Virus record (IMG/VR): IMGVR_UViG_3300045684_000050
Coordinates: 52,795 to 116,794 of that record
DNA length: 64,000 nt
DNA from: a virus
Strand: one strand, 5' to 3'
Every line of letters starts with the position of its first letter. The first letter of the stretch is position 1. Below, piece after piece: positions 1 through 64,000 of the stretch. The translations under genes and the position numbers were made by a program. The notes under the pieces were generated by a model. The model saw only the letters and a program-made list of their open reading frames with translations. It had not been told where the DNA came from and made no database searches.

Positions 1-126
1 TATATATCTGATAAACCCTCTACTTACTTCTGCAGTTAACTTAGGTGATGCTTCTGGAGGAGTATCATTACCTTCTAAATCTTGAACGGTTGTCTGTGCT
101 GCTTCTTGTAATTCTTCTTCTTCCAT
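1..126 (-). CDS. Partial CDS, N-terminus of an acidic protein
   Basis: This is the first 42 codons of a gene that runs off the left edge of the window. It starts with ATG four bases after the stop of the 885-aa hydrolase gene. The visible N-terminus is very acidic (MEEEELQEAAQ) and then Pro/Ser-rich, and looks disordered. No function can be assigned. The close spacing puts it in the same late operon. Confidence 0.6.
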   Translation of the reverse strand, partial: MEEEELQEAAQTTVQDLEGNDTPPEASPKLTAEVSRGFIRYI

Positions 127-129
127 TAT

Positions 130-2787
130 TTATTGGATTCCAGTTTTTTTATTAATACTATCGAAAAAATCTATATCTGATACAGGATCAGACGCTAACA
201 CAGGACCAACATTAGATGTTGTATTACCACTAACTAATTGATCATAATAAACCAAAGCATTCTCAATCAATGGATTAGTTTTTTTAGGGAGCCCATCACT
301 TTTTCTAGCACTACCATGCCATTTCTTTTTACTCAATCCTTTATTTAAATCAAATCCATCTAAAAATGTAGTCTCATCTCCGACACCTGACTTTGGTAAC
401 TTTTTACCAGGTGCCTTAACAGTAGTTTCATATTGACCTAGAACCCTTTGCATCACATCTTCTTTTGTAATACCGTTCTCTATCATTTTAACTGCAAGCA
501 ATTTAGCACCTGCATCTAATTGTGCATCAGTCCACGTTTCATATGTACCTCTTTTAGGATCTATCTGTAAAGCCTCAAACTCTATTCCAAGGAAATTTGC
601 ATTGATATCATTACTACCTTTATATTTAGCTAAATGTTTTCCTTTTCCACCTCCATGATGTGCAACTAAATCATCATTAACTAACTGTATTATATTTCCA
701 GACTTTGTAACTAAGTAATGGGCAGAAGTGCTGCTGTCTTTTGTAAATGTATCTAATGCACTGGCACTACTTGATCCGGTCTCATGAATCATTATACCAT
801 ATTTCTTAGTGCTTAAATCTGGATTAATAACTTTACCTCCAGAACTTCTTCCTAAATTAGTTTTAGGAACACTATCAGCATAACTATTTATTGTTATAAA
901 GTCACTAGGAATACTAACATCTTTCGTAGAATTATATAACTCTAAAATGCGATTCCTTTCATTAAAAAACCTCTGCTCTACATGTGGATGCTTTCTAATT
1001 ACACTGTTATATGCCTTTACTTTTTGATTAGCAAAATCTACAGCAAATTCTCCACTGTTAGTATACGTCTTTTTAGGTAAACCTTCTAAAGCTTTTTTAA
1101 ATGATACAGGACCCTGATTGTAAGAACCAAACAGAATATCACCAATTACAGGAGACATAACAGATCCTAAATTAACCCCTAAATCATTCAAAACAGTCTC
1201 AACTTTTGGGACTACTTTATTTACAACAAAATCATCTTGTAATCTAGCAAATCCTCCAAAATTTGCATCCGTTGAATCATTGAACCACTTATCTATATCA
1301 TCGTCATGTCCTGATATAGGTCTTCCGTATCCATTCTCTTCAGCATAATTAATAAATTCGTCTAACTTGCCACTCTCCCTATTAAATTGATATAACCCCC
1401 AGGAGTCCTCTTGCTCACCTGTATCCGGATTTATTATTTGACTTCTCATCGCTGGGTTTAAAACAGATCCACTTTCTGCACCTATTGTAATTGGAAATGT
1501 TAAATCATCAATAGTGAAAGTATTACCACTTCTATTCTCAATAACTTCACCTGTACCAGTACTTGATGTTGCTAATTGGTTATTTGCTTTTTTTTTATTA
1601 TTACTATTGCTAAAGGTAGTAGCTCCTAATTCTTCCTCAATAACCTGATCTATTGCATCTCCATTGGCTCCTGCACCAGCCTTCTTAAATGGAATAAATA
1701 TTCTGGTCGTCTTGTCAGGATCAGAACCATATTCTAATTCTATCCCTCCATCTACATCTCTAATTTTCTTGAAATTAGCCTTCGCATAACCAAATACATC
1801 ATTTTGGAAATTAGTGAAATCTACATTAGGATATAACCTAGAAAATGCATCTGTCTGAACCAATGCCCTTTTCTCTCCTTCTGTTAAGTTCTCTCCACTT
1901 CTACCTCTACTGTTATTCCTACTGGCTAAATCAGCTTCAGCTTGAGTAGTAGTAACTCTCCTAGATGCATAATTATCAATAACTTCATTCAGGTAATTAT
2001 TAATTACCGTTTTATCATTAGGATCTCCATACTCAGAATTAGTAGCTATCAACGCTTTTAAATTGTTGTTGAATGCAGGACTATTTCTTAATTGATCAGT
2101 AAACCGAGATACAATGCCTTTTACTTGTTCACTATTTAGATTGACTCCAGTAGTCTCATCAACAAAAACATATCCATTTGGCCCCTGCCTAATATCTAGT
2201 CCTAATTGCTCAACAAAACTATTCAATCTGTCTCCTACTACCTGATCTACATCCATGCTCTGGAATGGAGCCGTAGATAATGATAGATCTCCTCTTTCCT
2301 TCTTGGTAGTATTGTAATAATTTAAAAGCTCTCCCCTAGCTAATGTAGCCAATCCACTATTTACACCCTGCAAATCAGATATATGAGTCTTTAATTCATC
2401 AGCCTTTTGTTGATCATTAATTACATCAATAAAATCTGCATCTTTTAACATGCCTTGGACACCTTTTTGGATAAAAGAAACCTTTGCAGGATTACTCAAA
2501 TCCTCAATACCTAATGATATGTCATCCTCATGGACACCATATTTTTTCTTCAAATCATTAATTACTGATCTCTGATGATCATTGTCAAGTCTTAATCCCA
2601 ATACAGTATCAAAACTTTCAGCAACAGTAGAGAAACCTTCCTCTATCTGATTTAATGTTAACTCTCTGGAATTGGAAATACGATCACTGAAATTTAATAA
2701 CTGATCTACCGGTATTACCGTATTCGATTGTCCAGGTACATATTGTCTTTGTCCTGCACCAAAACTTTTAAAGACGTCGTAGGGCAT
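130..2787 (-). CDS. Virion-associated peptidoglycan hydrolase with lysozyme-like and amidase-like domains (885 aa)
   Basis: Residues about 1-400 are hydrophilic and match nothing I recognise. Residues about 430-600 resemble a transglycosylase or phage lysozyme domain, with a candidate catalytic Glu at 438 (GAESGS) and the fold motif SWGLYQF at 462-468. Residues about 655-800 resemble an N-acetylmuramoyl-L-alanine amidase of the Amidase_2 type: GIMIHETG with His668, SAHYLVTKSGNIIQLV, the HH pair at 710-711 and GIEFEA. Where the family usually has a zinc-ligand His (GHxx), this protein has GQYET at 784-788. The size, the two wall-degrading domains and the position after structural genes suggest a virion protein that opens the wall during DNA entry, not the lysis endolysin. 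The domain calls come from motif reading only. Confidence 0.72.
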   Translation of the reverse strand: MPYDVFKSFGAGQRQYVPGQSNTVIPVDQLLNFSDRISNSRELTLNQIEEGFSTVAESFDTVLGLRLDNDHQRSVINDLKKKYGVHEDDISLGIEDLSNPAKVSFIQKGVQGMLKDADFIDVINDQQKADELKTHISDLQGVNSGLATLARGELLNYYNTTKKERGDLSLSTAPFQSMDVDQVVGDRLNSFVEQLGLDIRQGPNGYVFVDETTGVNLNSEQVKGIVSRFTDQLRNSPAFNNNLKALIATNSEYGDPNDKTVINNYLNEVIDNYASRRVTTTQAEADLASRNNSRGRSGENLTEGEKRALVQTDAFSRLYPNVDFTNFQNDVFGYAKANFKKIRDVDGGIELEYGSDPDKTTRIFIPFKKAGAGANGDAIDQVIEEELGATTFSNSNNKKKANNQLATSSTGTGEVIENRSGNTFTIDDLTFPITIGAESGSVLNPAMRSQIINPDTGEQEDSWGLYQFNRESGKLDEFINYAEENGYGRPISGHDDDIDKWFNDSTDANFGGFARLQDDFVVNKVVPKVETVLNDLGVNLGSVMSPVIGDILFGSYNQGPVSFKKALEGLPKKTYTNSGEFAVDFANQKVKAYNSVIRKHPHVEQRFFNERNRILELYNSTKDVSIPSDFITINSYADSVPKTNLGRSSGGKVINPDLSTKKYGIMIHETGSSSASALDTFTKDSSTSAHYLVTKSGNIIQLVNDDLVAHHGGGKGKHLAKYKGSNDINANFLGIEFEALQIDPKRGTYETWTDAQLDAGAKLLAVKMIENGITKEDVMQRVLGQYETTVKAPGKKLPKSGVGDETTFLDGFDLNKGLSKKKWHGSARKSDGLPKKTNPLIENALVYYDQLVSGNTTSNVGPVLASDPVSDIDFFDSINKKTGIQ

Positions 2788-2789
2788 CG

Positions 2790-4697
2790 TTATCTTTTTA
2801 GGTTGTTTAACTTGTCTGTATATTGCTGTGCAGCATCTTTGAATTGCTTTAACCTTCTTAAAGCTAAATCTCTGTCAGCAGCAGTTTGAGCATTAATAAC
2901 ATCAAGTGTTAATCGCTGAGAAGATATATTGGAAAGATTTTGACCTACTTCTGAATCTATCTGCCTAGATACTAAATCTTCATTTAATAATCTCTGATTC
3001 TTACTATTTATATAATTTCCTAAAATCTGAGATCCTTGAGCTATTTTCTGATTTACTTCTTTTCTGCTTTGTTCGTCAGCAGCAGCTAATTGGCCTTGAT
3101 TGAAATCATTGACATTAGCTAGCTCATTATATTTTGCCTGCTCTTGTTGTCTATTGAAAATCGCTAGATTTTCCCTGGTGCCTGCAGACCTATTTAACAA
3201 TCTAGAAAATAAAATAGGAGCTACTGATGCAGCTACACCTTCAGCCCCCTGAAAACTCTTTACTATATTTTCTCCTTGGCCTAATATAGCATCAGATTGA
3301 GCACTTATTTGCTGAGGAGTAAAACCCCTAAATCTTTCTTCAATAAATTCAGGTCTTCTAAGTCTTACCTTTGGAGTTGTACTCTGAGCACCTAAAGCTA
3401 CAGTGCTACCTACCAATGATATCAAATCATTAGATCCTAGCATGCTAAATATATCTCTATTTTGTTGTTGCCTTTGCTCTCCATTAACAACCACAGCCTG
3501 AGCATCTTGATCTAAGATATCATTTGATCTCTCAAGCAAATTATCTAATCCACTGCCTGACAAACCTAGTGAATCTAATATATCATTTATATTCCCGGAT
3601 CCAGCACTGGCAGCAGCTGTAGAATTCCCTTCTCTTTGAATTAGAGGTGCCATCTGAGTTATAGTATCTGCTCCTTGATCAGAAGTAAAAGAACCATTAG
3701 ATTGACTTGTCAATTCATTAAGTAAATTTGGATCACCTAATACTTGCAATAAATTATTCCTGATAAATAAATCATTTAATGGCAATCCACCTAACAAATA
3801 TTGACCTATTGGGGTTATATCCTGATAATCTAATTCTATATCACCTTTAGCCTGTTCATTCGAAGCTAATAATGCTTGAATAGGAAGTCTCCTGCCCCTA
3901 ATGTTCTCTTTGTTTGTAACATCATCAAGATAACTAAGACCTCTTTTTTGGTCCTTTACCTTAAATTTCCTTCTTATTGTCTTTCCTGCATCAGCAATAG
4001 TCTCGTCACTCTCATTAACATAATCACTTAGCTCTATAGGCTCAGCCTTATAATTGCCTTTCCCTTCTTCATATACAGGAGTAGAATAACCTATAGTTCT
4101 ATCACGATTCTTTTGTGAAAGTTTAAGTTTATTGGAAAGTATATAATCGCCTGCAGATGCAAAATCAGTAACCTTGTTTTTTGACATATCACTATGCATT
4201 TCATCTGAATGCACATCAACTAAACTACCATCCTCCCTGACCATTATTTCATTGTATTCAGCCTGAATAGGAGCAATAATGCCAGATAATTCATCGCCAG
4301 GAGCAAGATTCTCTACATCAATATATCCTCCCTTTCCAAATAATCCAGATCCATCACCTATAGATCTTGAATACAACCTATTTCTTGTCTCGATCCTGTC
4401 TCTCTCCATGTTATTATTCTCCTGTAACCCTCCAGTGATACCACCTAATATGGAGCCTAACAATCCCCCACCTAATCCACCAAGCAATCCAAACTGACCT
4501 AAACCTAATCCACCAAACTGCAAAGCACCTCCAACAGCACCAGCTTCAGAAGTAGCATTGTCGCCTACATTTGTATTTAAAATTGCTTGCCCGGTAATCT
4601 GACCAATAGATGAAGTACTATTCCTTAACCCATCTAAAAACTTTCGCAATCTTTTTCGTTCAAGATCCTGAACATTTCCAACGATATCCTTTGGCAT
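2790..4697 (-). CDS. Putative internal or ejected virion protein with a Gly-rich hydrophobic segment (635 aa)
   Basis: No family recognised. Residues about 50-92 are a Gly/Leu/Ala-rich hydrophobic stretch (LGLGQFGLLGGLGGG), which could insert in a membrane. The C-terminal 200 residues are Gln/Asn/Ala-rich and probably helical or coiled coil (NRQQEQAKYNELANVN). A helical, membrane-active protein next to a cell-wall hydrolase is the usual composition of podovirus ejection proteins. That role is inferred from size, composition and position only. The gene lies two bases from the 885-aa hydrolase gene. Confidence 0.5.
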   Translation of the reverse strand: MPKDIVGNVQDLERKRLRKFLDGLRNSTSSIGQITGQAILNTNVGDNATSEAGAVGGALQFGGLGLGQFGLLGGLGGGLLGSILGGITGGLQENNNMERDRIETRNRLYSRSIGDGSGLFGKGGYIDVENLAPGDELSGIIAPIQAEYNEIMVREDGSLVDVHSDEMHSDMSKNKVTDFASAGDYILSNKLKLSQKNRDRTIGYSTPVYEEGKGNYKAEPIELSDYVNESDETIADAGKTIRRKFKVKDQKRGLSYLDDVTNKENIRGRRLPIQALLASNEQAKGDIELDYQDITPIGQYLLGGLPLNDLFIRNNLLQVLGDPNLLNELTSQSNGSFTSDQGADTITQMAPLIQREGNSTAAASAGSGNINDILDSLGLSGSGLDNLLERSNDILDQDAQAVVVNGEQRQQQNRDIFSMLGSNDLISLVGSTVALGAQSTTPKVRLRRPEFIEERFRGFTPQQISAQSDAILGQGENIVKSFQGAEGVAASVAPILFSRLLNRSAGTRENLAIFNRQQEQAKYNELANVNDFNQGQLAAADEQSRKEVNQKIAQGSQILGNYINSKNQRLLNEDLVSRQIDSEVGQNLSNISSQRLTLDVINAQTAADRDLALRRLKQFKDAAQQYTDKLNNLKR

Positions 4698-4757
4698 ATA
4701 ATAAATTATTTTATAAAATAATTAAAATATTAAAACCTAAAGGTAGTCATTTTTAAC

Positions 4758-4780
4758 CAAAAGTGAAAGGGTAACTTTTG
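4758..4780 (-). terminator. Weak hairpin after the 338-aa gene
   Basis: CAAAAGT and ACTTTTG form a 7-bp stem with a 9-base loop directly after the stop of the 338-aa gene, in an 83-base intergenic gap. Only a mixed TTAAAAA stretch follows on the minus strand, so this may be an RNA-processing or stability element instead of a terminator. Confidence 0.3.
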
Positions 4781-5797
4781 TTATGATAGGCCAGTAAAAA
4801 GATGATCGTCATAGATTTTCAGCCAATCCGGATAATTATGAGCACTACTCGATAGGAAGTTGTTATTTACATGGCCTCGTCTCATGAATGTTCCTAAAGC
4901 CATAGTTAGTTCATCGTAAGGTACATGGTATAAATCTCTCTCTGCAATGTTATGGGCATCGACCCATTCTTCCTTGTGTACTACAAATAAATTTCTATAG
5001 GTATTATCCTTGAATATCCTATACATATGAGTATACATCTCTTTCAAAGCATAAGCAGTAACAGCACTAATAAAACTCTCTATTTGAGGAATCATTACAG
5101 TTCCATCTTTATCCTTAGATTTACCTAGATAACTCAACAGAACTAATCCTTCTTTAAAATTAGTTTTAATTTTACCATTATAGATTTCGTATTCATAATC
5201 AGTACCTAAAGAATCATATAATCTAAGATTAAGACATTCATTAATATGAGAATCCTTCATATTGAAAAAAGGTGCCCTATTTGGTCTCATAAGGAAAAAC
5301 CTCCGATCATAAGGACTACACTTCTCTTTCTTTTCATTCTCCGAATATCCCCGGACATGTCTTGTTAACCAGTACTCTGTTCCTGAAGCTAACTCGTGCT
5401 GAAGATGTTTAGACGCTAATACTACAGGATGATCACAATCATCTTTATCACATTTATCACAATTCTTAAATACTGTATATGTACAACCTTCAGTAGCTTT
5501 CTTCATCCAACCCTGGATCTCTTTTCTCCAATGCATATGCCTTAACTTTTGATCAGTAGACCCACAAACCATAACAACACTATTGAATCCATCCGGAAGC
5601 TTTCCTTCCTTATTGTCAATATGAACAACAGTCACCATATGTTCCATCCATGACTTAGGCACCATTCGACTTACATAACCATCACAGACAGACTTTAAGA
5701 ACATCTTTAAATTAGATACATACATCCTGTCATCTTCAGGAATTCGCATCATAATCTCAGCCAATATGCTGTCTAATGTAATTAACTTGTAGTCCAT
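4781..5797 (-). CDS. Hypothetical late protein with a Cys/His cluster (338 aa)
   Basis: No family recognised. The protein is mixed alpha/beta with many aromatic residues. A cysteine cluster near residues 110-120 (CDKCDKDDCDHPVV) could bind zinc. It lies two bases from the 196-aa gene in a run of genes between lysis and ejection-type genes, so a structural or virion-accessory role is possible but not shown. Confidence 0.45.
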   Translation of the reverse strand: MDYKLITLDSILAEIMMRIPEDDRMYVSNLKMFLKSVCDGYVSRMVPKSWMEHMVTVVHIDNKEGKLPDGFNSVVMVCGSTDQKLRHMHWRKEIQGWMKKATEGCTYTVFKNCDKCDKDDCDHPVVLASKHLQHELASGTEYWLTRHVRGYSENEKKEKCSPYDRRFFLMRPNRAPFFNMKDSHINECLNLRLYDSLGTDYEYEIYNGKIKTNFKEGLVLLSYLGKSKDKDGTVMIPQIESFISAVTAYALKEMYTHMYRIFKDNTYRNLFVVHKEEWVDAHNIAERDLYHVPYDELTMALGTFMRRGHVNNNFLSSSAHNYPDWLKIYDDHLFTGLS

Positions 5798-5799
5798 GG

Positions 5800-6390
5800 C
5801 TAACTTTCTTCTAGTGCTTCAAAATCTTTAATGTATTTGTTCTTTATTTTTTCCTCTATGATATTTATCAACTTACGGTACCCTTTAGCTTCCTTATAAC
5901 CCCTTGAAAAAGAAGAATGATAATTAGTATTATACATCCTATTAAATCCAGACTTTCTATGCTCTAAGAACATATTATATGTCCTGAAAAAAGAATCTAA
6001 TGCTAGAACTGTTTTATTAACAAATACACCTTTCTTTTCGTCAAACATTTTTCCTCTAGCCCTTTTAAACCTTCGCTTTAATTTGCGAACAACAAACTTA
6101 CCCCATCCTGCAGGTAGATCTAAAAACTTATAAGACTCAGCCATCTCCTCCCAAAAATAAAACCCAATTCGCATTAATATCTTCTTATATAATCGAAATG
6201 ATTTTATCGCATTATTCCCATCCATATAACCTATATACCAGTAATAAAAACTTTTTAAAGGAACCCACCTTACAGCATATTTATCAATGGTGCCTTTGGA
6301 TATTGCTTCCACCACCATTTTCTCAAACTTAATATGCGTCTCTAAGTCCGTCGTATTTTTATTATATTGATATAGTAAATCTAATGGCAT
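5800..6390 (-). CDS. Hypothetical basic protein (196 aa)
   Basis: No family recognised. It is rich in Lys/Arg and aromatic residues, with a strongly basic block near the middle (VRKLKRRFKRARGKMF) and another near the C-terminus. This suggests nucleic-acid or membrane-surface contact. It abuts the gene on each side within three bases, which indicates cotranscription. Confidence 0.45.
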   Translation of the reverse strand: MPLDLLYQYNKNTTDLETHIKFEKMVVEAISKGTIDKYAVRWVPLKSFYYWYIGYMDGNNAIKSFRLYKKILMRIGFYFWEEMAESYKFLDLPAGWGKFVVRKLKRRFKRARGKMFDEKKGVFVNKTVLALDSFFRTYNMFLEHRKSGFNRMYNTNYHSSFSRGYKEAKGYRKLINIIEEKIKNKYIKDFEALEES

Positions 6391-7110
6391 CTATAAAGGA
6401 TTTACCGTCTGTGAAGCATCTTTGTCATCTGACTTGACATCAGTAGCTAATGTTATATTCAATAAGCCAGCAAGTAACTGTATACATCTCTGGACAACCG
6501 ACTCTTGATACTTAGGATCTAAGAAAAACTCTTGGTCTAAGAACTTACATATTGTCTTTTCATCACAAGTCTCATACTTAACTAAATCTAATGGATTCGT
6601 AAATGGGCCTTCTACACTTAATGTCTTTGGCTTCGCTCCTTCTCCATGCAACACATATAAACTTTTCTTACCGGCACGATCTTTTATACTGTAAATATTG
6701 CCAGATGAAATAAATGACTTTCTCGATCCAGAAAACATAGATAAGTCTCCCCAATTGATAAAATCAAAATTGGTGCCATCAGGTAAAGTGATTTGCTTCA
6801 ATTGATCTCCTAAAAATTCCGGAAGATGCTTTTCAGACTTCATCCAGGTACATCCTACAGGAGGCAGACATGGACACTCATTTAAATCAACTTCACACAT
6901 ATGAACACAATCAAGAAAATATTGATCGATAGTTTCTCTAATTCCGGCCTTTAATTTAGTCTCTTGTTGATTAAAAATAACAGCATTCTTGACCATCATA
7001 AAAAAACGATACACTAACATATTTGGAAGTGAAATTGCTCGCTGGGGATGCAAACTCTTATCCTCTAGTGGTAAGCGAATATCATCAATATATGATTGTA
7101 TAGTCCTCAT
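6391..7110 (-). CDS. Hypothetical late protein (239 aa)
   Basis: No family recognised. The protein is soluble with no signal peptide or membrane segment. It has a short Cys-containing loop near residue 75 (CVHMCEVDLNECPC). Its start lies directly after the stop of the 17-codon basic ORF, and its end abuts the next gene, so it belongs to the same transcript as the lysis genes. Confidence 0.45.
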   Translation of the reverse strand: MRTIQSYIDDIRLPLEDKSLHPQRAISLPNMLVYRFFMMVKNAVIFNQQETKLKAGIRETIDQYFLDCVHMCEVDLNECPCLPPVGCTWMKSEKHLPEFLGDQLKQITLPDGTNFDFINWGDLSMFSGSRKSFISSGNIYSIKDRAGKKSLYVLHGEGAKPKTLSVEGPFTNPLDLVKYETCDEKTICKFLDQEFFLDPKYQESVVQRCIQLLAGLLNITLATDVKSDDKDASQTVNPL

Positions 7111-7164
7111 TTATCTTTTACGTTTACCCTTCTTCTTTGGATTTTTATTCTTGTTTTTTCCCAT
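7111..7164 (-). CDS. Very short, highly basic ORF (17 aa)
   Basis: The ORF encodes MGKNKNKNPKKKGKRKR, 10 of 17 residues Lys or Arg. It exactly fills the gap between the spanin candidate, which ends 10 bases upstream, and the 239-aa gene, whose ATG follows its TAA immediately. The tight fit and clean start-to-stop frame suggest a real peptide, but at this length chance cannot be excluded. If translated, it would be expected to bind RNA, DNA or anionic membrane. Confidence 0.35.
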   Translation of the reverse strand: MGKNKNKNPKKKGKRKR

Positions 7165-7174
7165 GCCATAATTT

Positions 7175-7684
7175 CTATATTTTAGTAGCCAATAAATATC
7201 CAGCGGCCCCCGGAACTAAATACTTTAGCTTCAAAGGACCAAACCCAAAACTAATAATATTTTCAAAAACAGATTTCCTTTTTAATTGCTTGACTTCTAA
7301 CTCTAACTTTTCAATCAAGACATTAGACTCATTTATACTCTTTATGCTCATGTTATACATGGTAGCATATCTCTGAATTTGCATATCCTTCTCTTCAATC
7401 TGCATTCTTAGATTGTCCTTGATATTCACCAAAGACCCTACTACTAAGCTATCTGACTCTATCTGTTTGCCTAATGAAGCAATATACTTATAATTCTGCT
7501 CTATCTCATTCTTGAGCAATGGATTCTCCTCCCATGCTTTATAAAGACTATGCACAACCCAATCATCCAATACAAAAGTCTTGGTCTTAGCTTGGTATAG
7601 TTTTATTCCTACCTGTGAACTAATACTACTGGATAGTATCAGACTTGTAGAAAGTATTAATAAGATGTATCTCAAGCTCTGCAT
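7175..7684 (-). CDS. Exported coiled-coil protein, outer spanin-like candidate (169 aa)
   Basis: An N-terminal hydrophobic signal (YILLILSTSLILSSS) is followed by a helical and coiled-coil body (residues about 50-130, heptad-like KDNLRMQIEEKDMQIQ). A C-terminal hydrophobic tail (LVPGAAGYLL) could reach the outer membrane. The first 58 bases overlap the end of the preceding 141-aa gene in another frame, as in Rz/Rz1 spanin pairs. There is no lipobox, so a unimolecular or unconventional spanin is possible. Function is inferred from position after the endolysin gene and from topology. Confidence 0.45.
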   Translation of the reverse strand: MQSLRYILLILSTSLILSSSISSQVGIKLYQAKTKTFVLDDWVVHSLYKAWEENPLLKNEIEQNYKYIASLGKQIESDSLVVGSLVNIKDNLRMQIEEKDMQIQRYATMYNMSIKSINESNVLIEKLELEVKQLKRKSVFENIISFGFGPLKLKYLVPGAAGYLLATKI

Positions 7685-8051
7685 TATTATAGATTTTCTT
7701 TGACATTAATTCTTCTCTAGCTGCTTTCATTTGATCTAGTGCTTTCGCTCTGGTCTTATTTGACCAAGCTAACTTCTTATTCCTGTCTATGTGCTCATCC
7801 AAATTTCTACTCAATACCTCATTCAAAATCTCCAAATCTGCAATCTCATTAGAGGTTACATTTATGCTATCTTGATATATTTCCAACACTTGATTAATTG
7901 AATCTATGTATTGCTTATGCTTATCGATAGCTAACTCATTGTCACTTGTACGCGTAAAAAACCACCAATTCAATATAAAGCTACATATAAATAAGACACT
8001 AAGCAATATTGTCTTATTGTATGATATAAATGCTAGTATTTTTTTAGCCAT
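7626..8051 (-). CDS. Membrane-anchored coiled-coil protein, inner spanin-like candidate (141 aa)
   Basis: One N-terminal transmembrane helix (TILLSVLFICSFILNWWFF, residues about 14-32) is followed by a long periplasmic helical region with heptad character (residues 40-120). That is the layout of inner-membrane spanins (Rz). The gene starts two bases after the endolysin gene and overlaps the next coiled-coil gene. The endolysin, inner and outer candidate order matches a Gram-negative lysis cassette. Confidence 0.5.
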   Translation of the reverse strand: MAKKILAFISYNKTILLSVLFICSFILNWWFFTRTSDNELAIDKHKQYIDSINQVLEIYQDSINVTSNEIADLEILNEVLSRNLDEHIDRNKKLAWSNKTRAKALDQMKAAREELMSKKIYNNAELEIHLINTFYKSDTIQ

Positions 8052-8053
8052 GG

Positions 8054-8593
8054 TTATTCTCCTATAAAATTAGTAATCGCATAAACAGTGCTCTTTGCCC
8101 TGATACTTCTAAATATCCCATCATTACCATTGTCACCCATATCACTCGTATTGGCCTCCACCGTATATAGATAGTTGCCGTGACTTTTGAGATAAAGACC
8201 TACGTGACCTATTCTACCTTTACTTTCTCTCCAATAAGTTACTGCGTCTCCTGGCTTCGCATCCGTAATCTTACCTCTTTTATTTTTCACGTAAACAGCT
8301 TCTGACTTCTTAAACCACGAAGGGCTCCAAGCACTATTAGGATTATTAAGAATACCACACTCTCGATATATGTAAGATGTAAATAGAGCACAATAGGGGG
8401 TGCCTTTGCTAAATCCCATTGAACGCTGAAGTTTCTCTATAAAATCCCCATCATTATTATTCGTTTTCTCTCTTATACCAATATAGGTTTCTGCACATTC
8501 AATAACACATGATCTATCACTTGACTCATTTGCATAAACAGGTCCACATAATATAATAGACAATGCAATAAGAAACTTTGGCAATATTTTCAT
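8054..8593 (-). CDS. Exported CHAP-type endolysin (179 aa)
   Basis: A Sec-type signal peptide occupies residues 1-21 (ILPKFLIALSIILCGPVYA). The mature part has the CHAP (NlpC/P60-like) pattern: Cys68 in GTPYCALFTSY, His130 in RIGHVGLYL and Asn148 in VEANTS, with PGDAVTYW between them. CHAP enzymes cleave peptide or amide bonds of peptidoglycan. Export by signal peptide means lysis may need the holin only for triggering or depolarisation. The leader has a strong SD-like AAGGAGG unusually close to the ATG. Spanin candidates follow and a holin candidate precedes it. Confidence 0.78.
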   Translation of the reverse strand: MKILPKFLIALSIILCGPVYANESSDRSCVIECAETYIGIREKTNNNDGDFIEKLQRSMGFSKGTPYCALFTSYIYRECGILNNPNSAWSPSWFKKSEAVYVKNKRGKITDAKPGDAVTYWRESKGRIGHVGLYLKSHGNYLYTVEANTSDMGDNGNDGIFRSIRAKSTVYAITNFIGE

Positions 8594-8631
8594 CCTCCTT
8601 GGCTTTTAATTCACGGAATTCTTTAACATTA

Positions 8632-8639
8632 CAAAGATA
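8632..8639 (-). promoter_or_regulatory. Bacteroidota -7-like box upstream of the endolysin gene
   Basis: On the minus strand TATCTTTG matches the TAnnTTTG -7 consensus exactly, about 40 bases upstream of the endolysin ATG. I saw no TTTG box 19-21 bases farther upstream, so the site is only half supported. Confidence 0.25.
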
Positions 8640-8648
8640 ATCTTTTTT

Positions 8649-9077
8649 CTATAATCCGGTTGGAGGTGAATTTAGAATCGCAAAAATTATTGAGAATAAA
8701 AAAACAACAGAAATAGTCGCTCTTTGCCATCCTTCAAGCTCAGCAAACTGTCCATTAAATATCCCCTCAATGCCTTTATGGATAGAATTGAAACCTATAA
8801 ATATGAATACCCTGGCAAGCAAATATATCGTAAGAAACGACACCATCTTAGTTATCAATATTGAGATAACAGGTAATTGCAAATTATAAATTTCAACAGT
8901 TCCTGGATCTGATCCGACATTTTCTAAATAATCCTTAAACCAATATAATCCTATAAATATTGTAAGTATTATGAACGTTGCAGGCAGCTCCTTTAGCTGT
9001 TTTAATGTAGTCCATAAACTCCATTTCTCTTTCACTAATTTTTTCATTGAATCTATTTTTAATTTGTATTGTGCCAT
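8649..9077 (-). CDS. Membrane protein, holin candidate (142 aa)
   Basis: Three hydrophobic segments are visible at about residues 33-48 (TFIILTIFIGLYWF), 70-95 (ISILITKMVSFLTIYLLARVF) and 120-138 (ATISVVFLFSIIFAIL). The N-terminus is basic. It lies immediately upstream of the endolysin gene in the same direction. Small size, three membrane helices and this position fit a holin, but no holin family is recognised by sequence. Confidence 0.5.
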   Translation of the reverse strand: MAQYKLKIDSMKKLVKEKWSLWTTLKQLKELPATFIILTIFIGLYWFKDYLENVGSDPGTVEIYNLQLPVISILITKMVSFLTIYLLARVFIFIGFNSIHKGIEGIFNGQFAELEGWQRATISVVFLFSIIFAILNSPPTGL

Positions 9078-9175
9078 TTCCTGTGATTTTAGTTAATATT
9101 TGATACACTCAAGTATTTCTAAAACCGGAATTTAATATTGTTTTTAAATCCTATTTATGTTTAAGCTCATATCGC

Positions 9176-9343
9176 TTATATTATATTTGCATCTTGCGTT
9201 AGTCTACCAAGAATATTGTTTACATTTACCAACGATCCTATACTGTTTGCGTTAGTGGCATCAATATCTGTCCCTTTTCTAAAACCCTTAAACTCCCCGT
9301 TGTAGAACTTGATTCTAAGAAGATACTGTATCTTATGACTCAT
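9176..9343 (-). CDS. 55-aa mini-gene, probable deletion derivative of a beta-helix fibre gene
   Basis: It begins MSHKI, as do the 468- and 472-aa beta-helix proteins. Its last 24 residues (NSIGSLVNVNNILGRLTQ, then DANII) align with the end of the 468-aa protein (NSIGALVNIVDVLSGLTM, then DTNVI). It therefore keeps the two ends of a beta-helix paralog without the central helix. It lies directly downstream of the third beta-helix gene. It could be translated, or be the scar of an internal deletion or recombination. Confidence 0.5.
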   Translation of the reverse strand: MSHKIQYLLRIKFYNGEFKGFRKGTDIDATNANSIGSLVNVNNILGRLTQDANII

Positions 9344-9352
9344 ATTACTTCA

Positions 9353-10882
9353 TTATTTAAAATTAGCATCCCTTAATATTGTTCCTCCAACAGGATTAAC
9401 ATTTGGATCTGCATTACCGATTAATACATTAGTTGCCACATTATTTATAATAACATCATTAGCTTCATCAATATCATCATTAGCAATTGCAGCTACTGTA
9501 CCATCATTTATAAGTTTAGCATTTTGAACTGTTAAACCTAAATCTTGATTACCAGGAGTATCTTGCAATCTAATTACACTTTGAGCGGCTTCTTTAGTAT
9601 AAAAATTACCAGATACTATAGTAGATTGATTAGTAATAAGTTGAGTTGTCCATACAACAGGTCCAGTTTCAGCAACACCATGATTAACATTAATCATAGA
9701 TTTATGATTACCTGCGGAACCATATGCTGTGACAGCAGCAACTGGACAATTATTAGTTGTATAAGCATTATTTACATTAATAGAATTAACACAATTCCTA
9801 GAAATAAACCCACCATTATCTATTAATGCAGTAAATATTCCAGCAGAAATAGTGCCGCGTAAAGTATTGATATTTATATTAATAGCACTATTACCTCCAC
9901 TAGCTGTTCCATTTTGTTGATATATAAATCCTAAATTACTTAATTTATTAGCACTTACAGCATCTGCATTATTAACCTCCGTTGTATCATCTAATACAAA
10001 ATCTGTAAAATTACCTAATTCTATACCTGGATGTTGAACATCAAATGTTCCTATATTAACATTTATACTAGAATTATTAAAGTATCTACCATAAGAGTTA
10101 AATCCTGCAACTACTGAATTACCAGAACTATATCCGTAAAAATTACCAACATTAGCAGTAACTTTAAGATTTTCACAACTTCTAAGATTTGCTATACCTC
10201 TTAAATCTTTTGCTACATTAGCACCTCTCTCGTCTACAAAATAGTTTCCTATCTCAATAGCTATATTTCCTGATTGTACCACATTAGTACCACTATCACC
10301 AACATAAAAAAAAGCTAATCCCCATGTTTCTAATGAACTTTCAATAGCATTTACTTGATTAACTTTAATAATAGCATTTACATTTTCTGCTGCCCTAAAA
10401 AGAAAACCTAGAGGACCAAATGTTATAGTATCTGCATTAAATACTACATCGACCATATCTGTTATATCACCATCTTGTTTTTCAAAAAGAGAACTATTTG
10501 CTGCAATAAATTTACCGTGTCCTAATATTTTAGTAGATAAATTTCCAGCAACTCTTTTAGAAAATAAATATGGTGATACAGTAACAGCATCATTAACAGA
10601 AGTTAATCCTGTGTTTTGTTCCCAATACCAGTTTACATTATCTTTTAACAAAAAATCAGTACCCGCACCAGTATGAATGATATCAGGAGATGCCTCTGCA
10701 AGACCTACTGTCCAAGTACCATCTAATACATGAATTATATCACCAGTTTCTGCTGCTAACCAAGCAGTATGTGGATCTTTCCATGATCTAGATGTATAAC
10801 CTTTTAATGCAGATTGATTATTCCCAGTACTCTTACTAACATATAGTATTCTAGAATTATCTTTTTCAATTAAATATGTCAT
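9353..10882 (-). CDS. Right-handed beta-helix tail protein, paralog 3 (509 aa)
   Basis: The N-terminal region has the DUF1565/parallel beta-helix entry pattern: ILYVSKSTGNN, a WKDPHTAW step and TGDIIHVLDGTW. It then runs in irregular beta-strand coils rich in Asn, Val, Ile and Gly. Such proteins often act as tailspikes or receptor-binding fibres that bind or cut surface glycans. No catalytic residues were identified. Its C-terminus (DPNVNPVGGTILRDANFK) has a partner in the short interrupted frame at 12356-12427. Confidence 0.65.
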   Translation of the reverse strand: MTYLIEKDNSRILYVSKSTGNNQSALKGYTSRSWKDPHTAWLAAETGDIIHVLDGTWTVGLAEASPDIIHTGAGTDFLLKDNVNWYWEQNTGLTSVNDAVTVSPYLFSKRVAGNLSTKILGHGKFIAANSSLFEKQDGDITDMVDVVFNADTITFGPLGFLFRAAENVNAIIKVNQVNAIESSLETWGLAFFYVGDSGTNVVQSGNIAIEIGNYFVDERGANVAKDLRGIANLRSCENLKVTANVGNFYGYSSGNSVVAGFNSYGRYFNNSSINVNIGTFDVQHPGIELGNFTDFVLDDTTEVNNADAVSANKLSNLGFIYQQNGTASGGNSAINININTLRGTISAGIFTALIDNGGFISRNCVNSINVNNAYTTNNCPVAAVTAYGSAGNHKSMINVNHGVAETGPVVWTTQLITNQSTIVSGNFYTKEAAQSVIRLQDTPGNQDLGLTVQNAKLINDGTVAAIANDDIDEANDVIINNVATNVLIGNADPNVNPVGGTILRDANFK

Positions 10883-10935
10883 TTTTATAATACTTTACTT
10901 ATAATAGATTCCAAATATTAAATCATGTGCTGCCA

Positions 10936-12354
10936 TTATATAATATTTGTGTTCCGAGTAATAGTGTCAATGGTCTCTGTTATGTTTACATCTAATACTA
11001 AGGAGTTAGCATAACAATTTATAAAATTAATATTTATAGGAGCACCAGCATTACTAACTACAGGAGCAACATTCATATCATTTATGAAAGTACAATTCTC
11101 AAATTGAATTGTACTATGATCAACAGAATTTCCATTAATTGCAACCACTGGTTGGCCAATTCCTTGTGATTCAAATCTACAGTCTTTAAATATGAGCTTA
11201 CCTGTACCATCTCCGAATTGAAGTTGATTGATTAAAACACAAGGACTTGCTGCTGAAGTAGTATAGTTTCCTGAAATAATAACTCTACTGCTTTCAGAAA
11301 TATGTGGATCATATACTCCTATTGCAGGTTGACCTGTAGTAAATCCATTTTCACAATGAAATTTAGCCATACTACCAAGTCTAAAGTCACTACCTTGAAG
11401 AGATAAAATTTGCCTATTTGAATAAACTGCTCCATAATTGATATCCCATATACAAGCCTCGTTTAATGCTCCACCCGGTCCAGCAAAAGCAAACATTCCT
11501 CCAATTAATCCAGCATCATTTGAAACAGATGAATAAGGTTGCAATAAATTACCAGAATTAGAAAAATCTCGTATACTTCCAACTCTTACAACATAATTAC
11601 CTCTTGTAACTCCAACATCTGTTTGAAAATATACAGGTGTCAATCTCATGTATGAGCCTGGATTGCATCTTATGTGACCTATTTCTATGAAATCGAGAGT
11701 ATCTGAAGGACCTCCTGAAGGTTGCATTCTACATCCTCTTGAAACAACAGGATTTTGATCCATTTCAAGATAATCAATTTTAATATATCTTTCATATGTG
11801 TTAGCTCCATTAGGAGAAGTTCTTGAAGAATATCCTGTCCTTCCTGTACCTTGAATAAGCTCCCTTATTTTTATGTCAGACCTATTAGCATGACTATAAA
11901 CACCATCAACTCCGTCAGTAATAGTAATTCTATCAGATTCAAGATTAAATTGACCATTATATTGACCTACACCTAATACTCGCCCACTTGAACTATTTGA
12001 AGAAAATTCACCATGTCCCAGAATAGATACATCATATCCAGATAGATCAGTCTCAACGATTTCATCACCAAATCCAAAAGCGATGACATTTGTAATCATG
12101 TCATTTTTTATAAACTTAACACCTGCTTCTAGGTAGTAGAATATTCTTATACCGTCACGACCAAAAGACGGATTTATTCCTGCAAAATCATAAACACCTT
12201 GTCTAACATGAATAGTATCTCCATCATTTACAAGAGGTATTACCGTCTGTATGTTTTGATACGGACGCTCTGCATCACCCATTCTACCTGACATATCGTT
12301 ACCATCAAGAGATACGAACCAAGTTCTATTATGTTTATGTATTTTATGACTCAT
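10936..12354 (-). CDS. Right-handed beta-helix tail protein, paralog 2 (472 aa)
   Basis: It opens with MSHKIH and WFVSLDGNDMSGRMGDAERP, then GDTIHVRQGVYDF, the typical first coil of DUF1565-like beta-helix proteins. It shares the GNYTTSAASPCVLINQ and QFGDGTGKLIFKDCRFES region with the 468-aa paralog, so the C-terminal third is conserved and the middle is divergent. That pattern suits a receptor-binding protein under diversifying selection. The role is inferred from the fold and from clustering with other tail genes. Confidence 0.68.
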   Translation of the reverse strand: MSHKIHKHNRTWFVSLDGNDMSGRMGDAERPYQNIQTVIPLVNDGDTIHVRQGVYDFAGINPSFGRDGIRIFYYLEAGVKFIKNDMITNVIAFGFGDEIVETDLSGYDVSILGHGEFSSNSSSGRVLGVGQYNGQFNLESDRITITDGVDGVYSHANRSDIKIRELIQGTGRTGYSSRTSPNGANTYERYIKIDYLEMDQNPVVSRGCRMQPSGGPSDTLDFIEIGHIRCNPGSYMRLTPVYFQTDVGVTRGNYVVRVGSIRDFSNSGNLLQPYSSVSNDAGLIGGMFAFAGPGGALNEACIWDINYGAVYSNRQILSLQGSDFRLGSMAKFHCENGFTTGQPAIGVYDPHISESSRVIISGNYTTSAASPCVLINQLQFGDGTGKLIFKDCRFESQGIGQPVVAINGNSVDHSTIQFENCTFINDMNVAPVVSNAGAPININFINCYANSLVLDVNITETIDTITRNTNII

Positions 12355-12355
12355 T

Positions 12356-12427
12356 TTATATATATAGCGTTTGTCTATCTATTGTCTGACCAACTTCTAT
12401 TACATTAGGGTCTGTTATTAATTCTTT
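12356..12427 (-). pseudogene. Orphan C-terminal remnant in frame after the 88-aa gene
   Basis: Immediately after the TAA of the 88-aa gene the same frame stays open for 23 codons (KELITDPNVIEVGQTIDRQ, then TLYI). It has no start codon of its own. The segment resembles the end of the 509-aa beta-helix protein (DPNV, VGxTI spacing). The 88-aa gene may have lost its last 23 residues through one nonsense change, or this is recombination debris. Confidence 0.35.
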
Positions 12428-12694
12428 TTATATCATTATGCCGTTAATAGCTGCTGAAACATCTTGATTAGATGCGTTAGCTTCTATTGTTAATACTAAC
12501 TCATCATATACTCCAGCAATTGTTCTCCCTAGCCTTAATGCTCGTGATATGTTACCTACTGTTTGAGCTGATCTTGACGCTCCTACGCCACTAGCTACTA
12601 CATATCCTCTGTTAGCCGCACTTGCTACATTGACATCTAACTTACCGTATGTGGTAGAGCCTGAACCTGATTTAATATATGAGCTATTAATCAT
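12428..12694 (-). CDS. Small tail-region protein (88 aa)
   Basis: No family recognised. It is Ser/Ala/Gly/Val-rich and predicted beta (YGKLDVNVASAANRGYVV). Its ATG overlaps the end of the 57-aa gene. The frame continues for 23 codons beyond its stop. It may be a short fibre segment or trimerisation module between larger fibre genes. Confidence 0.5.
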   Translation of the reverse strand: MINSSYIKSGSGSTTYGKLDVNVASAANRGYVVASGVGASRSAQTVGNISRALRLGRTIAGVYDELVLTIEANASNQDVSAAINGIMI

Positions 12695-12860
12695 TTAAAT
12701 TTAACTTTATTTCCACCTCGATACTTTCCACTTTATCTTGGATGCCTTTGGTGATTATGAATGTTTTAAGTATTTCCTGCCCTAATTCTGTTTTAGATGC
12801 TATATCCAACAACCTATCTGCTATTTCTTTAGGTAAATTTACTTCTTTAATTTTAGTCAT
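12687..12860 (-). CDS. Small hypothetical protein (57 aa)
   Basis: This short gene starts MTKIKEVNLPKEIADRLL, is mainly helical and charged, and ends in a KVESIEVEIKLNLND tail. It starts 12 bases after the fibre gene's stop, and its stop overlaps the ATG of the 88-aa gene by 8 bases, which argues for translational coupling. No function recognised. Confidence 0.6.
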   Translation of the reverse strand: MTKIKEVNLPKEIADRLLDIASKTELGQEILKTFIITKGIQDKVESIEVEIKLNLND

Positions 12861-12871
12861 TGTTTATTTTT

Positions 12872-14809
12872 TTAATACATTGCATTCCAGCTACTACCAT
12901 CGTAACCTTCATGTTTACTTGTTGTTGCATTCCATCTAATATCGCCAGCAGTAGCCGAAGAAAATGCTACTTGATTTGTTAATCTTAGTATATCTGTTTT
13001 AGTGTTCCCACTAACTTCTAATGTTTCAGAAGGAGCTGAATTATTAATTCCTACTCTTTTTGTATTTCCTGTTAAAAACAAAACATCAGCTTCAGTACCA
13101 TGAGTTGTTCTATATGAAAAAGCTAAATTAGCTAGATTTCCTGTAGTTGTAATAGCTCTAATACCCATTCCTCTAGAACCATCTCCAAAATTCATTACAG
13201 GTGTCATACCTGCTCCTGCTGTAATTGGGATATTAAATTTATATCCAGAACTTCCTATTGATCCTCCAAAACTAGTACTAGTTGCTTTAAATGTTAAATA
13301 ACCTGTACCACTTCCTCCTGAAGTATAACAATCTATTGTACTTGAGTTAGTTGTAGTGTTATACATTCTAAGACTATTAGTACCATAGGTAATCCTTAAT
13401 CCATCTGCATCTGTTACTCCTGATTGCTCAACTTGTAATTTTGATGATGGTATTATAGTTCCTATTCCGACGTTGCCTGTGTTTTTAATTGTTAACCTAT
13501 CATTACTTAAAAATACATCACCGTCTGCTTCTGCTTCAAATGAAAATTCACCAGCAAGATAATTATACAAACTAAATTGACCACCTTCGCCTGTTTGACC
13601 CAAATAAAAGTCGTCCTGCCCTGTCGATTTTTCCCAAATTATTAACGAGTTACCACTACCTCCTGGACTTTTTAAAACCAAATCAGTATTTGCCGCATCG
13701 TTTAATCTTAACGATCCTGTTACATCTAACTTATAAATTGGAGAACTTGTTCCTATTCCGACGTTACCATCATCGTCAATAATCATTCTGTCTAAAGGAG
13801 TGTTATTAAGTTTGGATGTTTGGAATAATAACCTACTTCCTGCTAATGCATTTACATCGTTGTATATTGTTGCAGGATAATAATTTCCGTCTGTTCCTTT
13901 TGCTCCTAAAATTAAAGAACTGTTCGATCCATCTTGATAAGAATGATTATTAATTCTTATTGAATTTGTACCTGATATATTAGCCTTTGATATATCTAAA
14001 AGAAACTCAGGAGAACTTGTTCCTATTCCGACGTTACCATCATCTCTTACGTTAAAAATAACGGCATCAGCAGAGTCTTGTACCCTAAATGAATGAGTGG
14101 CTGATGTAGCACCTACTCCTTTTACATGTAAAGTCGTTGAGGGTGATGTAATATTAACCCCATAAAAGTTTGAGTTTACATTAAACCTGCTTTTTAAACT
14201 AAAGTTATTTGCAAGCCATATATCCCCTCCTGTTATAGTATTTAAATATAAATCTTGAGTGCTTGAAATGTATCCGTAAGAATCATCTTGATTCATAGAT
14301 AAATACTTAGTTCCATCATTATTATATGTTCTTAAATATCTACCATCAAAAGCACTTATTCCTCCAGTAGTTATTTCTCCGTAAACTTGAGCAGTAGCCG
14401 ATGGTTGACCATCATAAACTTTTAAACCCCCCGAAGACGTTGCTGTTTCATCTCTATTAATATTAAGAGGGAAATTTCCATACGCATTTATTGAAGATGC
14501 CCCTGTATTACTCAAAAACATAGGATGATATGTTAAATCATCATTATAGGCTATAAATGAATTCTCCCTATTCCATCCTAACAACGATCTTCTTGTATCA
14601 TCAAAATTCAACCATTCCATATACGCACGGTAAGTCGAAGTATTACCTGCTTTGAACGTTATTAGATCATAAGAATCAGTATCAGTATCATTTATAATAG
14701 AAATACTAGATTGTTGTATACTAACTGTCCCTGTACCTTCAATAATACCATCCCCAGAAGACAACCTTTCCCAGAAACCCTTCTTATATGTAGTTTCTAT
14801 ATTAATCAT
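12872..14809 (-). CDS. Tail fibre with GIGTSSP repeats (645 aa)
   Basis: The repeated motif GNVGIGTSSP, followed by a short strand such as YKLDVTGSL, occurs several times (about residues 250-265, 345-360, 445-455). It is typical of tail fibres and large adhesins of Bacteroidota and their phages. The C-terminus ends in the common fibre tail GDIRWNATTSKHEGYDGSSW. I see no peptidase S74 chaperone domain. The start codon overlaps the stop of the 823-aa gene by one base. The repeat also gives direct DNA repeats near 13741 and 14009. Confidence 0.75.
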   Translation of the reverse strand: MINIETTYKKGFWERLSSGDGIIEGTGTVSIQQSSISIINDTDTDSYDLITFKAGNTSTYRAYMEWLNFDDTRRSLLGWNRENSFIAYNDDLTYHPMFLSNTGASSINAYGNFPLNINRDETATSSGGLKVYDGQPSATAQVYGEITTGGISAFDGRYLRTYNNDGTKYLSMNQDDSYGYISSTQDLYLNTITGGDIWLANNFSLKSRFNVNSNFYGVNITSPSTTLHVKGVGATSATHSFRVQDSADAVIFNVRDDGNVGIGTSSPEFLLDISKANISGTNSIRINNHSYQDGSNSSLILGAKGTDGNYYPATIYNDVNALAGSRLLFQTSKLNNTPLDRMIIDDDGNVGIGTSSPIYKLDVTGSLRLNDAANTDLVLKSPGGSGNSLIIWEKSTGQDDFYLGQTGEGGQFSLYNYLAGEFSFEAEADGDVFLSNDRLTIKNTGNVGIGTIIPSSKLQVEQSGVTDADGLRITYGTNSLRMYNTTTNSSTIDCYTSGGSGTGYLTFKATSTSFGGSIGSSGYKFNIPITAGAGMTPVMNFGDGSRGMGIRAITTTGNLANLAFSYRTTHGTEADVLFLTGNTKRVGINNSAPSETLEVSGNTKTDILRLTNQVAFSSATAGDIRWNATTSKHEGYDGSSWNAMY

Positions 14810-17280
14810 TAAAATCTTGTTTCAGATGAGTAATTAATTACTACATCACTAGCCGTTGCTTCTGTTGCTGTAACAGTTATGCTTTTTATTGCCGCTCTAT
14901 TAAGAGGTATGACATCAGAGTACGAACCTCCGTATATTATGTGTCGATATGTTTCGTTATCATATAAAACTATATCTATTAACACTTTTACATTTTCCCG
15001 AACTTGAATATTAATTTTTCTTACATGAACTGTTGATGTAAATCCAGTAGCCACAATACTAGTTGTACCTCCTGTAGATATAGTACCTTCTACACTTCCA
15101 CTACCTGTTTCTGCAAGATATTGATGCTTAGGTGATGGAATAACATTATCATCATTCCCATATTCACTTTCCGACCCTATTACTGTATAAGGTTCTCCAT
15201 TTTCGTTAATATCACTGTATGTTACGGTCCCCCCGTAATTAAAAAATTGTCTATAAAAGGTAGTTTCAGTTTCTTGATATTCAATAGTTAAGTTTCTATT
15301 AGCAGTTACTCCCATATCACTATCTGTCCAAAAACTCCACTCTTTTATATTATCAGCATAAACATAAAATGAGGTTAATGCGTCTGCGGTGTTAGTATAC
15401 CATCCATTTGAAATAGTTACATTTGTAGTTCCTCTAAGGGTACTTGTAATAGCATTTATATTTTTAGAAAAGAATCCAATTCTGGTAATGGTTAGACCTC
15501 CTGGATCAGGTAAACCTATTTTAATCCATCCAGTGAAAGGTCGATTTAGATGTATTAAATGATTTTGAAGTGAGTTTGTAATAACAACCTCTGCCCCAGT
15601 CAAAGACCCCCCTTGTCCATAAATAGAATTACTTGGACTAAACCTGCCAGTATGTAATATGTGAGTTATATCCTGAGATAAATTAGATGTATGAGTATTC
15701 GTAATATCTTGCCCAAATCCAGGAAATGCTGGATAGAGTTCAGAGTATGTTCCAGGTGTAAATATAGTAGGTGTTTCAAGATGACTATCTTTCATCTTAA
15801 CTACTGTATAAGGTCTAACCCCTATTACTTCTTCACTATAAGGTAATGAGGTGTCTGCATTATCCCAGGCAGTTACATTGCCCAACACTGTATATGGTGT
15901 ACCATCAAATTTAAGATCAGATGTAGTTATAGTACCACCATCATTATTATACTCACGAATAAATCTAGTCTTTGTTTCTTGTAAAGAAACACTAAATGTT
16001 CTTGCTGTTGGGCTTCCACTTTTTAAATCTGTAAAAAATGTAAAATAATGACAATCCTCCACATCATATGTTACTGTAGCAACTAGTGTATTATTTGTTT
16101 GAGAATACCACCCATCACCTTCATCAGTTGCATTAGTAAGTGTAGAAGGTATATTTAAATTCTCCGATACCTGTCCAATAAGATTTCCTACAGTAGAGCT
16201 ATTATCTTCTATCGTTAATAATACCCTACCAGTAAATGCCCTGTTGAAATCAACCCTCCACTTAGAAACTCCTGTTAAAAACTGGGTTATTTTAGAACCC
16301 GAAGGGAATGGATTATTACCTGAAGGTGAACTGGTTTTTTGTATAATATCCCCCCCAACCGTGGATGTGTGAGTGTTAAATAATAGAGTGTCAAGATTTA
16401 ATACCCCATCTTCCCTATTTAATGTAACAGGTGTTTCGGGATAATAATCCTCCATAACCAACGACTGGGAACTTCTGTTAATATCCCCATCGCTAAAACC
16501 AACAATACTTTCTATACCTTGTACAGTATAAGGTGTTCCATCCGCTAAGTAATCTACACTGCTAATTACACCATTTGTATTTATAAACTCTCTTATGAAG
16601 GTTACTTCTGTTTCTAAAAACTCAACAGTAAATAAAGTATCTGCAGTAGAATCATTAATAAACTCTACATCAAAAAAGAATGTTCTTACATCTTTTCCGT
16701 AAAAAGCGAGTAATCCATCAAGGAATTGAAGTGTATGGGTATAAGTTAAATCCCCATTATTGGTCATGCTGGATATAGTGTACAGGAATTCCTCTGAAGC
16801 ATTACTTATAGTCCCTCCACTAGTAAATACCCCGTCTCTTCCCCCTAATCTTACTCTAATTTGCCCAGTAAATGGTCTATTTAAAGTTACTTTAATTGTA
16901 TTAGGACCTGCATTATTTACAGCAATATATCTATTTACATCTAAAACGAATCCCCCATGATCTGCCACAGCTGGGTTAACATCCAGAGCTATATCTGAAT
17001 TCACAACTTCCAAATAGGATACTAAGTCTGGTAATCCAAAAGCAGCAGTGTGTACTTGTCTAACAATAGGACTATTAGTTCCTGTAGCTGTATTTATTAT
17101 GCTGGTGGCAGGGCCTACTTGAAAAGTAGCACTATCAAATGTTTCATCGAAACTATCCCGCATTATAACAGATTGCGGCTTATCACTAAGTAACTTTTCA
17201 ATGTTACATAAGTGTGCCTGAATCTTACTAGACAAGAATAATTGCTGTTGTATTTGTCCACTTTTCGCTGATCCAGCCAT
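14809..17280 (-). CDS. Tail or baseplate protein with three tandem modules (823 aa)
   Basis: After a helical N-terminus (IQQQLFLSSKIQAHLCNIEKLL), about 220-residue modules repeat three times. Each ends in a recognisable signature: FLETEVTFIREF...GTPYTVQG, LQETKTRFIREY...GTPYTVLG and YQETETTFYRQF...GEPYTVIG. The modules look all-beta with conserved NHxxRPFTG-type strands (LNRPFTGQIRV, FNRAFTGRVLL, LNRPFTGWIKI). It is probably a fibre or a connector between fibres. No enzymatic motif was seen. Confidence 0.6.
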   Translation of the reverse strand: MAGSAKSGQIQQQLFLSSKIQAHLCNIEKLLSDKPQSVIMRDSFDETFDSATFQVGPATSIINTATGTNSPIVRQVHTAAFGLPDLVSYLEVVNSDIALDVNPAVADHGGFVLDVNRYIAVNNAGPNTIKVTLNRPFTGQIRVRLGGRDGVFTSGGTISNASEEFLYTISSMTNNGDLTYTHTLQFLDGLLAFYGKDVRTFFFDVEFINDSTADTLFTVEFLETEVTFIREFINTNGVISSVDYLADGTPYTVQGIESIVGFSDGDINRSSQSLVMEDYYPETPVTLNREDGVLNLDTLLFNTHTSTVGGDIIQKTSSPSGNNPFPSGSKITQFLTGVSKWRVDFNRAFTGRVLLTIEDNSSTVGNLIGQVSENLNIPSTLTNATDEGDGWYSQTNNTLVATVTYDVEDCHYFTFFTDLKSGSPTARTFSVSLQETKTRFIREYNNDGGTITTSDLKFDGTPYTVLGNVTAWDNADTSLPYSEEVIGVRPYTVVKMKDSHLETPTIFTPGTYSELYPAFPGFGQDITNTHTSNLSQDITHILHTGRFSPSNSIYGQGGSLTGAEVVITNSLQNHLIHLNRPFTGWIKIGLPDPGGLTITRIGFFSKNINAITSTLRGTTNVTISNGWYTNTADALTSFYVYADNIKEWSFWTDSDMGVTANRNLTIEYQETETTFYRQFFNYGGTVTYSDINENGEPYTVIGSESEYGNDDNVIPSPKHQYLAETGSGSVEGTISTGGTTSIVATGFTSTVHVRKINIQVRENVKVLIDIVLYDNETYRHIIYGGSYSDVIPLNRAAIKSITVTATEATASDVVINYSSETRF

Positions 17281-17290
17281 TTGCTTTTGT

Positions 17291-17878
17291 TTATGCTATG
17301 TAATTAATTAAAAACAAGGAAATCAATAATGCCAATATCTTACTTCCGATATATAACCAATTATTCCCTCTAAAAAACTTATCAGTAATTGCTGTATTAC
17401 CAATATAAAATATATCTCGGCCCCATAATACATTTAGTGTTGCATCAAAAAACACCCAAAATATAAATGGGAATAAAAGTAAAAACCAAATATTAATGAA
17501 AGAGGATAGCACTATAACTATCCCTCTTTGAACTATTCTCGAAGTATGATCTTCAATATAATCTTTATCCTTAATATGCTCTACATCTATGTAGGCACTA
17601 ATCACCGTATAAGACAAAAAAAGAATAATAGGTATATAAACAGTCGTAGATCCAAAAATATGTAACAGGATGTAAGCTAATGCTCCACCTAATACAGTAT
17701 AAATAAGATCGATAAAATCAAACCCTTTAGATTTTATCTGATCATATACTTCTTTCCCAAACCCAGACAGGATAGCTAAAGACAATCCTATCATAGGGTG
17801 AGCAAAGAATGATACAACTAAACAGATAATAAAACCGGCTATAGCATGTAGTATATAATCTTTTCTAAAATAATCCAT
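17291..17878 (-). CDS. Multi-pass membrane protein in the tail-fibre region (195 aa)
   Basis: Five or six hydrophobic segments are visible. The first 75 residues follow a pattern found in small bacterial membrane proteins: HAIAGFIICL, then GFGKEVYDQIKSKGFDFIDL and TVLGGALAYILL. A membrane protein among virion fibre genes is out of place and could be a host-envelope modifier, a superinfection factor or a second holin. No function is assigned. Confidence 0.5.
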   Translation of the reverse strand: MDYFRKDYILHAIAGFIICLVVSFFAHPMIGLSLAILSGFGKEVYDQIKSKGFDFIDLIYTVLGGALAYILLHIFGSTTVYIPIILFLSYTVISAYIDVEHIKDKDYIEDHTSRIVQRGIVIVLSSFINIWFLLLFPFIFWVFFDATLNVLWGRDIFYIGNTAITDKFFRGNNWLYIGSKILALLISLFLINYIA

Positions 17879-17879
17879 A

Positions 17880-19286
17880 TTATATCACATTTGTGTCCAT
17901 AGTTAATCCTGATAAAACATCTACTATATTCACTAAGGCCCCTATAGAATTTGTATAGCAATTAATCATTCTAACATTAATCGGTGTAACATTATTAGTC
18001 GCAATACATGGAGTTATTCCATCATTAATGAAAATACAATCTTGAAAGATAATTTCTTCATGATTAAACGACGCACCAATGCTAATAACTTCTATCCCGT
18101 TTTGTGTACTTTCAAATCTACAATTCTTAAATATAAACCTTCCCGTACCATCTCCAAACTGATTTTGATTTAACATAACACAAGGATGTAGTGTTGAATG
18201 ACTTTTATAATTACCTTCAATAACTACTTTTGAATTATTTAAACACTCAAAATCAAAAAAGCCTATACAATAATAATTTTCAGATATTGCACTTTTAATA
18301 TTAATATGAACAAGTGAATCATCTGAAATTATGAAACCTTGCATACTAAGTGTTGGATTAGGCGTTCTAATATAATTAGCTATAACTGTGCTATGAAATC
18401 TAAAATTTGGATCACTGGCTCCTCCAGCATAACCTATTTCAGGTTCTGCTTCCCCAGCAGCAGTAGAAGTCCCTGTATATCTAGGAACTACAGCAACAGA
18501 CTCTCTTTCAGATATTATACTATCTATAGTGAAAAAAGCACTACCATCAAATCCTCCTAAATCTGACTGAAGACTTATACCTCCTCTTCCTGAAGACTCT
18601 ATAAATATAGATCCAATATTATATTTACCATACATACCATCATAGGCAAATTGTCCAGGTTGCCATCTAATTATTCCATGCCTAGTAACATTGCTACTTT
18701 TAATATGTTTGACAATAAAAGTAGAATATACATCTGAGTATTCTGTAGCTCCCGTTAAAGAAAAAACAATACCTTCTCCTGAATTTATTACAGTATTAAC
18801 TTTCACTATAGAATCTTTAGACACTCCCTGAAAACCCCAACCTCCTAAAAGTGTTAAGGTATCTATTTCTATTCGAACACTATCTGTCCCATAAAAAGGA
18901 ATAGCAATATCAACGCCTGCAACATCATAAGTAATATTTGAATATCCTAATAAATTAAAAGTAGTGTTTGGTGTAGCATAAGTATCATATTTACCACTTC
19001 CAAATGGGACCGTAACACCATCTGCTAATAAATTAACGTATGGATCACAATAAACATTAATCTTTCCACCATCAATAGCAAGTTGATCTTGTAATACCGT
19101 GCCATTTGTTGCTGTTAATTCATAACTACCATTTAAAATATAAATAGTATCACCATCTATAGCAGCATCTCTACACACATCTAATGTTTTCCAAGGACGT
19201 TCTCGATCACCTTTCCTAGCAGAAATATCATTGCCTTCTACACTTAAATATAGTACATTACCATCTCTATGTATTTTATGACTCAT
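17880..19286 (-). CDS. Right-handed beta-helix tail protein, paralog 1 (468 aa)
   Basis: It starts MSHKIH, then VLYLSVEGNDISARKGDRER and GDTIYILNGSYEL, the opening coil of a DUF1565-like beta-helix. The C-terminal third shares CVMLNQNQFGDGTGRFIFKN with the 472-aa paralog. It ends NSIGALVNIVDVLSGLTM plus DTNVI, the segment copied in the 55-aa mini-gene. It is probably a receptor-binding or glycan-binding fibre. Confidence 0.68.
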   Translation of the reverse strand: MSHKIHRDGNVLYLSVEGNDISARKGDRERPWKTLDVCRDAAIDGDTIYILNGSYELTATNGTVLQDQLAIDGGKINVYCDPYVNLLADGVTVPFGSGKYDTYATPNTTFNLLGYSNITYDVAGVDIAIPFYGTDSVRIEIDTLTLLGGWGFQGVSKDSIVKVNTVINSGEGIVFSLTGATEYSDVYSTFIVKHIKSSNVTRHGIIRWQPGQFAYDGMYGKYNIGSIFIESSGRGGISLQSDLGGFDGSAFFTIDSIISERESVAVVPRYTGTSTAAGEAEPEIGYAGGASDPNFRFHSTVIANYIRTPNPTLSMQGFIISDDSLVHINIKSAISENYYCIGFFDFECLNNSKVVIEGNYKSHSTLHPCVMLNQNQFGDGTGRFIFKNCRFESTQNGIEVISIGASFNHEEIIFQDCIFINDGITPCIATNNVTPINVRMINCYTNSIGALVNIVDVLSGLTMDTNVI

Positions 19287-19292
19287 ATTATT

Positions 19293-20501
19293 TTATTTCA
19301 AATATATATTACTACCATCTGAGATGAAAGTAATGTTTTCTCCAAGAGTAGCAAAAGTATAAACATTACCCACAGCTATATCGTCAAATATCACACCTGA
19401 AGTAGCAGTAAGTGTTACAGTATTTGCATTTGTTGGTTCTACACCAACAACCTTCATATCAAACACTACAGAGCACCCTGCCATAGTTAACATTATCGTA
19501 GGATCAACAGTAATATTTATTGGGCCACCTGTATTATTAACGAAAATCATACCATCTGTTACAACAAATGAATCATCTGCAGTAACTGTTCTAAATCTAG
19601 TGGTTGTTCCACAAGTTTTTAAATCAGTAAACTCTGGTATCCAACTTGCACCTCCCCATCTATAATAGACCCTCCCATTATTAAAACTTATAATATAAGT
19701 ATCGCCTGTAACTAACCCACTAGTAAGAGGAACTTCAGTGCCTGTATAATTTTCATTCCTTTCCAAAATTGTTGTGACAACATTAGTAACAACAGTACTA
19801 TCATTTAATGTCCAACGTTGATCGTTATTCTCTGTATGAGTTACTGATAATTCATAATCAGAACCATTAAGATTTACGTCTACACTATTATCTGGAGAAG
19901 AAACAGTTTTAATCTTTGCTCCTATTGGAATATCAAATGTAGATAGGATAGTTGTTCCAACTACATCAATAATATTGAATCTCAAATCTCCATTTGGTAA
20001 TACTTCTACAAAATCTAATCTTGTATTAGTATCATATGTACCTACAAGAGTATCTATATTCCAGGTAGTGTCTCCATTTGCATCAATAACAGCCGTTATA
20101 TCGATAGACCCTTGTGGAGAAACAATACTATATGAAGGTAAACATTCTCTTATATCACAACAGGTTATATAGTCCAAAGGAATACATATCTCGTTATTTA
20201 ATGTATTGCTATCACAATCCGCATTAATTAGCTTTATAGTAGCTTCAGATCCATCAGGGCATTCTTCACTTACCAAAAACGTAACAACAAGACATGGAGT
20301 CGTATCAGTATTGGCATAAGTGCCTATGGTCCATATACCACTACTTTTATCAAATGTACCTTTTGTAGGGACTCCATCTGAAATAGTAATACCATCTGGC
20401 ACTTCAATCTCATACTGAACACCAGTAACAGTACCTGTTGTTAACTTGGGGATACAAATTGTTTTCGTAATTGTATCATTAATTTTAGCTATTTTACTCA
20501 T
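19293..20501 (-). CDS. Tail adhesin with a DUF11-like N-terminus (402 aa)
   Basis: The first 110 residues look like a DUF11-type beta-sandwich (IEVPDGITISDGVPTKGTF), including a Cys pattern shared with the N-terminus of the 2141-aa protein. The C-terminal part (FVVTDGMIFVNNTGGPINIT, ending ENITFISDGSNIYLK) resembles terminal domains of phage fibre and tip proteins. It is probably a minor tail component. Confidence 0.55.
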   Translation of the reverse strand: MSKIAKINDTITKTICIPKLTTGTVTGVQYEIEVPDGITISDGVPTKGTFDKSSGIWTIGTYANTDTTPCLVVTFLVSEECPDGSEATIKLINADCDSNTLNNEICIPLDYITCCDIRECLPSYSIVSPQGSIDITAVIDANGDTTWNIDTLVGTYDTNTRLDFVEVLPNGDLRFNIIDVVGTTILSTFDIPIGAKIKTVSSPDNSVDVNLNGSDYELSVTHTENNDQRWTLNDSTVVTNVVTTILERNENYTGTEVPLTSGLVTGDTYIISFNNGRVYYRWGGASWIPEFTDLKTCGTTTRFRTVTADDSFVVTDGMIFVNNTGGPINITVDPTIMLTMAGCSVVFDMKVVGVEPTNANTVTLTATSGVIFDDIAVGNVYTFATLGENITFISDGSNIYLK

Positions 20502-20507
20502 GGTCTA

Positions 20508-21494
20508 CTAATTTGTATTTCCTTCAAGAGCAGCTATCCTACTCTCATAATTTTTTAATAATGTATTTATACTACTTAATGATTCTGGTATAGTTCCAGT
20601 AACAACATCATTACATCCTGAATCCGGAACTGATACTTTATTCAATATGCTTAAATCTTGAATCGCTTTATCTGCAACTGTAGCCGTACTTCCCAGACAA
20701 TTAGTTATTCCCCTTGAAGTTATACTGCCATTATTAATCGTATATCCTTTCAATGTAGCGATATAATTATCAACTAAAGATATTTTGTTAAATAGATGAT
20801 CAGTAATATCCGACAATGACATATTCGACGATATACTCTTTTCAGAGAAATCTTTAACTTCAAATACTTCACTTCCGGAATATGTTGAAGCCGTATTCAT
20901 ATGAACATTAGAGTCTAACACTACATTTCCATTTGGTGTCAGTAAAGTGACTTCTGATTGTACAGTAGCGGGAAACCTATCAAAATCTATATTGATGGTT
21001 CCTGATTCAGCACTCGTAGACTGAACTAATGTAGTTCCATTCTTTAGTGCTCCATAAGACCTCGATCTTACAGAAAGAATCTGATATCCCTCCGGCAAGC
21101 TATTCTTAAGATTACTCAAATCGTAAGTAAACGCTGTACCTCTATTTGTGGTAACAGATGAATAATCAAAACTTAATCCTGAAAGAGCACTCGCATCTAT
21201 TCCGGAAATAGAACCTATGTTTTTCAAAGATCCAGAATACTTTAAATCTGAACTCGATAGATCACAAATTTTAGAAATAATAGAACTCAATGCTGAATGA
21301 ACGTCAGTTTCATAATCACAGTTATCACATTCCCCAGTAAAAGCACAATCTAATGCAATCTTCTTTTCAGTAAAGCCAAGGATGTATGCTATAAGTTTAG
21401 AAATGACTTCTGACAGCATCATACCTTTGGTAATGCCCATTGATTCCACATCCGGGCCGGTATATTTTACTTGACTATCAGGAAATATTTTCAT
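20508..21494 (-). CDS. Tail-associated structural protein (328 aa)
   Basis: No family recognised. Residues 1-80 are mixed with a Cys cluster (CAFTGECDNC); the rest is Ser/Leu/Asn-rich with alternating helix and strand. It ends in a short helical NTLLKNYESRIAALEGN, which could form a trimeric coiled coil. It sits between two adhesin-type genes and probably belongs to the tail tip. Confidence 0.5.
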   Translation of the reverse strand: MKIFPDSQVKYTGPDVESMGITKGMMLSEVISKLIAYILGFTEKKIALDCAFTGECDNCDYETDVHSALSSIISKICDLSSSDLKYSGSLKNIGSISGIDASALSGLSFDYSSVTTNRGTAFTYDLSNLKNSLPEGYQILSVRSRSYGALKNGTTLVQSTSAESGTINIDFDRFPATVQSEVTLLTPNGNVVLDSNVHMNTASTYSGSEVFEVKDFSEKSISSNMSLSDITDHLFNKISLVDNYIATLKGYTINNGSITSRGITNCLGSTATVADKAIQDLSILNKVSVPDSGCNDVVTGTIPESLSSINTLLKNYESRIAALEGNTN

Positions 21495-21514
21495 CTCTTT
21501 TTTAATTTATTTTA

Positions 21515-24500
21515 TTAGCAACAAGTACATGCAATGTCATCTACACATCCATAATTTGTTCCGTCACATGATCCCCAGCAATTACCAGGAAAGCTACATG
21601 ATCCTGCAGTTGTAGCACAAGTACCAGTACATATTGTAGATACAGGATCAACACAAGTAGCAGCACAATTCGATGTAGCACATGTAGACCCATCACCTAG
21701 ATAAGTTTGGAATGGTCCCGGACATGCAGCTGCAGTAATTCCATCTGTACAAGTGTTGCCACTACAACAAGCACCTGTAACTACAGAACATATATTATTA
21801 CAAGTAGGATCATTAACGAACAATCCAGATCCATTATCTAAAACACAAGTATTTCCTGAACATGAATAATATTGTACACAGTTTCCAGCACCATCACAAA
21901 CAAAGTTTGCTGGACATATATCTGTACATACTCCATTTGAACATTCTTCACAGTCATTAGCACTACAATTCGCATCTACGTCAACACAAGTTCCACTTGA
22001 ACAATCTTGACATCCTGTACATGCTGGTTCACAACAATTTCCAGCTTCACAACCTGCAGGTAAAGTTAAACAACCATCAGGACGACCATCATTGTAAGCA
22101 CAACAACAAGCACAAAAATCTCCATTAGAAAGACATGATTTTCTGCAATCGGCAGCTCCATCAGCAGCACATTGAATACAAGAACAACCTCCATCACATG
22201 TTGTTGTAATACGAGCATTTTGACATGCAGATAATGTAGTATAACTTCCACTATTACCTGAAGCTTGAGAACAAGAACCTTGTGAACATTCATATGTTAC
22301 ACAGTTAAGTAAATCACAAACCATGGTTCCGTCAAGACATGTTTCTACAGCAGCATTACATGCATCTAATGTTGCAAACGTGCCTCCATTACCTGTCACA
22401 CTACTACACGTTCCATTACTACAGTTATAGGTTGTACATGATCCTGAGTTACATTCTGTACTTCCGTCTAGACAAGTAACTACTGATAGATTACAATCCT
22501 CTAATGTTGAAAAAGTTCCTCCAACACCTATAACATTAACACAATTTCCATTGCTACAATTATATGTCGTACATTCAGCAGCCGTACATTCTGTAGTGCC
22601 GTCTGGACATCCAGTCCTTGATGCTGCACAAATAGTACTTGTTGCGAATGTTCCACTTATTCCTTGAACACCAAAACAACCTCCATTAACACAATTATAT
22701 GTCGTACATCCATTAGCACTACAAGCATCAGTACCATCAGGACAATTGAAGTATGATGCCTCACAAGCATCGAATGTAGCAAAGTTTCCACCATCTCCTG
22801 CAACAGCAATACATGCATTCATGGAACAATTATAAGTCGTACAGTCATTAGCATTACAAACATCAGTACCATCTTGACATGTATAGATGCTTGCATCACA
22901 TAATTCTAACGTAGTAAATGCTCCACCTAATCCTGCTACAGAAATACAGTTTCCATTACTACAATTATATGTCGTACATGCGTTTGTATTACATTCATCA
23001 CTTCCATCTGGACAATTAATAATAGCAGCATTACATAATTCTAACGTAGTAAATGCTCCACCTAATCCTGCTACAGAAATACAGTTTCCATTACTACAAT
23101 TATATGTCGTACATTCATTAGCACTACATACCTCTGTACCATCTGGACAATTAATAACAGCTGCATTACAATCTCCCATGTTTCCATAAGTTCCTCCGGT
23201 TCCATTAACTGGAACACAAGATCCACTTATACAATTATAAGTAGTACATTCAGCAGCTGTACATTCTAAACCTCCACCAGGACATCCAACCCTTGAATTC
23301 TCACATTGAGAGAATGTATTAAATGCTCCACCTACTCCTCCTACAGGACTACAAATACCATTACTACAATTATATGTAGTACATTCTCCTGGACTACATT
23401 TTGTAGTTCCATCAGGACAGTTAGTTACTGCTGCATTACAATCTCCTATAGTATCATAAACTCCTCCTAATCCTCCAACAGGACTACAAATACCATTAAC
23501 ACAATTATAAGTCGTACATTCTCCTGGACTACATTTTGTAGTTCCATCAGGACAGTTAGTTACTGCTGCATTACAATCTCCTATAGTATCATAAACTCCT
23601 CCAACTCCTCCAACAGCACTACACACTCCATTAACACAATTATAAGTCGTACATTGACTGTCTACACATTTAGTAGATCCATCAGGACATGTAAATAAAT
23701 TCGCATTACATTGATCCAATGTATTAAAAGTTCCACCTACACCACTAATCATCACACAATTACCATTACTGCAATTATAAGTAATACATTGATTTGATGC
23801 ACATTGGTTAGATCCATCAGGACAAGGATATAATGAAGCATTACATAATGCTAACGTAGTAAAAGTTCCACCTACACCACTAATCATCACACAATTACCA
23901 TTACTGCAATTATAAGTAATACATTGACTGTCTACACATTTATTAGATCCATCAGGACAATTAAATATAGATGCTTGACAAGCGGGTAATGTTCCAAAAG
24001 CTCCTCCTATTCCATTTACAGGCAAACAATTACCATTACTGCAATTATAAGTAATGCACTCGTTTGACGTACATTTCAAAGATCCGTCAGGACACCCTAC
24101 TCTTGAATTAATACATTGAGCAAATGTTCCAAAAGCTCCTCCTATTCCAGGCACTGTTTGGCAATTACCATTATTACAATTATATGTTGTACATTCATTC
24201 GACGTACATTCTGTAGTTCCATCAGGGCAAGTAAATATTGAAGCATTACATTGAGCCGATGTATTAAAAGTTCCTCCAACACCTATAACACTAACACAAT
24301 TTCCATTGCTACAATTATATGTTGTACAACCATTGGAAGTACATTTAATAGATCCATCAGGACAAGGAAATAAATTCGCGTTACATTGACCTAGTGTAGC
24401 ATACATGCCTTGAGCTCCAGCTCCTTGAATAATACAACTTCCATTTATACAATTATATCCATAATTACAACTACCATCATCTACAGTAGCAGCAGGATTA

Positions 24501-27500
24501 TAATTATAGGCTATTGGATCAGTACATCCAGTTACCTGACAATTACCTCCACACGTAGGATCATTTGGGAATGTTCCTGAAGGATTATTAAGTAGACAAC
24601 TTGTTCCATTACATGCATAATACTTAATACAACTACCATCATCTTGGGTAGCAGCTGGATTATAATTTGCAGCAGTAGGATCCGTACATCCTAAAACTAA
24701 ACAAGAGTTATTACATGTAGGATCATTCGCGAATGTTCCAGAAGTATTATCAAGCCCACAGTTAACACCACTACACGAATAGAATGTAACACAACTACCA
24801 TCATCTTGGGTAGCAGCTGGATTATAATTTGCAGCAGTAGGATCCGTACATCCTAATATTTCACAAGTATTATTACAGGTTGGGTCATTTACGAATGTTC
24901 CAGAAGCATTATTTAATATACAATTAGTTCCACTACATGAATAATATTGTACACAGTTTCCTGCACCATCACAAACAAAGTTTGGAGGACAAATACTTAC
25001 ACACACGCCATTTGTACATTCCTCGCAATCATTAGCATCACAATTCGGATTATGATCTATACATATATCTGCTTGGCAATTTTCACAACCATTACATCGT
25101 GCATTATCATCTTGACATACTCCATTATTACAACTTCCACAATTCTCACATGGACCTCCTTCATTTATATTGTTTATTTGATCAGCACCATTATCACAAA
25201 TACATTCTTGACACCCAGCATTAAATGGAGTACTACATACCCATCCATCGCATACATCAACACATCCTGTTTGACATCCTGACAATGTTGCATACATACC
25301 TCCATTTCCTGAAACGGAATCACACGTATACCCTGGGCCTCCTGAACAATTATATGTAGTGCAATCATTTACGTCACAAGCACTGGTTCCATCAGCACAA
25401 GTGTTTAATGCAGCACAACATGTATTTCCATAATCATCAGCATTAGGAACACAACATGAATTTCCATAACTATCAAGTATTGTATTGTCTTCACATGCCC
25501 CATCAAGACAAGTATCGCATCCAGATGTCCCACAAGAACCTCCATTATTTATATTATTAATTTGATCAACACCATTATTACAAACACATTCTTGACAATC
25601 TGCATTAAATGAGGTACTACATACCCATCCGTTACATAAATCACAATTAACACCATCACAAGACAACGAACCATCTAAACAAACAACAGGAGAACAACAA
25701 TCACTTCCATAATCATCTGTTTGCAATCCTGGGTCAGTACAGTTCCCATATCCATCACATACACCACAAACCCCACAAGCAGTATTCATTGGTTCATGAG
25801 TATAAACTGGCACTGAAACACCACTACTTCCATCACAGGTACAACTTATAGTACATGCATCTAAAGCATGTTGTGGTTGCCTAGAAATAATAACATCTGG
25901 ATTTATAGATAGACAAGTATTTGATGTATTAGAATTTATATAAAATATAGTCGGGTTAATCATGTAATCAGGATGAACTTCAAAGTTCAACCCATTAACT
26001 TTTCCCGGAAGAATATCTGTAATATTTAAACTAAAAACAGCTTCATAATTTGCAACTGTTCTTTCTAACTTAAGCTCAATATCATTATAATAAATAGATA
26101 ATAAATCAAGTTTGTTTTTTATGAAATTACCTATTTGAGCTAATGAACCAATAACCCTATTATTATGCAACACTATAAATATTGGTGAAGGAGGAGGATA
26201 TATGATTCCATTAATAACTATATTTTTAAATGATATAGCAATGTTTGTTGTATTTTGACTAAAAATAATTGTATTAGAAGCACATACGACTCCTGCAGGT
26301 GGTGGATCAATAACTACTGGTTGAAAACAAGGATTATATTGATTGCAAGGGTCACAACTAGCTATATCGCAAGCTAATCCTATGCCATTTTCACAAATTA
26401 TAGGATCACAACATTCATTTCCCAAACGATCTAATTGTAAATCCGGATCAATACATGTTCCCATCCCATTACACTCTCCACAATCCCCACATGGATCGCC
26501 AGGTTGTGCATAAGTATATACTGCAACAGGATCTCCTGAGCTGTCATCACAATCACAAGATAAAACACATTCAGTAGCAACAAATCCTGTACATACATTT
26601 ACATTATTACAGCTTGGACAATCATTTAAATCACATGCTTGTGTTCCATCACCGCAATTAAGTACAGTACAACATGTACTGCCATAATCATCAGGCACTT
26701 CTCCAGGATCATTACAATTACCAGATCCATCACAAGTTCCACAATCCCCACATGTGTCTCCATTTTCTCCATAAATATATACAGCAATAGGATCTCCTGA
26801 GCTATGATCACAAGTACATCCTATAATACAAGGTGATGGAAGAAAACCAGAACATGGATCTTCATTAAAACAATTAGGACATAATGCAGAATTACATTGA
26901 AGTGTTCCATTATTACAAACATAAATATCACAACATGTATTTCCATAATCATCCATTACTAATTCGCCTGGACAACACTCTTGGCCATAGCCATCATCCA
27001 CTTCCCCTGGTACACAATCTCCAGCTTGACAATATCCGCAACTTCCTGTAGAACAAATAAAACCTTCTCTTATATTTGTTATTAATGCTGTAGCAATGCC
27101 ATTTTGATTCTGACAATTACACTCTTGACATTCATTATTATAAATAGCAGTATTACAAGGATTATTTAAGGCACATGGACTCTTGCATTGATTAATGCAA
27201 TCTGTTATAGTATCATAATCTCCTCCCATTCCGGAAACAGCATAACACTGATATAATGGACTACCTGTACATTTATAAGTAGTTTCACAATAATGAACTT
27301 TTACGCTTTCTACGAACTGATAATCACACTCACCTGATTTAACATCAAAAGTCAACGTGAAGTCATCAGTAACTACATCGTCCCATGGAACAACAAGTTC
27401 TACATTTGTATTTTCATTACCATTTACGATGATAGGATTAACGAAACCAGTTATAGTCCCAGACCAAGCTTTTTCTGTAGGGAAATGCACACCATAATAT

Positions 27501-27940
27501 ATTTTTACATCATCTCCATGACATACAGATGAAGATGATACATAAACATATCCGGTACAACCTGCACCTGGTGGCGGCATAGTATCTATTATCTCACATT
27601 TTGTTATAATATCTAAATCCGCACAATCGACATCATTATCCAGATAATCATTTGGAGTAGCACTTATGATCTCAGCTTTAATTGCCTTCTTAGGACAATC
27701 TATTAAAGCTACAAGAGTAAGCTCTACACACTTAACCTCTCCGGGCAATAGATACAAACACTTCAAAGTGTTCGTATTATTATCATAAGAACAGTTTATC
27801 TCAGGATTGGAGCCAACCAATTCCCATCCAACCGGTAATGTTACTTTTGCAACAATATCGTCAACTCTTCCTCCGATAGGCGAAGTGTTATTCAGACAGA
27901 CTGTAGTCTTTACTATGCTATTTTTTGATACTAAGCTCAA
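21515..27940 (-). CDS. Giant cysteine-rich repeat adhesin (2141 aa)
   Basis: Residues 1-120 form a DUF11-like domain. Residues about 200-1000 are cysteine-rich modules (CGDCGTCDGSG, CCxx...DDYG) interrupted by a non-Cys beta domain near residues 540-680. Residues about 1010-1155 hold three GCTDPxAxNYNPxA...DDGSC units, a motif common in Bacteroidota surface proteins. Residues about 1160-1925 are 17 copies of a 45-residue module with six cysteines. The end repeats an earlier CENC/CEEC module and finishes in Cys-dense segments. It probably projects from the tail as a receptor-binding rod. Disulfides could form only after release from the reducing cytoplasm; metal binding is an alternative. Confidence 0.7.
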   Translation of the reverse strand: MSLVSKNSIVKTTVCLNNTSPIGGRVDDIVAKVTLPVGWELVGSNPEINCSYDNNTNTLKCLYLLPGEVKCVELTLVALIDCPKKAIKAEIISATPNDYLDNDVDCADLDIITKCEIIDTMPPPGAGCTGYVYVSSSSVCHGDDVKIYYGVHFPTEKAWSGTITGFVNPIIVNGNENTNVELVVPWDDVVTDDFTLTFDVKSGECDYQFVESVKVHYCETTYKCTGSPLYQCYAVSGMGGDYDTITDCINQCKSPCALNNPCNTAIYNNECQECNCQNQNGIATALITNIREGFICSTGSCGYCQAGDCVPGEVDDGYGQECCPGELVMDDYGNTCCDIYVCNNGTLQCNSALCPNCFNEDPCSGFLPSPCIIGCTCDHSSGDPIAVYIYGENGDTCGDCGTCDGSGNCNDPGEVPDDYGSTCCTVLNCGDGTQACDLNDCPSCNNVNVCTGFVATECVLSCDCDDSSGDPVAVYTYAQPGDPCGDCGECNGMGTCIDPDLQLDRLGNECCDPIICENGIGLACDIASCDPCNQYNPCFQPVVIDPPPAGVVCASNTIIFSQNTTNIAISFKNIVINGIIYPPPSPIFIVLHNNRVIGSLAQIGNFIKNKLDLLSIYYNDIELKLERTVANYEAVFSLNITDILPGKVNGLNFEVHPDYMINPTIFYINSNTSNTCLSINPDVIISRQPQHALDACTISCTCDGSSGVSVPVYTHEPMNTACGVCGVCDGYGNCTDPGLQTDDYGSDCCSPVVCLDGSLSCDGVNCDLCNGWVCSTSFNADCQECVCNNGVDQINNINNGGSCGTSGCDTCLDGACEDNTILDSYGNSCCVPNADDYGNTCCAALNTCADGTSACDVNDCTTYNCSGGPGYTCDSVSGNGGMYATLSGCQTGCVDVCDGWVCSTPFNAGCQECICDNGADQINNINEGGPCENCGSCNNGVCQDDNARCNGCENCQADICIDHNPNCDANDCEECTNGVCVSICPPNFVCDGAGNCVQYYSCSGTNCILNNASGTFVNDPTCNNTCEILGCTDPTAANYNPAATQDDGSCVTFYSCSGVNCGLDNTSGTFANDPTCNNSCLVLGCTDPTAANYNPAATQDDGSCIKYYACNGTSCLLNNPSGTFPNDPTCGGNCQVTGCTDPIAYNYNPAATVDDGSCNYGYNCINGSCIIQGAGAQGMYATLGQCNANLFPCPDGSIKCTSNGCTTYNCSNGNCVSVIGVGGTFNTSAQCNASIFTCPDGTTECTSNECTTYNCNNGNCQTVPGIGGAFGTFAQCINSRVGCPDGSLKCTSNECITYNCSNGNCLPVNGIGGAFGTLPACQASIFNCPDGSNKCVDSQCITYNCSNGNCVMISGVGGTFTTLALCNASLYPCPDGSNQCASNQCITYNCSNGNCVMISGVGGTFNTLDQCNANLFTCPDGSTKCVDSQCTTYNCVNGVCSAVGGVGGVYDTIGDCNAAVTNCPDGTTKCSPGECTTYNCVNGICSPVGGLGGVYDTIGDCNAAVTNCPDGTTKCSPGECTTYNCSNGICSPVGGVGGAFNTFSQCENSRVGCPGGGLECTAAECTTYNCISGSCVPVNGTGGTYGNMGDCNAAVINCPDGTEVCSANECTTYNCSNGNCISVAGLGGAFTTLELCNAAIINCPDGSDECNTNACTTYNCSNGNCISVAGLGGAFTTLELCDASIYTCQDGTDVCNANDCTTYNCSMNACIAVAGDGGNFATFDACEASYFNCPDGTDACSANGCTTYNCVNGGCFGVQGISGTFATSTICAASRTGCPDGTTECTAAECTTYNCSNGNCVNVIGVGGTFSTLEDCNLSVVTCLDGSTECNSGSCTTYNCSNGTCSSVTGNGGTFATLDACNAAVETCLDGTMVCDLLNCVTYECSQGSCSQASGNSGSYTTLSACQNARITTTCDGGCSCIQCAADGAADCRKSCLSNGDFCACCCAYNDGRPDGCLTLPAGCEAGNCCEPACTGCQDCSSGTCVDVDANCSANDCEECSNGVCTDICPANFVCDGAGNCVQYYSCSGNTCVLDNGSGLFVNDPTCNNICSVVTGACCSGNTCTDGITAAACPGPFQTYLGDGSTCATSNCAATCVDPVSTICTGTCATTAGSCSFPGNCWGSCDGTNYGCVDDIACTCC
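22190..24460 (-). repeat. 17-copy, 135-bp coding repeat array
   Basis: Inside the 2141-aa gene a 45-codon unit repeats about 17 times with no length change. Its consensus is CTTYNCSNGNC, GGxFxT, CNAS and CPDGxxxC. Neighbouring copies are nearly identical at DNA level, for example near 23381 and 23516 (exactly 135 bases apart) and near 22900 and 23035. This indicates recent expansion by unequal recombination. Boundaries are approximate. Confidence 0.85.
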
Positions 27941-27944
27941 AGTT

Positions 27945-28760
27945 CTATTGTATTATGATCCCTGGGTCTCCTCCTCCGATACCTGGATCTATTTCTATTC
28001 CTAAATCAGCACAAGTTTTTATACAATCACCCGTACATTTATCACATTCATGGCAACTATCACAACATACGTTTCCACATAAATCTGCAATTTTTAATAT
28101 TATATCTATGCATTCCTGTGCAGTGTCTCTTACTATCTTAGCTTGGAAAGATACACTTTCTCCTACAGCTACACAATCTCCAATATTGCCGGTAATAGTT
28201 CCTCCTGTTGCGACAAGATTCGTTACACATGGATTTACATTAATAAACTCAATCGTAGTGTATATCCAATTCGTAATATCAATCGATATAGCTGAGCTAC
28301 AAGGAACCTCTAACATTTGAGGTATTCCATATACGCAATCTCCTGTAAGAGGATCACAAGTTCCTAAACAAGTAAGGCATTGATCAGCCATACATACATT
28401 AATACGGCCAGTTATGCTTCTCATTCCACCAACTTCTTTTATCTTGTACAAGATAGAGTAAGTCTTTCTGTGCTCATAGACTTTTCTTGTCTGAGCTACT
28501 ACATCGCCATTAGTTGCAATAGTGACAGAAGAAAACCCTGAATTATCAAAAGAGAATAAGCTAAACTCATAAGTACTTCCATCGCTAGGAAGGTTGATAT
28601 TAGCTATCCCATTTATATTGAAAGACATTGCTTCTCCTGGGGCCGGACCTTGATCACATGCCCACTCTATAGTAGGTGCTACTAGACAGTTAATACAATT
28701 CGTTGTAGGAATTGTTACTGTTGGAGTACCACAATTATTACAATTTGGATAATAATTCAT
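27945..28760 (-). CDS. Cysteine-rich tail protein (271 aa)
   Basis: Short Cys clusters flank a beta-rich middle: CNNCGTPTVTIPTTNCINC at the start, CMADQCLTCLGTC near residue 125 and CDSCHECDKCTGDC near 240. The C-terminus is Gly/Ile-rich. It lies between the two giant Cys-rich proteins with gaps of 4 and 19 bases, so it is probably part of the same tail structure. No family recognised. Confidence 0.5.
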   Translation of the reverse strand: MNYYPNCNNCGTPTVTIPTTNCINCLVAPTIEWACDQGPAPGEAMSFNINGIANINLPSDGSTYEFSLFSFDNSGFSSVTIATNGDVVAQTRKVYEHRKTYSILYKIKEVGGMRSITGRINVCMADQCLTCLGTCDPLTGDCVYGIPQMLEVPCSSAISIDITNWIYTTIEFINVNPCVTNLVATGGTITGNIGDCVAVGESVSFQAKIVRDTAQECIDIILKIADLCGNVCCDSCHECDKCTGDCIKTCADLGIEIDPGIGGGDPGIIIQ

Positions 28761-28779
28761 TTTCTAAATTTTCTTTTTA

Positions 28780-31700
28780 TTAATTACAGCCGCAATCTTC
28801 ATTTGCACCAAAGGTGTTAAATTCACTTGATGATGCAGGTACACTATATCCTGGAACCATAAGATTATTTACCCATCTTTCACCTTGGTAAATAGATGTT
28901 AATGGAGAATTTATATCAACAAACAACTCAGAAGAATTTTCAAAATTATTCAAACAGCAAGTAAATGGACCCCAATTCACAGCACCTCCATAATCAATTC
29001 TAATTCTTACAGTATTCCCATCATCACTTACAACACTCAGCCCTCCATTAGGAATATAATAACTAGCTGACGTTAAACGTAAAACAGCAACTGGGCAAGT
29101 AAATTGAGCGAATGTTGAAGCTAAGTCTCCTTGAGTATAATTAGTAACAGTTATATCATAAACATCTACAGTTCCAGAAGAAGAAACCATCGTTTGCTGA
29201 ATAGGAGTAGCATTTACCCACATATTAGCTTCAGCATAACAATTAGCAGCTAAATCACACTCTATATCTTTTTTATGATAAGTCACTATGTCTTGTGACA
29301 TTGTTCCACATTCCGTATCTGTAACTGTTACACTAAATATTCCAGACTCCCCATCAGCTAATAACGGTAATGGATCTATAGACGCTCCAGAATATGTAGT
29401 AGAAGTACCTCCTATATTTACAGACCAACTATAACTATAGTTTCCACTTCCTCCAGATGCACTTGCAACTAATGGAGTATCACAACTATAAGGATATGAT
29501 GCACCTAAATCAATATTCGTGCTATTGGCATCTACAGTTAATGAGGGATAAAAAGCACAACAATCATCTGCATCTCCAACTATATAACTATATGTTCCTG
29601 TACATCCATTATCATCCGTGATGGTTCCACTATATGTGCCTTCTACTAATCCAGTAAATATCACATTTGGTCCGGTCTGATTATTAGCAGATAAATCTCC
29701 TGTTATATCATAAGGACCACTTCCTCCACTAATTATCATATTCACTACCCCATCTGCAGAATTAAATGAATTACAGGTTTCAGCAGTAGCTGTACCACCA
29801 GAAGTAATCGTTACTCCTGCACATACATCAGGACATGGCAATATAGTAAATGTATCAGTAGTCGTACAAAGTATTCCTCCACTACCATCATCACATATAT
29901 GTTCTAATGTTATGGTCCTTGTTATAGGTGAAGTAGAACAATTCAAATAGATTGCCCAACTTGGGAATTGAAGAGTTTGTATATAAATAGCTCCTGGCAA
30001 TGGGTGTAATGGTCCAGATACCGCAGCATCATAAACCTGAACTCTAGTCCCAATATTACCTTCTAAGTATGCATATAATTTACCTCCACATGCTCCTTCA
30101 TTAAATGGAGCAAAGAACATTTCAGTTAAATTGATAGCTACAACAAAACCAGATACATCTTGAGTAACTTCAGACTGATTACCTCCTCCTTGTGCCAACG
30201 TACATTGACATGCTGATCCTTCATTAAATACAGCAGTATCAGTACACGTAACTGGCCCAACACCATTAGATGTAGCCGTAACCGTATATGTTAACGTCTC
30301 ACCATTCATTAGGCAAGCATTAATAGGATTCGTAAACGTTACTAATCCTGTAGTAGGATTATAGTTATGTGCATAATTGGTTCCATTTACATTTACAGTA
30401 TTTACACTAATACCTGAACCTCCTGTCACTGTTATAGAACTAAAAGTATAACAACATTGTCCAGTAATAGTACTTGTTTCAGAATCAAAATCAATATCTG
30501 AATCTGTTATTTGGAAAATAGTACAATTAATCACATTGACAAACACTTGCCTTGTTTCACTACATCCAATTACATTGTCATAAATCGTTACAGTATATGT
30601 TGTGTCGCTTAATGGACTTACTGTTTGTGAATTACCAGTAGCTCCATTTGACCAACTGTAAGTATAGCTTCCGCTTCCACCTGTTACATTAAGTAATGCT
30701 AACGTAAGATTTTGTCCAATTGTATGATCAACTGTTTCTCCTTCAGCAATCGGAACTCCATTTGCTTCCAAAGTATAATTTATATCACATCCACAATTAG
30801 TAACAATAATAATAGCGGAAGCAGTACAACTACCATCTATATAAAGAGCATTGATTTGAGTTACAGCTCCAGCTCCATACAATGGAACTACAATCTGATT
30901 ACCATTTACAACAGTAAGTGGATTGTTATTTTGGTCAGTAGCAGATGTTATGTAATTAAAAGTATATGTCTTCTGAGTAAGATCTTGACTACAATCTTGA
31001 TTTATAGCAACAATATTTTGACCTTGAGTCACATTCAACATTATTTGCTGGCCACCCACACCAGTACATGTTCCTGATGCTGATATACTATCTACAGTAT
31101 AAATAGTACTTGTATTAGGATTAACACTGATTAGATTCACTCCTGGAACAGTCGTTAATGTATAACTACTACCGTCATCTCCTGATATAACTACAATAGA
31201 TCCTACGGCATTAGTAGAAATCTGCAAATTAGTAGACGACCCTACACATATTGTTGAATCCTCAAGAGAGAAGTCAGTAATCATAGGAGCACTCACCACA
31301 TCAATAGTTACAACTTCATTAATATCTATAACACAACTGCCTGAAGTCAATGACACAAAAGTATAAGTTACTGAACTATTAATAGGTCCAAATGTAGCAA
31401 CACCATTGTTTGGTACTGTTGTAGTTAAAATTGTACCTCCATTTATCCTATATCTTAATACGGCTCCTGCTCCTGATGCACTTGTAGTAAATGTTATATT
31501 CGTTGTTTCATTATCACATAATGTCTTATCCTCAGAAAGAGTATATGTTATATTCGGAGTAGATGTAACAGAAACAGTTTTAGTACTTGATTCACATCCT
31601 GATGCATCTACAGCTTTAATGCTATATGTTCCTGCATCATAATTTGATAAACTAAATGTATTTGTTGTTACAGTTGAAGAATTTCCATCCGGATAAGTAA

Positions 31701-34518
31701 TAGTATAACTTATAGGCGTTACGCCTCCATTTGGAGTAAAGTCAAAACTTAAGTCGCCGCCACAAGAATTTGTATTGTTAGCAACAGTAAAATCAAATGT
31801 ATCACAACAGTTATTATTAGCCTGAATAGTTGTTTTACATCCATCACTATAAAGTACGTCTATTGAATATACAGTTCCTTTTGTCAAGAACATTTTTAAT
31901 GTAGATCCTTGATCAATATAATTTGCAGCTGGGGTAGCACTCAATCCGGTAATAATAAATGAACCTACTTGCTTAGAAAATATAAGACCATATTCTGATC
32001 CAGAAGTAGAACAATCTACTGTAGTCTCTGGAATTCTATCATCAGCATCTTCTAGTGCATATTCTAAAGAACATTCTACAGAAGAACCATAGATTACATC
32101 TAATTTTATAGTTTTAATCGCTGCTCCACCAAGGTTATATTTACCAAACATAGAAGTAGTGGTGCCATCGATAACCATACCCGCTGTTTTGTTATGTACA
32201 AATCGCTGAACGAATGTTCCATTAAGGTATAAATTATACTTAGCTTGAACATCAGAAGGTATATCATAACCCCATTTTGTAATGTCTTGATTTACATCAC
32301 AGGGAACAAATGGATTCTTTAATAATATCTCTGTATTACAATTTTTTGCTTCATAAAATAATTTTTCTGGATGACAAAAACCAACTTTTCCAAGGTCTAA
32401 AGCATCCGTACATCCACAATCAGGACGTACTAAATAATATCTATTACCCCAAAGCTCTCCATTTGGATCGCTTAATGGATATGCTGTTGAACTAGGTATC
32501 TCACCAGGCCCATACAATATATCTTCATAAGTACCATTACCTGGAAGTGTAACATAAACTTTTCTAAACACTTCTGATTCGTCATATGAACCATCTATAG
32601 ACTTATACCATTTCCATAATGGAGGCCTTGTATCCTCAGATGTCAATTGACCTATTGCTGGCGAATAATCTCCTGCAGCAACTAAATCCATGGCAGTATT
32701 ATTGCTAAATGTCCATTTACCTACGGATATATCTCCATTATAACCACATGTATTTGGCATTGCCATAACACCTGTCTTAGTAACGGTAATCTCTATCCTA
32801 TTAACAACCTTAGTTTCAGTTCCAGAACCAATAGCAGGAAGAACAAGAGCATCAAATGTATGAGAGTCTTTGTCAGATAATGATCCCCCTAGTTTTGCTA
32901 ATTTTTCTCCTATTGTTCCTACCCAAACCAATCTACCTTGAGAATCAGTCTTATATACATCATAAAATACGGTAGCAACTAATTCAACAAATCCTGAAGT
33001 AGGCTTTTCATTTTCAGCAATATCTGGATGGCCTATATTTCCAAGTTTCGGAAGTGTTGAATAAGTATTTTCGTTAGAACTACCTTTTCGTAATTCAGCA
33101 TTATAAATAAATGTATATGTCCCAGTGTTAGCATTTTTGCTGGCTAAAGATATACCTGAGTTTATTGTTACAACCGGACATGCACAGTTCTCTGTCTTCT
33201 GAGTAACTTTTATATCACAATTGGTTTTTGTGAATGTCATTTCATCTGTACCTACTGCTGCTCCACATCCGGGGATACCTGCTGCCTGAGAAGTAGTGAA
33301 ATTAGAGCAATGGACACATTTACCTTTAAAACATCCATAACCTAGTCCACATTCACATCCTGTAGTACAATCATCCCCATCCGGAACATCGGTACATATA
33401 CTTCCTATACAATCACAACCTAATTTTTGATCACAAGTAGTATCACAGACTGAAGATCCACAAGGTTCACATTTTTTAGTAGTAGCATTACATCCACAAC
33501 CTTTTCCGCAATCAGTACCATTATTACATGAACCGGTACAAGTATTTACTTCACATGAGTTTGTAGATTTATTGCAATAGCAACCTTCTCCACAACCTGT
33601 AGCACAACTACCTGTACAAGACTTACAATAACAAGTATCTGCATTTAACCTTACACAAGCTTTTGTTCCTCCACACGATTCAGGATCATTGCAATCACAA
33701 ATATCTTCACACTTTCCATCCACACAAACTTGTCCAGAAGGACATTGGATAGGAGAACATTTACCTGTTATGTGATTGCAACTTTGACAAGGATCTTTAC
33801 AATCGTCATCAGAAGTACATTCAGGTGCCGGCAAGCAATCGCCAGTTTCTGGATCTCTTATATATCCAGGCTTACACTTACACTCACCTAGTACGCATTC
33901 TTCATTAGGATCACAATTAGTATCAACTAAACATTCTACACATTCATCTGTCTTTGGATCACATACACCAACTGGACAAACAATAGGAACGATACCTTTA
34001 ATTGTACATATAGTACATGGAGGCCATGAATCAGGATCATTTATATCACAATCAACACACTCTCCATTTTCGTTTTTATGAGGTTTGTCTGGAGGACACT
34101 TACACTTTCCATTAACACATACTTGACCATCTGTACAAGGATGTTCGTCATCACACTCTACACATGTCTCAGTCTTTGGATCACAAAATTCTCCAGGTAA
34201 ACATTTACTTATACATCCTAAAACAGGATCGCATATTTCACAAGGCCCACATGAAGGATTGTCAGGATCACAAGGACAAATTTTTATCCTCTGATCATCA
34301 CATTCATTACAGTCTCCCTTACAGCGTACTACACCATAAAAGCACTTTTCATCACAACCTTCTGGAATCTGAACTTCGATATGACCTGTAGTATAGATAC
34401 ATACGATATCAGCACATTTAGGCTGATCCCATATAATTTCTAAATCTGAGGTTTTACAAGCAGAAAGCCCGGCTTGATTGGCCAGGTCTCGAATTTTAAG
34501 AGTGTATGTTGTACTCAT
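28780..34518 (-). CDS. Giant tail adhesin: Cys-rich N-terminus, SprB/PKD-like repeats (1912 aa)
   Basis: Residues about 60-410 are EGF-like or metal-binding-like Cys modules (CDPKTETCVECDDEHPCTDG). Residues about 410-950 contain unique beta domains. From about 980 to 1720 there are Ig/PKD/SprB-type repeats of the kind found in gliding-motility adhesins of Bacteroidota: GGSGSYTYSWSNGATG, GGSGPYDITGDL and GGSGNYSYSWSVN. The phage has apparently adopted host-type surface adhesin domains, consistent with binding to a Bacteroidota cell surface. No catalytic motif was seen. Confidence 0.68.
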   Translation of the reverse strand: MSTTYTLKIRDLANQAGLSACKTSDLEIIWDQPKCADIVCIYTTGHIEVQIPEGCDEKCFYGVVRCKGDCNECDDQRIKICPCDPDNPSCGPCEICDPVLGCISKCLPGEFCDPKTETCVECDDEHPCTDGQVCVNGKCKCPPDKPHKNENGECVDCDINDPDSWPPCTICTIKGIVPIVCPVGVCDPKTDECVECLVDTNCDPNEECVLGECKCKPGYIRDPETGDCLPAPECTSDDDCKDPCQSCNHITGKCSPIQCPSGQVCVDGKCEDICDCNDPESCGGTKACVRLNADTCYCKSCTGSCATGCGEGCYCNKSTNSCEVNTCTGSCNNGTDCGKGCGCNATTKKCEPCGSSVCDTTCDQKLGCDCIGSICTDVPDGDDCTTGCECGLGYGCFKGKCVHCSNFTTSQAAGIPGCGAAVGTDEMTFTKTNCDIKVTQKTENCACPVVTINSGISLASKNANTGTYTFIYNAELRKGSSNENTYSTLPKLGNIGHPDIAENEKPTSGFVELVATVFYDVYKTDSQGRLVWVGTIGEKLAKLGGSLSDKDSHTFDALVLPAIGSGTETKVVNRIEITVTKTGVMAMPNTCGYNGDISVGKWTFSNNTAMDLVAAGDYSPAIGQLTSEDTRPPLWKWYKSIDGSYDESEVFRKVYVTLPGNGTYEDILYGPGEIPSSTAYPLSDPNGELWGNRYYLVRPDCGCTDALDLGKVGFCHPEKLFYEAKNCNTEILLKNPFVPCDVNQDITKWGYDIPSDVQAKYNLYLNGTFVQRFVHNKTAGMVIDGTTTSMFGKYNLGGAAIKTIKLDVIYGSSVECSLEYALEDADDRIPETTVDCSTSGSEYGLIFSKQVGSFIITGLSATPAANYIDQGSTLKMFLTKGTVYSIDVLYSDGCKTTIQANNNCCDTFDFTVANNTNSCGGDLSFDFTPNGGVTPISYTITYPDGNSSTVTTNTFSLSNYDAGTYSIKAVDASGCESSTKTVSVTSTPNITYTLSEDKTLCDNETTNITFTTSASGAGAVLRYRINGGTILTTTVPNNGVATFGPINSSVTYTFVSLTSGSCVIDINEVVTIDVVSAPMITDFSLEDSTICVGSSTNLQISTNAVGSIVVISGDDGSSYTLTTVPGVNLISVNPNTSTIYTVDSISASGTCTGVGGQQIMLNVTQGQNIVAINQDCSQDLTQKTYTFNYITSATDQNNNPLTVVNGNQIVVPLYGAGAVTQINALYIDGSCTASAIIIVTNCGCDINYTLEANGVPIAEGETVDHTIGQNLTLALLNVTGGSGSYTYSWSNGATGNSQTVSPLSDTTYTVTIYDNVIGCSETRQVFVNVINCTIFQITDSDIDFDSETSTITGQCCYTFSSITVTGGSGISVNTVNVNGTNYAHNYNPTTGLVTFTNPINACLMNGETLTYTVTATSNGVGPVTCTDTAVFNEGSACQCTLAQGGGNQSEVTQDVSGFVVAINLTEMFFAPFNEGACGGKLYAYLEGNIGTRVQVYDAAVSGPLHPLPGAIYIQTLQFPSWAIYLNCSTSPITRTITLEHICDDGSGGILCTTTDTFTILPCPDVCAGVTITSGGTATAETCNSFNSADGVVNMIISGGSGPYDITGDLSANNQTGPNVIFTGLVEGTYSGTITDDNGCTGTYSYIVGDADDCCAFYPSLTVDANSTNIDLGASYPYSCDTPLVASASGGSGNYSYSWSVNIGGTSTTYSGASIDPLPLLADGESGIFSVTVTDTECGTMSQDIVTYHKKDIECDLAANCYAEANMWVNATPIQQTMVSSSGTVDVYDITVTNYTQGDLASTFAQFTCPVAVLRLTSASYYIPNGGLSVVSDDGNTVRIRIDYGGAVNWGPFTCCLNNFENSSELFVDINSPLTSIYQGERWVNNLMVPGYSVPASSSEFNTFGANEDCGCN

Positions 34519-34564
34519 TTGTCTTTTTGTTCAATAGAATAAATGAACTCAAAGACACTGCCTA

Positions 34565-35395
34565 TTATAAATAACAGGAATTTACAGACTTCATTATACT
34601 GTACAATTCCTTACAATTATTAGTCAAAGGTAACTGTTTTTTCTGATATATACACAAAATACAGTTCTGATTTTTCTTATCCAAACCAAATGTTATACCG
34701 CAAGATAATGACTTCTTTATGATGTCATAAGAAAGTCCGCATTCTACTAACTTTACATATATTTCAAATGAAATAGGAGTGCATTTTTTGTCTAGCTTAA
34801 CAATTTCGTATTGATATTTACATTCTTTTATATTAGCTTTTACACTATATTCTACAAAACATTCTGCAATATCCTGAACTACTTCATAAACTACCATACA
34901 TTCTGTTTCAGGCTTCATTGCTATCTCATAAATAAATTTACACTCATCTCGCTTTATTGAATCAATATAAACTTCTATCTTATTACATACTTGATAAAGA
35001 GCTTTTTCCCATGTTTCATAAGCGATACATCCAGGATTTTTTAATAACCACTGATCTTGTTTACTTCGGTCCACTTCTTGCTTTGACACTGCATCTTGCT
35101 TCCCGATAAGTTTAACAATATTTTCTCTTAGCCTAGAAAAATATTCTAAGCAAATACACTTTCCATTATATAATATTTGATTCTTCATATCCACAAGGAT
35201 ACTTTTGAACCTTCTTAATTTACGAATATTGTCAAAATTTGCTTTTGGATATCCATAACTATAAAATGATGCAAAATCACCACTAACCCCTATTATATAC
35301 GCATCCATATCTGCCAATAAAAAATTGATGTCATCTATTGATGGTATCAAGCATTCATCTGGACAATGATCACATGTTAGCACTTTCCTACGCAC
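34565..35395 (-). CDS. Tail-associated protein (276 aa)
   Basis: The start is a GTG overlapping the previous gene. The N-terminus has a CDHCPDEC motif. The C-terminal half has four or five short repeats of about 24 residues, each with a Cys and a YE/SYEI-type strand (CKFIYEIAMK, CMVVYEVVQD, CFVEYSVKA, CKYQYEIVKL, CGLSYDIIKK). These look like a beta-repeat or solenoid. No family recognised; the virion role is inferred from location. Confidence 0.5.
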   Translation of the reverse strand: MRRKVLTCDHCPDECLIPSIDDINFLLADMDAYIIGVSGDFASFYSYGYPKANFDNIRKLRRFKSILVDMKNQILYNGKCICLEYFSRLRENIVKLIGKQDAVSKQEVDRSKQDQWLLKNPGCIAYETWEKALYQVCNKIEVYIDSIKRDECKFIYEIAMKPETECMVVYEVVQDIAECFVEYSVKANIKECKYQYEIVKLDKKCTPISFEIYVKLVECGLSYDIIKKSLSCGITFGLDKKNQNCILCIYQKKQLPLTNNCKELYSIMKSVNSCYL

Positions 35396-35865
35396 CCTTT
35401 TATTGTTTCCTCTATATTATTATAAATAGATTGGGCCTCATCTTTCATTTGATACCCGGCGACAGTTTCTAATACCTCAAATTTATCTTGAAGGCAAAGA
35501 AATAAATCAGGATCATCAATATTCCTAAGAAGTAAATTATCTATGTCACATTTTAAGTTGCCAAAATACCCAACATGTGTTGTTATATTTACTCCACAGC
35601 TTTCTGTATTAACACAATAAATACCATCAAGTAATGGACATATATTTAATTGACTTGCATCAAATACTAATGATGATCCTACAGGAATAGAAATAGAAAA
35701 AGTCTCCTTTGCAGGAGACTCGACGTTTAAATCAACATATAAAACTAAACCGTCTAATTTTTGATTAATACCCCATTGAATATCAGACAGATCTGTTATC
35801 TTGAATACCGTATCGGTAATCTTCTCTATCTTAATATTTAATTTCTTTATACAAAAACATGACAT
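35377..35865 (-). CDS. Structural protein, head-tail or tail region (162 aa)
   Basis: No family recognised. A beta-rich N-terminal two-thirds (ITDTVFKITDLSDIQWGIN) is followed by a helical C-terminus. It overlaps the start of the 276-aa gene by 19 bases, which suggests translational coupling. Possibly a tail-completion or adaptor protein. Confidence 0.45.
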   Translation of the reverse strand: MSCFCIKKLNIKIEKITDTVFKITDLSDIQWGINQKLDGLVLYVDLNVESPAKETFSISIPVGSSLVFDASQLNICPLLDGIYCVNTESCGVNITTHVGYFGNLKCDIDNLLLRNIDDPDLFLCLQDKFEVLETVAGYQMKDEAQSIYNNIEETIKGCVGKC

Positions 35866-35868
35866 CAG

Positions 35869-36141
35869 TTAGGCATTTCGCAATTTATAAGCAGCAATAG
35901 CTTCTTCTTTTGTGCCGAATACTAAAGCTCCATTATCATTCCAGATATAATCTTTTCCATTTCCAGAAACATCTTGTAACTTCATAGTACCTGTACAGCA
36001 ATCATATCCAAAACAACCGCAATCCCAAAGATATGCGAACACATCATTCACAGAAGTAATCCAAGAGCCATCAGCTCTCTGAATTATTCCAGTCTTAATG
36101 CTAACATCATTGGCCAACTTAAAATTTTTATTACTTGCCAT
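35869..36141 (-). CDS. Small structural protein (90 aa)
   Basis: No family recognised. It has a central Cys group (DCGCFGYDCCTG) and a C-terminal helix. It follows the 525-aa protein gene after a hairpin and precedes the 162-aa gene by three bases. It may be a small virion protein. Confidence 0.45.
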   Translation of the reverse strand: MASNKNFKLANDVSIKTGIIQRADGSWITSVNDVFAYLWDCGCFGYDCCTGTMKLQDVSGNGKDYIWNDNGALVFGTKEEAIAAYKLRNA

Positions 36142-36158
36142 TTTTAATTATAATTTGA

Positions 36159-36186
36159 AGTGAGGTAGCTTTTAGACTACCTCACT
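36159..36186. other. 10-bp stem hairpin downstream of the 525-aa gene
   Basis: AGTGAGGTAG and CTACCTCACT form a perfect 10-bp stem with an 8-base loop, 10 bases after the 525-aa gene's stop. On the minus strand no U-run follows; on the plus strand TATATTTTT follows. For the minus transcript it is better explained as an mRNA 3'-end stabiliser than as a terminator. Confidence 0.45.
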
Positions 36187-36196
36187 ATATTTTTAA

Positions 36197-37774
36197 TTAT
36201 GCACCACAAGGAGTACCCAGCATATTACAATTACTTAGTGCGTCTAATTGAGCATAAATACTTTGCATAGCAGCAGCAGTAGTAGAATCCCCATTAGGAA
36301 TAAGTAATCTTGCATGAGCAACATTGGTATGATCCCACTTATTCATCGTCCATCCAGATCCAGATCGTCTGAATCTTATATTATTGGCACAATAAGTTTG
36401 CTCACAGACAACATTATTCTTAGCATCAATTATTTGATGATATTTCATTGGTGTTCCATGCATACCGTATCTATGGCCTCCATAATACCAATTACTTCCG
36501 TCACCACCTCTATAGTTATGCCTTAATGCAGCATTTACATATTGGTATCCGGTGCCCTCTGCTCTTCCTCCTTTTGTCTTCTCTACAGCAAAGAAATTAT
36601 CTTTAACCCAATCATCACCAAGGAAAGTAATTCTTTCAATAGTCTTTCTTGTGTTAATATAGTTTTGCTCATCGCCAGGTAATCCACAGCTACATGGCAA
36701 CATCAATGTGTCAACATGAAGTCTGATAAGACATTGTGGAGTAAAAGTAGGAGCTACTTCACCACAGTTAAGACAATTCTTTTTAAGTTCGATATCAGTA
36801 AATGGATCTTCTTCTTCAAGAACTACAGCTCCATTTATATCCACAAGATCTACAGTAGCAGCACAACTGATAATTGTTATTTTCCAGCAACAGCAATTTC
36901 CTTCTCCTGAATCAATCCACACTCTAAGTCTTTTGTCTTTTCCTTGTTCCCACAGATAATCTTCAAGATTTTTCAAAGTCTGAAGATCAGTCAGATCATC
37001 CATGTTATTGAATGGAGTAAGATCAATAACTAATTCAGTCTCTGTTGTTGCATCCAAAGTAAGACTTTCTAGACCAGTCAGAGCAGCACATGTATCACAT
37101 CCATTATCAACCGGTGCTAAACATGCATGATATACTTTTGTTCCTGCAGGTATAACAGCAGCAGAAATAGGCATATATAATGTTTCTGTATTATCAAGGT
37201 TCCCAATACCCGGCACATATATTTTCCCAGATTTCTCATTGATGTCCTGCTCTATTTTGCATGCCATTTCAAAACAATCTGTAGTTGGTAAACATTCGTC
37301 ACATCCTACATTTAATCCGGTAGAACCTTTGAAATAATATTCAATTTCTCCTTCACCACCATAAAGAACTTTGGTATATGCATCTCTGTAGTGAACAGCA
37401 AAAGCATAACTGGCATTTGGTTGAGGACAACCGAATGCTATATCCCAAACTGGTCCAGCCCCACATGAAGGCTCAGTAAAATCAATGTCTACTTCATCTT
37501 TGCAAAGATCAAACTCAGCACCTCCAATAGTGACAAGCCTATCTGCTAAAGATCCAGGAGATCCATTTCCTACGCCTACAGAAATCTTAAATTTCTTTTT
37601 TGTAGGAATATCAGCCGGTGCAAATGATTCATTAAGGATTGGGTCCCAAAGAACGGGTTGTCCTACTCGTGGCCCCCATGTCTTAGACTTCAATCTGACA
37701 GGTTGACCGGCTGGATATAATGCCTGGTCCCCACCTGTTGCTATTACTTGATTATAGGTTGTTAACGACAACAT
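36197..37774 (-). CDS. Virion structural protein, unassigned (525 aa)
   Basis: The protein is beta-rich and acidic with scattered Cys pairs (CDECLPTTDCFEMAC, CDTCAAL, CLNCGE, CSCG). Its length, lack of enzymatic motifs and place three genes after the capsid candidate suggest an abundant structural protein, perhaps a tail or decoration protein. The trailing hairpin fits high expression. Its first codons overlap the end of the 239-aa gene. Confidence 0.5.
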   Translation of the reverse strand: MLSLTTYNQVIATGGDQALYPAGQPVRLKSKTWGPRVGQPVLWDPILNESFAPADIPTKKKFKISVGVGNGSPGSLADRLVTIGGAEFDLCKDEVDIDFTEPSCGAGPVWDIAFGCPQPNASYAFAVHYRDAYTKVLYGGEGEIEYYFKGSTGLNVGCDECLPTTDCFEMACKIEQDINEKSGKIYVPGIGNLDNTETLYMPISAAVIPAGTKVYHACLAPVDNGCDTCAALTGLESLTLDATTETELVIDLTPFNNMDDLTDLQTLKNLEDYLWEQGKDKRLRVWIDSGEGNCCCWKITIISCAATVDLVDINGAVVLEEEDPFTDIELKKNCLNCGEVAPTFTPQCLIRLHVDTLMLPCSCGLPGDEQNYINTRKTIERITFLGDDWVKDNFFAVEKTKGGRAEGTGYQYVNAALRHNYRGGDGSNWYYGGHRYGMHGTPMKYHQIIDAKNNVVCEQTYCANNIRFRRSGSGWTMNKWDHTNVAHARLLIPNGDSTTAAAMQSIYAQLDALSNCNMLGTPCGA

Positions 37775-38471
37775 CTGTTAGTATTTTATTTAAACTAAAA
37801 ATTTTATTTATCTCTAAGTTAAAGTCAGATACATCATCTCTTGCTTTAAGAACTGCTCCCTGAATGATTGGCGTTTCAGCACCGGTACCAAGTATAAGGT
37901 CTCTATCAAAAGTAATCTTACTGCCATCGGCATATACATAAGAATTACTTTCCGTTAATGATGCAGCATGAATCTCAGGAATATTCTCAACATAATTGGC
38001 TTCTGCTTTCACAATAAAGTAATCTCCATTATGATAAATCCTTATCCCTTCACTATCTATATCGTCAAATGCTTGTCTAAACTTAAAGCTTCCTATCCAT
38101 GTATCTGATACAGATGCTGAAAAGGTAGATTTATGTTTTAGAGGAGAACTTGGAAACCTATCGATACAATCATCTTTTTTAGCTGTAATAAGCAAACCTC
38201 CTAAGATGTTCATATTTTTAGGAACCTCAAATAGATCATGATCTTTATTCCTTTTGATTCTATCTAACTTTACTAAACTTTTTTTCAAGGGCCGGAACCA
38301 TCTTTCTAATAACTGATTCGTCTCATAATATGGACCTAACCTGGAATTAAACTGACTTATCGACCAATTAAGTATAGCCACCTTTCGGCTAACTTTTAAA
38401 TCTTTGTATTTTTTATCATTTACATGATGCAATGCATCTGTAAACTTATAAATCAACTCTACAGCTTTCAC
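37752..38471 (-). CDS. Head-tail connector or tail-completion candidate (239 aa)
   Basis: The N-terminal 65 residues are helical (AVELIYKFTDALHHVNDKK, QFNSRLGPYYETNQLL) and the rest is beta-rich. It overlaps both neighbours (4 and 23 bases). The position two genes after the capsid candidate is where adaptor and ring proteins of crAss-like phages are found. No direct family motif was recognised. Confidence 0.45.
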   Translation of the reverse strand: MKAVELIYKFTDALHHVNDKKYKDLKVSRKVAILNWSISQFNSRLGPYYETNQLLERWFRPLKKSLVKLDRIKRNKDHDLFEVPKNMNILGGLLITAKKDDCIDRFPSSPLKHKSTFSASVSDTWIGSFKFRQAFDDIDSEGIRIYHNGDYFIVKAEANYVENIPEIHAASLTESNSYVYADGSKITFDRDLILGTGAETPIIQGAVLKARDDVSDFNLEINKIFSLNKILTDVVVNNL

Positions 38472-39391
38472 TTCTTAGCATTCAAGACCTCAGTAGCTTT
38501 TACATCTATTTCGGTCAATAACTCTAAATATTCTTCTCTATTTAAGGTAAGCTCTATCTCTTTATATGACTTACCTAGAGCATGATTCTTAAAGTAATAA
38601 ACACCTTTTTCTTTATGGAATACCATAGCTTTCCTAGCTCTTAATATAATACTAAGTACTGATGTCTGCTTGATATCTACATTTCTCATTCTGTCCATAA
38701 AGTCCATGGCTGTTTCTCCAGTAAATGTTGATTTACCAGGATTGTTTCCAAGCACTTTAATGATAATCTTGTCTAACTGCTTATCACTTGCATTTGTTGG
38801 ATACTTTTCGAACATAGCATCAAGAACAAACTTTTTTCTATCTGCATCCATGTTCATCAGATATCTAGTGATATCATAAATAGTATCTAACTCATTATCT
38901 CTGAACACTTCTTCGCCCACATCTTCTTTTGGTATCACCTTGAACATTACATTTTTTAATGTAGGTGGCCTCTTTTGATGTGTAGGGAAGTAAAATCTTT
39001 CATCAGAATAAGCTACACTAAGCCAAAAAGCATCAATAGGATTATTAGTGTCAAAATCAACACCTCTAAACTTAACAGGGAATCTCAGCTCATTTTTACA
39101 AAAAAATGGATCAGTAGCTATTTCTGGATTTGCATTATTTATTGGCATTCCTTCTCTATCAAAAAATCCAAATGTAGGAACAACAGAGCTAAGGTTTACA
39201 TTAAACTTCTCAAGATCTACACCAAAAGATCCTTTTCTAGTATTATATATAGGCTTAAGACCAAGTTCAGCATCAGGGACATATGGTTTATCATAAGTCC
39301 CTGCTGTAACTTCTCTTCCATTCACATCTTTTTTTACCGGGACAGAACCGAAATAATCACTTTTTCCTATATATTTTGCCGTGTACTTCAT
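38468..39391 (-). CDS. Hypothetical virion protein directly after the capsid gene (307 aa)
   Basis: No family recognised. The first 150 residues are Pro/Phe-rich beta (FRGVDFDTNNPIDAFWLSVA); the second half is helical and charged (DKQLDKIIIKVLGNNPGK). It may be a capsid auxiliary or connector protein. The overlap with the 239-aa gene suggests coupled translation. Confidence 0.42.
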   Translation of the reverse strand: MKYTAKYIGKSDYFGSVPVKKDVNGREVTAGTYDKPYVPDAELGLKPIYNTRKGSFGVDLEKFNVNLSSVVPTFGFFDREGMPINNANPEIATDPFFCKNELRFPVKFRGVDFDTNNPIDAFWLSVAYSDERFYFPTHQKRPPTLKNVMFKVIPKEDVGEEVFRDNELDTIYDITRYLMNMDADRKKFVLDAMFEKYPTNASDKQLDKIIIKVLGNNPGKSTFTGETAMDFMDRMRNVDIKQTSVLSIILRARKAMVFHKEKGVYYFKNHALGKSYKEIELTLNREEYLELLTEIDVKATEVLNAKK

Positions 39392-39429
39392 AAAATTTTA
39401 TAGTTTATAACATATTAAAAATCACCAAA

Positions 39430-40998
39430 TTAGTACTGATCAGGATAGAAAATTCCAATATTATCAAAGTTAGGAATAAAAATACCCTTCATTTGCTCAT
39501 TGATAACCTTATAGGTATTACCTATATCTCCTCCTGAATTATATCGACCAGCTCCTACTTTACCAATCGGACCATTAGGAGTCCAGGAACCTACCAAGTA
39601 AGTCCTTTGTTCCATCATCTGATTAGTATAAAAGTAAACTGAGCTATTTCTTTCTGTTCCATCCATATTGTTGATGTTACCATACATCACCATAATCCAC
39701 CAAGCAGATGTTGGGAATCCTCTAAGCTGTTTATTTCCAGAGAGAATACCTGAATTCAACATAGAACTTATATGAAACTTAACTTTACCTACCGGATCCA
39801 GGTATATAGACCTATACTGTTTTTTGTTTATAGCTACACCTTTCCTCCTTGAATCAAATCCATCTTCATCACTATATTCATAGTGAGCTTCTACAACACC
39901 GCTTTGATCCAGCCTTCGCAGTTCTGGAGCTATAAGATGTCGAAATCCAGGAGTACCTGTAATCACATCAATAGTAGTATTTTTATTTGCTTCGAATCCG
40001 GACACATCTAGCTTCCTTGTAATCATATCAAGGATCCATTCAAGATTAAAATCATTTACAGAATAATGCTCACCACCACTTCCTCTAAAGAAATCCATAA
40101 GTGTAGGTCCCATTTGATAAGGATTGTGAGTCATTTGAGACATATGGCTGTTATGTCCTCTGGCAGGGGCAGAACCGGCAACAATATAGTTATCCATTTG
40201 CCTGTCAGCCTCAAAATTAAAATTCATCTCAATGTCAGACCAAGCAATTTGATTAGGCATTCCAGGAGGACAGGCACCTTCTGCAGAACTAACAAAGTAG
40301 TTACCTGCTTGCCATGCTTTATCAGAAACATTCATTTCCCAACCCATTCTTGTCATATCGAATTTGTAGACAGCAAATGCTTTACCGGCTGACATTTCAA
40401 TAGTACCTCTGCTGTAAGCTGCTTCTTCAAGAGGAGCACCATTAGGGATCAGCTCTGCCGCATCAAGATATGATACTGGAATAAAATCATCAACTGTTCC
40501 ATTGAACAGCTTCCATGAATATTTATATCCATCTACTCCATCAGGCATAGCTTCTGAAGTAGGCATAATTATGATCTCAGGATAATCCCTAAGAGCATAT
40601 ATGTTTTTTCTGGAAAGATTTCCAGAGTCTACTGTCATTTCCCACTCTGATCTATTGATACCAACTTCTTCAACAACATCATCAACATGTACTTTAATTA
40701 CTTCTAAAAAGAATTCCTGTTCCGGAAGTTCAATTTCAAATTCAATGAAATCTTTTGTCGTGGTATCATTCACCATTCTTTTCTTAAAGACTTCCATTAT
40801 ATCAGCACCTTCACCTATAAAGAAATTTTTTCTTCTTCCTAGTTGATTGGCAACAATTTTTAACCGTTCAGAATCTATCAAATTAGGATAAATTTCGTAC
40901 AAGGCTTTAGCATCAATTAAAGACCCGATTCCATGTTTCCCAACATTTATTTCTTTAGTCTTATACGACGCCAGTGAATTATTAGATCGTAAATTCAT
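39430..40998 (-). CDS. Major capsid protein candidate (522 aa)
   Basis: Length and position after TerL, portal and an acidic scaffold candidate are those of the major capsid protein. Features fitting an HK97-type capsid are the helical and charged N-terminus, a long central alpha/beta region and many aromatic and Gly turns (GFRHLIAPELRRLDQSG, GFPTSAWWIMVMYGN). No sequence motif by itself proves the fold. The gene is flanked by short AT-rich gaps, as for a highly expressed product. Confidence 0.6.
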   Translation of the reverse strand: MNLRSNNSLASYKTKEINVGKHGIGSLIDAKALYEIYPNLIDSERLKIVANQLGRRKNFFIGEGADIMEVFKKRMVNDTTTKDFIEFEIELPEQEFFLEVIKVHVDDVVEEVGINRSEWEMTVDSGNLSRKNIYALRDYPEIIIMPTSEAMPDGVDGYKYSWKLFNGTVDDFIPVSYLDAAELIPNGAPLEEAAYSRGTIEMSAGKAFAVYKFDMTRMGWEMNVSDKAWQAGNYFVSSAEGACPPGMPNQIAWSDIEMNFNFEADRQMDNYIVAGSAPARGHNSHMSQMTHNPYQMGPTLMDFFRGSGGEHYSVNDFNLEWILDMITRKLDVSGFEANKNTTIDVITGTPGFRHLIAPELRRLDQSGVVEAHYEYSDEDGFDSRRKGVAINKKQYRSIYLDPVGKVKFHISSMLNSGILSGNKQLRGFPTSAWWIMVMYGNINNMDGTERNSSVYFYTNQMMEQRTYLVGSWTPNGPIGKVGAGRYNSGGDIGNTYKVINEQMKGIFIPNFDNIGIFYPDQY

Positions 40999-41028
40999 TT
41001 TTATGTTTTTAAATTAAAAGCTTTTTAT

Positions 41029-42225
41029 TTAAAATTCTATCTTAAATTCTGCATCAGGCTTTTCACCAACTTTATTTTCTACAGTTGTAGCTTCAAAATT
41101 GGATAAAGGTTTTAAATCTTTATTCAGTTTATTAATGAACGATCCTCTTCTTTTATTTAATTGCCTTTCTGTCTCTGTCTCTTTTTTGATAATATCTTCA
41201 CCAAAATAAAAACTCATAGCTTGTTTAAGCTCATCTTCTACACTCCTTTCCATCAGTTTCTTTTGATATTTAGAAACTTTTTGAGTACGTCCATCCGGAA
41301 ATGTTACTGTCTCTGTCTTCTTAGTCATAGCTTCTCTAAACTCCAGGACTTTATCATATGGATATTTATTTCCTCCGACAATACCAGTTCTCAATAAGCT
41401 TTCAACTTGACTTCTACGTTCTTGGTTAAACTTAATTGCCTTTTTTTTGCGTTCTTCGATTGTTGTTTCAACATTCGTAACAACACCTGTAGCATATAGA
41501 TCAACCCACTCTTTTCTCTCTTTAATTAGATCCTCGACGTCTTCAGACTTTAAATCATTTTCAATGGCTCTTTTAGCATCTCTATCAGGCATTTTATTTA
41601 ACTTATAATACACCTGGAATAAATCTGTAGTGTCTTGAGTCGTTTCTTTTGTGAATTCAAAATCAGTAAATCTTTTTAATGCCAGAGCTTCAGTATATGA
41701 CTTCCTGTCTATTCCATATTCTATTCCGGTAGCCAGATAGGCATTTTGCTCTGTAAGTCCAAGATCTGCAATAACTTCTTCTTTCAATTGATTCCTCAAG
41801 TCACCATCTTCAGACAATCGCTTGTCAATAATCTTTTGCTCAAGTGATTGGTAAAAAGTATTAAGATCAGTAATTTCCTCCTTTTCAAATTTATGACCTG
41901 AAATTATCGATAAATCTTCTGCAATAGCAGAAAGAACAACTTCCTCAGTAAAACCTTCATCAGGTGTTTTAACATCTGTTTCTTGATTTTCTTCAATAGA
42001 AGCATCAACTTGTTGAGAATCAACCTGATCTTCAGTAGTTTTTACTTTAGGATCTGGTGGCGTCTCAATTTCTTGATTATCAGTAGTTTCGGGTAGTTTA
42101 TTTTCCTGTGTCGATTCTTTAATACGTCCAGGTTCAACACTAGGTATGGAGGTTTTTTCTTCACTAACAGGAATTGTTAAATCGAATAATTCTCCTGGAC
42201 TGCCAAATTTACTTGTAGCAAACAT
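41029..42225 (-). CDS. Acidic scaffold candidate (398 aa)
   Basis: The protein is very hydrophilic and rich in Glu, Lys, Asp and Thr. The N-terminal 100 residues are Pro/Thr/Glu-rich and probably disordered (ETPPDPKVKTTEDQVDSQQ); the rest is helical and charged. This composition and the position between portal and capsid genes are typical of assembly scaffolds. No protease motif was seen. Confidence 0.55.
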   Translation of the reverse strand: MFATSKFGSPGELFDLTIPVSEEKTSIPSVEPGRIKESTQENKLPETTDNQEIETPPDPKVKTTEDQVDSQQVDASIEENQETDVKTPDEGFTEEVVLSAIAEDLSIISGHKFEKEEITDLNTFYQSLEQKIIDKRLSEDGDLRNQLKEEVIADLGLTEQNAYLATGIEYGIDRKSYTEALALKRFTDFEFTKETTQDTTDLFQVYYKLNKMPDRDAKRAIENDLKSEDVEDLIKERKEWVDLYATGVVTNVETTIEERKKKAIKFNQERRSQVESLLRTGIVGGNKYPYDKVLEFREAMTKKTETVTFPDGRTQKVSKYQKKLMERSVEDELKQAMSFYFGEDIIKKETETERQLNKRRGSFINKLNKDLKPLSNFEATTVENKVGEKPDAEFKIEF

Positions 42226-42246
42226 AAAGCTTTTTTTTAATTATTG

Positions 42247-42254
42247 CAAAATTA
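42247..42254 (-). promoter_or_regulatory. Bacteroidota -7-like box before the scaffold and capsid genes
   Basis: The minus-strand octamer TAATTTTG matches TAnnTTTG, 21 bases before the scaffold ATG, in the 48-base gap after the portal gene. A matching -33 TTTG box was not found at the expected distance, so this is a weak candidate for a capsid-gene promoter. Confidence 0.25.
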
Positions 42255-42273
42255 GTTTCATTTTTTGATTCTA

Positions 42274-44790
42274 TTATCCCTTTGATTTTTGCTCTTTGAT
42301 GTCTAATTCTCTTTCTTTTAACTTCATTTCATCCTCGTGAATTTTCTCTTTTAGCTTCCTATCATCGGCATGTCTTTCTATATGATCAGCTACTCCATCT
42401 TCATTAATATCATTTGCATTTGCTAATGTCAAGCTATGAAGGAGTGCACTTTCTTTTCTGACTTCAACTTCTTTATCTTTTCTATCGTTTTGTCCTTTTT
42501 CTTTTATAAGAATTTCTTCGCGTCTTGATTGCTCTGCAGCCTGTTGTAATGCCTCAGCCCTGGCCAATTGTTGCTCCTGTCGCTTTTGGACCTGCATCTC
42601 AGATCTTTTTGCAACAGTTATAGCTTCATCCATGGTCTCTGCATTTATAGACTCAGCTAAATCAACAAGGTTCCCATTTGTGGCCGCATAATTTAATAAA
42701 TACTGTTTGTATAAAGATAGATTTTGCGTATCCTTAAATCCATCCTTACATTCATAATATATTGGAGATCCTATTATTTCATCAAAATTTAATTCATAAT
42801 GAGCTAGTTCATCATCAGAAAGATACGATTCTTTTACTTCATAATTATCTTGATAAGCAAAAAATGCAGATTTCATTAAGCCATTATATAAATCCTCTCT
42901 AAGTTGAGATCTCATACTTATAATCCGGTACTGTTGCCTTTCTACATTATTTATCTGGTTATTAAGATTTGCAGTATTAGTGTATTGGCCAGGACTATCA
43001 ACTTTTGCTTTATTAGTACCCATGCTTCCTTGCATCTTAGATTCTATATATTCAAGAACCTGTATCATCTCCATTTTACTACGTCTATCTCCTAGCTCTA
43101 ATGCTCTGACTCCACCATCACTTCCAGGATCTTTACCTAATGATGATTTTCTTCCAATAAGAACTTTAAACTTATGAAGTGTAGATAGTGTCTCAAATGG
43201 ATTTACCTTATCACTACTTATAGCATCTTCTCTTGCATACAATACCGTTCCTAAGTCATTAGCTATTCTGTCATAAAATGTATCAGCAAGATGATTATAT
43301 CTCAACTGAAATGGTTTTCCTTTTTCTAATGAAGATAAATTTTTAATATGACCCTGAAAGCTATTATACTCACATCCATATATTGACAATTTTGGTTTGC
43401 TTAAATCATGTGGATCTTTATATTGATACTCTTCTGGTCCAATATCAAAATATATGTCATGTACATTAGAGCACTTATATGTCTGAGGGATAGCTACAGA
43501 TTGTTCTTTTAAATCTCCATTAGACTTATCTAGTCTATAATGTTCACCTCTAATTACCTGAATTACTTTATCATTATGTACTCTTGTAATTTTCTTTGCT
43601 TTTGCCAACCATCTCCATGATCCAAATTTCATTTCGAATCCTAATTGTCTATTAAAATATGCATCGTTAAGCTTATCTAATACATTTTCTGCCCAATAAT
43701 GTCCTTGCCTACCATCTAACTGATAAGGAACAAATTCTTCAGTATCAGTAATCTGCCCGGTTCCTGGACGAACAGGTATTTTTATCATAAAATTTCTGTT
43801 AACAGCAGTATTAGTATGCCTATAGCTTACATCGCGACCAGTATTGTATTGATAGTCAGGAATAGGCGATAGCATAGCTTCAAGCTCTTTCCAATCTTTA
43901 TTTTTAAAGATATGATAATAATCAGTAATGATTTCTATTGGAGACAAATAGGTTGTTATACTTGCATGCAATCCATCTTGTATATAATCAGATAATGTTT
44001 TTAACTGATAATTACATGTCAATGGACTTACATTATCAATATAAATATTATTTAATCCATATCTTATTCGATATATTTCTTTTCCTGTAGCCTCACAATA
44101 ATGAGCTCCACTCTCCCATTTATATTTAAACTTATTCCTTTTAAGAACAATGTCCAGAAGTTTATTGAATAACTTTTCAGATAATGTTTCTGTCTTTTCT
44201 AGCATGGTCTTTACATCAGGATCTATATTTTGTTCTACCATATTATTGATAGTGCTTTGTCGATCTTGTAAAGCTTCTTCGTTAAGTTTTGTAGGATCTG
44301 TCGTCTTTGATTGAACGTCTACTTGTTGGGTAATTTGTTGAATTAAAGGCTGGATATATTGTTCTCTAAGAAAATCGATAACAACTTGCCGTTGTTTTGT
44401 CTTTTTATAAATTACTGCATGTTTGCTATAATCTATAATTGATCCTAAATTAGGTTGATTTATATAATCCGTAACTCTTCCTTGTGTTATTGTGTCGAGT
44501 AAAGGATAATGATTTATATGATCTCTACCGAAAGATACATTTCCTTCTTCCAGTTGAATTTCCATATTTAGACCTTGTGTTGGCACCTTCGGCCAGCGTC
44601 CAAAGTGTATATTGATATTTTCCAACATACGAGCAACATCTACTGACGACACAGTAGTTCCAGTAATTAAATCCATTGCAGCCCTAGCAATCTCATATCC
44701 TTTCCGCTTCTTTTCATTGTCAGAATATACCAACTTATCTAGTGCAATTGTAGATTTGTTATCTCTATAGTATTCAGTTCTCTTAGCCAT
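42274..44790 (-). CDS. Portal protein (838 aa)
   Basis: It lies seven bases downstream of TerL and is large, mainly helical and rich in Tyr, Asn and Gln, as are the roughly 800-aa portals of crAss-like phages. The last 120 residues are a charged helical tail with long heptad-like stretches (RQEQQLARAEALQQAAEQS, KLKEKIHEDEMKLKERELD), which could be the barrel. The identification rests on gene order, size and composition. Confidence 0.68.
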   Translation of the reverse strand: MAKRTEYYRDNKSTIALDKLVYSDNEKKRKGYEIARAAMDLITGTTVSSVDVARMLENINIHFGRWPKVPTQGLNMEIQLEEGNVSFGRDHINHYPLLDTITQGRVTDYINQPNLGSIIDYSKHAVIYKKTKQRQVVIDFLREQYIQPLIQQITQQVDVQSKTTDPTKLNEEALQDRQSTINNMVEQNIDPDVKTMLEKTETLSEKLFNKLLDIVLKRNKFKYKWESGAHYCEATGKEIYRIRYGLNNIYIDNVSPLTCNYQLKTLSDYIQDGLHASITTYLSPIEIITDYYHIFKNKDWKELEAMLSPIPDYQYNTGRDVSYRHTNTAVNRNFMIKIPVRPGTGQITDTEEFVPYQLDGRQGHYWAENVLDKLNDAYFNRQLGFEMKFGSWRWLAKAKKITRVHNDKVIQVIRGEHYRLDKSNGDLKEQSVAIPQTYKCSNVHDIYFDIGPEEYQYKDPHDLSKPKLSIYGCEYNSFQGHIKNLSSLEKGKPFQLRYNHLADTFYDRIANDLGTVLYAREDAISSDKVNPFETLSTLHKFKVLIGRKSSLGKDPGSDGGVRALELGDRRSKMEMIQVLEYIESKMQGSMGTNKAKVDSPGQYTNTANLNNQINNVERQQYRIISMRSQLREDLYNGLMKSAFFAYQDNYEVKESYLSDDELAHYELNFDEIIGSPIYYECKDGFKDTQNLSLYKQYLLNYAATNGNLVDLAESINAETMDEAITVAKRSEMQVQKRQEQQLARAEALQQAAEQSRREEILIKEKGQNDRKDKEVEVRKESALLHSLTLANANDINEDGVADHIERHADDRKLKEKIHEDEMKLKERELDIKEQKSKG

Positions 44791-44796
44791 TTTTTA

Positions 44797-47127
44797 TTAA
44801 TAATTAAATGCTCTATTTGTTTGAACTTTAGCTGACGCTAATGCTGCGATCAAGCTTTTACCTGCCGAGTTCCCTTGTGTTGGTTTTTGATTCCACCCTC
44901 CTTCTAATGTCCACTGTTTCAACTGTAAAGATATACCAAAAAAAGCAGACATGGGATCAAAGTTTCCATCTTTACTATAAAATATAATAGTATCAAGTAA
45001 TAATTCATCTCTTATTTCATCTACCATCAGTACGTCAGTAATACCTTCTTCACTTACAATTTGATCCACTAATGTATTTAAATATTCTGATGCCAATACT
45101 TCAAGTCCAGACTTTGTTCCTGGAGTAGTATACCAGCCTACATCATGCTTTGCAGTCACATTAGCTATTGTTCGATACGCTTGTAATGGGCATGGCATCA
45201 ATAAGTGTTCTAAATTCCATAATTCAGCATTAGAAATAACACTAGGAATATTAGTTTCCGGAAGCATATTACATTCATAAAACATAACAAGCTTCAACGC
45301 TTCTTTATCATTCATTTCTCTTTTAGTCATCCTGCATAATACCCTAGCTACTATATTCATCTTCATAGTCTTAGGAGGACCATATACTTTAAAAATATAA
45401 GCTATCGCCCAGGAATTACCTTCATCATATCTTACATTATCATATGTGCCAAAATATAACGATTTACCATCAAGAATAGGTGGTTCATAGATAGTAACTA
45501 TAGGCTTCTTTTTTATATCATCAGATGCTGATTCTAATTCTTCCAATGTTTTTATTATAGGCAAATCATTATCTTCACTAAAGAATACTTTCATTCTATT
45601 GCTATCTCCATCCCAATGTAATGTTCCTACTTTAATATTTTTTTCTTCATCTGGAATAGACTGTAATATAGATAATCTTTGTGATGCTCTTTCTACAGGC
45701 AAGTTTCCTGAAGAAGACTGCATAAATATATCCGCATGAGTCATAGGAAATGATGCTACATGCTTTATAGCTACAGATCCACCTTTATCTATTTCTTTCT
45801 TTCTTACCATCAGTTCATCCTGAAAGGCAGCTATATGGTCTAGGTTACCATTTTCATCTCTATGCCAATTCTGACGATATTGAGCAGGAACAAAACAGGC
45901 TATTGATCTACCTGTCATGTTATAGATATCAGGATATTCCACAAGATTCATAGATCTTGGATTATAAAAAGGCTTTCTTACATTTTTAACCTTTTTTAAC
46001 TGCCCACCGGTTCCTCCATATATACTTCTACCAAACTTAGTCTCTCTTATTTGAGCAGGACTATTTTCTTTATGCACACCTTCTACATTTTCCCACAGTC
46101 CTACCTCTTCATTCCAATAATAGTTTCCTGCATAACCTACTCCAGATGATATATTCTTACCGTAACTAACTCTACCCATTACTGATCCGGCACCTACACT
46201 ATGTTTTCCTCCTTCAGCTTTCACCCTGTTAGATATACCTTTATTTAAATCCTCAGATCCAGACTTAGGAAACCAAAAAACTCCATTATAAGATCTTAAA
46301 TCATCTCGATAGGCACCTAGCTCTTTAAGCATATCATAAGACCGGCCTAGTTTTCTGAAGTTTTCTTTTGTTGGTTTATCTTCCCATGCTCCGAATACAG
46401 AAATGAAGTTGGTATTCTTTTTATAATAATCTTGAAGATTAGTGGCATCATTAAAAACAAATCCTCTTTTTGCTAATGATATACCATGATATGATTTTCC
46501 TAAACGCCTAGTAGTAAGATAAAGGAAGTCTTTTTTCTCATTAAGATGCATGGCCTTGCCCATTGGCTTATCAAATGTTTTATACAGGTATTCTTTTGGT
46601 CCAATATATTTTTTCCACTTATTGTCTGGCGTTTTCAAGAAATCTTCATATTGTTTCAATACTATCTTTTCTCTCTGAAGCAATGGCTCCTTAGTCTCTA
46701 ACTTTCTTACTAGGTCATGAGATGTAAATTTTTTATCATCTTCGAATCCTGAAAATCCATCACTTTCTTCAAAACCATAAAACATATACCAATCGATATC
46801 TCTTAGTGTTGGATGTGCTAATACTCCAGATCTTGATACTTCATTTGGGTCAACACTAAGCTGCTGCATTTCTATCCAAAAAGCATTGACATAGAAGAAT
46901 AGATCATTAGTCATAAATCTCCATCCACCTTCACCAGTTTTCCTATTTCTATCTTCACCCCACATTCCCTGCATGCATTTCATAGCAAATTCTTCCCAAT
47001 ATTCAAAATATCGGACTTCTTCTAGGAATGGATTAATAACTGGATGATCCCTTTGAATAAAAGGTTCAATGTTTTGGAGCCTGAATGGTATCAGGTCTAC
47101 CGGTTTTAATTTAGAAATAGGTATCAT
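44797..47127 (-). CDS. Terminase large subunit (776 aa)
   Basis: The N-terminal ATPase has a Walker A-like motif FLYLTTRRLGKSYHG (about residues 201-215) and a Walker B/catalytic-Glu candidate in YYWNEEVGLW, followed by a Gly-rich coupling motif GGTGG. The C-terminal nuclease-like part has acidic residues in FGTYDNVRYDEGNSW, VMFYECN and GNFDPMSAFFG. It powers DNA packaging through the portal and cuts the concatemer. The overall look is that of TerL from crAss-like phages. It overlaps the upstream TerS candidate by four bases and precedes the portal gene. Confidence 0.82.
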   Translation of the reverse strand: MIPISKLKPVDLIPFRLQNIEPFIQRDHPVINPFLEEVRYFEYWEEFAMKCMQGMWGEDRNRKTGEGGWRFMTNDLFFYVNAFWIEMQQLSVDPNEVSRSGVLAHPTLRDIDWYMFYGFEESDGFSGFEDDKKFTSHDLVRKLETKEPLLQREKIVLKQYEDFLKTPDNKWKKYIGPKEYLYKTFDKPMGKAMHLNEKKDFLYLTTRRLGKSYHGISLAKRGFVFNDATNLQDYYKKNTNFISVFGAWEDKPTKENFRKLGRSYDMLKELGAYRDDLRSYNGVFWFPKSGSEDLNKGISNRVKAEGGKHSVGAGSVMGRVSYGKNISSGVGYAGNYYWNEEVGLWENVEGVHKENSPAQIRETKFGRSIYGGTGGQLKKVKNVRKPFYNPRSMNLVEYPDIYNMTGRSIACFVPAQYRQNWHRDENGNLDHIAAFQDELMVRKKEIDKGGSVAIKHVASFPMTHADIFMQSSSGNLPVERASQRLSILQSIPDEEKNIKVGTLHWDGDSNRMKVFFSEDNDLPIIKTLEELESASDDIKKKPIVTIYEPPILDGKSLYFGTYDNVRYDEGNSWAIAYIFKVYGPPKTMKMNIVARVLCRMTKREMNDKEALKLVMFYECNMLPETNIPSVISNAELWNLEHLLMPCPLQAYRTIANVTAKHDVGWYTTPGTKSGLEVLASEYLNTLVDQIVSEEGITDVLMVDEIRDELLLDTIIFYSKDGNFDPMSAFFGISLQLKQWTLEGGWNQKPTQGNSAGKSLIAALASAKVQTNRAFNY

Positions 47128-47651
47128 TCTATGATTCTAGCAGCCAATAATCCAGGTTGTTCTTTACCCTGTGTTCTTATTAATTTTATGTTATTAATAA
47201 CGTTAAAAGCTTTTGCTTTAAATTCATCTAGAGCTTGTTTCTCCTCAAGCTTGCTTTTAACATTTAGTTTTCCTTTTGAATCTGTATCTTGTAAACTTTG
47301 CTCAAATCGTTCTCTAAGCATAAGATAGTACAATACATCATCATTTATAAGAATTTTGTTTTTGTAGAACGCTGCCAGTTCATCATATTCCTCCCATGCA
47401 ATAGGGTGGAAGTTCTTTTGGATTACTCCCTTTTTTTCATAATAAGTCATTTTCTGGTCTATAAAAGAACGCAAGTCATATAACAAAAAGAAGCACCATA
47501 ATAACTTAGATGCTTCTTTTTGTCCTACTTCTCTAACCAGATTATTTACTTGAGGATACAACTTAACTTCAGGGTTCATTGTAATAAAGTCATCCTTCAT
47601 AGGATTTCCTTTTATGTCTAATGGATATTCCTCTACATTAGTTGATGCCAT
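47124..47651 (-). CDS. Terminase small subunit candidate (175 aa)
   Basis: The protein is mostly helical and charged and lies directly upstream of TerL with a four-base overlap, where TerS usually sits. No helix-turn-helix motif is evident. It could instead be another packaging accessory protein. Confidence 0.42.
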   Translation of the reverse strand: MASTNVEEYPLDIKGNPMKDDFITMNPEVKLYPQVNNLVREVGQKEASKLLWCFFLLYDLRSFIDQKMTYYEKKGVIQKNFHPIAWEEYDELAAFYKNKILINDDVLYYLMLRERFEQSLQDTDSKGKLNVKSKLEEKQALDEFKAKAFNVINNIKLIRTQGKEQPGLLAARIIE

Positions 47652-47659
47652 TTCTTACA

Positions 47660-48190
47660 TTAAGTTTTTTTACATAGTGAAACCCTATTTAGTATAGAGT
47701 TTTTTGTATAATTTAAAACTCTAACCGCTGCATCCCTAGAGTGATTAGAGCTAATAAAATCATCATTTACTAATTTATCAAAGTACAATTTTTTCATTTT
47801 AGTGCCTGACGGTGCCACTAATTGAAAAGGTATCTCATATTCGATAAGGAAATGTTCCCATGTCCTACATGATCCTTTTATGTCTCCTGCACCCTGTATA
47901 GCTTCTTCTTTAGCATAAGATAGCATTTTTCCTTTTCTCTTTCTAGCATCTTCTACTACACAAAATACTATATTGTTTCTGTTTAATTTTTCAATTGTTC
48001 TGAATGCTTTAGCAATTGTCACTGTTTTAACATGAACGAACTTATTGATATCACACGAAAATATAGCTAGACCTGTCTGCACTCCTGGATCTATACCTAT
48101 TGCGAAAGTCATACCTGAAAGATCCAATAAAGTATCTACGGGAATCTCCCGATGTTTCTTTAAGGCAATTTTTTCTAATAGGTCCTTCAT
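47660..48190 (-). CDS. RuvC-like Holliday-junction resolvase (176 aa)
   Basis: The RuvC/RNase H-fold acidic residues are in place: Asp34 in FAIGIDPGVQTGLAIF, Glu80-Asp81 in FCVVEDARKRKG, and His150 with Asp153 in SSNHSRDAAVRVL. Phage RuvC-like enzymes resolve branched replication products before packaging, which fits its place upstream of the terminase genes. The ATG has an AAAGGA sequence 8 bases upstream. It overlaps a short upstream ORF in another frame. Confidence 0.78.
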   Translation of the reverse strand: MKDLLEKIALKKHREIPVDTLLDLSGMTFAIGIDPGVQTGLAIFSCDINKFVHVKTVTIAKAFRTIEKLNRNNIVFCVVEDARKRKGKMLSYAKEEAIQGAGDIKGSCRTWEHFLIEYEIPFQLVAPSGTKMKKLYFDKLVNDDFISSNHSRDAAVRVLNYTKNSILNRVSLCKKT

Positions 48191-48284
48191 GTGGGCATTC
48201 CTTTAAGCAAACTTTAATATTCTTCAATCTTGGGTCCAGATATCCGGGAAATGGATTAATTATAACAATATGAGGTTGAGACAT
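48051..48284 (-). CDS. Short ORF overlapping the resolvase start (77 aa, doubtful)
   Basis: The first 31 codons lie before the resolvase start and look protein-like (MSQPHIVIINPFPGYLDPRL, then CLKECPHEG). The rest runs out of frame through the resolvase gene and is Arg/Ser-rich with little character. It may be a small gene with a long overlap, or an ORF that is real only at its 5' end. Confidence 0.3.
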   Translation of the reverse strand: MSQPHIVIINPFPGYLDPRLKNIKVCLKECPHEGPIRKNCLKETSGDSRRYFIGSFRYDFRNRYRSRSADRSSYIFV

Positions 48285-48348
48285 ATTACTGTTTTATTTT
48301 CCAAACACCTGCCCCAAGATCAAAGTTCAAATTGGTTTTTAGCCTGTT

Positions 48349-48528
48349 TTATCTTTTCATAATCCACATGCCAACAATAAATGGGATTGAAATTGGTGCA
48401 ATTATGGTTACAGCTACCATAGGAAACATACCAATTTCAAATTCCCAGTCATTGTCAGACATTAATTGGAATGATATTCCAAGAGCCACCAAATATGTTG
48501 CGGCACAATATGTGATCAGTCCAATCAC
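48349..48528 (-). CDS. Small two-helix membrane protein with a GTG start (59 aa)
   Basis: The GTG start overlaps the TGA of the 131-aa gene (GTGA), a classic coupling arrangement. An in-frame stop a few codons upstream forces this start. Two hydrophobic segments are separated by a short acidic loop: GLITYCAATYLVALGISF, SDNDWEFEIG, and FPMVAVTIIAPISIPFIVG. It ends KR. No function recognised. Confidence 0.6.
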   Translation of the reverse strand: MIGLITYCAATYLVALGISFQLMSDNDWEFEIGMFPMVAVTIIAPISIPFIVGMWIMKR

Positions 48529-48920
48529 TTGCCGTCTTTCGTAACATTTATAGTCATCCTAAGCAAGGTGTGAGCCTTAAAAGGATTTGGTACCAAAACG
48601 CCTCTTGCGTTTTTAATCTTCATTTCTTTACCATCATTGTAATAGACGGTAATATCTCTACTGAAAGTAATTTTTGGTTGTTCAGGAGTAAGTTGGCTAT
48701 TATCTGAATATAATACTCTTAGTTTTCCTGTAATAAATATAGGATCTGTAGTACACCAGCATCCGGCTTCTACTTTTTCTACAGTTTCTGCATCTTTACC
48801 TTCAAATAGATCAAAAAATACTGGAAGGTTTGTAGTTCCAGGCTTAATGTTTAATGTCACCTCTGTAGTCTTAAAGATATTGTGTTCATTAAGTTCAGGA
48901 TTTGCTGAGTTCTGATTCAT
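48525..48920 (-). CDS. Hypothetical beta-sandwich protein, DUF1573-like pattern (131 aa)
   Basis: It is beta-rich with EVTLNIKPG, then EAGCWCTTDPIFITGKLRV, a CxC-T/S-P pattern resembling DUF1573 proteins. No signal peptide is present. Its start lies inside the end of the 152-aa gene and its stop overlaps the GTG of the small membrane protein. The function is unknown and the family similarity is tentative. Confidence 0.45.
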   Translation of the reverse strand: MNQNSANPELNEHNIFKTTEVTLNIKPGTTNLPVFFDLFEGKDAETVEKVEAGCWCTTDPIFITGKLRVLYSDNSQLTPEQPKITFSRDITVYYNDGKEMKIKNARGVLVPNPFKAHTLLRMTINVTKDGK

Positions 48921-49353
48921 TTTTGTAAATAATTTTAATGGTTATAGGAGAGTTCTCCCTTAAAGTTTGATATTCTTTTTTATTAAAAATAATTGGCCCC
49001 CATCTATGTCGTGAGTCTTTTTCTGTAGGTGCCCAGGCTTTCGCTCTTGCATCACATCCACAAGTTTCACATTTTCCGGAATCTGAATTATAACACTCTT
49101 TTATACAATCTTCATCATAATGTCTTAGGATATACTGCTCTAGTATATGCAGTGGTACTATGAGCTTCAGGATATATCCTAGCAGAACACTCATCCATTT
49201 GAAAGGATTAAAGCATTGTGCGTAGGATATTCCGGTGAAAGAGCCTTTCTTTAATTTCCAGTTATAAAAAACTGTAATCAAAGAGATAATAATGTATGCT
49301 GATATTGCATAATATCCCAAACCAAATATATTAAGAGTCAAGTATAGTATCAT
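48895..49353 (-). CDS. Membrane protein with a cytoplasmic Cys cluster (152 aa)
   Basis: Two membrane segments (residues about 4-28 and 53-72) are followed by a tail with CIKECYNSDSGKCETCGCDA, enough cysteines for a zinc site. A WAPTEKDSRHRWGPI motif follows. No named family recognised. It overlaps both neighbours, so it is in the same operon. Confidence 0.48.
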   Translation of the reverse strand: MILYLTLNIFGLGYYAISAYIIISLITVFYNWKLKKGSFTGISYAQCFNPFKWMSVLLGYILKLIVPLHILEQYILRHYDEDCIKECYNSDSGKCETCGCDARAKAWAPTEKDSRHRWGPIIFNKKEYQTLRENSPITIKIIYKNESELSKS

Positions 49354-49934
49354 AATAAAACTTTTGGATCTTCAAATATAGCACATATATCAGGTTCTCC
49401 GATTCTTATAGTAAAATAATCTTCAAAATCTGGTTCATTTTTCATAGGGTCTATTATAAAGATATTTGAGCTATAATAATAGAAGAATTTATGCAGGAAT
49501 TTTGTTGATTGCTTAGACACCATTTCTGATGATGCGTTATTAAGTTTTTTTGCAGCAAATACTTCAAATACCGGATCTTTTTGAGTGATACATTTAGTGT
49601 CATGAAGTCTAATAACATCTCCTTCTTTAATTTCTATATCTTTCCATTTAAAACCTTCACCTGCTTTAATCACTACAGCGAATGGAAGTACTCTTGTTTT
49701 ATCAGCTTTTACATTTACAGCGTCTGTACTAAGGAGTGTGGTTTTGGTCCCTGTCATGTAAAAGCATACTCTCACCAAGATGTTGTTCGATGATAAAGTT
49801 AATCCCTTCAATATCTGTATTTCTCGCTCTGATAGAGATGGGCCAGACTTTAAGAGGTCCTGGAGAGAAGTTTTTTGCGGACAGTATTTCTCCTCTTGTT
49901 TCGTTTCCTTGGCTATAGTATTTTTTGAAGACAT
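49350..49934 (-). CDS. GroES/Cpn10-like co-chaperonin candidate
   Basis: The region NNILVRVCFYMTG (first strand), VLPFAVVIKAGEGFKWK, IEIKEGDVIRLHD and the late IGEPDICAIFED match the order of GroES elements: first strand, VxxVGxG, VxxGDxV and DIxAI. Phage co-chaperonins such as T4 gp31 help host GroEL fold capsid proteins. An insertion of about 50 residues before the last strand is unusual. I place the start at the ATG at 49934, giving about 205 bases of overlap with the 185-aa gene; a TTG start nearer the first strand is possible. Confidence 0.45.
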   Translation of the reverse strand: MSSKNTIAKETKQEEKYCPQKTSLQDLLKSGPSLSEREIQILKGLTLSSNNILVRVCFYMTGTKTTLLSTDAVNVKADKTRVLPFAVVIKAGEGFKWKDIEIKEGDVIRLHDTKCITQKDPVFEVFAAKKLNNASSEMVSKQSTKFLHKFFYYYSSNIFIIDPMKNEPDFEDYFTIRIGEPDICAIFEDPKVLL

Positions 49935-50286
49935 TCTTTTTAGCAAATTTTAAATAGTTTGAATAATATATTCTATGAACGGAATCATGAAGTCCTATAA
50001 ATATTTTAAAAAACTCATTAGGGCTCCAATCTTTCTTGATTCTATATTTATTAAATTGTTTATATGCTTTCTGAAGGAGTCCTTGAGACGGTTCCATTTT
50101 AACAAATCCTGGAAATTCAAAGGTAGGAAAAAATCCAGTAGTTGATATTTTCATTCCTAATATCCAAAACTGTTCAAAAGCTATTCTTATATCTTCTACT
50201 GTTCCATCCTTAAAATCTGGATCATCTTTCACTTCTTGGAAAGTTTTATCAAATATATTTGTCCATGATTTACCAGGTATCCACAT
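49729..50286 (-). CDS. Hypothetical protein (185 aa) overlapping the GroES-like gene
   Basis: No family recognised. The first 115 residues are helical and aromatic-rich (FEQFWILGMKISTTGFFPTF). The last 70 lie in the overlap with the GroES-like gene. In the overlap this frame has the more AT-rich third codon positions, as expected of genes here, so the long C-terminus is probably real. Confidence 0.48.
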   Translation of the reverse strand: MWIPGKSWTNIFDKTFQEVKDDPDFKDGTVEDIRIAFEQFWILGMKISTTGFFPTFEFPGFVKMEPSQGLLQKAYKQFNKYRIKKDWSPNEFFKIFIGLHDSVHRIYYSNYLKFAKKNVFKKYYSQGNETRGEILSAKNFSPGPLKVWPISIRARNTDIEGINFIIEQHLGESMLLHDRDQNHTP

Positions 50287-50290
50287 AATA

Positions 50291-50683
50291 TTACCATTTA
50301 CCGGTGAAGGTAACGCTAACTGTTATTTTTCTTGACTTTATCATGTTGATAATCACATCAGATACAACAATTGTATTTCTTTTAGGTGCATGTATCCATC
50401 CTTTTATTTTTAGTGACGATTTATTCACTGCCAATGTACTTTCATTCGTCACAAATTTCTCCTGGAGAATCCATTTTTTAAATTCCAAGTATTTGTCTTT
50501 GGTATTTATTTGGCCATTATCAATAATATAAAGGATAATTCCGGTAAGGCATAAGTTACCTTTTTTCCCAAGGTCACCTCCACTTGCAAACATATACCTC
50601 ATGTTCTCAATAAATAAGCTGACATACTCTTTTCTGTCATCTAATTCTATTGGTATGAGTTTAGTATCAATTACTTCTGCCAT
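50291..50683 (-). CDS. Hypothetical protein, first gene of the leftward operon (130 aa)
   Basis: No family recognised. It is a small alpha/beta protein with a helical middle (LEFKKWILQEKFV) and a C-terminal beta segment. It starts 79 bases from the divergent nuclease gene, so its promoter must lie in that shared gap. Confidence 0.45.
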   Translation of the reverse strand: MAEVIDTKLIPIELDDRKEYVSLFIENMRYMFASGGDLGKKGNLCLTGIILYIIDNGQINTKDKYLEFKKWILQEKFVTNESTLAVNKSSLKIKGWIHAPKRNTIVVSDVIINMIKSRKITVSVTFTGKW

Positions 50684-50686
50684 CCC

Positions 50687-50717
50687 TTTGATATTATTAT
50701 AAAATTAATTATTATTG
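50687..50717 (+). promoter_or_regulatory. Promoter candidate for the rightward genes
   Basis: TTTG, 19 bases, TATTATTG lies 45 bases upstream of the nuclease ATG. The -33 box is exact and the -7 box differs from TAnnTTTG at one position. On the other strand CTTG, 20 bases, TAGTATTG could serve the leftward operon. Confidence 0.4.
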
Positions 50718-50762
50718 CAATACTAAGAATTATCAACGACAATAACAAGAAATTCTTAAAAT

Positions 50763-51623
50763 ATGTATTCTAATGTTTTTTTTACAGATGCTACACATAG
50801 GTATTTTGATGATAGTGATAATAGCTATCAATCTGTATCTGCAATGATAGGAGGCAAACACGAGCCTTTTGATGAATCCATGAATATTTATTGTGCTATC
50901 AAGGAGCTATTCCCTAATAAGTTGACTAATGCTAAGAAGAAGTATGAATGGAATGATCCTAAGTTAGTTCCTTATATTATGGATGAATTAACTGTAGATG
51001 AAGTAAATAAAGTGATAAAGAAGTCTTCGGAATTTACTAATCAGTGGGATGAAATGGCAAACTTTGGGACATCAATACATGACAATTTTGAGCAGAAGGA
51101 TATATCCCGGAGGTATAAGATAAGTCCGTTTGATGGAGAGAAATATAAAGTCATTGCTCGTCCTTTTAAGGAAGGAAAGTATGATAACAAGTTAGTTTTG
51201 CCATTTGCCTTAGATGATCATCATTGCAATATATACATTCCTGAATCTGTAGTAGCTTATCATCCAAGTAAGAAAGCTGGACAAATAGATAAGCTATGGT
51301 TATACTGGACTGGCTCCAGACACATAGCTATTGTTGGAGACTACAAGACAGACAATAAAATATCTAAATATCCTATGTGGAAGAAAGAGGATGGAAAAGG
51401 AAGAAAGAAGCCGATGATGTTTTACAAGCCATTGGATTATTTCCCTGATTCCAAATACTGGTATTACACTTTAAAGATGAGTTGTTATGCCTATATGCTT
51501 GAGTATTTAGGTATTCCGGTTCATAGTATGTACTTGTGGCATTTTTATGATAAAGATAATATGAGTCAATATAATCATATACCTATTACTTATTATCGTA
51601 ACCACATAAAAAATTTATTTTGA
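50763..51623 (+). CDS. PD-(D/E)XK nuclease family protein (286 aa)
   Basis: The central region has the RecB/Cas4-like nuclease layout: KKAGQIDKLWLYW (Asp of motif II), then IAIVGDYKTDNKIS (DxK motif III), then YYTLKMSCYAYMLEYLG, which occupies the QxxxY position with Gln replaced. An upstream Glu/His-containing helix (FGTSIHDNFEQKD) is also typical. Such phage nucleases process DNA ends in recombination or replication. It is the first gene of the rightward block. Confidence 0.68.
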   Translation: MYSNVFFTDATHRYFDDSDNSYQSVSAMIGGKHEPFDESMNIYCAIKELFPNKLTNAKKKYEWNDPKLVPYIMDELTVDEVNKVIKKSSEFTNQWDEMANFGTSIHDNFEQKDISRRYKISPFDGEKYKVIARPFKEGKYDNKLVLPFALDDHHCNIYIPESVVAYHPSKKAGQIDKLWLYWTGSRHIAIVGDYKTDNKISKYPMWKKEDGKGRKKPMMFYKPLDYFPDSKYWYYTLKMSCYAYMLEYLGIPVHSMYLWHFYDKDNMSQYNHIPITYYRNHIKNLF

Positions 51624-51649
51624 AAGTATTGAATTTTAATTTATCTTTG
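51619..51649 (+). promoter_or_regulatory. Bacteroidota promoter with both boxes exact
   Basis: TTTG at 51619-51622 and TATCTTTG at 51642-51649 are 19 bases apart, an exact match to the TTTG/TAnnTTTG consensus and spacing. The start point would be near 51656, giving a leader of about 130 bases before the 488-aa gene. That leader begins at the left arm of a 12-bp inverted repeat. Confidence 0.6.
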
Positions 51650-51656
51650 GATTCAT

Positions 51657-51747
51657 GTTTCGAAGCTAGTATGATAGGAAAAAGTTAAAACGATAAGTAA
51701 AAAAAATGTATCACCTCGCTTTTTTCTATTACATGTAGCTTCGAAAC
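51657..51747. promoter_or_regulatory. 12-bp inverted repeat in the leader of the 488-aa gene
   Basis: The arms are GTTTCGAAGCTA (51657-51668) and TAGCTTCGAAAC (51736-51747), a perfect match across 67 bases. Each contains the palindrome TTCGAA. The left arm sits at the predicted transcription start, so the pair may be operator half-sites for a dimeric repressor or a long-range RNA stem. Confidence 0.5.
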
Positions 51748-51784
51748 TCTATGTACGTTTAAAAAAGGGTGGTACATTTTTTTT

Positions 51785-53251
51785 ATGAACAATAAAAGCA
51801 CACGTCTTTTCCACATTAATTCAGAACCTAGTACGGTCAAGTACTTAATAAACCAAAGTCCTAAGATGGCTTATGTTTATTATATGATGCAGTATCTTTC
51901 TGCAGGAAAGGGGTGGGTAGATAAGGATGCTGTGATAGAGGTAATTTATTCCAGGGAAGCCGGAAACATATCTAAGAGATCTATAGCTAAGTACATATCC
52001 CAAGTAGTATCTTCTCCCGTGGGTTTAGCATGTTGGTCCGGTTTAGTTAAGGGCCGTATCTCATTAACTAGCTGGAAGAATATAAAGTACCGGGATAAAG
52101 ACAATGCTCACAACGATATTTATTATTTCAATGGCAAGTATGCGAGGATATTTTGTATAAAGGCAGAAGCATTAGAGAGTTTCAAATCATTTAGATTTCA
52201 TATAATATCGGCATGTTTCAGGTATAAGCAGTTCAATAACAGGATCGCCCACAAGAAGAACATCAAGATTGCGAAGGATAGAAAGAAGCGATCATTAAGA
52301 AAGAAATCTGAGAAAATTTTATTTAGAGAGCAAGGCGGCAGACATTTTGCTACTGGACTTTCTGATATGAAATATAAATTAAGACTTAAACAAATACTTA
52401 AATTTTTAGGAAACAATAATCAGACATATCTGGTAAACGGTGCTAACAGCAATGAGCCAAGCCAAAGAGGTGGAAGCAATGATATATGGAGAGCCTTGAG
52501 CAGAGGGTTATGCATCAATATGACAAATAGATATAAAGATTTAGATTCTGATAAATTGGGTGTTTCTTTTAGACAAATGGAAAATGAGCTCAATATTTCT
52601 AGTTCTACATTACATCGATACCTTCATGGATCTGGCGTTGTTAGAGAAGAAATATTTTTCAGTTTACACCAGAAGTATACGATAGATGCTGAGATGTTAA
52701 AGAGGTTTGTTTTTTTAAATCCGGACGTAAAGTATAAGTTCAATAAAGAAACCAATAAGTTGGATTTCATTAGAACTTTACCTACAGTTTATACTGATAA
52801 AGAAGACGACCTGGTTATCATTAAGTTTAAGAGTCGTAAATCTGGATGGGATGGTGCTCAAGTTCGGTCAGTAAGACATAAGAGAGTATCGGCAGGGAAG
52901 ACTAGGAATAGTTCTACATCCAATAAACTAAAGTCATTTGATTCAACATTGATTTCTAACAAGAAGGTAAAGAAGCTTTTTGGTAGAAGTGTAAAGGTTA
53001 AGACAACTAAGGTCGCCAATTTTGAAACTGTAACTAAGAGTCACAGAAAGTCATTGAGAAACAATTCAGTAGTAACTGATATTTTATTAAATGACCTTGA
53101 GAATACTGAGGCAACTTATCCTTATCCTTTATTTACTGATTCAGTTTCAGATTGTATTTTGATTAATGAGGGTGTAAGCCTTGGCAGGCTCACACCTATT
53201 GTCCCAAAACTTTACATAACAGTTGATGCTATTTTGCATAGCCATATTTGA
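51785..53251 (+). CDS. DNA-binding protein, HTH-containing (488 aa)
   Basis: The protein is very basic, with KDRKKRSLRKKSEK near residue 170 and further Lys/Arg-rich segments in the last third. A helix-turn-helix is visible at about residues 259-280 (VSFRQMENELNISSSTLHRY). The N-terminal 120 residues may be a second winged domain. It could be a transcription regulator or a replication initiator. A promoter and inverted repeat precede it. No precise family recognised. Confidence 0.45.
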   Translation: MNNKSTRLFHINSEPSTVKYLINQSPKMAYVYYMMQYLSAGKGWVDKDAVIEVIYSREAGNISKRSIAKYISQVVSSPVGLACWSGLVKGRISLTSWKNIKYRDKDNAHNDIYYFNGKYARIFCIKAEALESFKSFRFHIISACFRYKQFNNRIAHKKNIKIAKDRKKRSLRKKSEKILFREQGGRHFATGLSDMKYKLRLKQILKFLGNNNQTYLVNGANSNEPSQRGGSNDIWRALSRGLCINMTNRYKDLDSDKLGVSFRQMENELNISSSTLHRYLHGSGVVREEIFFSLHQKYTIDAEMLKRFVFLNPDVKYKFNKETNKLDFIRTLPTVYTDKEDDLVIIKFKSRKSGWDGAQVRSVRHKRVSAGKTRNSSTSNKLKSFDSTLISNKKVKKLFGRSVKVKTTKVANFETVTKSHRKSLRNNSVVTDILLNDLENTEATYPYPLFTDSVSDCILINEGVSLGRLTPIVPKLYITVDAILHSHI

Positions 53252-53323
53252 AACACGATTTTTAATTGAAATAAAAATATTGATATGAAAAAATAAACTT
53301 CAAATTTACCACAAAACGAGGCT

Positions 53324-53433
53324 ATGCAATATGATCTGCTTTCTAAAAAACAGAAACGAGAGTTACTCGAAAAATTACTATGTTAGCCACAGCAGACAAA
53401 GAATTAGGGTTGCCATTACCAGAAAACCCATAA
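53324..53433 (+). pseudogene. Two overlapping micro-ORFs, probably one frameshifted small gene
   Basis: MQYDLLSKKQKRELLEKLLC ends at 53386; MLATADKELGLPLPENP starts at 53380 in the -1 frame and ends at 53433. Both are protein-like and would form one charged helical peptide if joined. A base lost or gained, or programmed slippage, would explain the split. The 258-base gap they lie in holds no other clear gene. Confidence 0.3.
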
Positions 53434-53509
53434 AAATAAATTTTATTGCATATGAAGTTGAGTATATGAAACATTGCGATTTGAAATACTAACTTTAAAA
53501 TTATTAGAT

Positions 53510-53830
53510 ATGTTAAAAAAAGAACAGAAACGACAAGCTATTACTAAGATTAGCAATGTTTTATATACATTATTAAGCACAGCAGCTTTAGGATTAACAC
53601 AAAGACAGACCTGGATGCTTAATTACTTACATTTACAATGGTGTGAGAACAAAGAGCGTTGGGTTTCCCCAACTGAAATAGGACAAGAATACGGTAAATG
53701 GTTACATTACGAAAATGAATTTGTACCACATAGTTATCATAGTGCAGCGGCTTCAAAACCGATAAGAGGACTTGTAGAAAAAGGTATAGTAGAACGAAAC
53801 GAGCGAGGGCTTTATCGCTATTGTGCCTAA
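53510..53830 (+). CDS. Small winged-helix-like DNA-binding candidate (106 aa)
   Basis: I chose the ATG at 53510; an upstream TTG would add 12 residues. The sequence has a helical N-terminus, then WVSPTEIGQEYGKW, SAAASKPIRGLVEKGIVERN and RGLYRYC, which read like recognition helix and wing of a MarR/ArsR-like fold. It could regulate early genes. Confidence in the function is modest. Confidence 0.5.
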   Translation: MLKKEQKRQAITKISNVLYTLLSTAALGLTQRQTWMLNYLHLQWCENKERWVSPTEIGQEYGKWLHYENEFVPHSYHSAAASKPIRGLVEKGIVERNERGLYRYCA

Positions 53831-53872
53831 AGTGTAGTATAAGATTAGTAACGGATAAATAAAACAAAAAGT

Positions 53873-54025
53873 ATGAATGACAAAAGACTTGAACAAGTGC
53901 ACGATACACTAGCATTTCTAAGAAGTGTAATTATGTGTGGTGAGCAAATGACAATTGAAGTAAAAAACGCTATTGATAATGCAATCAACAATCTTAGAGA
54001 TGTGGATAAGGACATAAATAAGTAG
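53873..54025 (+). CDS. Small helical protein (50 aa)
   Basis: A clean ATG-to-TAG frame with a predicted helical product (MNDKRLEQVHDTLAFLRSVI, later EVKNAIDNAINNLRDVDK). It follows an AT-rich leader (AATAAAACAAAAAGT) like those of neighbouring genes. No function recognised. Confidence 0.5.
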   Translation: MNDKRLEQVHDTLAFLRSVIMCGEQMTIEVKNAIDNAINNLRDVDKDINK

Positions 54026-54170
54026 TTATTAATTTTATGCGTTGTTCTATGTCTTTTATTATTGAAAAGGTATAAGGGGCAGCCATTATTAAAAACTTAA
54101 AATTAACCACGACACTTGACAGGACTATTACGCAAAACCCTTTTTATGTGCCGTTAAATATAGAAATTAA

Positions 54171-54401
54171 ATGTTCAATTTATTCGAGAAAAAAACAAAG
54201 TGGCAACCATTAATTGCTTACAACTCAAGCGGAATTGACTATATAGTTTTTATTCGAAAAGGATTAAAAACTGGAATGATTTATTTCAAAACAAAGCGTA
54301 TAACTCCGCTTTGCGTTTGTTCTTATAATTTCAATGAAACTTTGTTTGATATTAACAAACAGTTTGATAGTATGCTGTCCAATTATAAACAAAACAACTA
54401 A
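54171..54401 (+). CDS. Small hypothetical protein (76 aa)
   Basis: A short alpha/beta protein (FEKKTKWQPLIAYNSSG, then YIVFIRKGLKTGMIYFKT). No family recognised. It lies seven bases before the 194-aa gene. The 145 bases upstream hold only a 12-codon ORF and no promoter I can defend. Confidence 0.45.
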   Translation: MFNLFEKKTKWQPLIAYNSSGIDYIVFIRKGLKTGMIYFKTKRITPLCVCSYNFNETLFDINKQFDSMLSNYKQNN

Positions 54402-54407
54402 AGAATT

Positions 54408-54992
54408 ATGGCAGAAAGCAAATATGATTACATTTTATTGGATATACAGTCTTCAAAAGTTAGATCCAGACTTGATGAGTGGTTCATCAATTACCATCAA
54501 CTCATTAATTTATTATATGATCACGTAAACAAGTCATATAATGACAAGAATTATCAGCAACTTATGTTTGAGATGTTGATAGATAAAGCTGGGAAAATAG
54601 CTAATCAGCTAAACATATCTGATTTACCTGATTGCATTATAAATAATGCTGTAATATTAGTTTCCAGATTTAGAGAGGTTTTTGGATACAATTACAAAGA
54701 GGCCCCTGTAAGTGATAGAGGGTTATATACTTTGTGGGATAGTTGGTTAGTAAGAAATGATCCATCGATTATATATCAGATATCTATTCCCTGGAAAGTA
54801 ATAGATTATGGAGGAGAAGGCAACTACATATACTTAGATGTTATAGGCGAAGTGGCCGCTTCTTTTATTATAAAAAGATACATAAAAGGAGGGGCTTATC
54901 TGATACTAGATAAAGAAGGAGATTATTTCTTAATGGCCAAAAAAAGAAAAGTAACAAAAAAGTCAGACTATTACGATAAAATAAAAAAATAA
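54408..54992 (+). CDS. Hypothetical protein (194 aa)
   Basis: No family recognised. Residues 1-100 are helical; the C-terminal part is beta with WKVIDYGGEGNYIYLDVIG and a basic tail (KKRKVTKKSDYYDKIKK). No signal or membrane segment. Confidence 0.45.
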   Translation: MAESKYDYILLDIQSSKVRSRLDEWFINYHQLINLLYDHVNKSYNDKNYQQLMFEMLIDKAGKIANQLNISDLPDCIINNAVILVSRFREVFGYNYKEAPVSDRGLYTLWDSWLVRNDPSIIYQISIPWKVIDYGGEGNYIYLDVIGEVAASFIIKRYIKGGAYLILDKEGDYFLMAKKRKVTKKSDYYDKIKK

Positions 54993-55006
54993 TTTACCTT
55001 TACTAT

Positions 55007-55192
55007 ATGAAGACAAGGATAGTAAGGCATACTAATGAACAATTCTTCAATAAAGAGTTAAGTTCATTTCTAAGTGAGGGGTGGAAGGTTGTAGGTTATT
55101 CTACTTACTATCACCCTACTGAAGGAGTTTGGTACACCGCACTAATTCAGATCAATACACTTAACTGTAGAGTAAAACGATACATAGATTAA
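55007..55192 (+). CDS. DUF4177-like small protein (61 aa)
   Basis: The pattern NEQFFNKELSSFLSEGWKVV, then GYSTYYHPTE and WYTALIQ, matches small DUF4177/DUF1737-type proteins (helix, EGW, beta hairpin) common in phages and bacteria. Their biochemical role is not established. Confidence 0.5.
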   Translation: MKTRIVRHTNEQFFNKELSSFLSEGWKVVGYSTYYHPTEGVWYTALIQINTLNCRVKRYID

Positions 55193-55196
55193 CATT

Positions 55197-55406
55197 ATGG
55201 ATGATATAAAAAAAGCTATAGAAACCTTCGTAAGTTATATAGCAGTAATTATAATAGCTATATATTTGACAGCCGCATCAGAAACAATAATGATGTATAT
55301 TCTTAATGATAAATATGCTATGTTTGGACAGGGATGTTTGTTTATGTTTTTAGTCATAAAGCTAAAAGTAATAATTTCAATATTTAAAGTTGATGACAAT
55401 GGATAA
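55197..55406 (+). CDS. Small two-helix membrane protein (69 aa)
   Basis: Two hydrophobic segments (residues about 10-28 and 42-62) are joined by a short loop. The ATG lies four bases after the previous stop, and the end overlaps the next gene. No family recognised. Confidence 0.48.
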   Translation: MDDIKKAIETFVSYIAVIIIAIYLTAASETIMMYILNDKYAMFGQGCLFMFLVIKLKVIISIFKVDDNG

Positions 55407-55629
55407 TAACGAAAAAGGATTTAATGTAAATGACATAAATGTACATATACCTACCATAGAAGAAGCTGAAAAAGACACAACGGCTTTGGGCAACCTAGTT
55501 TATTTCTATGAGCCATTAGATAATGGTAACAATGCTGAGCGTTTTAGAAGGCTTCTTAAAGAATTTGCAGATAGTATGATCAGGCTGGGTTTCGAGCACA
55601 ATGCTAGGCATATTGAAAAAAAACCTTAA
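55393..55629 (+). CDS. Small acidic hypothetical protein (about 78 aa)
   Basis: Starts at 55393 or 55399 (ATG at both), overlapping the previous gene. It has an IPTIEEAEKDTTALGNL helix and a C-terminal helix RFRRLLKEFADSMIRLGF. No family recognised. Confidence 0.45.
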   Translation: MTMDNNEKGFNVNDINVHIPTIEEAEKDTTALGNLVYFYEPLDNGNNAERFRRLLKEFADSMIRLGFEHNARHIEKKP

Positions 55630-55634
55630 ATTTG
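55627..55634 (+). promoter_or_regulatory. -7-like box before the 69-aa membrane gene
   Basis: TAAATTTG matches TAnnTTTG and lies 16 bases before the ATG at 55651. No -33 box is visible at the expected spacing. Confidence 0.25.
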
Positions 55635-55650
55635 TAATTAACTAAAAAGA

Positions 55651-55860
55651 ATGATCATGTCAAAATTGCCAATTAAACAGATAGTAACGTCATTAGTTAT
55701 AGTAGGTTTAATTACTGTAGCTATCTATTTCGGAATAAAGTATACCTGGGAATTTATGGGTATAGATCCTGATTCCGGAGATGCCGTTCTTCCAGCACTT
55801 GGTGTATTCCTAGTATTAGGTCTTGCCGGATTGTTCCTTTGGAAGAAAGTAAAAGAGTAG
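55651..55860 (+). CDS. Small two-helix membrane protein (69 aa)
   Basis: Helix 1 (IVTSLVIVGLITVAIYFGI) and helix 2 (LPALGVFLVLGLAGLFLW) are separated by an acidic loop (IDPDSGDAV), with a lysine-rich C-terminus. It could be a holin-like or envelope protein, but gene context is not a lysis cassette. A strong terminator follows. Confidence 0.5.
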   Translation: MIMSKLPIKQIVTSLVIVGLITVAIYFGIKYTWEFMGIDPDSGDAVLPALGVFLVLGLAGLFLWKKVKE

Positions 55861-55884
55861 TAATTCAATTATTCCCATAATGAC

Positions 55885-55919
55885 AAACCTGGTCGATTAA
55901 TTTCTTCCAGGTTTTTTTT
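55885..55919 (+). terminator. Rho-independent terminator
   Basis: AAACCTGG (55885-55892) and CCAGGTTT (55907-55914) form an 8-bp stem with a 14-base loop, and T's run to 55919. It ends the transcript of the preceding small genes, so the next gene needs its own promoter. Confidence 0.75.
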
Positions 55920-55953
55920 CGTTAAATAATTATTTTATTTATAACAAAAGGGT

Positions 55954-55961
55954 TATATTTG
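55954..55961 (+). promoter_or_regulatory. -7 box next to the start codon, possible leaderless mRNA
   Basis: TATATTTG matches TAnnTTTG exactly. The ATG of the 185-aa gene begins five bases later, so transcription would begin at or near the start codon. The -33 region is TA-rich without a clear TTTG. Confidence 0.4.
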
Positions 55962-55965
55962 GATT

Positions 55966-56523
55966 ATGAATAAAATAAAGGAAATAAGAAGGGATTCTAG
56001 TCAACTTGTGATGATATTAACCATCAATCAACTTGTAGAAGAAATAAATAGGCTTAATATGGTATTGGAGAAGCAAAAGGTATTCATTGATACTTTGGCT
56101 ATGCCTTCAGCGAATGAATCATCACCTTACGTTGTAGCTGCTCGAAGAATAGTAGAGACTATTAAGAATGTCCACAAGCATCCATTAAAAGGTTCTATAC
56201 AAGCAAAAGAAGCAGAAGAAGAATGGAAAGAATACTTAGAAGAAACAATCCCTTATAAAGAATTGATGCATGATGATGACACTTTAAAGCCAGGAAACAA
56301 AGTAGTAACAGTTGCCAGTTTCGAACTACTTAAGAATACTTATAATCTGCCTTATCCTACTAAAGGAGATGAATTAACTATCCGTTCTGTAAGACTTCAT
56401 CACAATCACGATCTAGCTAAGAAAGGAGTACTTCTATTAGAGTTTGAAGAAATTGGTGATATATTAAAAATTTGCAATAAAACTAAAGATGGTAAACCTA
56501 ACTTTATAAAAATACGCAAATGA
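55966..56523 (+). CDS. Hypothetical protein with N-terminal coiled coil (185 aa)
   Basis: Residues 12-45 have heptad character (QLVEEINRLNMVLEKQKVF). The C-terminal 85 residues form a small beta domain (GNKVVTVASFELL, LLLEFEEIGDI). No family recognised. It follows a terminator and a -7 box and overlaps the next gene by four bases. Confidence 0.48.
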   Translation: MNKIKEIRRDSSQLVMILTINQLVEEINRLNMVLEKQKVFIDTLAMPSANESSPYVVAARRIVETIKNVHKHPLKGSIQAKEAEEEWKEYLEETIPYKELMHDDDTLKPGNKVVTVASFELLKNTYNLPYPTKGDELTIRSVRLHHNHDLAKKGVLLLEFEEIGDILKICNKTKDGKPNFIKIRK

Positions 56524-56828
56524 AAGTATACGAAATAACATGGCATGGAGGCGAACAAGATTGGTTCTGTGCTAATAGTTCAGAAGAAGCTAAAAAAATA
56601 TGTGCTAATACTACAGGAGAAGATCCTTCTTATATACCTGAGCCTAGAGAGTTAACAGATGAAGAAGCAAAAAGCTCGTTACTTATAGACATTAATGAAT
56701 ATTATGAGGAGATTCCTGAAGGAGAAGAGGAAGAAAATTTTTGTGGAGGGTATAGGATTACGATGTCAATGTATGATGCAGTACAAAAAGAACCTGGACC
56801 TGGACCTTTAGCTTCTTCTGAATTTTAA
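56520..56828 (+). CDS. Hypothetical acidic protein (102 aa)
   Basis: Starts with a ferredoxin-like strand (MKVYEITWHGGEQDWFCAN) followed by EEAKKICAN and a Glu-rich middle, then YRITMSMYDAVQKE. The pattern resembles small phage proteins of unknown role. ATGA overlap with the previous stop. Confidence 0.45.
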   Translation: MKVYEITWHGGEQDWFCANSSEEAKKICANTTGEDPSYIPEPRELTDEEAKSSLLIDINEYYEEIPEGEEEENFCGGYRITMSMYDAVQKEPGPGPLASSEF

Positions 56829-56841
56829 ACAACCTAATAAT

Positions 56842-57114
56842 ATGATTAAGAACACATTCCGCAAGCTAGTGCCTTTCTTTAATTGGTACATCATACAGCT
56901 CACACTTAATTTAATAATAGCTATATGCTGTATGATGTACACAGAAGAACTATTCAGCAACAAATCATTTCGAATATCGATAATAGCTTATTTCTTTTTA
57001 AATGCATTGCTTTATTTCTTTGATTTCGTTGTCAGCAGATTATTCCGGAAGATAAAAGATAGCCAACGATTAGCAGAGGAATTTCTCACAAACGATAACT
57101 TAAATTTAAAATAA
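56842..57114 (+). CDS. Two-helix membrane protein (90 aa)
   Basis: Two hydrophobic segments (about residues 12-34, with LTLNLIIAICCMMYT, and 46-66, with ISIIAYFFLNALLYFFDF) and a charged C-terminal tail. No family recognised. Confidence 0.48.
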   Translation: MIKNTFRKLVPFFNWYIIQLTLNLIIAICCMMYTEELFSNKSFRISIIAYFFLNALLYFFDFVVSRLFRKIKDSQRLAEEFLTNDNLNLK

Positions 57115-57150
57115 AACAGAAATACTATGAAGAGTGAGATGATAAAATGA

Positions 57151-57354
57151 TTGGAGAAAGAAAATGGTGAATGGGCCCCAGATATGAAAAATGCGGATGA
57201 AAAAAAGTATTATGTGCTTTTTTCTGGATTCAGTGGAAGGGTTGTAGTTTCACATAGTTGGAGGGATAAATTATTTCCAGACTACTACTGCGCTAATAAT
57301 GTGTTCATACTTAAAAAGATGGTCGGAGTTTTTTGGAGAAAAAGATATAATTGA
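57151..57354 (+). CDS. Small hypothetical protein with an in-frame TGA near its start (67 aa)
   Basis: The frame can be read from ATG 57127 as MKSEMIK, TGA (57148-57150), then LEKENGEWAPDMKNADEKK. With Trp at the TGA the N-terminus reads naturally (EMIKWLEKENGEW). Translation may instead begin at TTG 57151 or ATG 57184. The body is beta-like (YYVLFSGFSGRVVVSHSW). No family recognised. Confidence 0.4.
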   Translation: MEKENGEWAPDMKNADEKKYYVLFSGFSGRVVVSHSWRDKLFPDYYCANNVFILKKMVGVFWRKRYN

Positions 57355-57388
57355 ATATTGGATCGGTTAAACCTAAATAAGATATAAC

Positions 57389-57679
57389 ATGAAAAACTTA
57401 CTATTACTTATCACCCTATTAACCTTCTACAGCTGCATGACAACTGACTGCATCCGTACTGATGCCACATTTGTAGCTTTTATGGATGAGCCAAGATTCG
57501 ATGTAGGAGATGGCCTGCAGCACCCTGTAGCGATATTAGTCCGTAAACAGGACAATACCTACATAAAGGTGACAAACTTCACCAGAGAGATTAATATGGG
57601 CGATGACCTGTCTATCCTCCTGCAACCGCTGAAGCTAACGAAGTCATTTCCTGTATACAAAACTTGTCAATCAGAATAA
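57389..57679 (+). CDS. Small lipoprotein (96 aa)
   Basis: A type II signal peptide is clear: MKNLLLLITLLTFYSC with the lipobox Cys at 16. The mature part is a short beta domain. Phage lipoproteins of this size often act in superinfection exclusion or lysis, but nothing specific supports either here. Confidence 0.6.
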   Translation: MKNLLLLITLLTFYSCMTTDCIRTDATFVAFMDEPRFDVGDGLQHPVAILVRKQDNTYIKVTNFTREINMGDDLSILLQPLKLTKSFPVYKTCQSE

Positions 57680-57680
57680 C

Positions 57681-58049
57681 ATGGAAGAGATCAAAGGGTA
57701 TTATTTTAAATCTGACAAAGATGTAGCTACCGATTATTTTATAGAAGTAGCTGATGGAGTTATTGATGGCAATAAAATAGCTAGAGTTTATGAAATAGAT
57801 AGTTTGCCTTCTATTTTTAATATAGGTGCAGAAGTGATTATCCGTCAAGATCAAATTACATTTATGGCAGTAGTTAATTTGTGGCCTAAACACTTCATCT
57901 TAACTATTTCTAGAGAATTTCAGTTTTATTATGATGACAAGAAGTATTATGGATCAACTCGGCCTAGTGACCAGGTAGCTTCTTTATCTGAAGCGATAAA
58001 TTTTGCAATAGAAAAAGGATTGAAAGACGGAAACATAAAACCATATTAA
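57681..58049 (+). CDS. Hypothetical protein (122 aa)
   Basis: No family recognised. Mixed beta (YFIEVADGVIDGNKIARVYE) with a C-terminal helix (SLSEAINFAIEKGLKDG). Its ATG is one base from the lipoprotein stop, indicating cotranslation. Confidence 0.45.
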   Translation: MEEIKGYYFKSDKDVATDYFIEVADGVIDGNKIARVYEIDSLPSIFNIGAEVIIRQDQITFMAVVNLWPKHFILTISREFQFYYDDKKYYGSTRPSDQVASLSEAINFAIEKGLKDGNIKPY

Positions 58050-58051
58050 TA

Positions 58052-58405
58052 ATGAAAATAGAAGTAAACGAAAATAGACAAATGGTCCTCAAAGAAGTTT
58101 TTACTGGAGTAGGTCTTGAAACTGCAGATAAGGAATCCATGAATATATGTATGCGTGATAGTGGTTTTGAGTTCACCTATGAAGGTAAAGATTATTCGGC
58201 CCAGCGAGGAGTAATCCAGAGAATAGGTAAGGTAGATGAAAAAATGTCTATTCCTCTAACTCAAGATATGTTAAGGTTGATGGCAACAAGGCTGACGCGT
58301 AGAGTTGAAGTCCGCATGGAATCTACTGAACCTATGGATCTTGGAGAATTAGAGGTAGATATATACGATTTACTATTAAGGTGTTTGTTGACAATAATAG
58401 ATTAG
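58052..58405 (+). CDS. Hypothetical protein (117 aa)
   Basis: No family recognised. Beta-rich N-terminus (MVLKEVFTGVGLETADKES) with a helical, acidic C-terminus. It lies two bases from each neighbour in a compact operon. Confidence 0.45.
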   Translation: MKIEVNENRQMVLKEVFTGVGLETADKESMNICMRDSGFEFTYEGKDYSAQRGVIQRIGKVDEKMSIPLTQDMLRLMATRLTRRVEVRMESTEPMDLGELEVDIYDLLLRCLLTIID

Positions 58406-58406
58406 T

Positions 58407-59048
58407 ATGCCATTACAACTAACTGACATACCAGATAAGATATATGGGGCCTTAGTAGGCAATACTTTATGGAACCTTCCATCACCACATATTGTCGAGT
58501 ATGTAGGAATAGAATTAGAATTCATAAATGATATCATCCTAAATACTAAATACCCTGGCCGTAAAAAAGGAATATATCATTACTATTCTACTTATGGATT
58601 TACTAAAGCTTTGCTCCTGGGTAATCCTTTTGCTGTCATGAGCATGTTTGTTAATGAAATAGACTCAGATACCTATCACATATCCGGAGCTACACTTATC
58701 GACAATAGGAAGGAGTTTGTAGTAAAAGATTACTATACTAATGTAGTTAATGAAGTAAAAGTTCTTATAGATTACTCCAATACACTGCCTTATGATAAAC
58801 CTGAATTCTTACAGGTAGTTATGGAATATAAAACTTATGCTTACCATATGCTGATATCAGCAATACAGATATCTAAAAATAAAAATATCGAGGCAACCAA
58901 AGATTTTACTATTGTTGAAAATATTCAGCAGTTTGATGATCTGTTACAGAAGATATCTGAAGAAGTATCAGCTATCGAAGCTATCGATACTTTCGATCCT
59001 AAAGAATTACTACGCATATTGCGAGCTGAATACCTAAAAGTTAAGTAA
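58407..59048 (+). CDS. Hypothetical helical protein (213 aa)
   Basis: No family recognised. Soluble, helical in the second half (EFLQVVMEYKTYAYHMLISA, ELLRILRAEYLKVK). It lies between two small genes of the same operon. Confidence 0.45.
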   Translation: MPLQLTDIPDKIYGALVGNTLWNLPSPHIVEYVGIELEFINDIILNTKYPGRKKGIYHYYSTYGFTKALLLGNPFAVMSMFVNEIDSDTYHISGATLIDNRKEFVVKDYYTNVVNEVKVLIDYSNTLPYDKPEFLQVVMEYKTYAYHMLISAIQISKNKNIEATKDFTIVENIQQFDDLLQKISEEVSAIEAIDTFDPKELLRILRAEYLKVK

Positions 59049-59051
59049 ATT

Positions 59052-59414
59052 ATGGAAAATACAATTAAAAACCCTTACCAAAAAGAAAGTTTAGAAAAGC
59101 AAACTGCAACTTGGAACAGTTTAGGAAGACAATCTAATGGACCTTACGTTGATGTACCTTACAATGAGGAATCTGCCACCATGCTAGACAATATAGAGTT
59201 CAGATTGGGTAACAATAACCACGATCTTATTAAGATAGAAAGTCAGCTTTCTGATATCTTAATGAAGATTTCCGGTAAGCCAGGACCTGGCAAAGAGAAC
59301 GTGGATAGCACCCCTGATGGATCCTTAGCCAGGATTGATAAAAAGTTAGTTGATGCAGAATTCCAAATTGGTAGCATCTACAAATTAATTGACGATTTAA
59401 AAAAATTGTTATGA
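59052..59414 (+). CDS. Hypothetical protein with C-terminal coiled coil (120 aa)
   Basis: The last 70 residues alternate helices (NHDLIKIESQLSDILMKISG, LARIDKKLVDAEFQIGSIY). The N-terminus is polar. It could oligomerise. Its stop overlaps the next start (ATGA). Confidence 0.45.
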   Translation: MENTIKNPYQKESLEKQTATWNSLGRQSNGPYVDVPYNEESATMLDNIEFRLGNNNHDLIKIESQLSDILMKISGKPGPGKENVDSTPDGSLARIDKKLVDAEFQIGSIYKLIDDLKKLL

Positions 59415-60004
59415 GCAGATGGACCACAAACCATACAGGAGAATTCTTTAGTAAGCAAAAACGCACCAATGAATTGGATAAAGATATGCAAGAAACTATA
59501 GATAAAGTTAAATTGTATGACCAGAAGCAAGAACGAGCTATAATGGAAAACAATTACGACAGTACAGCTGATACCCTTAAACACATCAAAAAGGTAAACA
59601 AATACCTTATCAATGCTGCCATGGAGCTGCTTAAAAGAGCACAAGTTCATGATGACTCTAAATTAGGACCTAATGAGAAGCCATTCTTCGATGAAGAAAC
59701 TCCTAAGCTGGCCGGCCTTACTTATGGATCTGATGAATACTCAGAATCTCTAAAGAGATTGGGCCCAGCACTAGACCACCATTACGCAAATAATTCGCAC
59801 CACCCACAACACTTTCCTAATGGCATCGACGGAATGAACCTATTCGATATCATAGAGATGTACCTGGATTGGCAAGCAGCTTCAGAAAGACATACAAACG
59901 GCAACCTTATCAGATCCTTATCAATCAATGCAGAAAGATTCAAAATGTCTCCCCAGCTGGTAAAAATATTTATGAATACCTATGAATATTTGTTACCTTT
60001 CTAG
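59411..60004 (+). CDS. DUF5662 family protein (197 aa)
   Basis: The conserved core is TADTLKHIKKVNKYL, RAQVHDDSKLGPNEKPFFDE, ALDHHYANNSHHPQHF and MNLFDIIEMYLDWQAASERH, with His/Asp clusters suggesting a metal-dependent HD-like fold. The family is common in phages and has no proven function. The first 44 residues precede the family core; the ATG at 59543 is an alternative start. Confidence 0.7.
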   Translation: MSRWTTNHTGEFFSKQKRTNELDKDMQETIDKVKLYDQKQERAIMENNYDSTADTLKHIKKVNKYLINAAMELLKRAQVHDDSKLGPNEKPFFDEETPKLAGLTYGSDEYSESLKRLGPALDHHYANNSHHPQHFPNGIDGMNLFDIIEMYLDWQAASERHTNGNLIRSLSINAERFKMSPQLVKIFMNTYEYLLPF

Positions 60005-60035
60005 CTATTATTAACTAACATAATCAATCCCAAAC

Positions 60036-60227
60036 ATGCAAATTTATACAAACGAAAATAATGAAATTGTTATCGAAGGTATTCCACCACAAGGAATTAC
60101 CATAGTCCACAACGAACATAAAATAAAAGTACTTGCAGATACTGTTCAATTCTATATAGAGAATGAAGATACAACAGAACATATACAAGGTATGCCAATT
60201 ACTGAAAAAGACGTATCTTTACTATAA
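60036..60227 (+). CDS. Small beta-rich hypothetical protein (63 aa)
   Basis: Short, strand-rich (EIVIEGIPPQGITIVHNEHK). No family recognised. It has an AT-rich leader and lies 13 bases before the next gene. Confidence 0.42.
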   Translation: MQIYTNENNEIVIEGIPPQGITIVHNEHKIKVLADTVQFYIENEDTTEHIQGMPITEKDVSLL

Positions 60228-60240
60228 AACACATAGAATC

Positions 60241-60537
60241 ATGGATAATAAAAATGAAAAAGATAAAATTATAAGAATACAACAGCTGATGGCAATAATC
60301 CCTTCTATACCTATAGTCTATTGTAATCTAAATCATTTTGGCAAATTCCTGAAAACAATACCTACATCAGAGCTCATGAAGATTAGATACCTCCTCGATG
60401 AACTGGATCCAACTGATCATAATTACGAACTATCTTCTATCCTAAGAATAGAAATAAATCTTAGAAAACAAAATAAATCAATACAACAAGTACTGCCTCC
60501 AGGTTATGATGTCAATATCAATAATAACCTAAATTAA
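60241..60537 (+). CDS. Small helical hypothetical protein (98 aa)
   Basis: I chose the ATG at 60241, after the preceding gene's stop, over an upstream in-frame ATG that overlaps it. Helical with a LMKIRYLLDELDPTDHNYEL motif. No family recognised. It is the last clear gene before the gene-poor tract. Confidence 0.45.
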   Translation: MDNKNEKDKIIRIQQLMAIIPSIPIVYCNLNHFGKFLKTIPTSELMKIRYLLDELDPTDHNYELSSILRIEINLRKQNKSIQQVLPPGYDVNINNNLN

Positions 60538-60717
60538 ACCAAACTACACATCAGGTATATTTAATAATTTAATACCCAAAAATACAATCCCTACTGAAAA
60601 CACTTAACAAAAAAAACCTGTACCTGGAAATCATGTACCTGGAGATCAAATACCAATACTAGACTGGATCACAGTAAGACATATCCTTAATACAACATAT
60701 GGAATAAACCTGCCATC

Positions 60718-60882
60718 ATGATAACAAAAACAAAATCCAGAACCGTAACCTGTAATAACTGCCAAAAACCATTCACCATAACCATAACACCCCAAAGAAC
60801 AGTATACTACTGCCCACATTGCAATACAAGAAAATTTATGAATTACGAACCACCATATATTCCTATGAAGTCAGAATGGTGA
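60718..60882 (+). CDS. Small zinc-ribbon protein (54 aa)
   Basis: Two CxxC pairs (TCNNCQ and YYCPHCN) 16 residues apart define a zinc ribbon, with a basic N-terminus (ITKTKSR). Its ATG overlaps the TGA of an open frame upstream. Such phage peptides often bind nucleic acid or host RNA polymerase; no specific role can be assigned. Confidence 0.6.
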   Translation: MITKTKSRTVTCNNCQKPFTITITPQRTVYYCPHCNTRKFMNYEPPYIPMKSEW

Positions 60883-61603
60883 GCCCCTAACACTCTCCTA
60901 CCTCCACATTCCAATACTTTATAAATACTCCCCGAAATATATACATCACCCCGTAATCAACATATATCAATATGTTCACACTATCCTTACCATTACTGGG
61001 ATCTACATAAAATACTACACTATCATCCTCCATTGTGTGAAGCCACACCGGCTATTTAGTTCAGGACCAAATATACTTCCATTTTTTTTACTACCCTAAA
61101 TAACCACCCCCCACTTATCCTACAAAATAACCCCCCCCCCTCCTACTCAAAAACTAACTTTCTTACTAGCTAACATGTTTAATTTTTTAAAATAATTTAT
61201 TACCTATACCCATGCCCAAAACTAAACTTTTCGACTACATACCAAAATATTAATATTGTATAGGGGCTGTCGATTTCGGTTTTTTGGTGCCCCGTCATGA
61301 ATATATAGGTATATACTTTTTGTGGAATAAAAGAGATAGGAAAGTATATACAGGTAGATGTTAGAGTTTAGATACATACCTATATGTTAAACATGTATTT
61401 ATATAGTGATGTGAATGATTGAACATGTAGGCATATATTGAAAGTGAAAAATATATGTAGATCTATATTAGTAATAAGCCTTATAAACCTGATCCAGATA
61501 CGCAAGTTGTTAAAAATATATTTTATTTATGTGTCTAGATATTAGGTTTAATAGATAATTAAAGTTATCTTTAAGTTATTATTTAATTAAACAATAACAA
61601 CTT
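60883..61603. other. Gene-free tract with C-runs and motif repeats, origin-like
   Basis: About 720 bases without a convincing gene. The left part (to about 61150) has strong C over G bias on the plus strand, a C6 run at 61107 and a C10 run at 61131. From about 61260 the strand becomes G-richer than C. Near 61299-61440 it carries TATATAGGTATATA and ACATACCTATATGTT motifs also present in the end array. A GGGGC/GCCCC pair flanks a 20-base loop near 61265. Skew change, AT-rich flank and iteron-like motifs are consistent with a replication or partition site, without proof. Confidence 0.4.
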
Positions 61604-62446
61604 ATGAAAAATTTAAATTTATTTGACGTAGTGAAAATCGCCCAATTACCAACAGTAAAAGATATTAATGGTATATCATTAATAGACGACGAAAAAACTT
61701 TTTGCACTTACAGGACTGATACAGGTGCAAAACTTGGAACAGTTGGTCAGTCTTATAAGGTGATGCAAAACAGCGGAATTTATAACATTATGCAACAAGC
61801 TTGCGACATTGCAAAAATTGACCCTGAAGGCATCAAATTTCTACCTTTACAAGGAGGTCAAAAAGTGAGTTTTCAGGTACAGTTAAAGGACATTAAGGTA
61901 TCAGGATATGACATGGTAAACATGTATTATTCATTCCTTACTTCTCACGATGGAAGTACAGGCACTGCAACTGATCTAATTAATTTTCGTGTATATTGTT
62001 CCAATACATGGAGACAGGCAATGAAAATGATGAAGAAGTATAAACACACCGTTAACGGTAACCATGCAGCCATTGAGCAAGCTAACCACATTTTAGAAGC
62101 CATTGAAGAATCCATGATGCTACAAGAATTGTATACATCAATGCATGAAACGCCTTTCAGCAAGTCAGATGCAAAAGAATTTTGCTTTGAACTTTTAGGA
62201 TTCGACGATGAAGCAATTGAAAAGAGTGCACGCAAATTTGGTAAATATGATCGTTTTATGGAAGGTCTTGGACACGAATTAAAAGAAGTAGGCGAGACTG
62301 TATGGGGAGCATATAACGGTATAACGTACACGACAAACCACCTAATTAACAGGAAGGACAAACAAATGGATTATGTTCTTTTAAAGGAAGGTCACACTCT
62401 CACGAAGAAAGCTTTAAAAATCTTAGTTCCTGAATACGCGAATTAA
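61604..62446 (+). CDS. DUF932 phage/plasmid-like protein (280 aa)
   Basis: The core signature is present: GAKLGTVGQSYKVMQN, GGQKVSFQVQL, FLTSHDGSTGTATD, and the C-terminal RFMEGLGHELKEVGETVWGA. DUF932 proteins are frequent on phages and plasmids; their activity is not established, though they often lie near replication or restriction genes. The leader has the AACAATAACAAC element. Confidence 0.72.
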   Translation: MKNLNLFDVVKIAQLPTVKDINGISLIDDEKTFCTYRTDTGAKLGTVGQSYKVMQNSGIYNIMQQACDIAKIDPEGIKFLPLQGGQKVSFQVQLKDIKVSGYDMVNMYYSFLTSHDGSTGTATDLINFRVYCSNTWRQAMKMMKKYKHTVNGNHAAIEQANHILEAIEESMMLQELYTSMHETPFSKSDAKEFCFELLGFDDEAIEKSARKFGKYDRFMEGLGHELKEVGETVWGAYNGITYTTNHLINRKDKQMDYVLLKEGHTLTKKALKILVPEYAN

Positions 62447-62449
62447 TAC

Positions 62450-62508
62450 GGTTGACTGATGATATTTTAATAATCGAAAGGTAGGCAATAATTGCCTACC
62501 TTTCAACC
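62450..62508 (+). repeat. Structured intergenic repeat, copy 1
   Basis: AAAGGTAGGCAAT and ATTGCCTACCTTT pair perfectly (62477-62503), and GGTTG/CAACC can form an outer stem (62450-62454 with 62504-62508). The spacer CTGATGATATTTTAATAAT is conserved in copy 2. Both sides of both stems change together between copies. Confidence 0.75.
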
Positions 62509-62555
62509 ATAAAAAAGGTAAGTATTTATTAATTAACTAAAAAAACAATAACAAC

Positions 62556-62927
62556 ATGTTAGAACAAATTTACATCAGAAGTGATCAAGTGGAATATGTT
62601 ACAGGGAAAACATATTGCCCCAATGGATTGTATATTGATGGCTCTTTAATCCACAACAATCATTCATTGCCTGAAACATTTGACGAAATGCAAGAAGAAA
62701 TATTCCGAATGTTCATTATTTATGAACCTTGCGGGAATAGTTCTATTGGTCATGGTATCTCAGCACCTTCTCCAGAAGAAGCAATAGAAGAACTTTGTGA
62801 AATTCTCATGAATGAATACGATAGCCATGAGGAAATTCATTTATTTGCCATTAAAGAGATCATAACAACGACGCAAACAAGGACACAGCACTTGAGGAAG
62901 TTATCTGAATTATATAACCACATATAG
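62556..62927 (+). CDS. Hypothetical protein (123 aa)
   Basis: No family recognised. Starts after AACAATAACAAC. Mixed alpha/beta with an acidic helical second half (PSPEEAIEELCEILMNEYD) and a Thr/Arg-rich end. Bracketed by the two structured repeats. Confidence 0.5.
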   Translation: MLEQIYIRSDQVEYVTGKTYCPNGLYIDGSLIHNNHSLPETFDEMQEEIFRMFIIYEPCGNSSIGHGISAPSPEEAIEELCEILMNEYDSHEEIHLFAIKEIITTTQTRTQHLRKLSELYNHI

Positions 62928-62985
62928 GTTAACTGATGATATTTTAATAATCGATAGGTAGGCAATTATTGCCTACCTATTAACC
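62927..62985 (+). repeat. Structured intergenic repeat, copy 2
   Basis: ATAGGTAGGCAAT and ATTGCCTACCTAT pair perfectly (62954-62980). The outer stem is GGTTA/TAACC. Compared with copy 1, AAA/TTT became ATA/TAT and GGTTG/CAACC became GGTTA/TAACC, all compensated. Confidence 0.75.
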
Positions 62986-63005
62986 ATAAAAACAATAACA
63001 ACACC

Positions 63006-63179
63006 ATGAAAAACATTTTAATTTACACCTTTGCCACTATTGCATTTTTTGCATCTATGTATTTACTTGCATTATCTTTGCTCGAGAACAATTCCAAATA
63101 CTTTGCATCTGGTTTCATGTTCTTGATATTATGCTCTATTATCATTTTATTTATTGACTATAAAACCACATACAAATAA
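63006..63179 (+). CDS. Small two-helix membrane protein (57 aa)
   Basis: Two hydrophobic segments (ILIYTFATIAFFASMYLLAL and FASGFMFLILCSIIILFI) with a short polar link. Starts four bases after the AACAATAACAAC leader. No family recognised. Confidence 0.55.
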   Translation: MKNILIYTFATIAFFASMYLLALSLLENNSKYFASGFMFLILCSIIILFIDYKTTYK

Positions 63180-63250
63180 CCATAAAAATCGGCTCCAGAA
63201 CTTTTATACTCCGATAGGACTGATTATGTAATCATATAAACACATAAACC

Positions 63251-63505
63251 ATGAAAAATGAAAAATTGATAAACGTAAGTAAATATTGGCTAATTTGTAT
63301 TACCTCAGAGATGGCACTAAATTACAACACAGGACTTATTAATAGCCAAGGTAGTCCGTTCTCACAATTTAGAAAAGTAGTACCAGATTGCCCAAGGTTA
63401 AAAAAATCAGCCTTAATTTGGGTAGATCAACTACTCAAGGAGAATGAATTTAAACCAACTAATTATTTCACTAAGACAATAAACAAGATCAATGAGACAG
63501 CCTAA
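63251..63505 (+). CDS. Small hypothetical protein (84 aa)
   Basis: No family recognised. Basic, alpha/beta with ALNYNTGLINSQGSPFSQF and ALIWVDQLLKENEF. Its end overlaps the start of the following small membrane gene by 14 bases. Confidence 0.45.
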   Translation: MKNEKLINVSKYWLICITSEMALNYNTGLINSQGSPFSQFRKVVPDCPRLKKSALIWVDQLLKENEFKPTNYFTKTINKINETA

Positions 63506-63647
63506 GATTTATTATATAATCATCTTTGCCTTTTGTATGACCGCTTCAATTTTCACAGTAGATCATATAAATGGACTACTATGGACATTAATTACATTCA
63601 TTGGTTTCATCTCCTTTATGCTTACACTACATCACATGAATGATTGA
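63492..63647 (+). CDS. Small membrane protein (51 aa)
   Basis: Two hydrophobic segments (YYIIIFAFCMTASIFTV and LLWTLITFIGFISFMLTL). It overlaps the end of the 84-aa gene and precedes a terminator. No family recognised. Confidence 0.5.
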   Translation: MRQPKIYYIIIFAFCMTASIFTVDHINGLLWTLITFIGFISFMLTLHHMND

Positions 63648-63674
63648 TTGATTAACGGAAGAATATATACCTAC

Positions 63675-63709
63675 ATAGGCCATTATTAAATTAATGGCCT
63701 ATTTTTTTT
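63675..63709 (+). terminator. Rho-independent terminator
   Basis: ATAGGCCATTA (63675-63685) pairs with TAATGGCCTAT (63692-63702), followed by T's to 63709. It ends the operon that starts with the DUF932 gene. Confidence 0.7.
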
Positions 63710-63722
63710 ATCCATTGCCAGG

Positions 63723-64000
63723 TGAATATATACCTATATGTTCATTTATACAGGTACATATATTCATAGATGACTGAATATGTAACCAGATATATTCATA
63801 GATGGCTGAATATGTAACCAGATATATTCATAGATGGCTGAATATATACCTATATGTTCATTTATACAGGTACATATATTCATAGATGACTGAATATGTA
63901 ACCAGATATATTCATAGATGACTGAATATGTAACCAGATATATTCATAGATGACTGAATATGTAACCAGATATATTCATAGATGACTGAATATGTAACCA
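63723..64000. repeat. Iteron-like tandem array of 52- and 32-base units, truncated by the window edge
   Basis: Order: 52-base unit (63723-63774), two 32-base units (to 63838), 52-base unit (63839-63890), three 32-base units (to 63986), then the first 14 bases of another. All begin TGAATAT and full units end TATTCATAGATGAC or GGC. TATTCA and TGAATA form an inverted repeat across each junction. The 52-base unit also holds GAATATATACCT and its near-complement AGGTACATATATTC. There are no unique spacers. Confidence 0.85.

Follow-up and report, generated by a model that had tools for sequence, protein, structure and literature searches.

Phage T7 is the textbook case of RNase III-type mRNA processing between genes. 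In the gal operon, an 8-bp hairpin blocks exoribonuclease and sets the stable 3′ end of the mRNA (PMC11925234). Early-region phage terminators without poly-U tails have been reported, as indicated by a title cited in PMC8355165. Hammerhead ribozymes are reported to flank single prophage genes, and they include a natural U10.1-U11.1 mismatch and an example with a one-pair stem II (PMC3088659).

The duplicated hairpin element described here lies in a 64,000-nt stretch of viral DNA (the window), which comprises bases 52,795-116,794 of a 116,794-bp virus record; coordinates refer to the window unless assigned to the record. The terminase and portal proteins match PHROG head-and-packaging families, and the best TerL relative is that of the Crassvirales phage Cellulophaga phi14:2, with 27% identity. 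The phage is crAss-like, poorly known, and an orphan in the collections searched.

Architecture and divergence of the two copies

The repeat unit is 66 nt long and ends in ATAAAAA. Copy 1 (62450-62515, + strand) and copy 2 (62927-62992, + strand) are 92% identical and flank a 123-aa gene. The original prediction had placed the hairpin copies correctly, at 62450-62508 and 62927-62985, but as a 59-base repeat it stopped short of the tail that is also common to both. Copy 1 consists of an outer stem (62450-62454/62504-62508), a bulge (62455-62476), a hairpin (62477-62503), and the ATAAAAA tail. In both copies the outer stem is GGTTR/YAACC, 5 bp long as predicted. The inner hairpin, AWAGGTAGGCAA/TTGCCTACCTWT, has 12 bp and a 3-nt loop, rather than the 13-bp perfect stem first proposed, in which the 13th pair would reduce the loop to 1 nt. 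Copy 1 starts 3 nt past the stop codon of a DUF932 gene, and the first G of copy 2 is the final base of the TAG stop codon of the 123-aa gene. On either strand, the folding energies of both copies are far lower than those of dinucleotide shuffles (z -5.0 to -7.2). Positions 6-28, which include the 22-nt bulge, are identical in the two copies; this unchanged segment of 23 nt is longer than the one originally quoted. The 21-nt bulge sequence was found twice against 0.01 matches expected, and chance does not account for the repeat.

The copies differ at five positions, comprising two compensated pairs and loop position 41. Pair 5-55 of the outer stem is G-C in copy 1 and A-U in copy 2, and pair 29-53 of the inner hairpin is A-U in copy 1 and U-A in copy 2. 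It is therefore true, as originally claimed, that every stem difference is compensated, yet this rests on two pairs in two copies. Under a null of five random substitutions, two compensated pairs with no broken pair arose in a fraction of 0.000155 of trials. In a separate test of registers, full pairing was obtained in the proposed one only. A shuffle control (105/500) has little power with two sequences. The two compensated pairs are consistent with selection on pairing, or with template-switch correction of a quasi-palindrome, and the two are not separated because no further homologues were present in the collections searched.

Searches of the 116.8-kb record, of IMG/VR, and of 49 records from relatives or with a DUF932 gene detected no third copy. 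Exact and loose patterns of the element returned nothing with both stems in IMG/VR, and among the matches listed for the loose pattern in genome contigs none combined the two stems with a genuine hairpin. BLASTN against phages and plasmids detected no further member of the element; the 17-nt hairpin core is present in five viral contigs, in unrelated surroundings. In 49 other phage records, a covariance model built from the two copies matched nothing beyond weak hairpins that probably arose by chance, the best outside match being a hairpin after a gene, with neither the outer stem nor the core. Rfam matches were sub-threshold microRNA, sRNA, or snoRNA noise. Searches for relatives with single proteins (DUF932, the 123-aa protein, and TerL) found none, and an alignment search found distant ones only. 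As far as these sequences go, conservation is that of a within-genome duplication, seen there and not across genomes. The copies may have been duplicated recently, and their identity would then say little. Of the proposal that this is a conserved RNA element, the structured intercistronic element is well supported, and conservation across genomes is not, since no homologues were found in the collections searched.

An intercistronic hairpin in a putative operon

The DUF932 gene (61604-62446, + strand; 280 aa; Pfam PF06067, E=7.8e-22; phrog_1221, E=1.4e-27) would be the first gene of an operon that contains both copies. Upstream of it lies a putative promoter element, TATCTTTA (61566-61573, + strand), which has one mismatch to the Bacteroidetes -7 consensus TAnnTTTG (PMC7366714). 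The 123-aa gene (62556-62927, + strand) is an orphan, with no Pfam or PHROG match, none in phages by TBLASTN, and none in IMG/VR. It also has no paralogue in the record, and duplication of the hairpin together with a whole gene is thus not indicated. Downstream is a 57-aa ORF (63006-63179, + strand) with no PHROG match. No promoter-like TAnnTTTR motif occurs in the interval from either copy to the following gene, and an intrinsic terminator with an 11-bp stem followed by a T-run (63675-63709, + strand) would close the operon. Because a promoter-like site stands upstream of DUF932, none follows the copies, and the T-run terminator comes last, we infer that DUF932 through the last gene form one operon.

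Four leader regions of the record, at 190-306, 3160-3274, and 6861-6955 of L003 and at window positions 61480-61603, the last being upstream of DUF932, have a common block, which closes with GATAATTAWAGTTATCTTTA or a near variant of it. The block stands before the translation leader AACAATAACAA, and ATATAAACTTTAACA is also present in three of the four. These regions are probably promoters of this phage.

A leader, AACAATAACAAC, precedes the gene after each copy. In its longer form, AAACAATAACAAC, it is found before the 123-aa gene (62543-62555, + strand) and before the 57-aa ORF (62990-63002, + strand), where it is continuous with the tail of copy 2. By inspection, the leader CAATAACAAC is also common to both copies once a 29-nt stretch of the copy 1 spacer is skipped. 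The duplicated unit looks like a whole intercistronic module of hairpin, tail, and leader. A third tail, AACCATAAAAA, occurs without a hairpin after the 57-aa ORF (63178-63188, + strand).

The element is most likely of an ordinary kind, though well formed. Our preferred explanation, to which we give an even chance, is an intercistronic hairpin for protection of mRNA 3′ ends or for segmentation of the message, duplicated once within the operon. A single message would start at the putative promoter that precedes DUF932 and finish at the T-run terminator (63675). In each module, a stop codon is followed by the hairpin, the ATAAAAA tail, the AACAATAACAAC leader, and the start codon of the next gene. 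The 12-bp hairpin right after each stop codon would block 3′ exonucleases once the RNA had been cut or had ended downstream, and the polycistronic RNA would thereby be divided into gene-length pieces of differing stability. What the sequence shows is the capacity to fold, the location after stop codons, the duplication, and the lack of a T-run; a shared transcript and the role in protection or segmentation are inferred. Each copy lies between co-directional genes and near the upstream stop codon, as hairpins of the stabilising and processing class do. The element is like the galE 3′ hairpin of the gal operon (PMC11925234) in that a short perfect stem follows a gene within an operon and a U-run is not needed. 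Unlike the galE hairpin, the phage element is duplicated and has an identical 22-nt bulge and an outer helix. The identical bulge and the covarying outer stem exceed the needs of a plain protective hairpin and count against that reading. Should the stabilising or segmenting role hold, the element would join the known intercistronic mRNA hairpins, and its modest interest would lie in the fact that control at the RNA level is uncharted in this deep branch of crAss-like phages.

The main rival to mRNA protection or segmentation, which we nonetheless consider unlikely, is a U-run-independent terminator, partial or complete, by which the hairpins would set the expression ratio of successive genes. 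Strong hairpins directly after stop codons are what such terminators would present, and both copies form the stable G+C-containing hairpin expected of a terminator. The hairpins are followed by CAACCATAAAAA or TTAACCATAAAAA, and this A-rich 3′ flank fits protection and weak termination alike. Against termination, a T-run is missing after both copies on either strand, as had been claimed, and the genes downstream lack a promoter-like site of their own. A terminator scan of the phage listed neither copy. The same phage also has hairpins with T-runs elsewhere, at record positions 6269, 8341, and 18296 and at window position 63675. The two copies are like the phiC31 early-region terminators, so far as the title cited in PMC8355165 describes them, in having a hairpin after a stop codon and no U-run. 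They differ in that this phage also has ordinary T-run terminators and in that the next genes lack promoter-like sites. The original prediction that the element is not just a terminator thus stands in so far as the copies are not classical U-run terminators and differ from the phage's own, e.g., that at 63675-63709. It is not established further, given the report by title of phage terminators without poly-U.

In favour of the intercistronic mRNA reading, hairpins in this phage are concentrated between genes. Although intergenic DNA makes up 8.4% of the record, 19 of its 30 strongest hairpins are intergenic; some have T-runs and are terminators, and others, like both copies, have none. One strong intergenic hairpin without a T-run, TAACTAAAATTGCCTTCTTTGTAAGGTAATTTTAGTTA (record 3753-3790), lies between two genes and before a AACAATAACAA leader. 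At DUF932 loci of other phages, a hairpin of at least 8 bp was present within 80 nt 3′ of the gene in 10 of 72 cases, compared with 0.62 expected from shuffles. Several of these hairpins lack a T-run, and their sequences are unrelated to the 66-nt element, and so it is the position of a hairpin after DUF932 that recurs and not the element.

Resemblance to hammerhead ribozymes

The copies might instead be type I hammerhead-like self-cleaving ribozymes, or decayed descendants of them, that cut the message both before and after the 123-aa gene, a reading that we judge quite improbable. Copy 1 matches every conserved core position in exact register (62456-62502, + strand). Stem I is GGTTGA/TCAACC, C3-A9 is CTGATGA (62456-62462), a weak stem II would occupy 62463-62475, and G12-A13-A14-A15.1 is GAAA (62476-62479). 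These are followed by U16.1 at 62501 and by H17, a U at 62502, 3′ of which cleavage would occur. With the stems fixed, shuffles of the upstream segment recreate the core at 0.4-1.4 per 100,000. A by-eye correction for the roughly 20 intergenic hairpins, both strands, and several classes of ribozyme puts the probability of a match like this at roughly 0.005 instead of 1e-5, a figure that is our own estimate. Hammerheads that flank single genes have been reported in bacterial and phage genomes, as has a stem II that starts with a mismatch (PMC3088659).

The remainder of the fold is much less like a hammerhead. Positions 10.1-11.1 are U-C in both copies and are not paired, and stem II comprises at most three A-U pairs, with a pairing probability of 0.002 for the first. 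The C3-U-G-A-N-G-A9 motif directly follows stem I in both copies (62456-62462 and 62933-62939), and copy 1 also has G12-A13-A14 before A15.1-U16.1 and an H17 that is not G (GAAA, U, U). In copy 2 this second part fails: its GATA contains A14U, a core change rejected by the criteria of PMC3088659, although the A at its position 17 is allowed. The change at 14-17 is compensated as a base pair, which is not predicted by a hammerhead and supports a plain extended hairpin, and the competing extended hairpin fold is more stable. RF00163 and RF02276 gave no match on the record, and permissive Rfam scans of short stretches with E up to 10 gave no hammerhead. In its exact core register in copy 1, its type I topology, and its two elements flanking one gene, the locus is like the prophage hammerheads of PMC3088659. 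It is unlike them in its mispaired 10.1-11.1, its near lack of stem II, the A14U of copy 2, and the silence of the Rfam models. The acceptance criteria of that study would reject both copies.

A bolder form of the ribozyme hypothesis, in which two divergent self-cleaving RNAs of the hammerhead type, with stem II nearly absent, would excise a single gene from a crAss-like phage operon, is highly improbable; it would have the core A14U of copy 2 coupled to its U17A change. Should copy 1 cleave itself, it would represent a hammerhead almost devoid of stem II, on which the extent of core drift could be tested. We do not class the element as a hammerhead; the resemblance is intriguing and unproven.

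In two viral contigs (L316:6095-6150 and L305:12395-12450), CTGATGAGCGCC...GAAAGG adjoins a hairpin of 12-13 bp, and a hammerhead-like core and possible stem II line up. These sites are most likely strong terminator-type hairpins beside a chance CTGATGA.

Remaining alternatives and other features of the record

A site for a double-strand-specific or phage endonuclease of the RNase III type would yield mRNAs of gene length that carry a hairpin at the 5′ or 3′ end. The intercistronic location in the putative operon and the 12-bp stem with its outer helix are compatible with such a site, but for canonical cleavage by RNase III a lone stem of 12 bp is short, and we regard such a site as very unlikely.

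One template switch within a quasi-palindrome can create the inner double change in a single event. The element could then be a passive DNA-level repeat, i.e., a recent quasi-palindrome duplication changed by template switching and with no selected RNA function, for which we see only a slim chance. There are just two copies, whose 92% identity extends across all 66 nt, tail included, with no homologue elsewhere in the collections searched, and the A29/T53 change is the expected product of template-switch correction. However, the 22-nt bulge on one side separates the outer change (5/55) from the hairpin, which simple template switching explains poorly, and the copies, each behind a stop codon, are not randomly placed.

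Three other identities were discarded. Integron attC sites have ends in the AAC...GTT arrangement, of which the GGTT...AACC ends found here are the reverse. An N4-type hairpin promoter does not fit, as the long ORFs contain no DxDGD-type RNA polymerase motif and a host-type -7 motif is present elsewhere, and a mimic of a CRISPR repeat, with GTTG...CAAC ends, does not fit in length or structure.

A very long minus-strand ORF of ~4,290 codons (record 40051-52920) enters the window at its left end (1-126). A second short-repeat array, GTATATAAAGGTATTTGTTGAGTATGTAGG and variants, occupies a probably non-coding stretch at 2475-3000 of L003. The first array, a 32-nt tandem repeat (ATATATTCATAGATGACTGAATATGTAACCAG), extends over window positions 63677-64000, up to the final base of the record, and resumes at record positions 1-190 (L003). 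Its presence at both ends suggests that the genome is circular or that the assembly was cut within the array.
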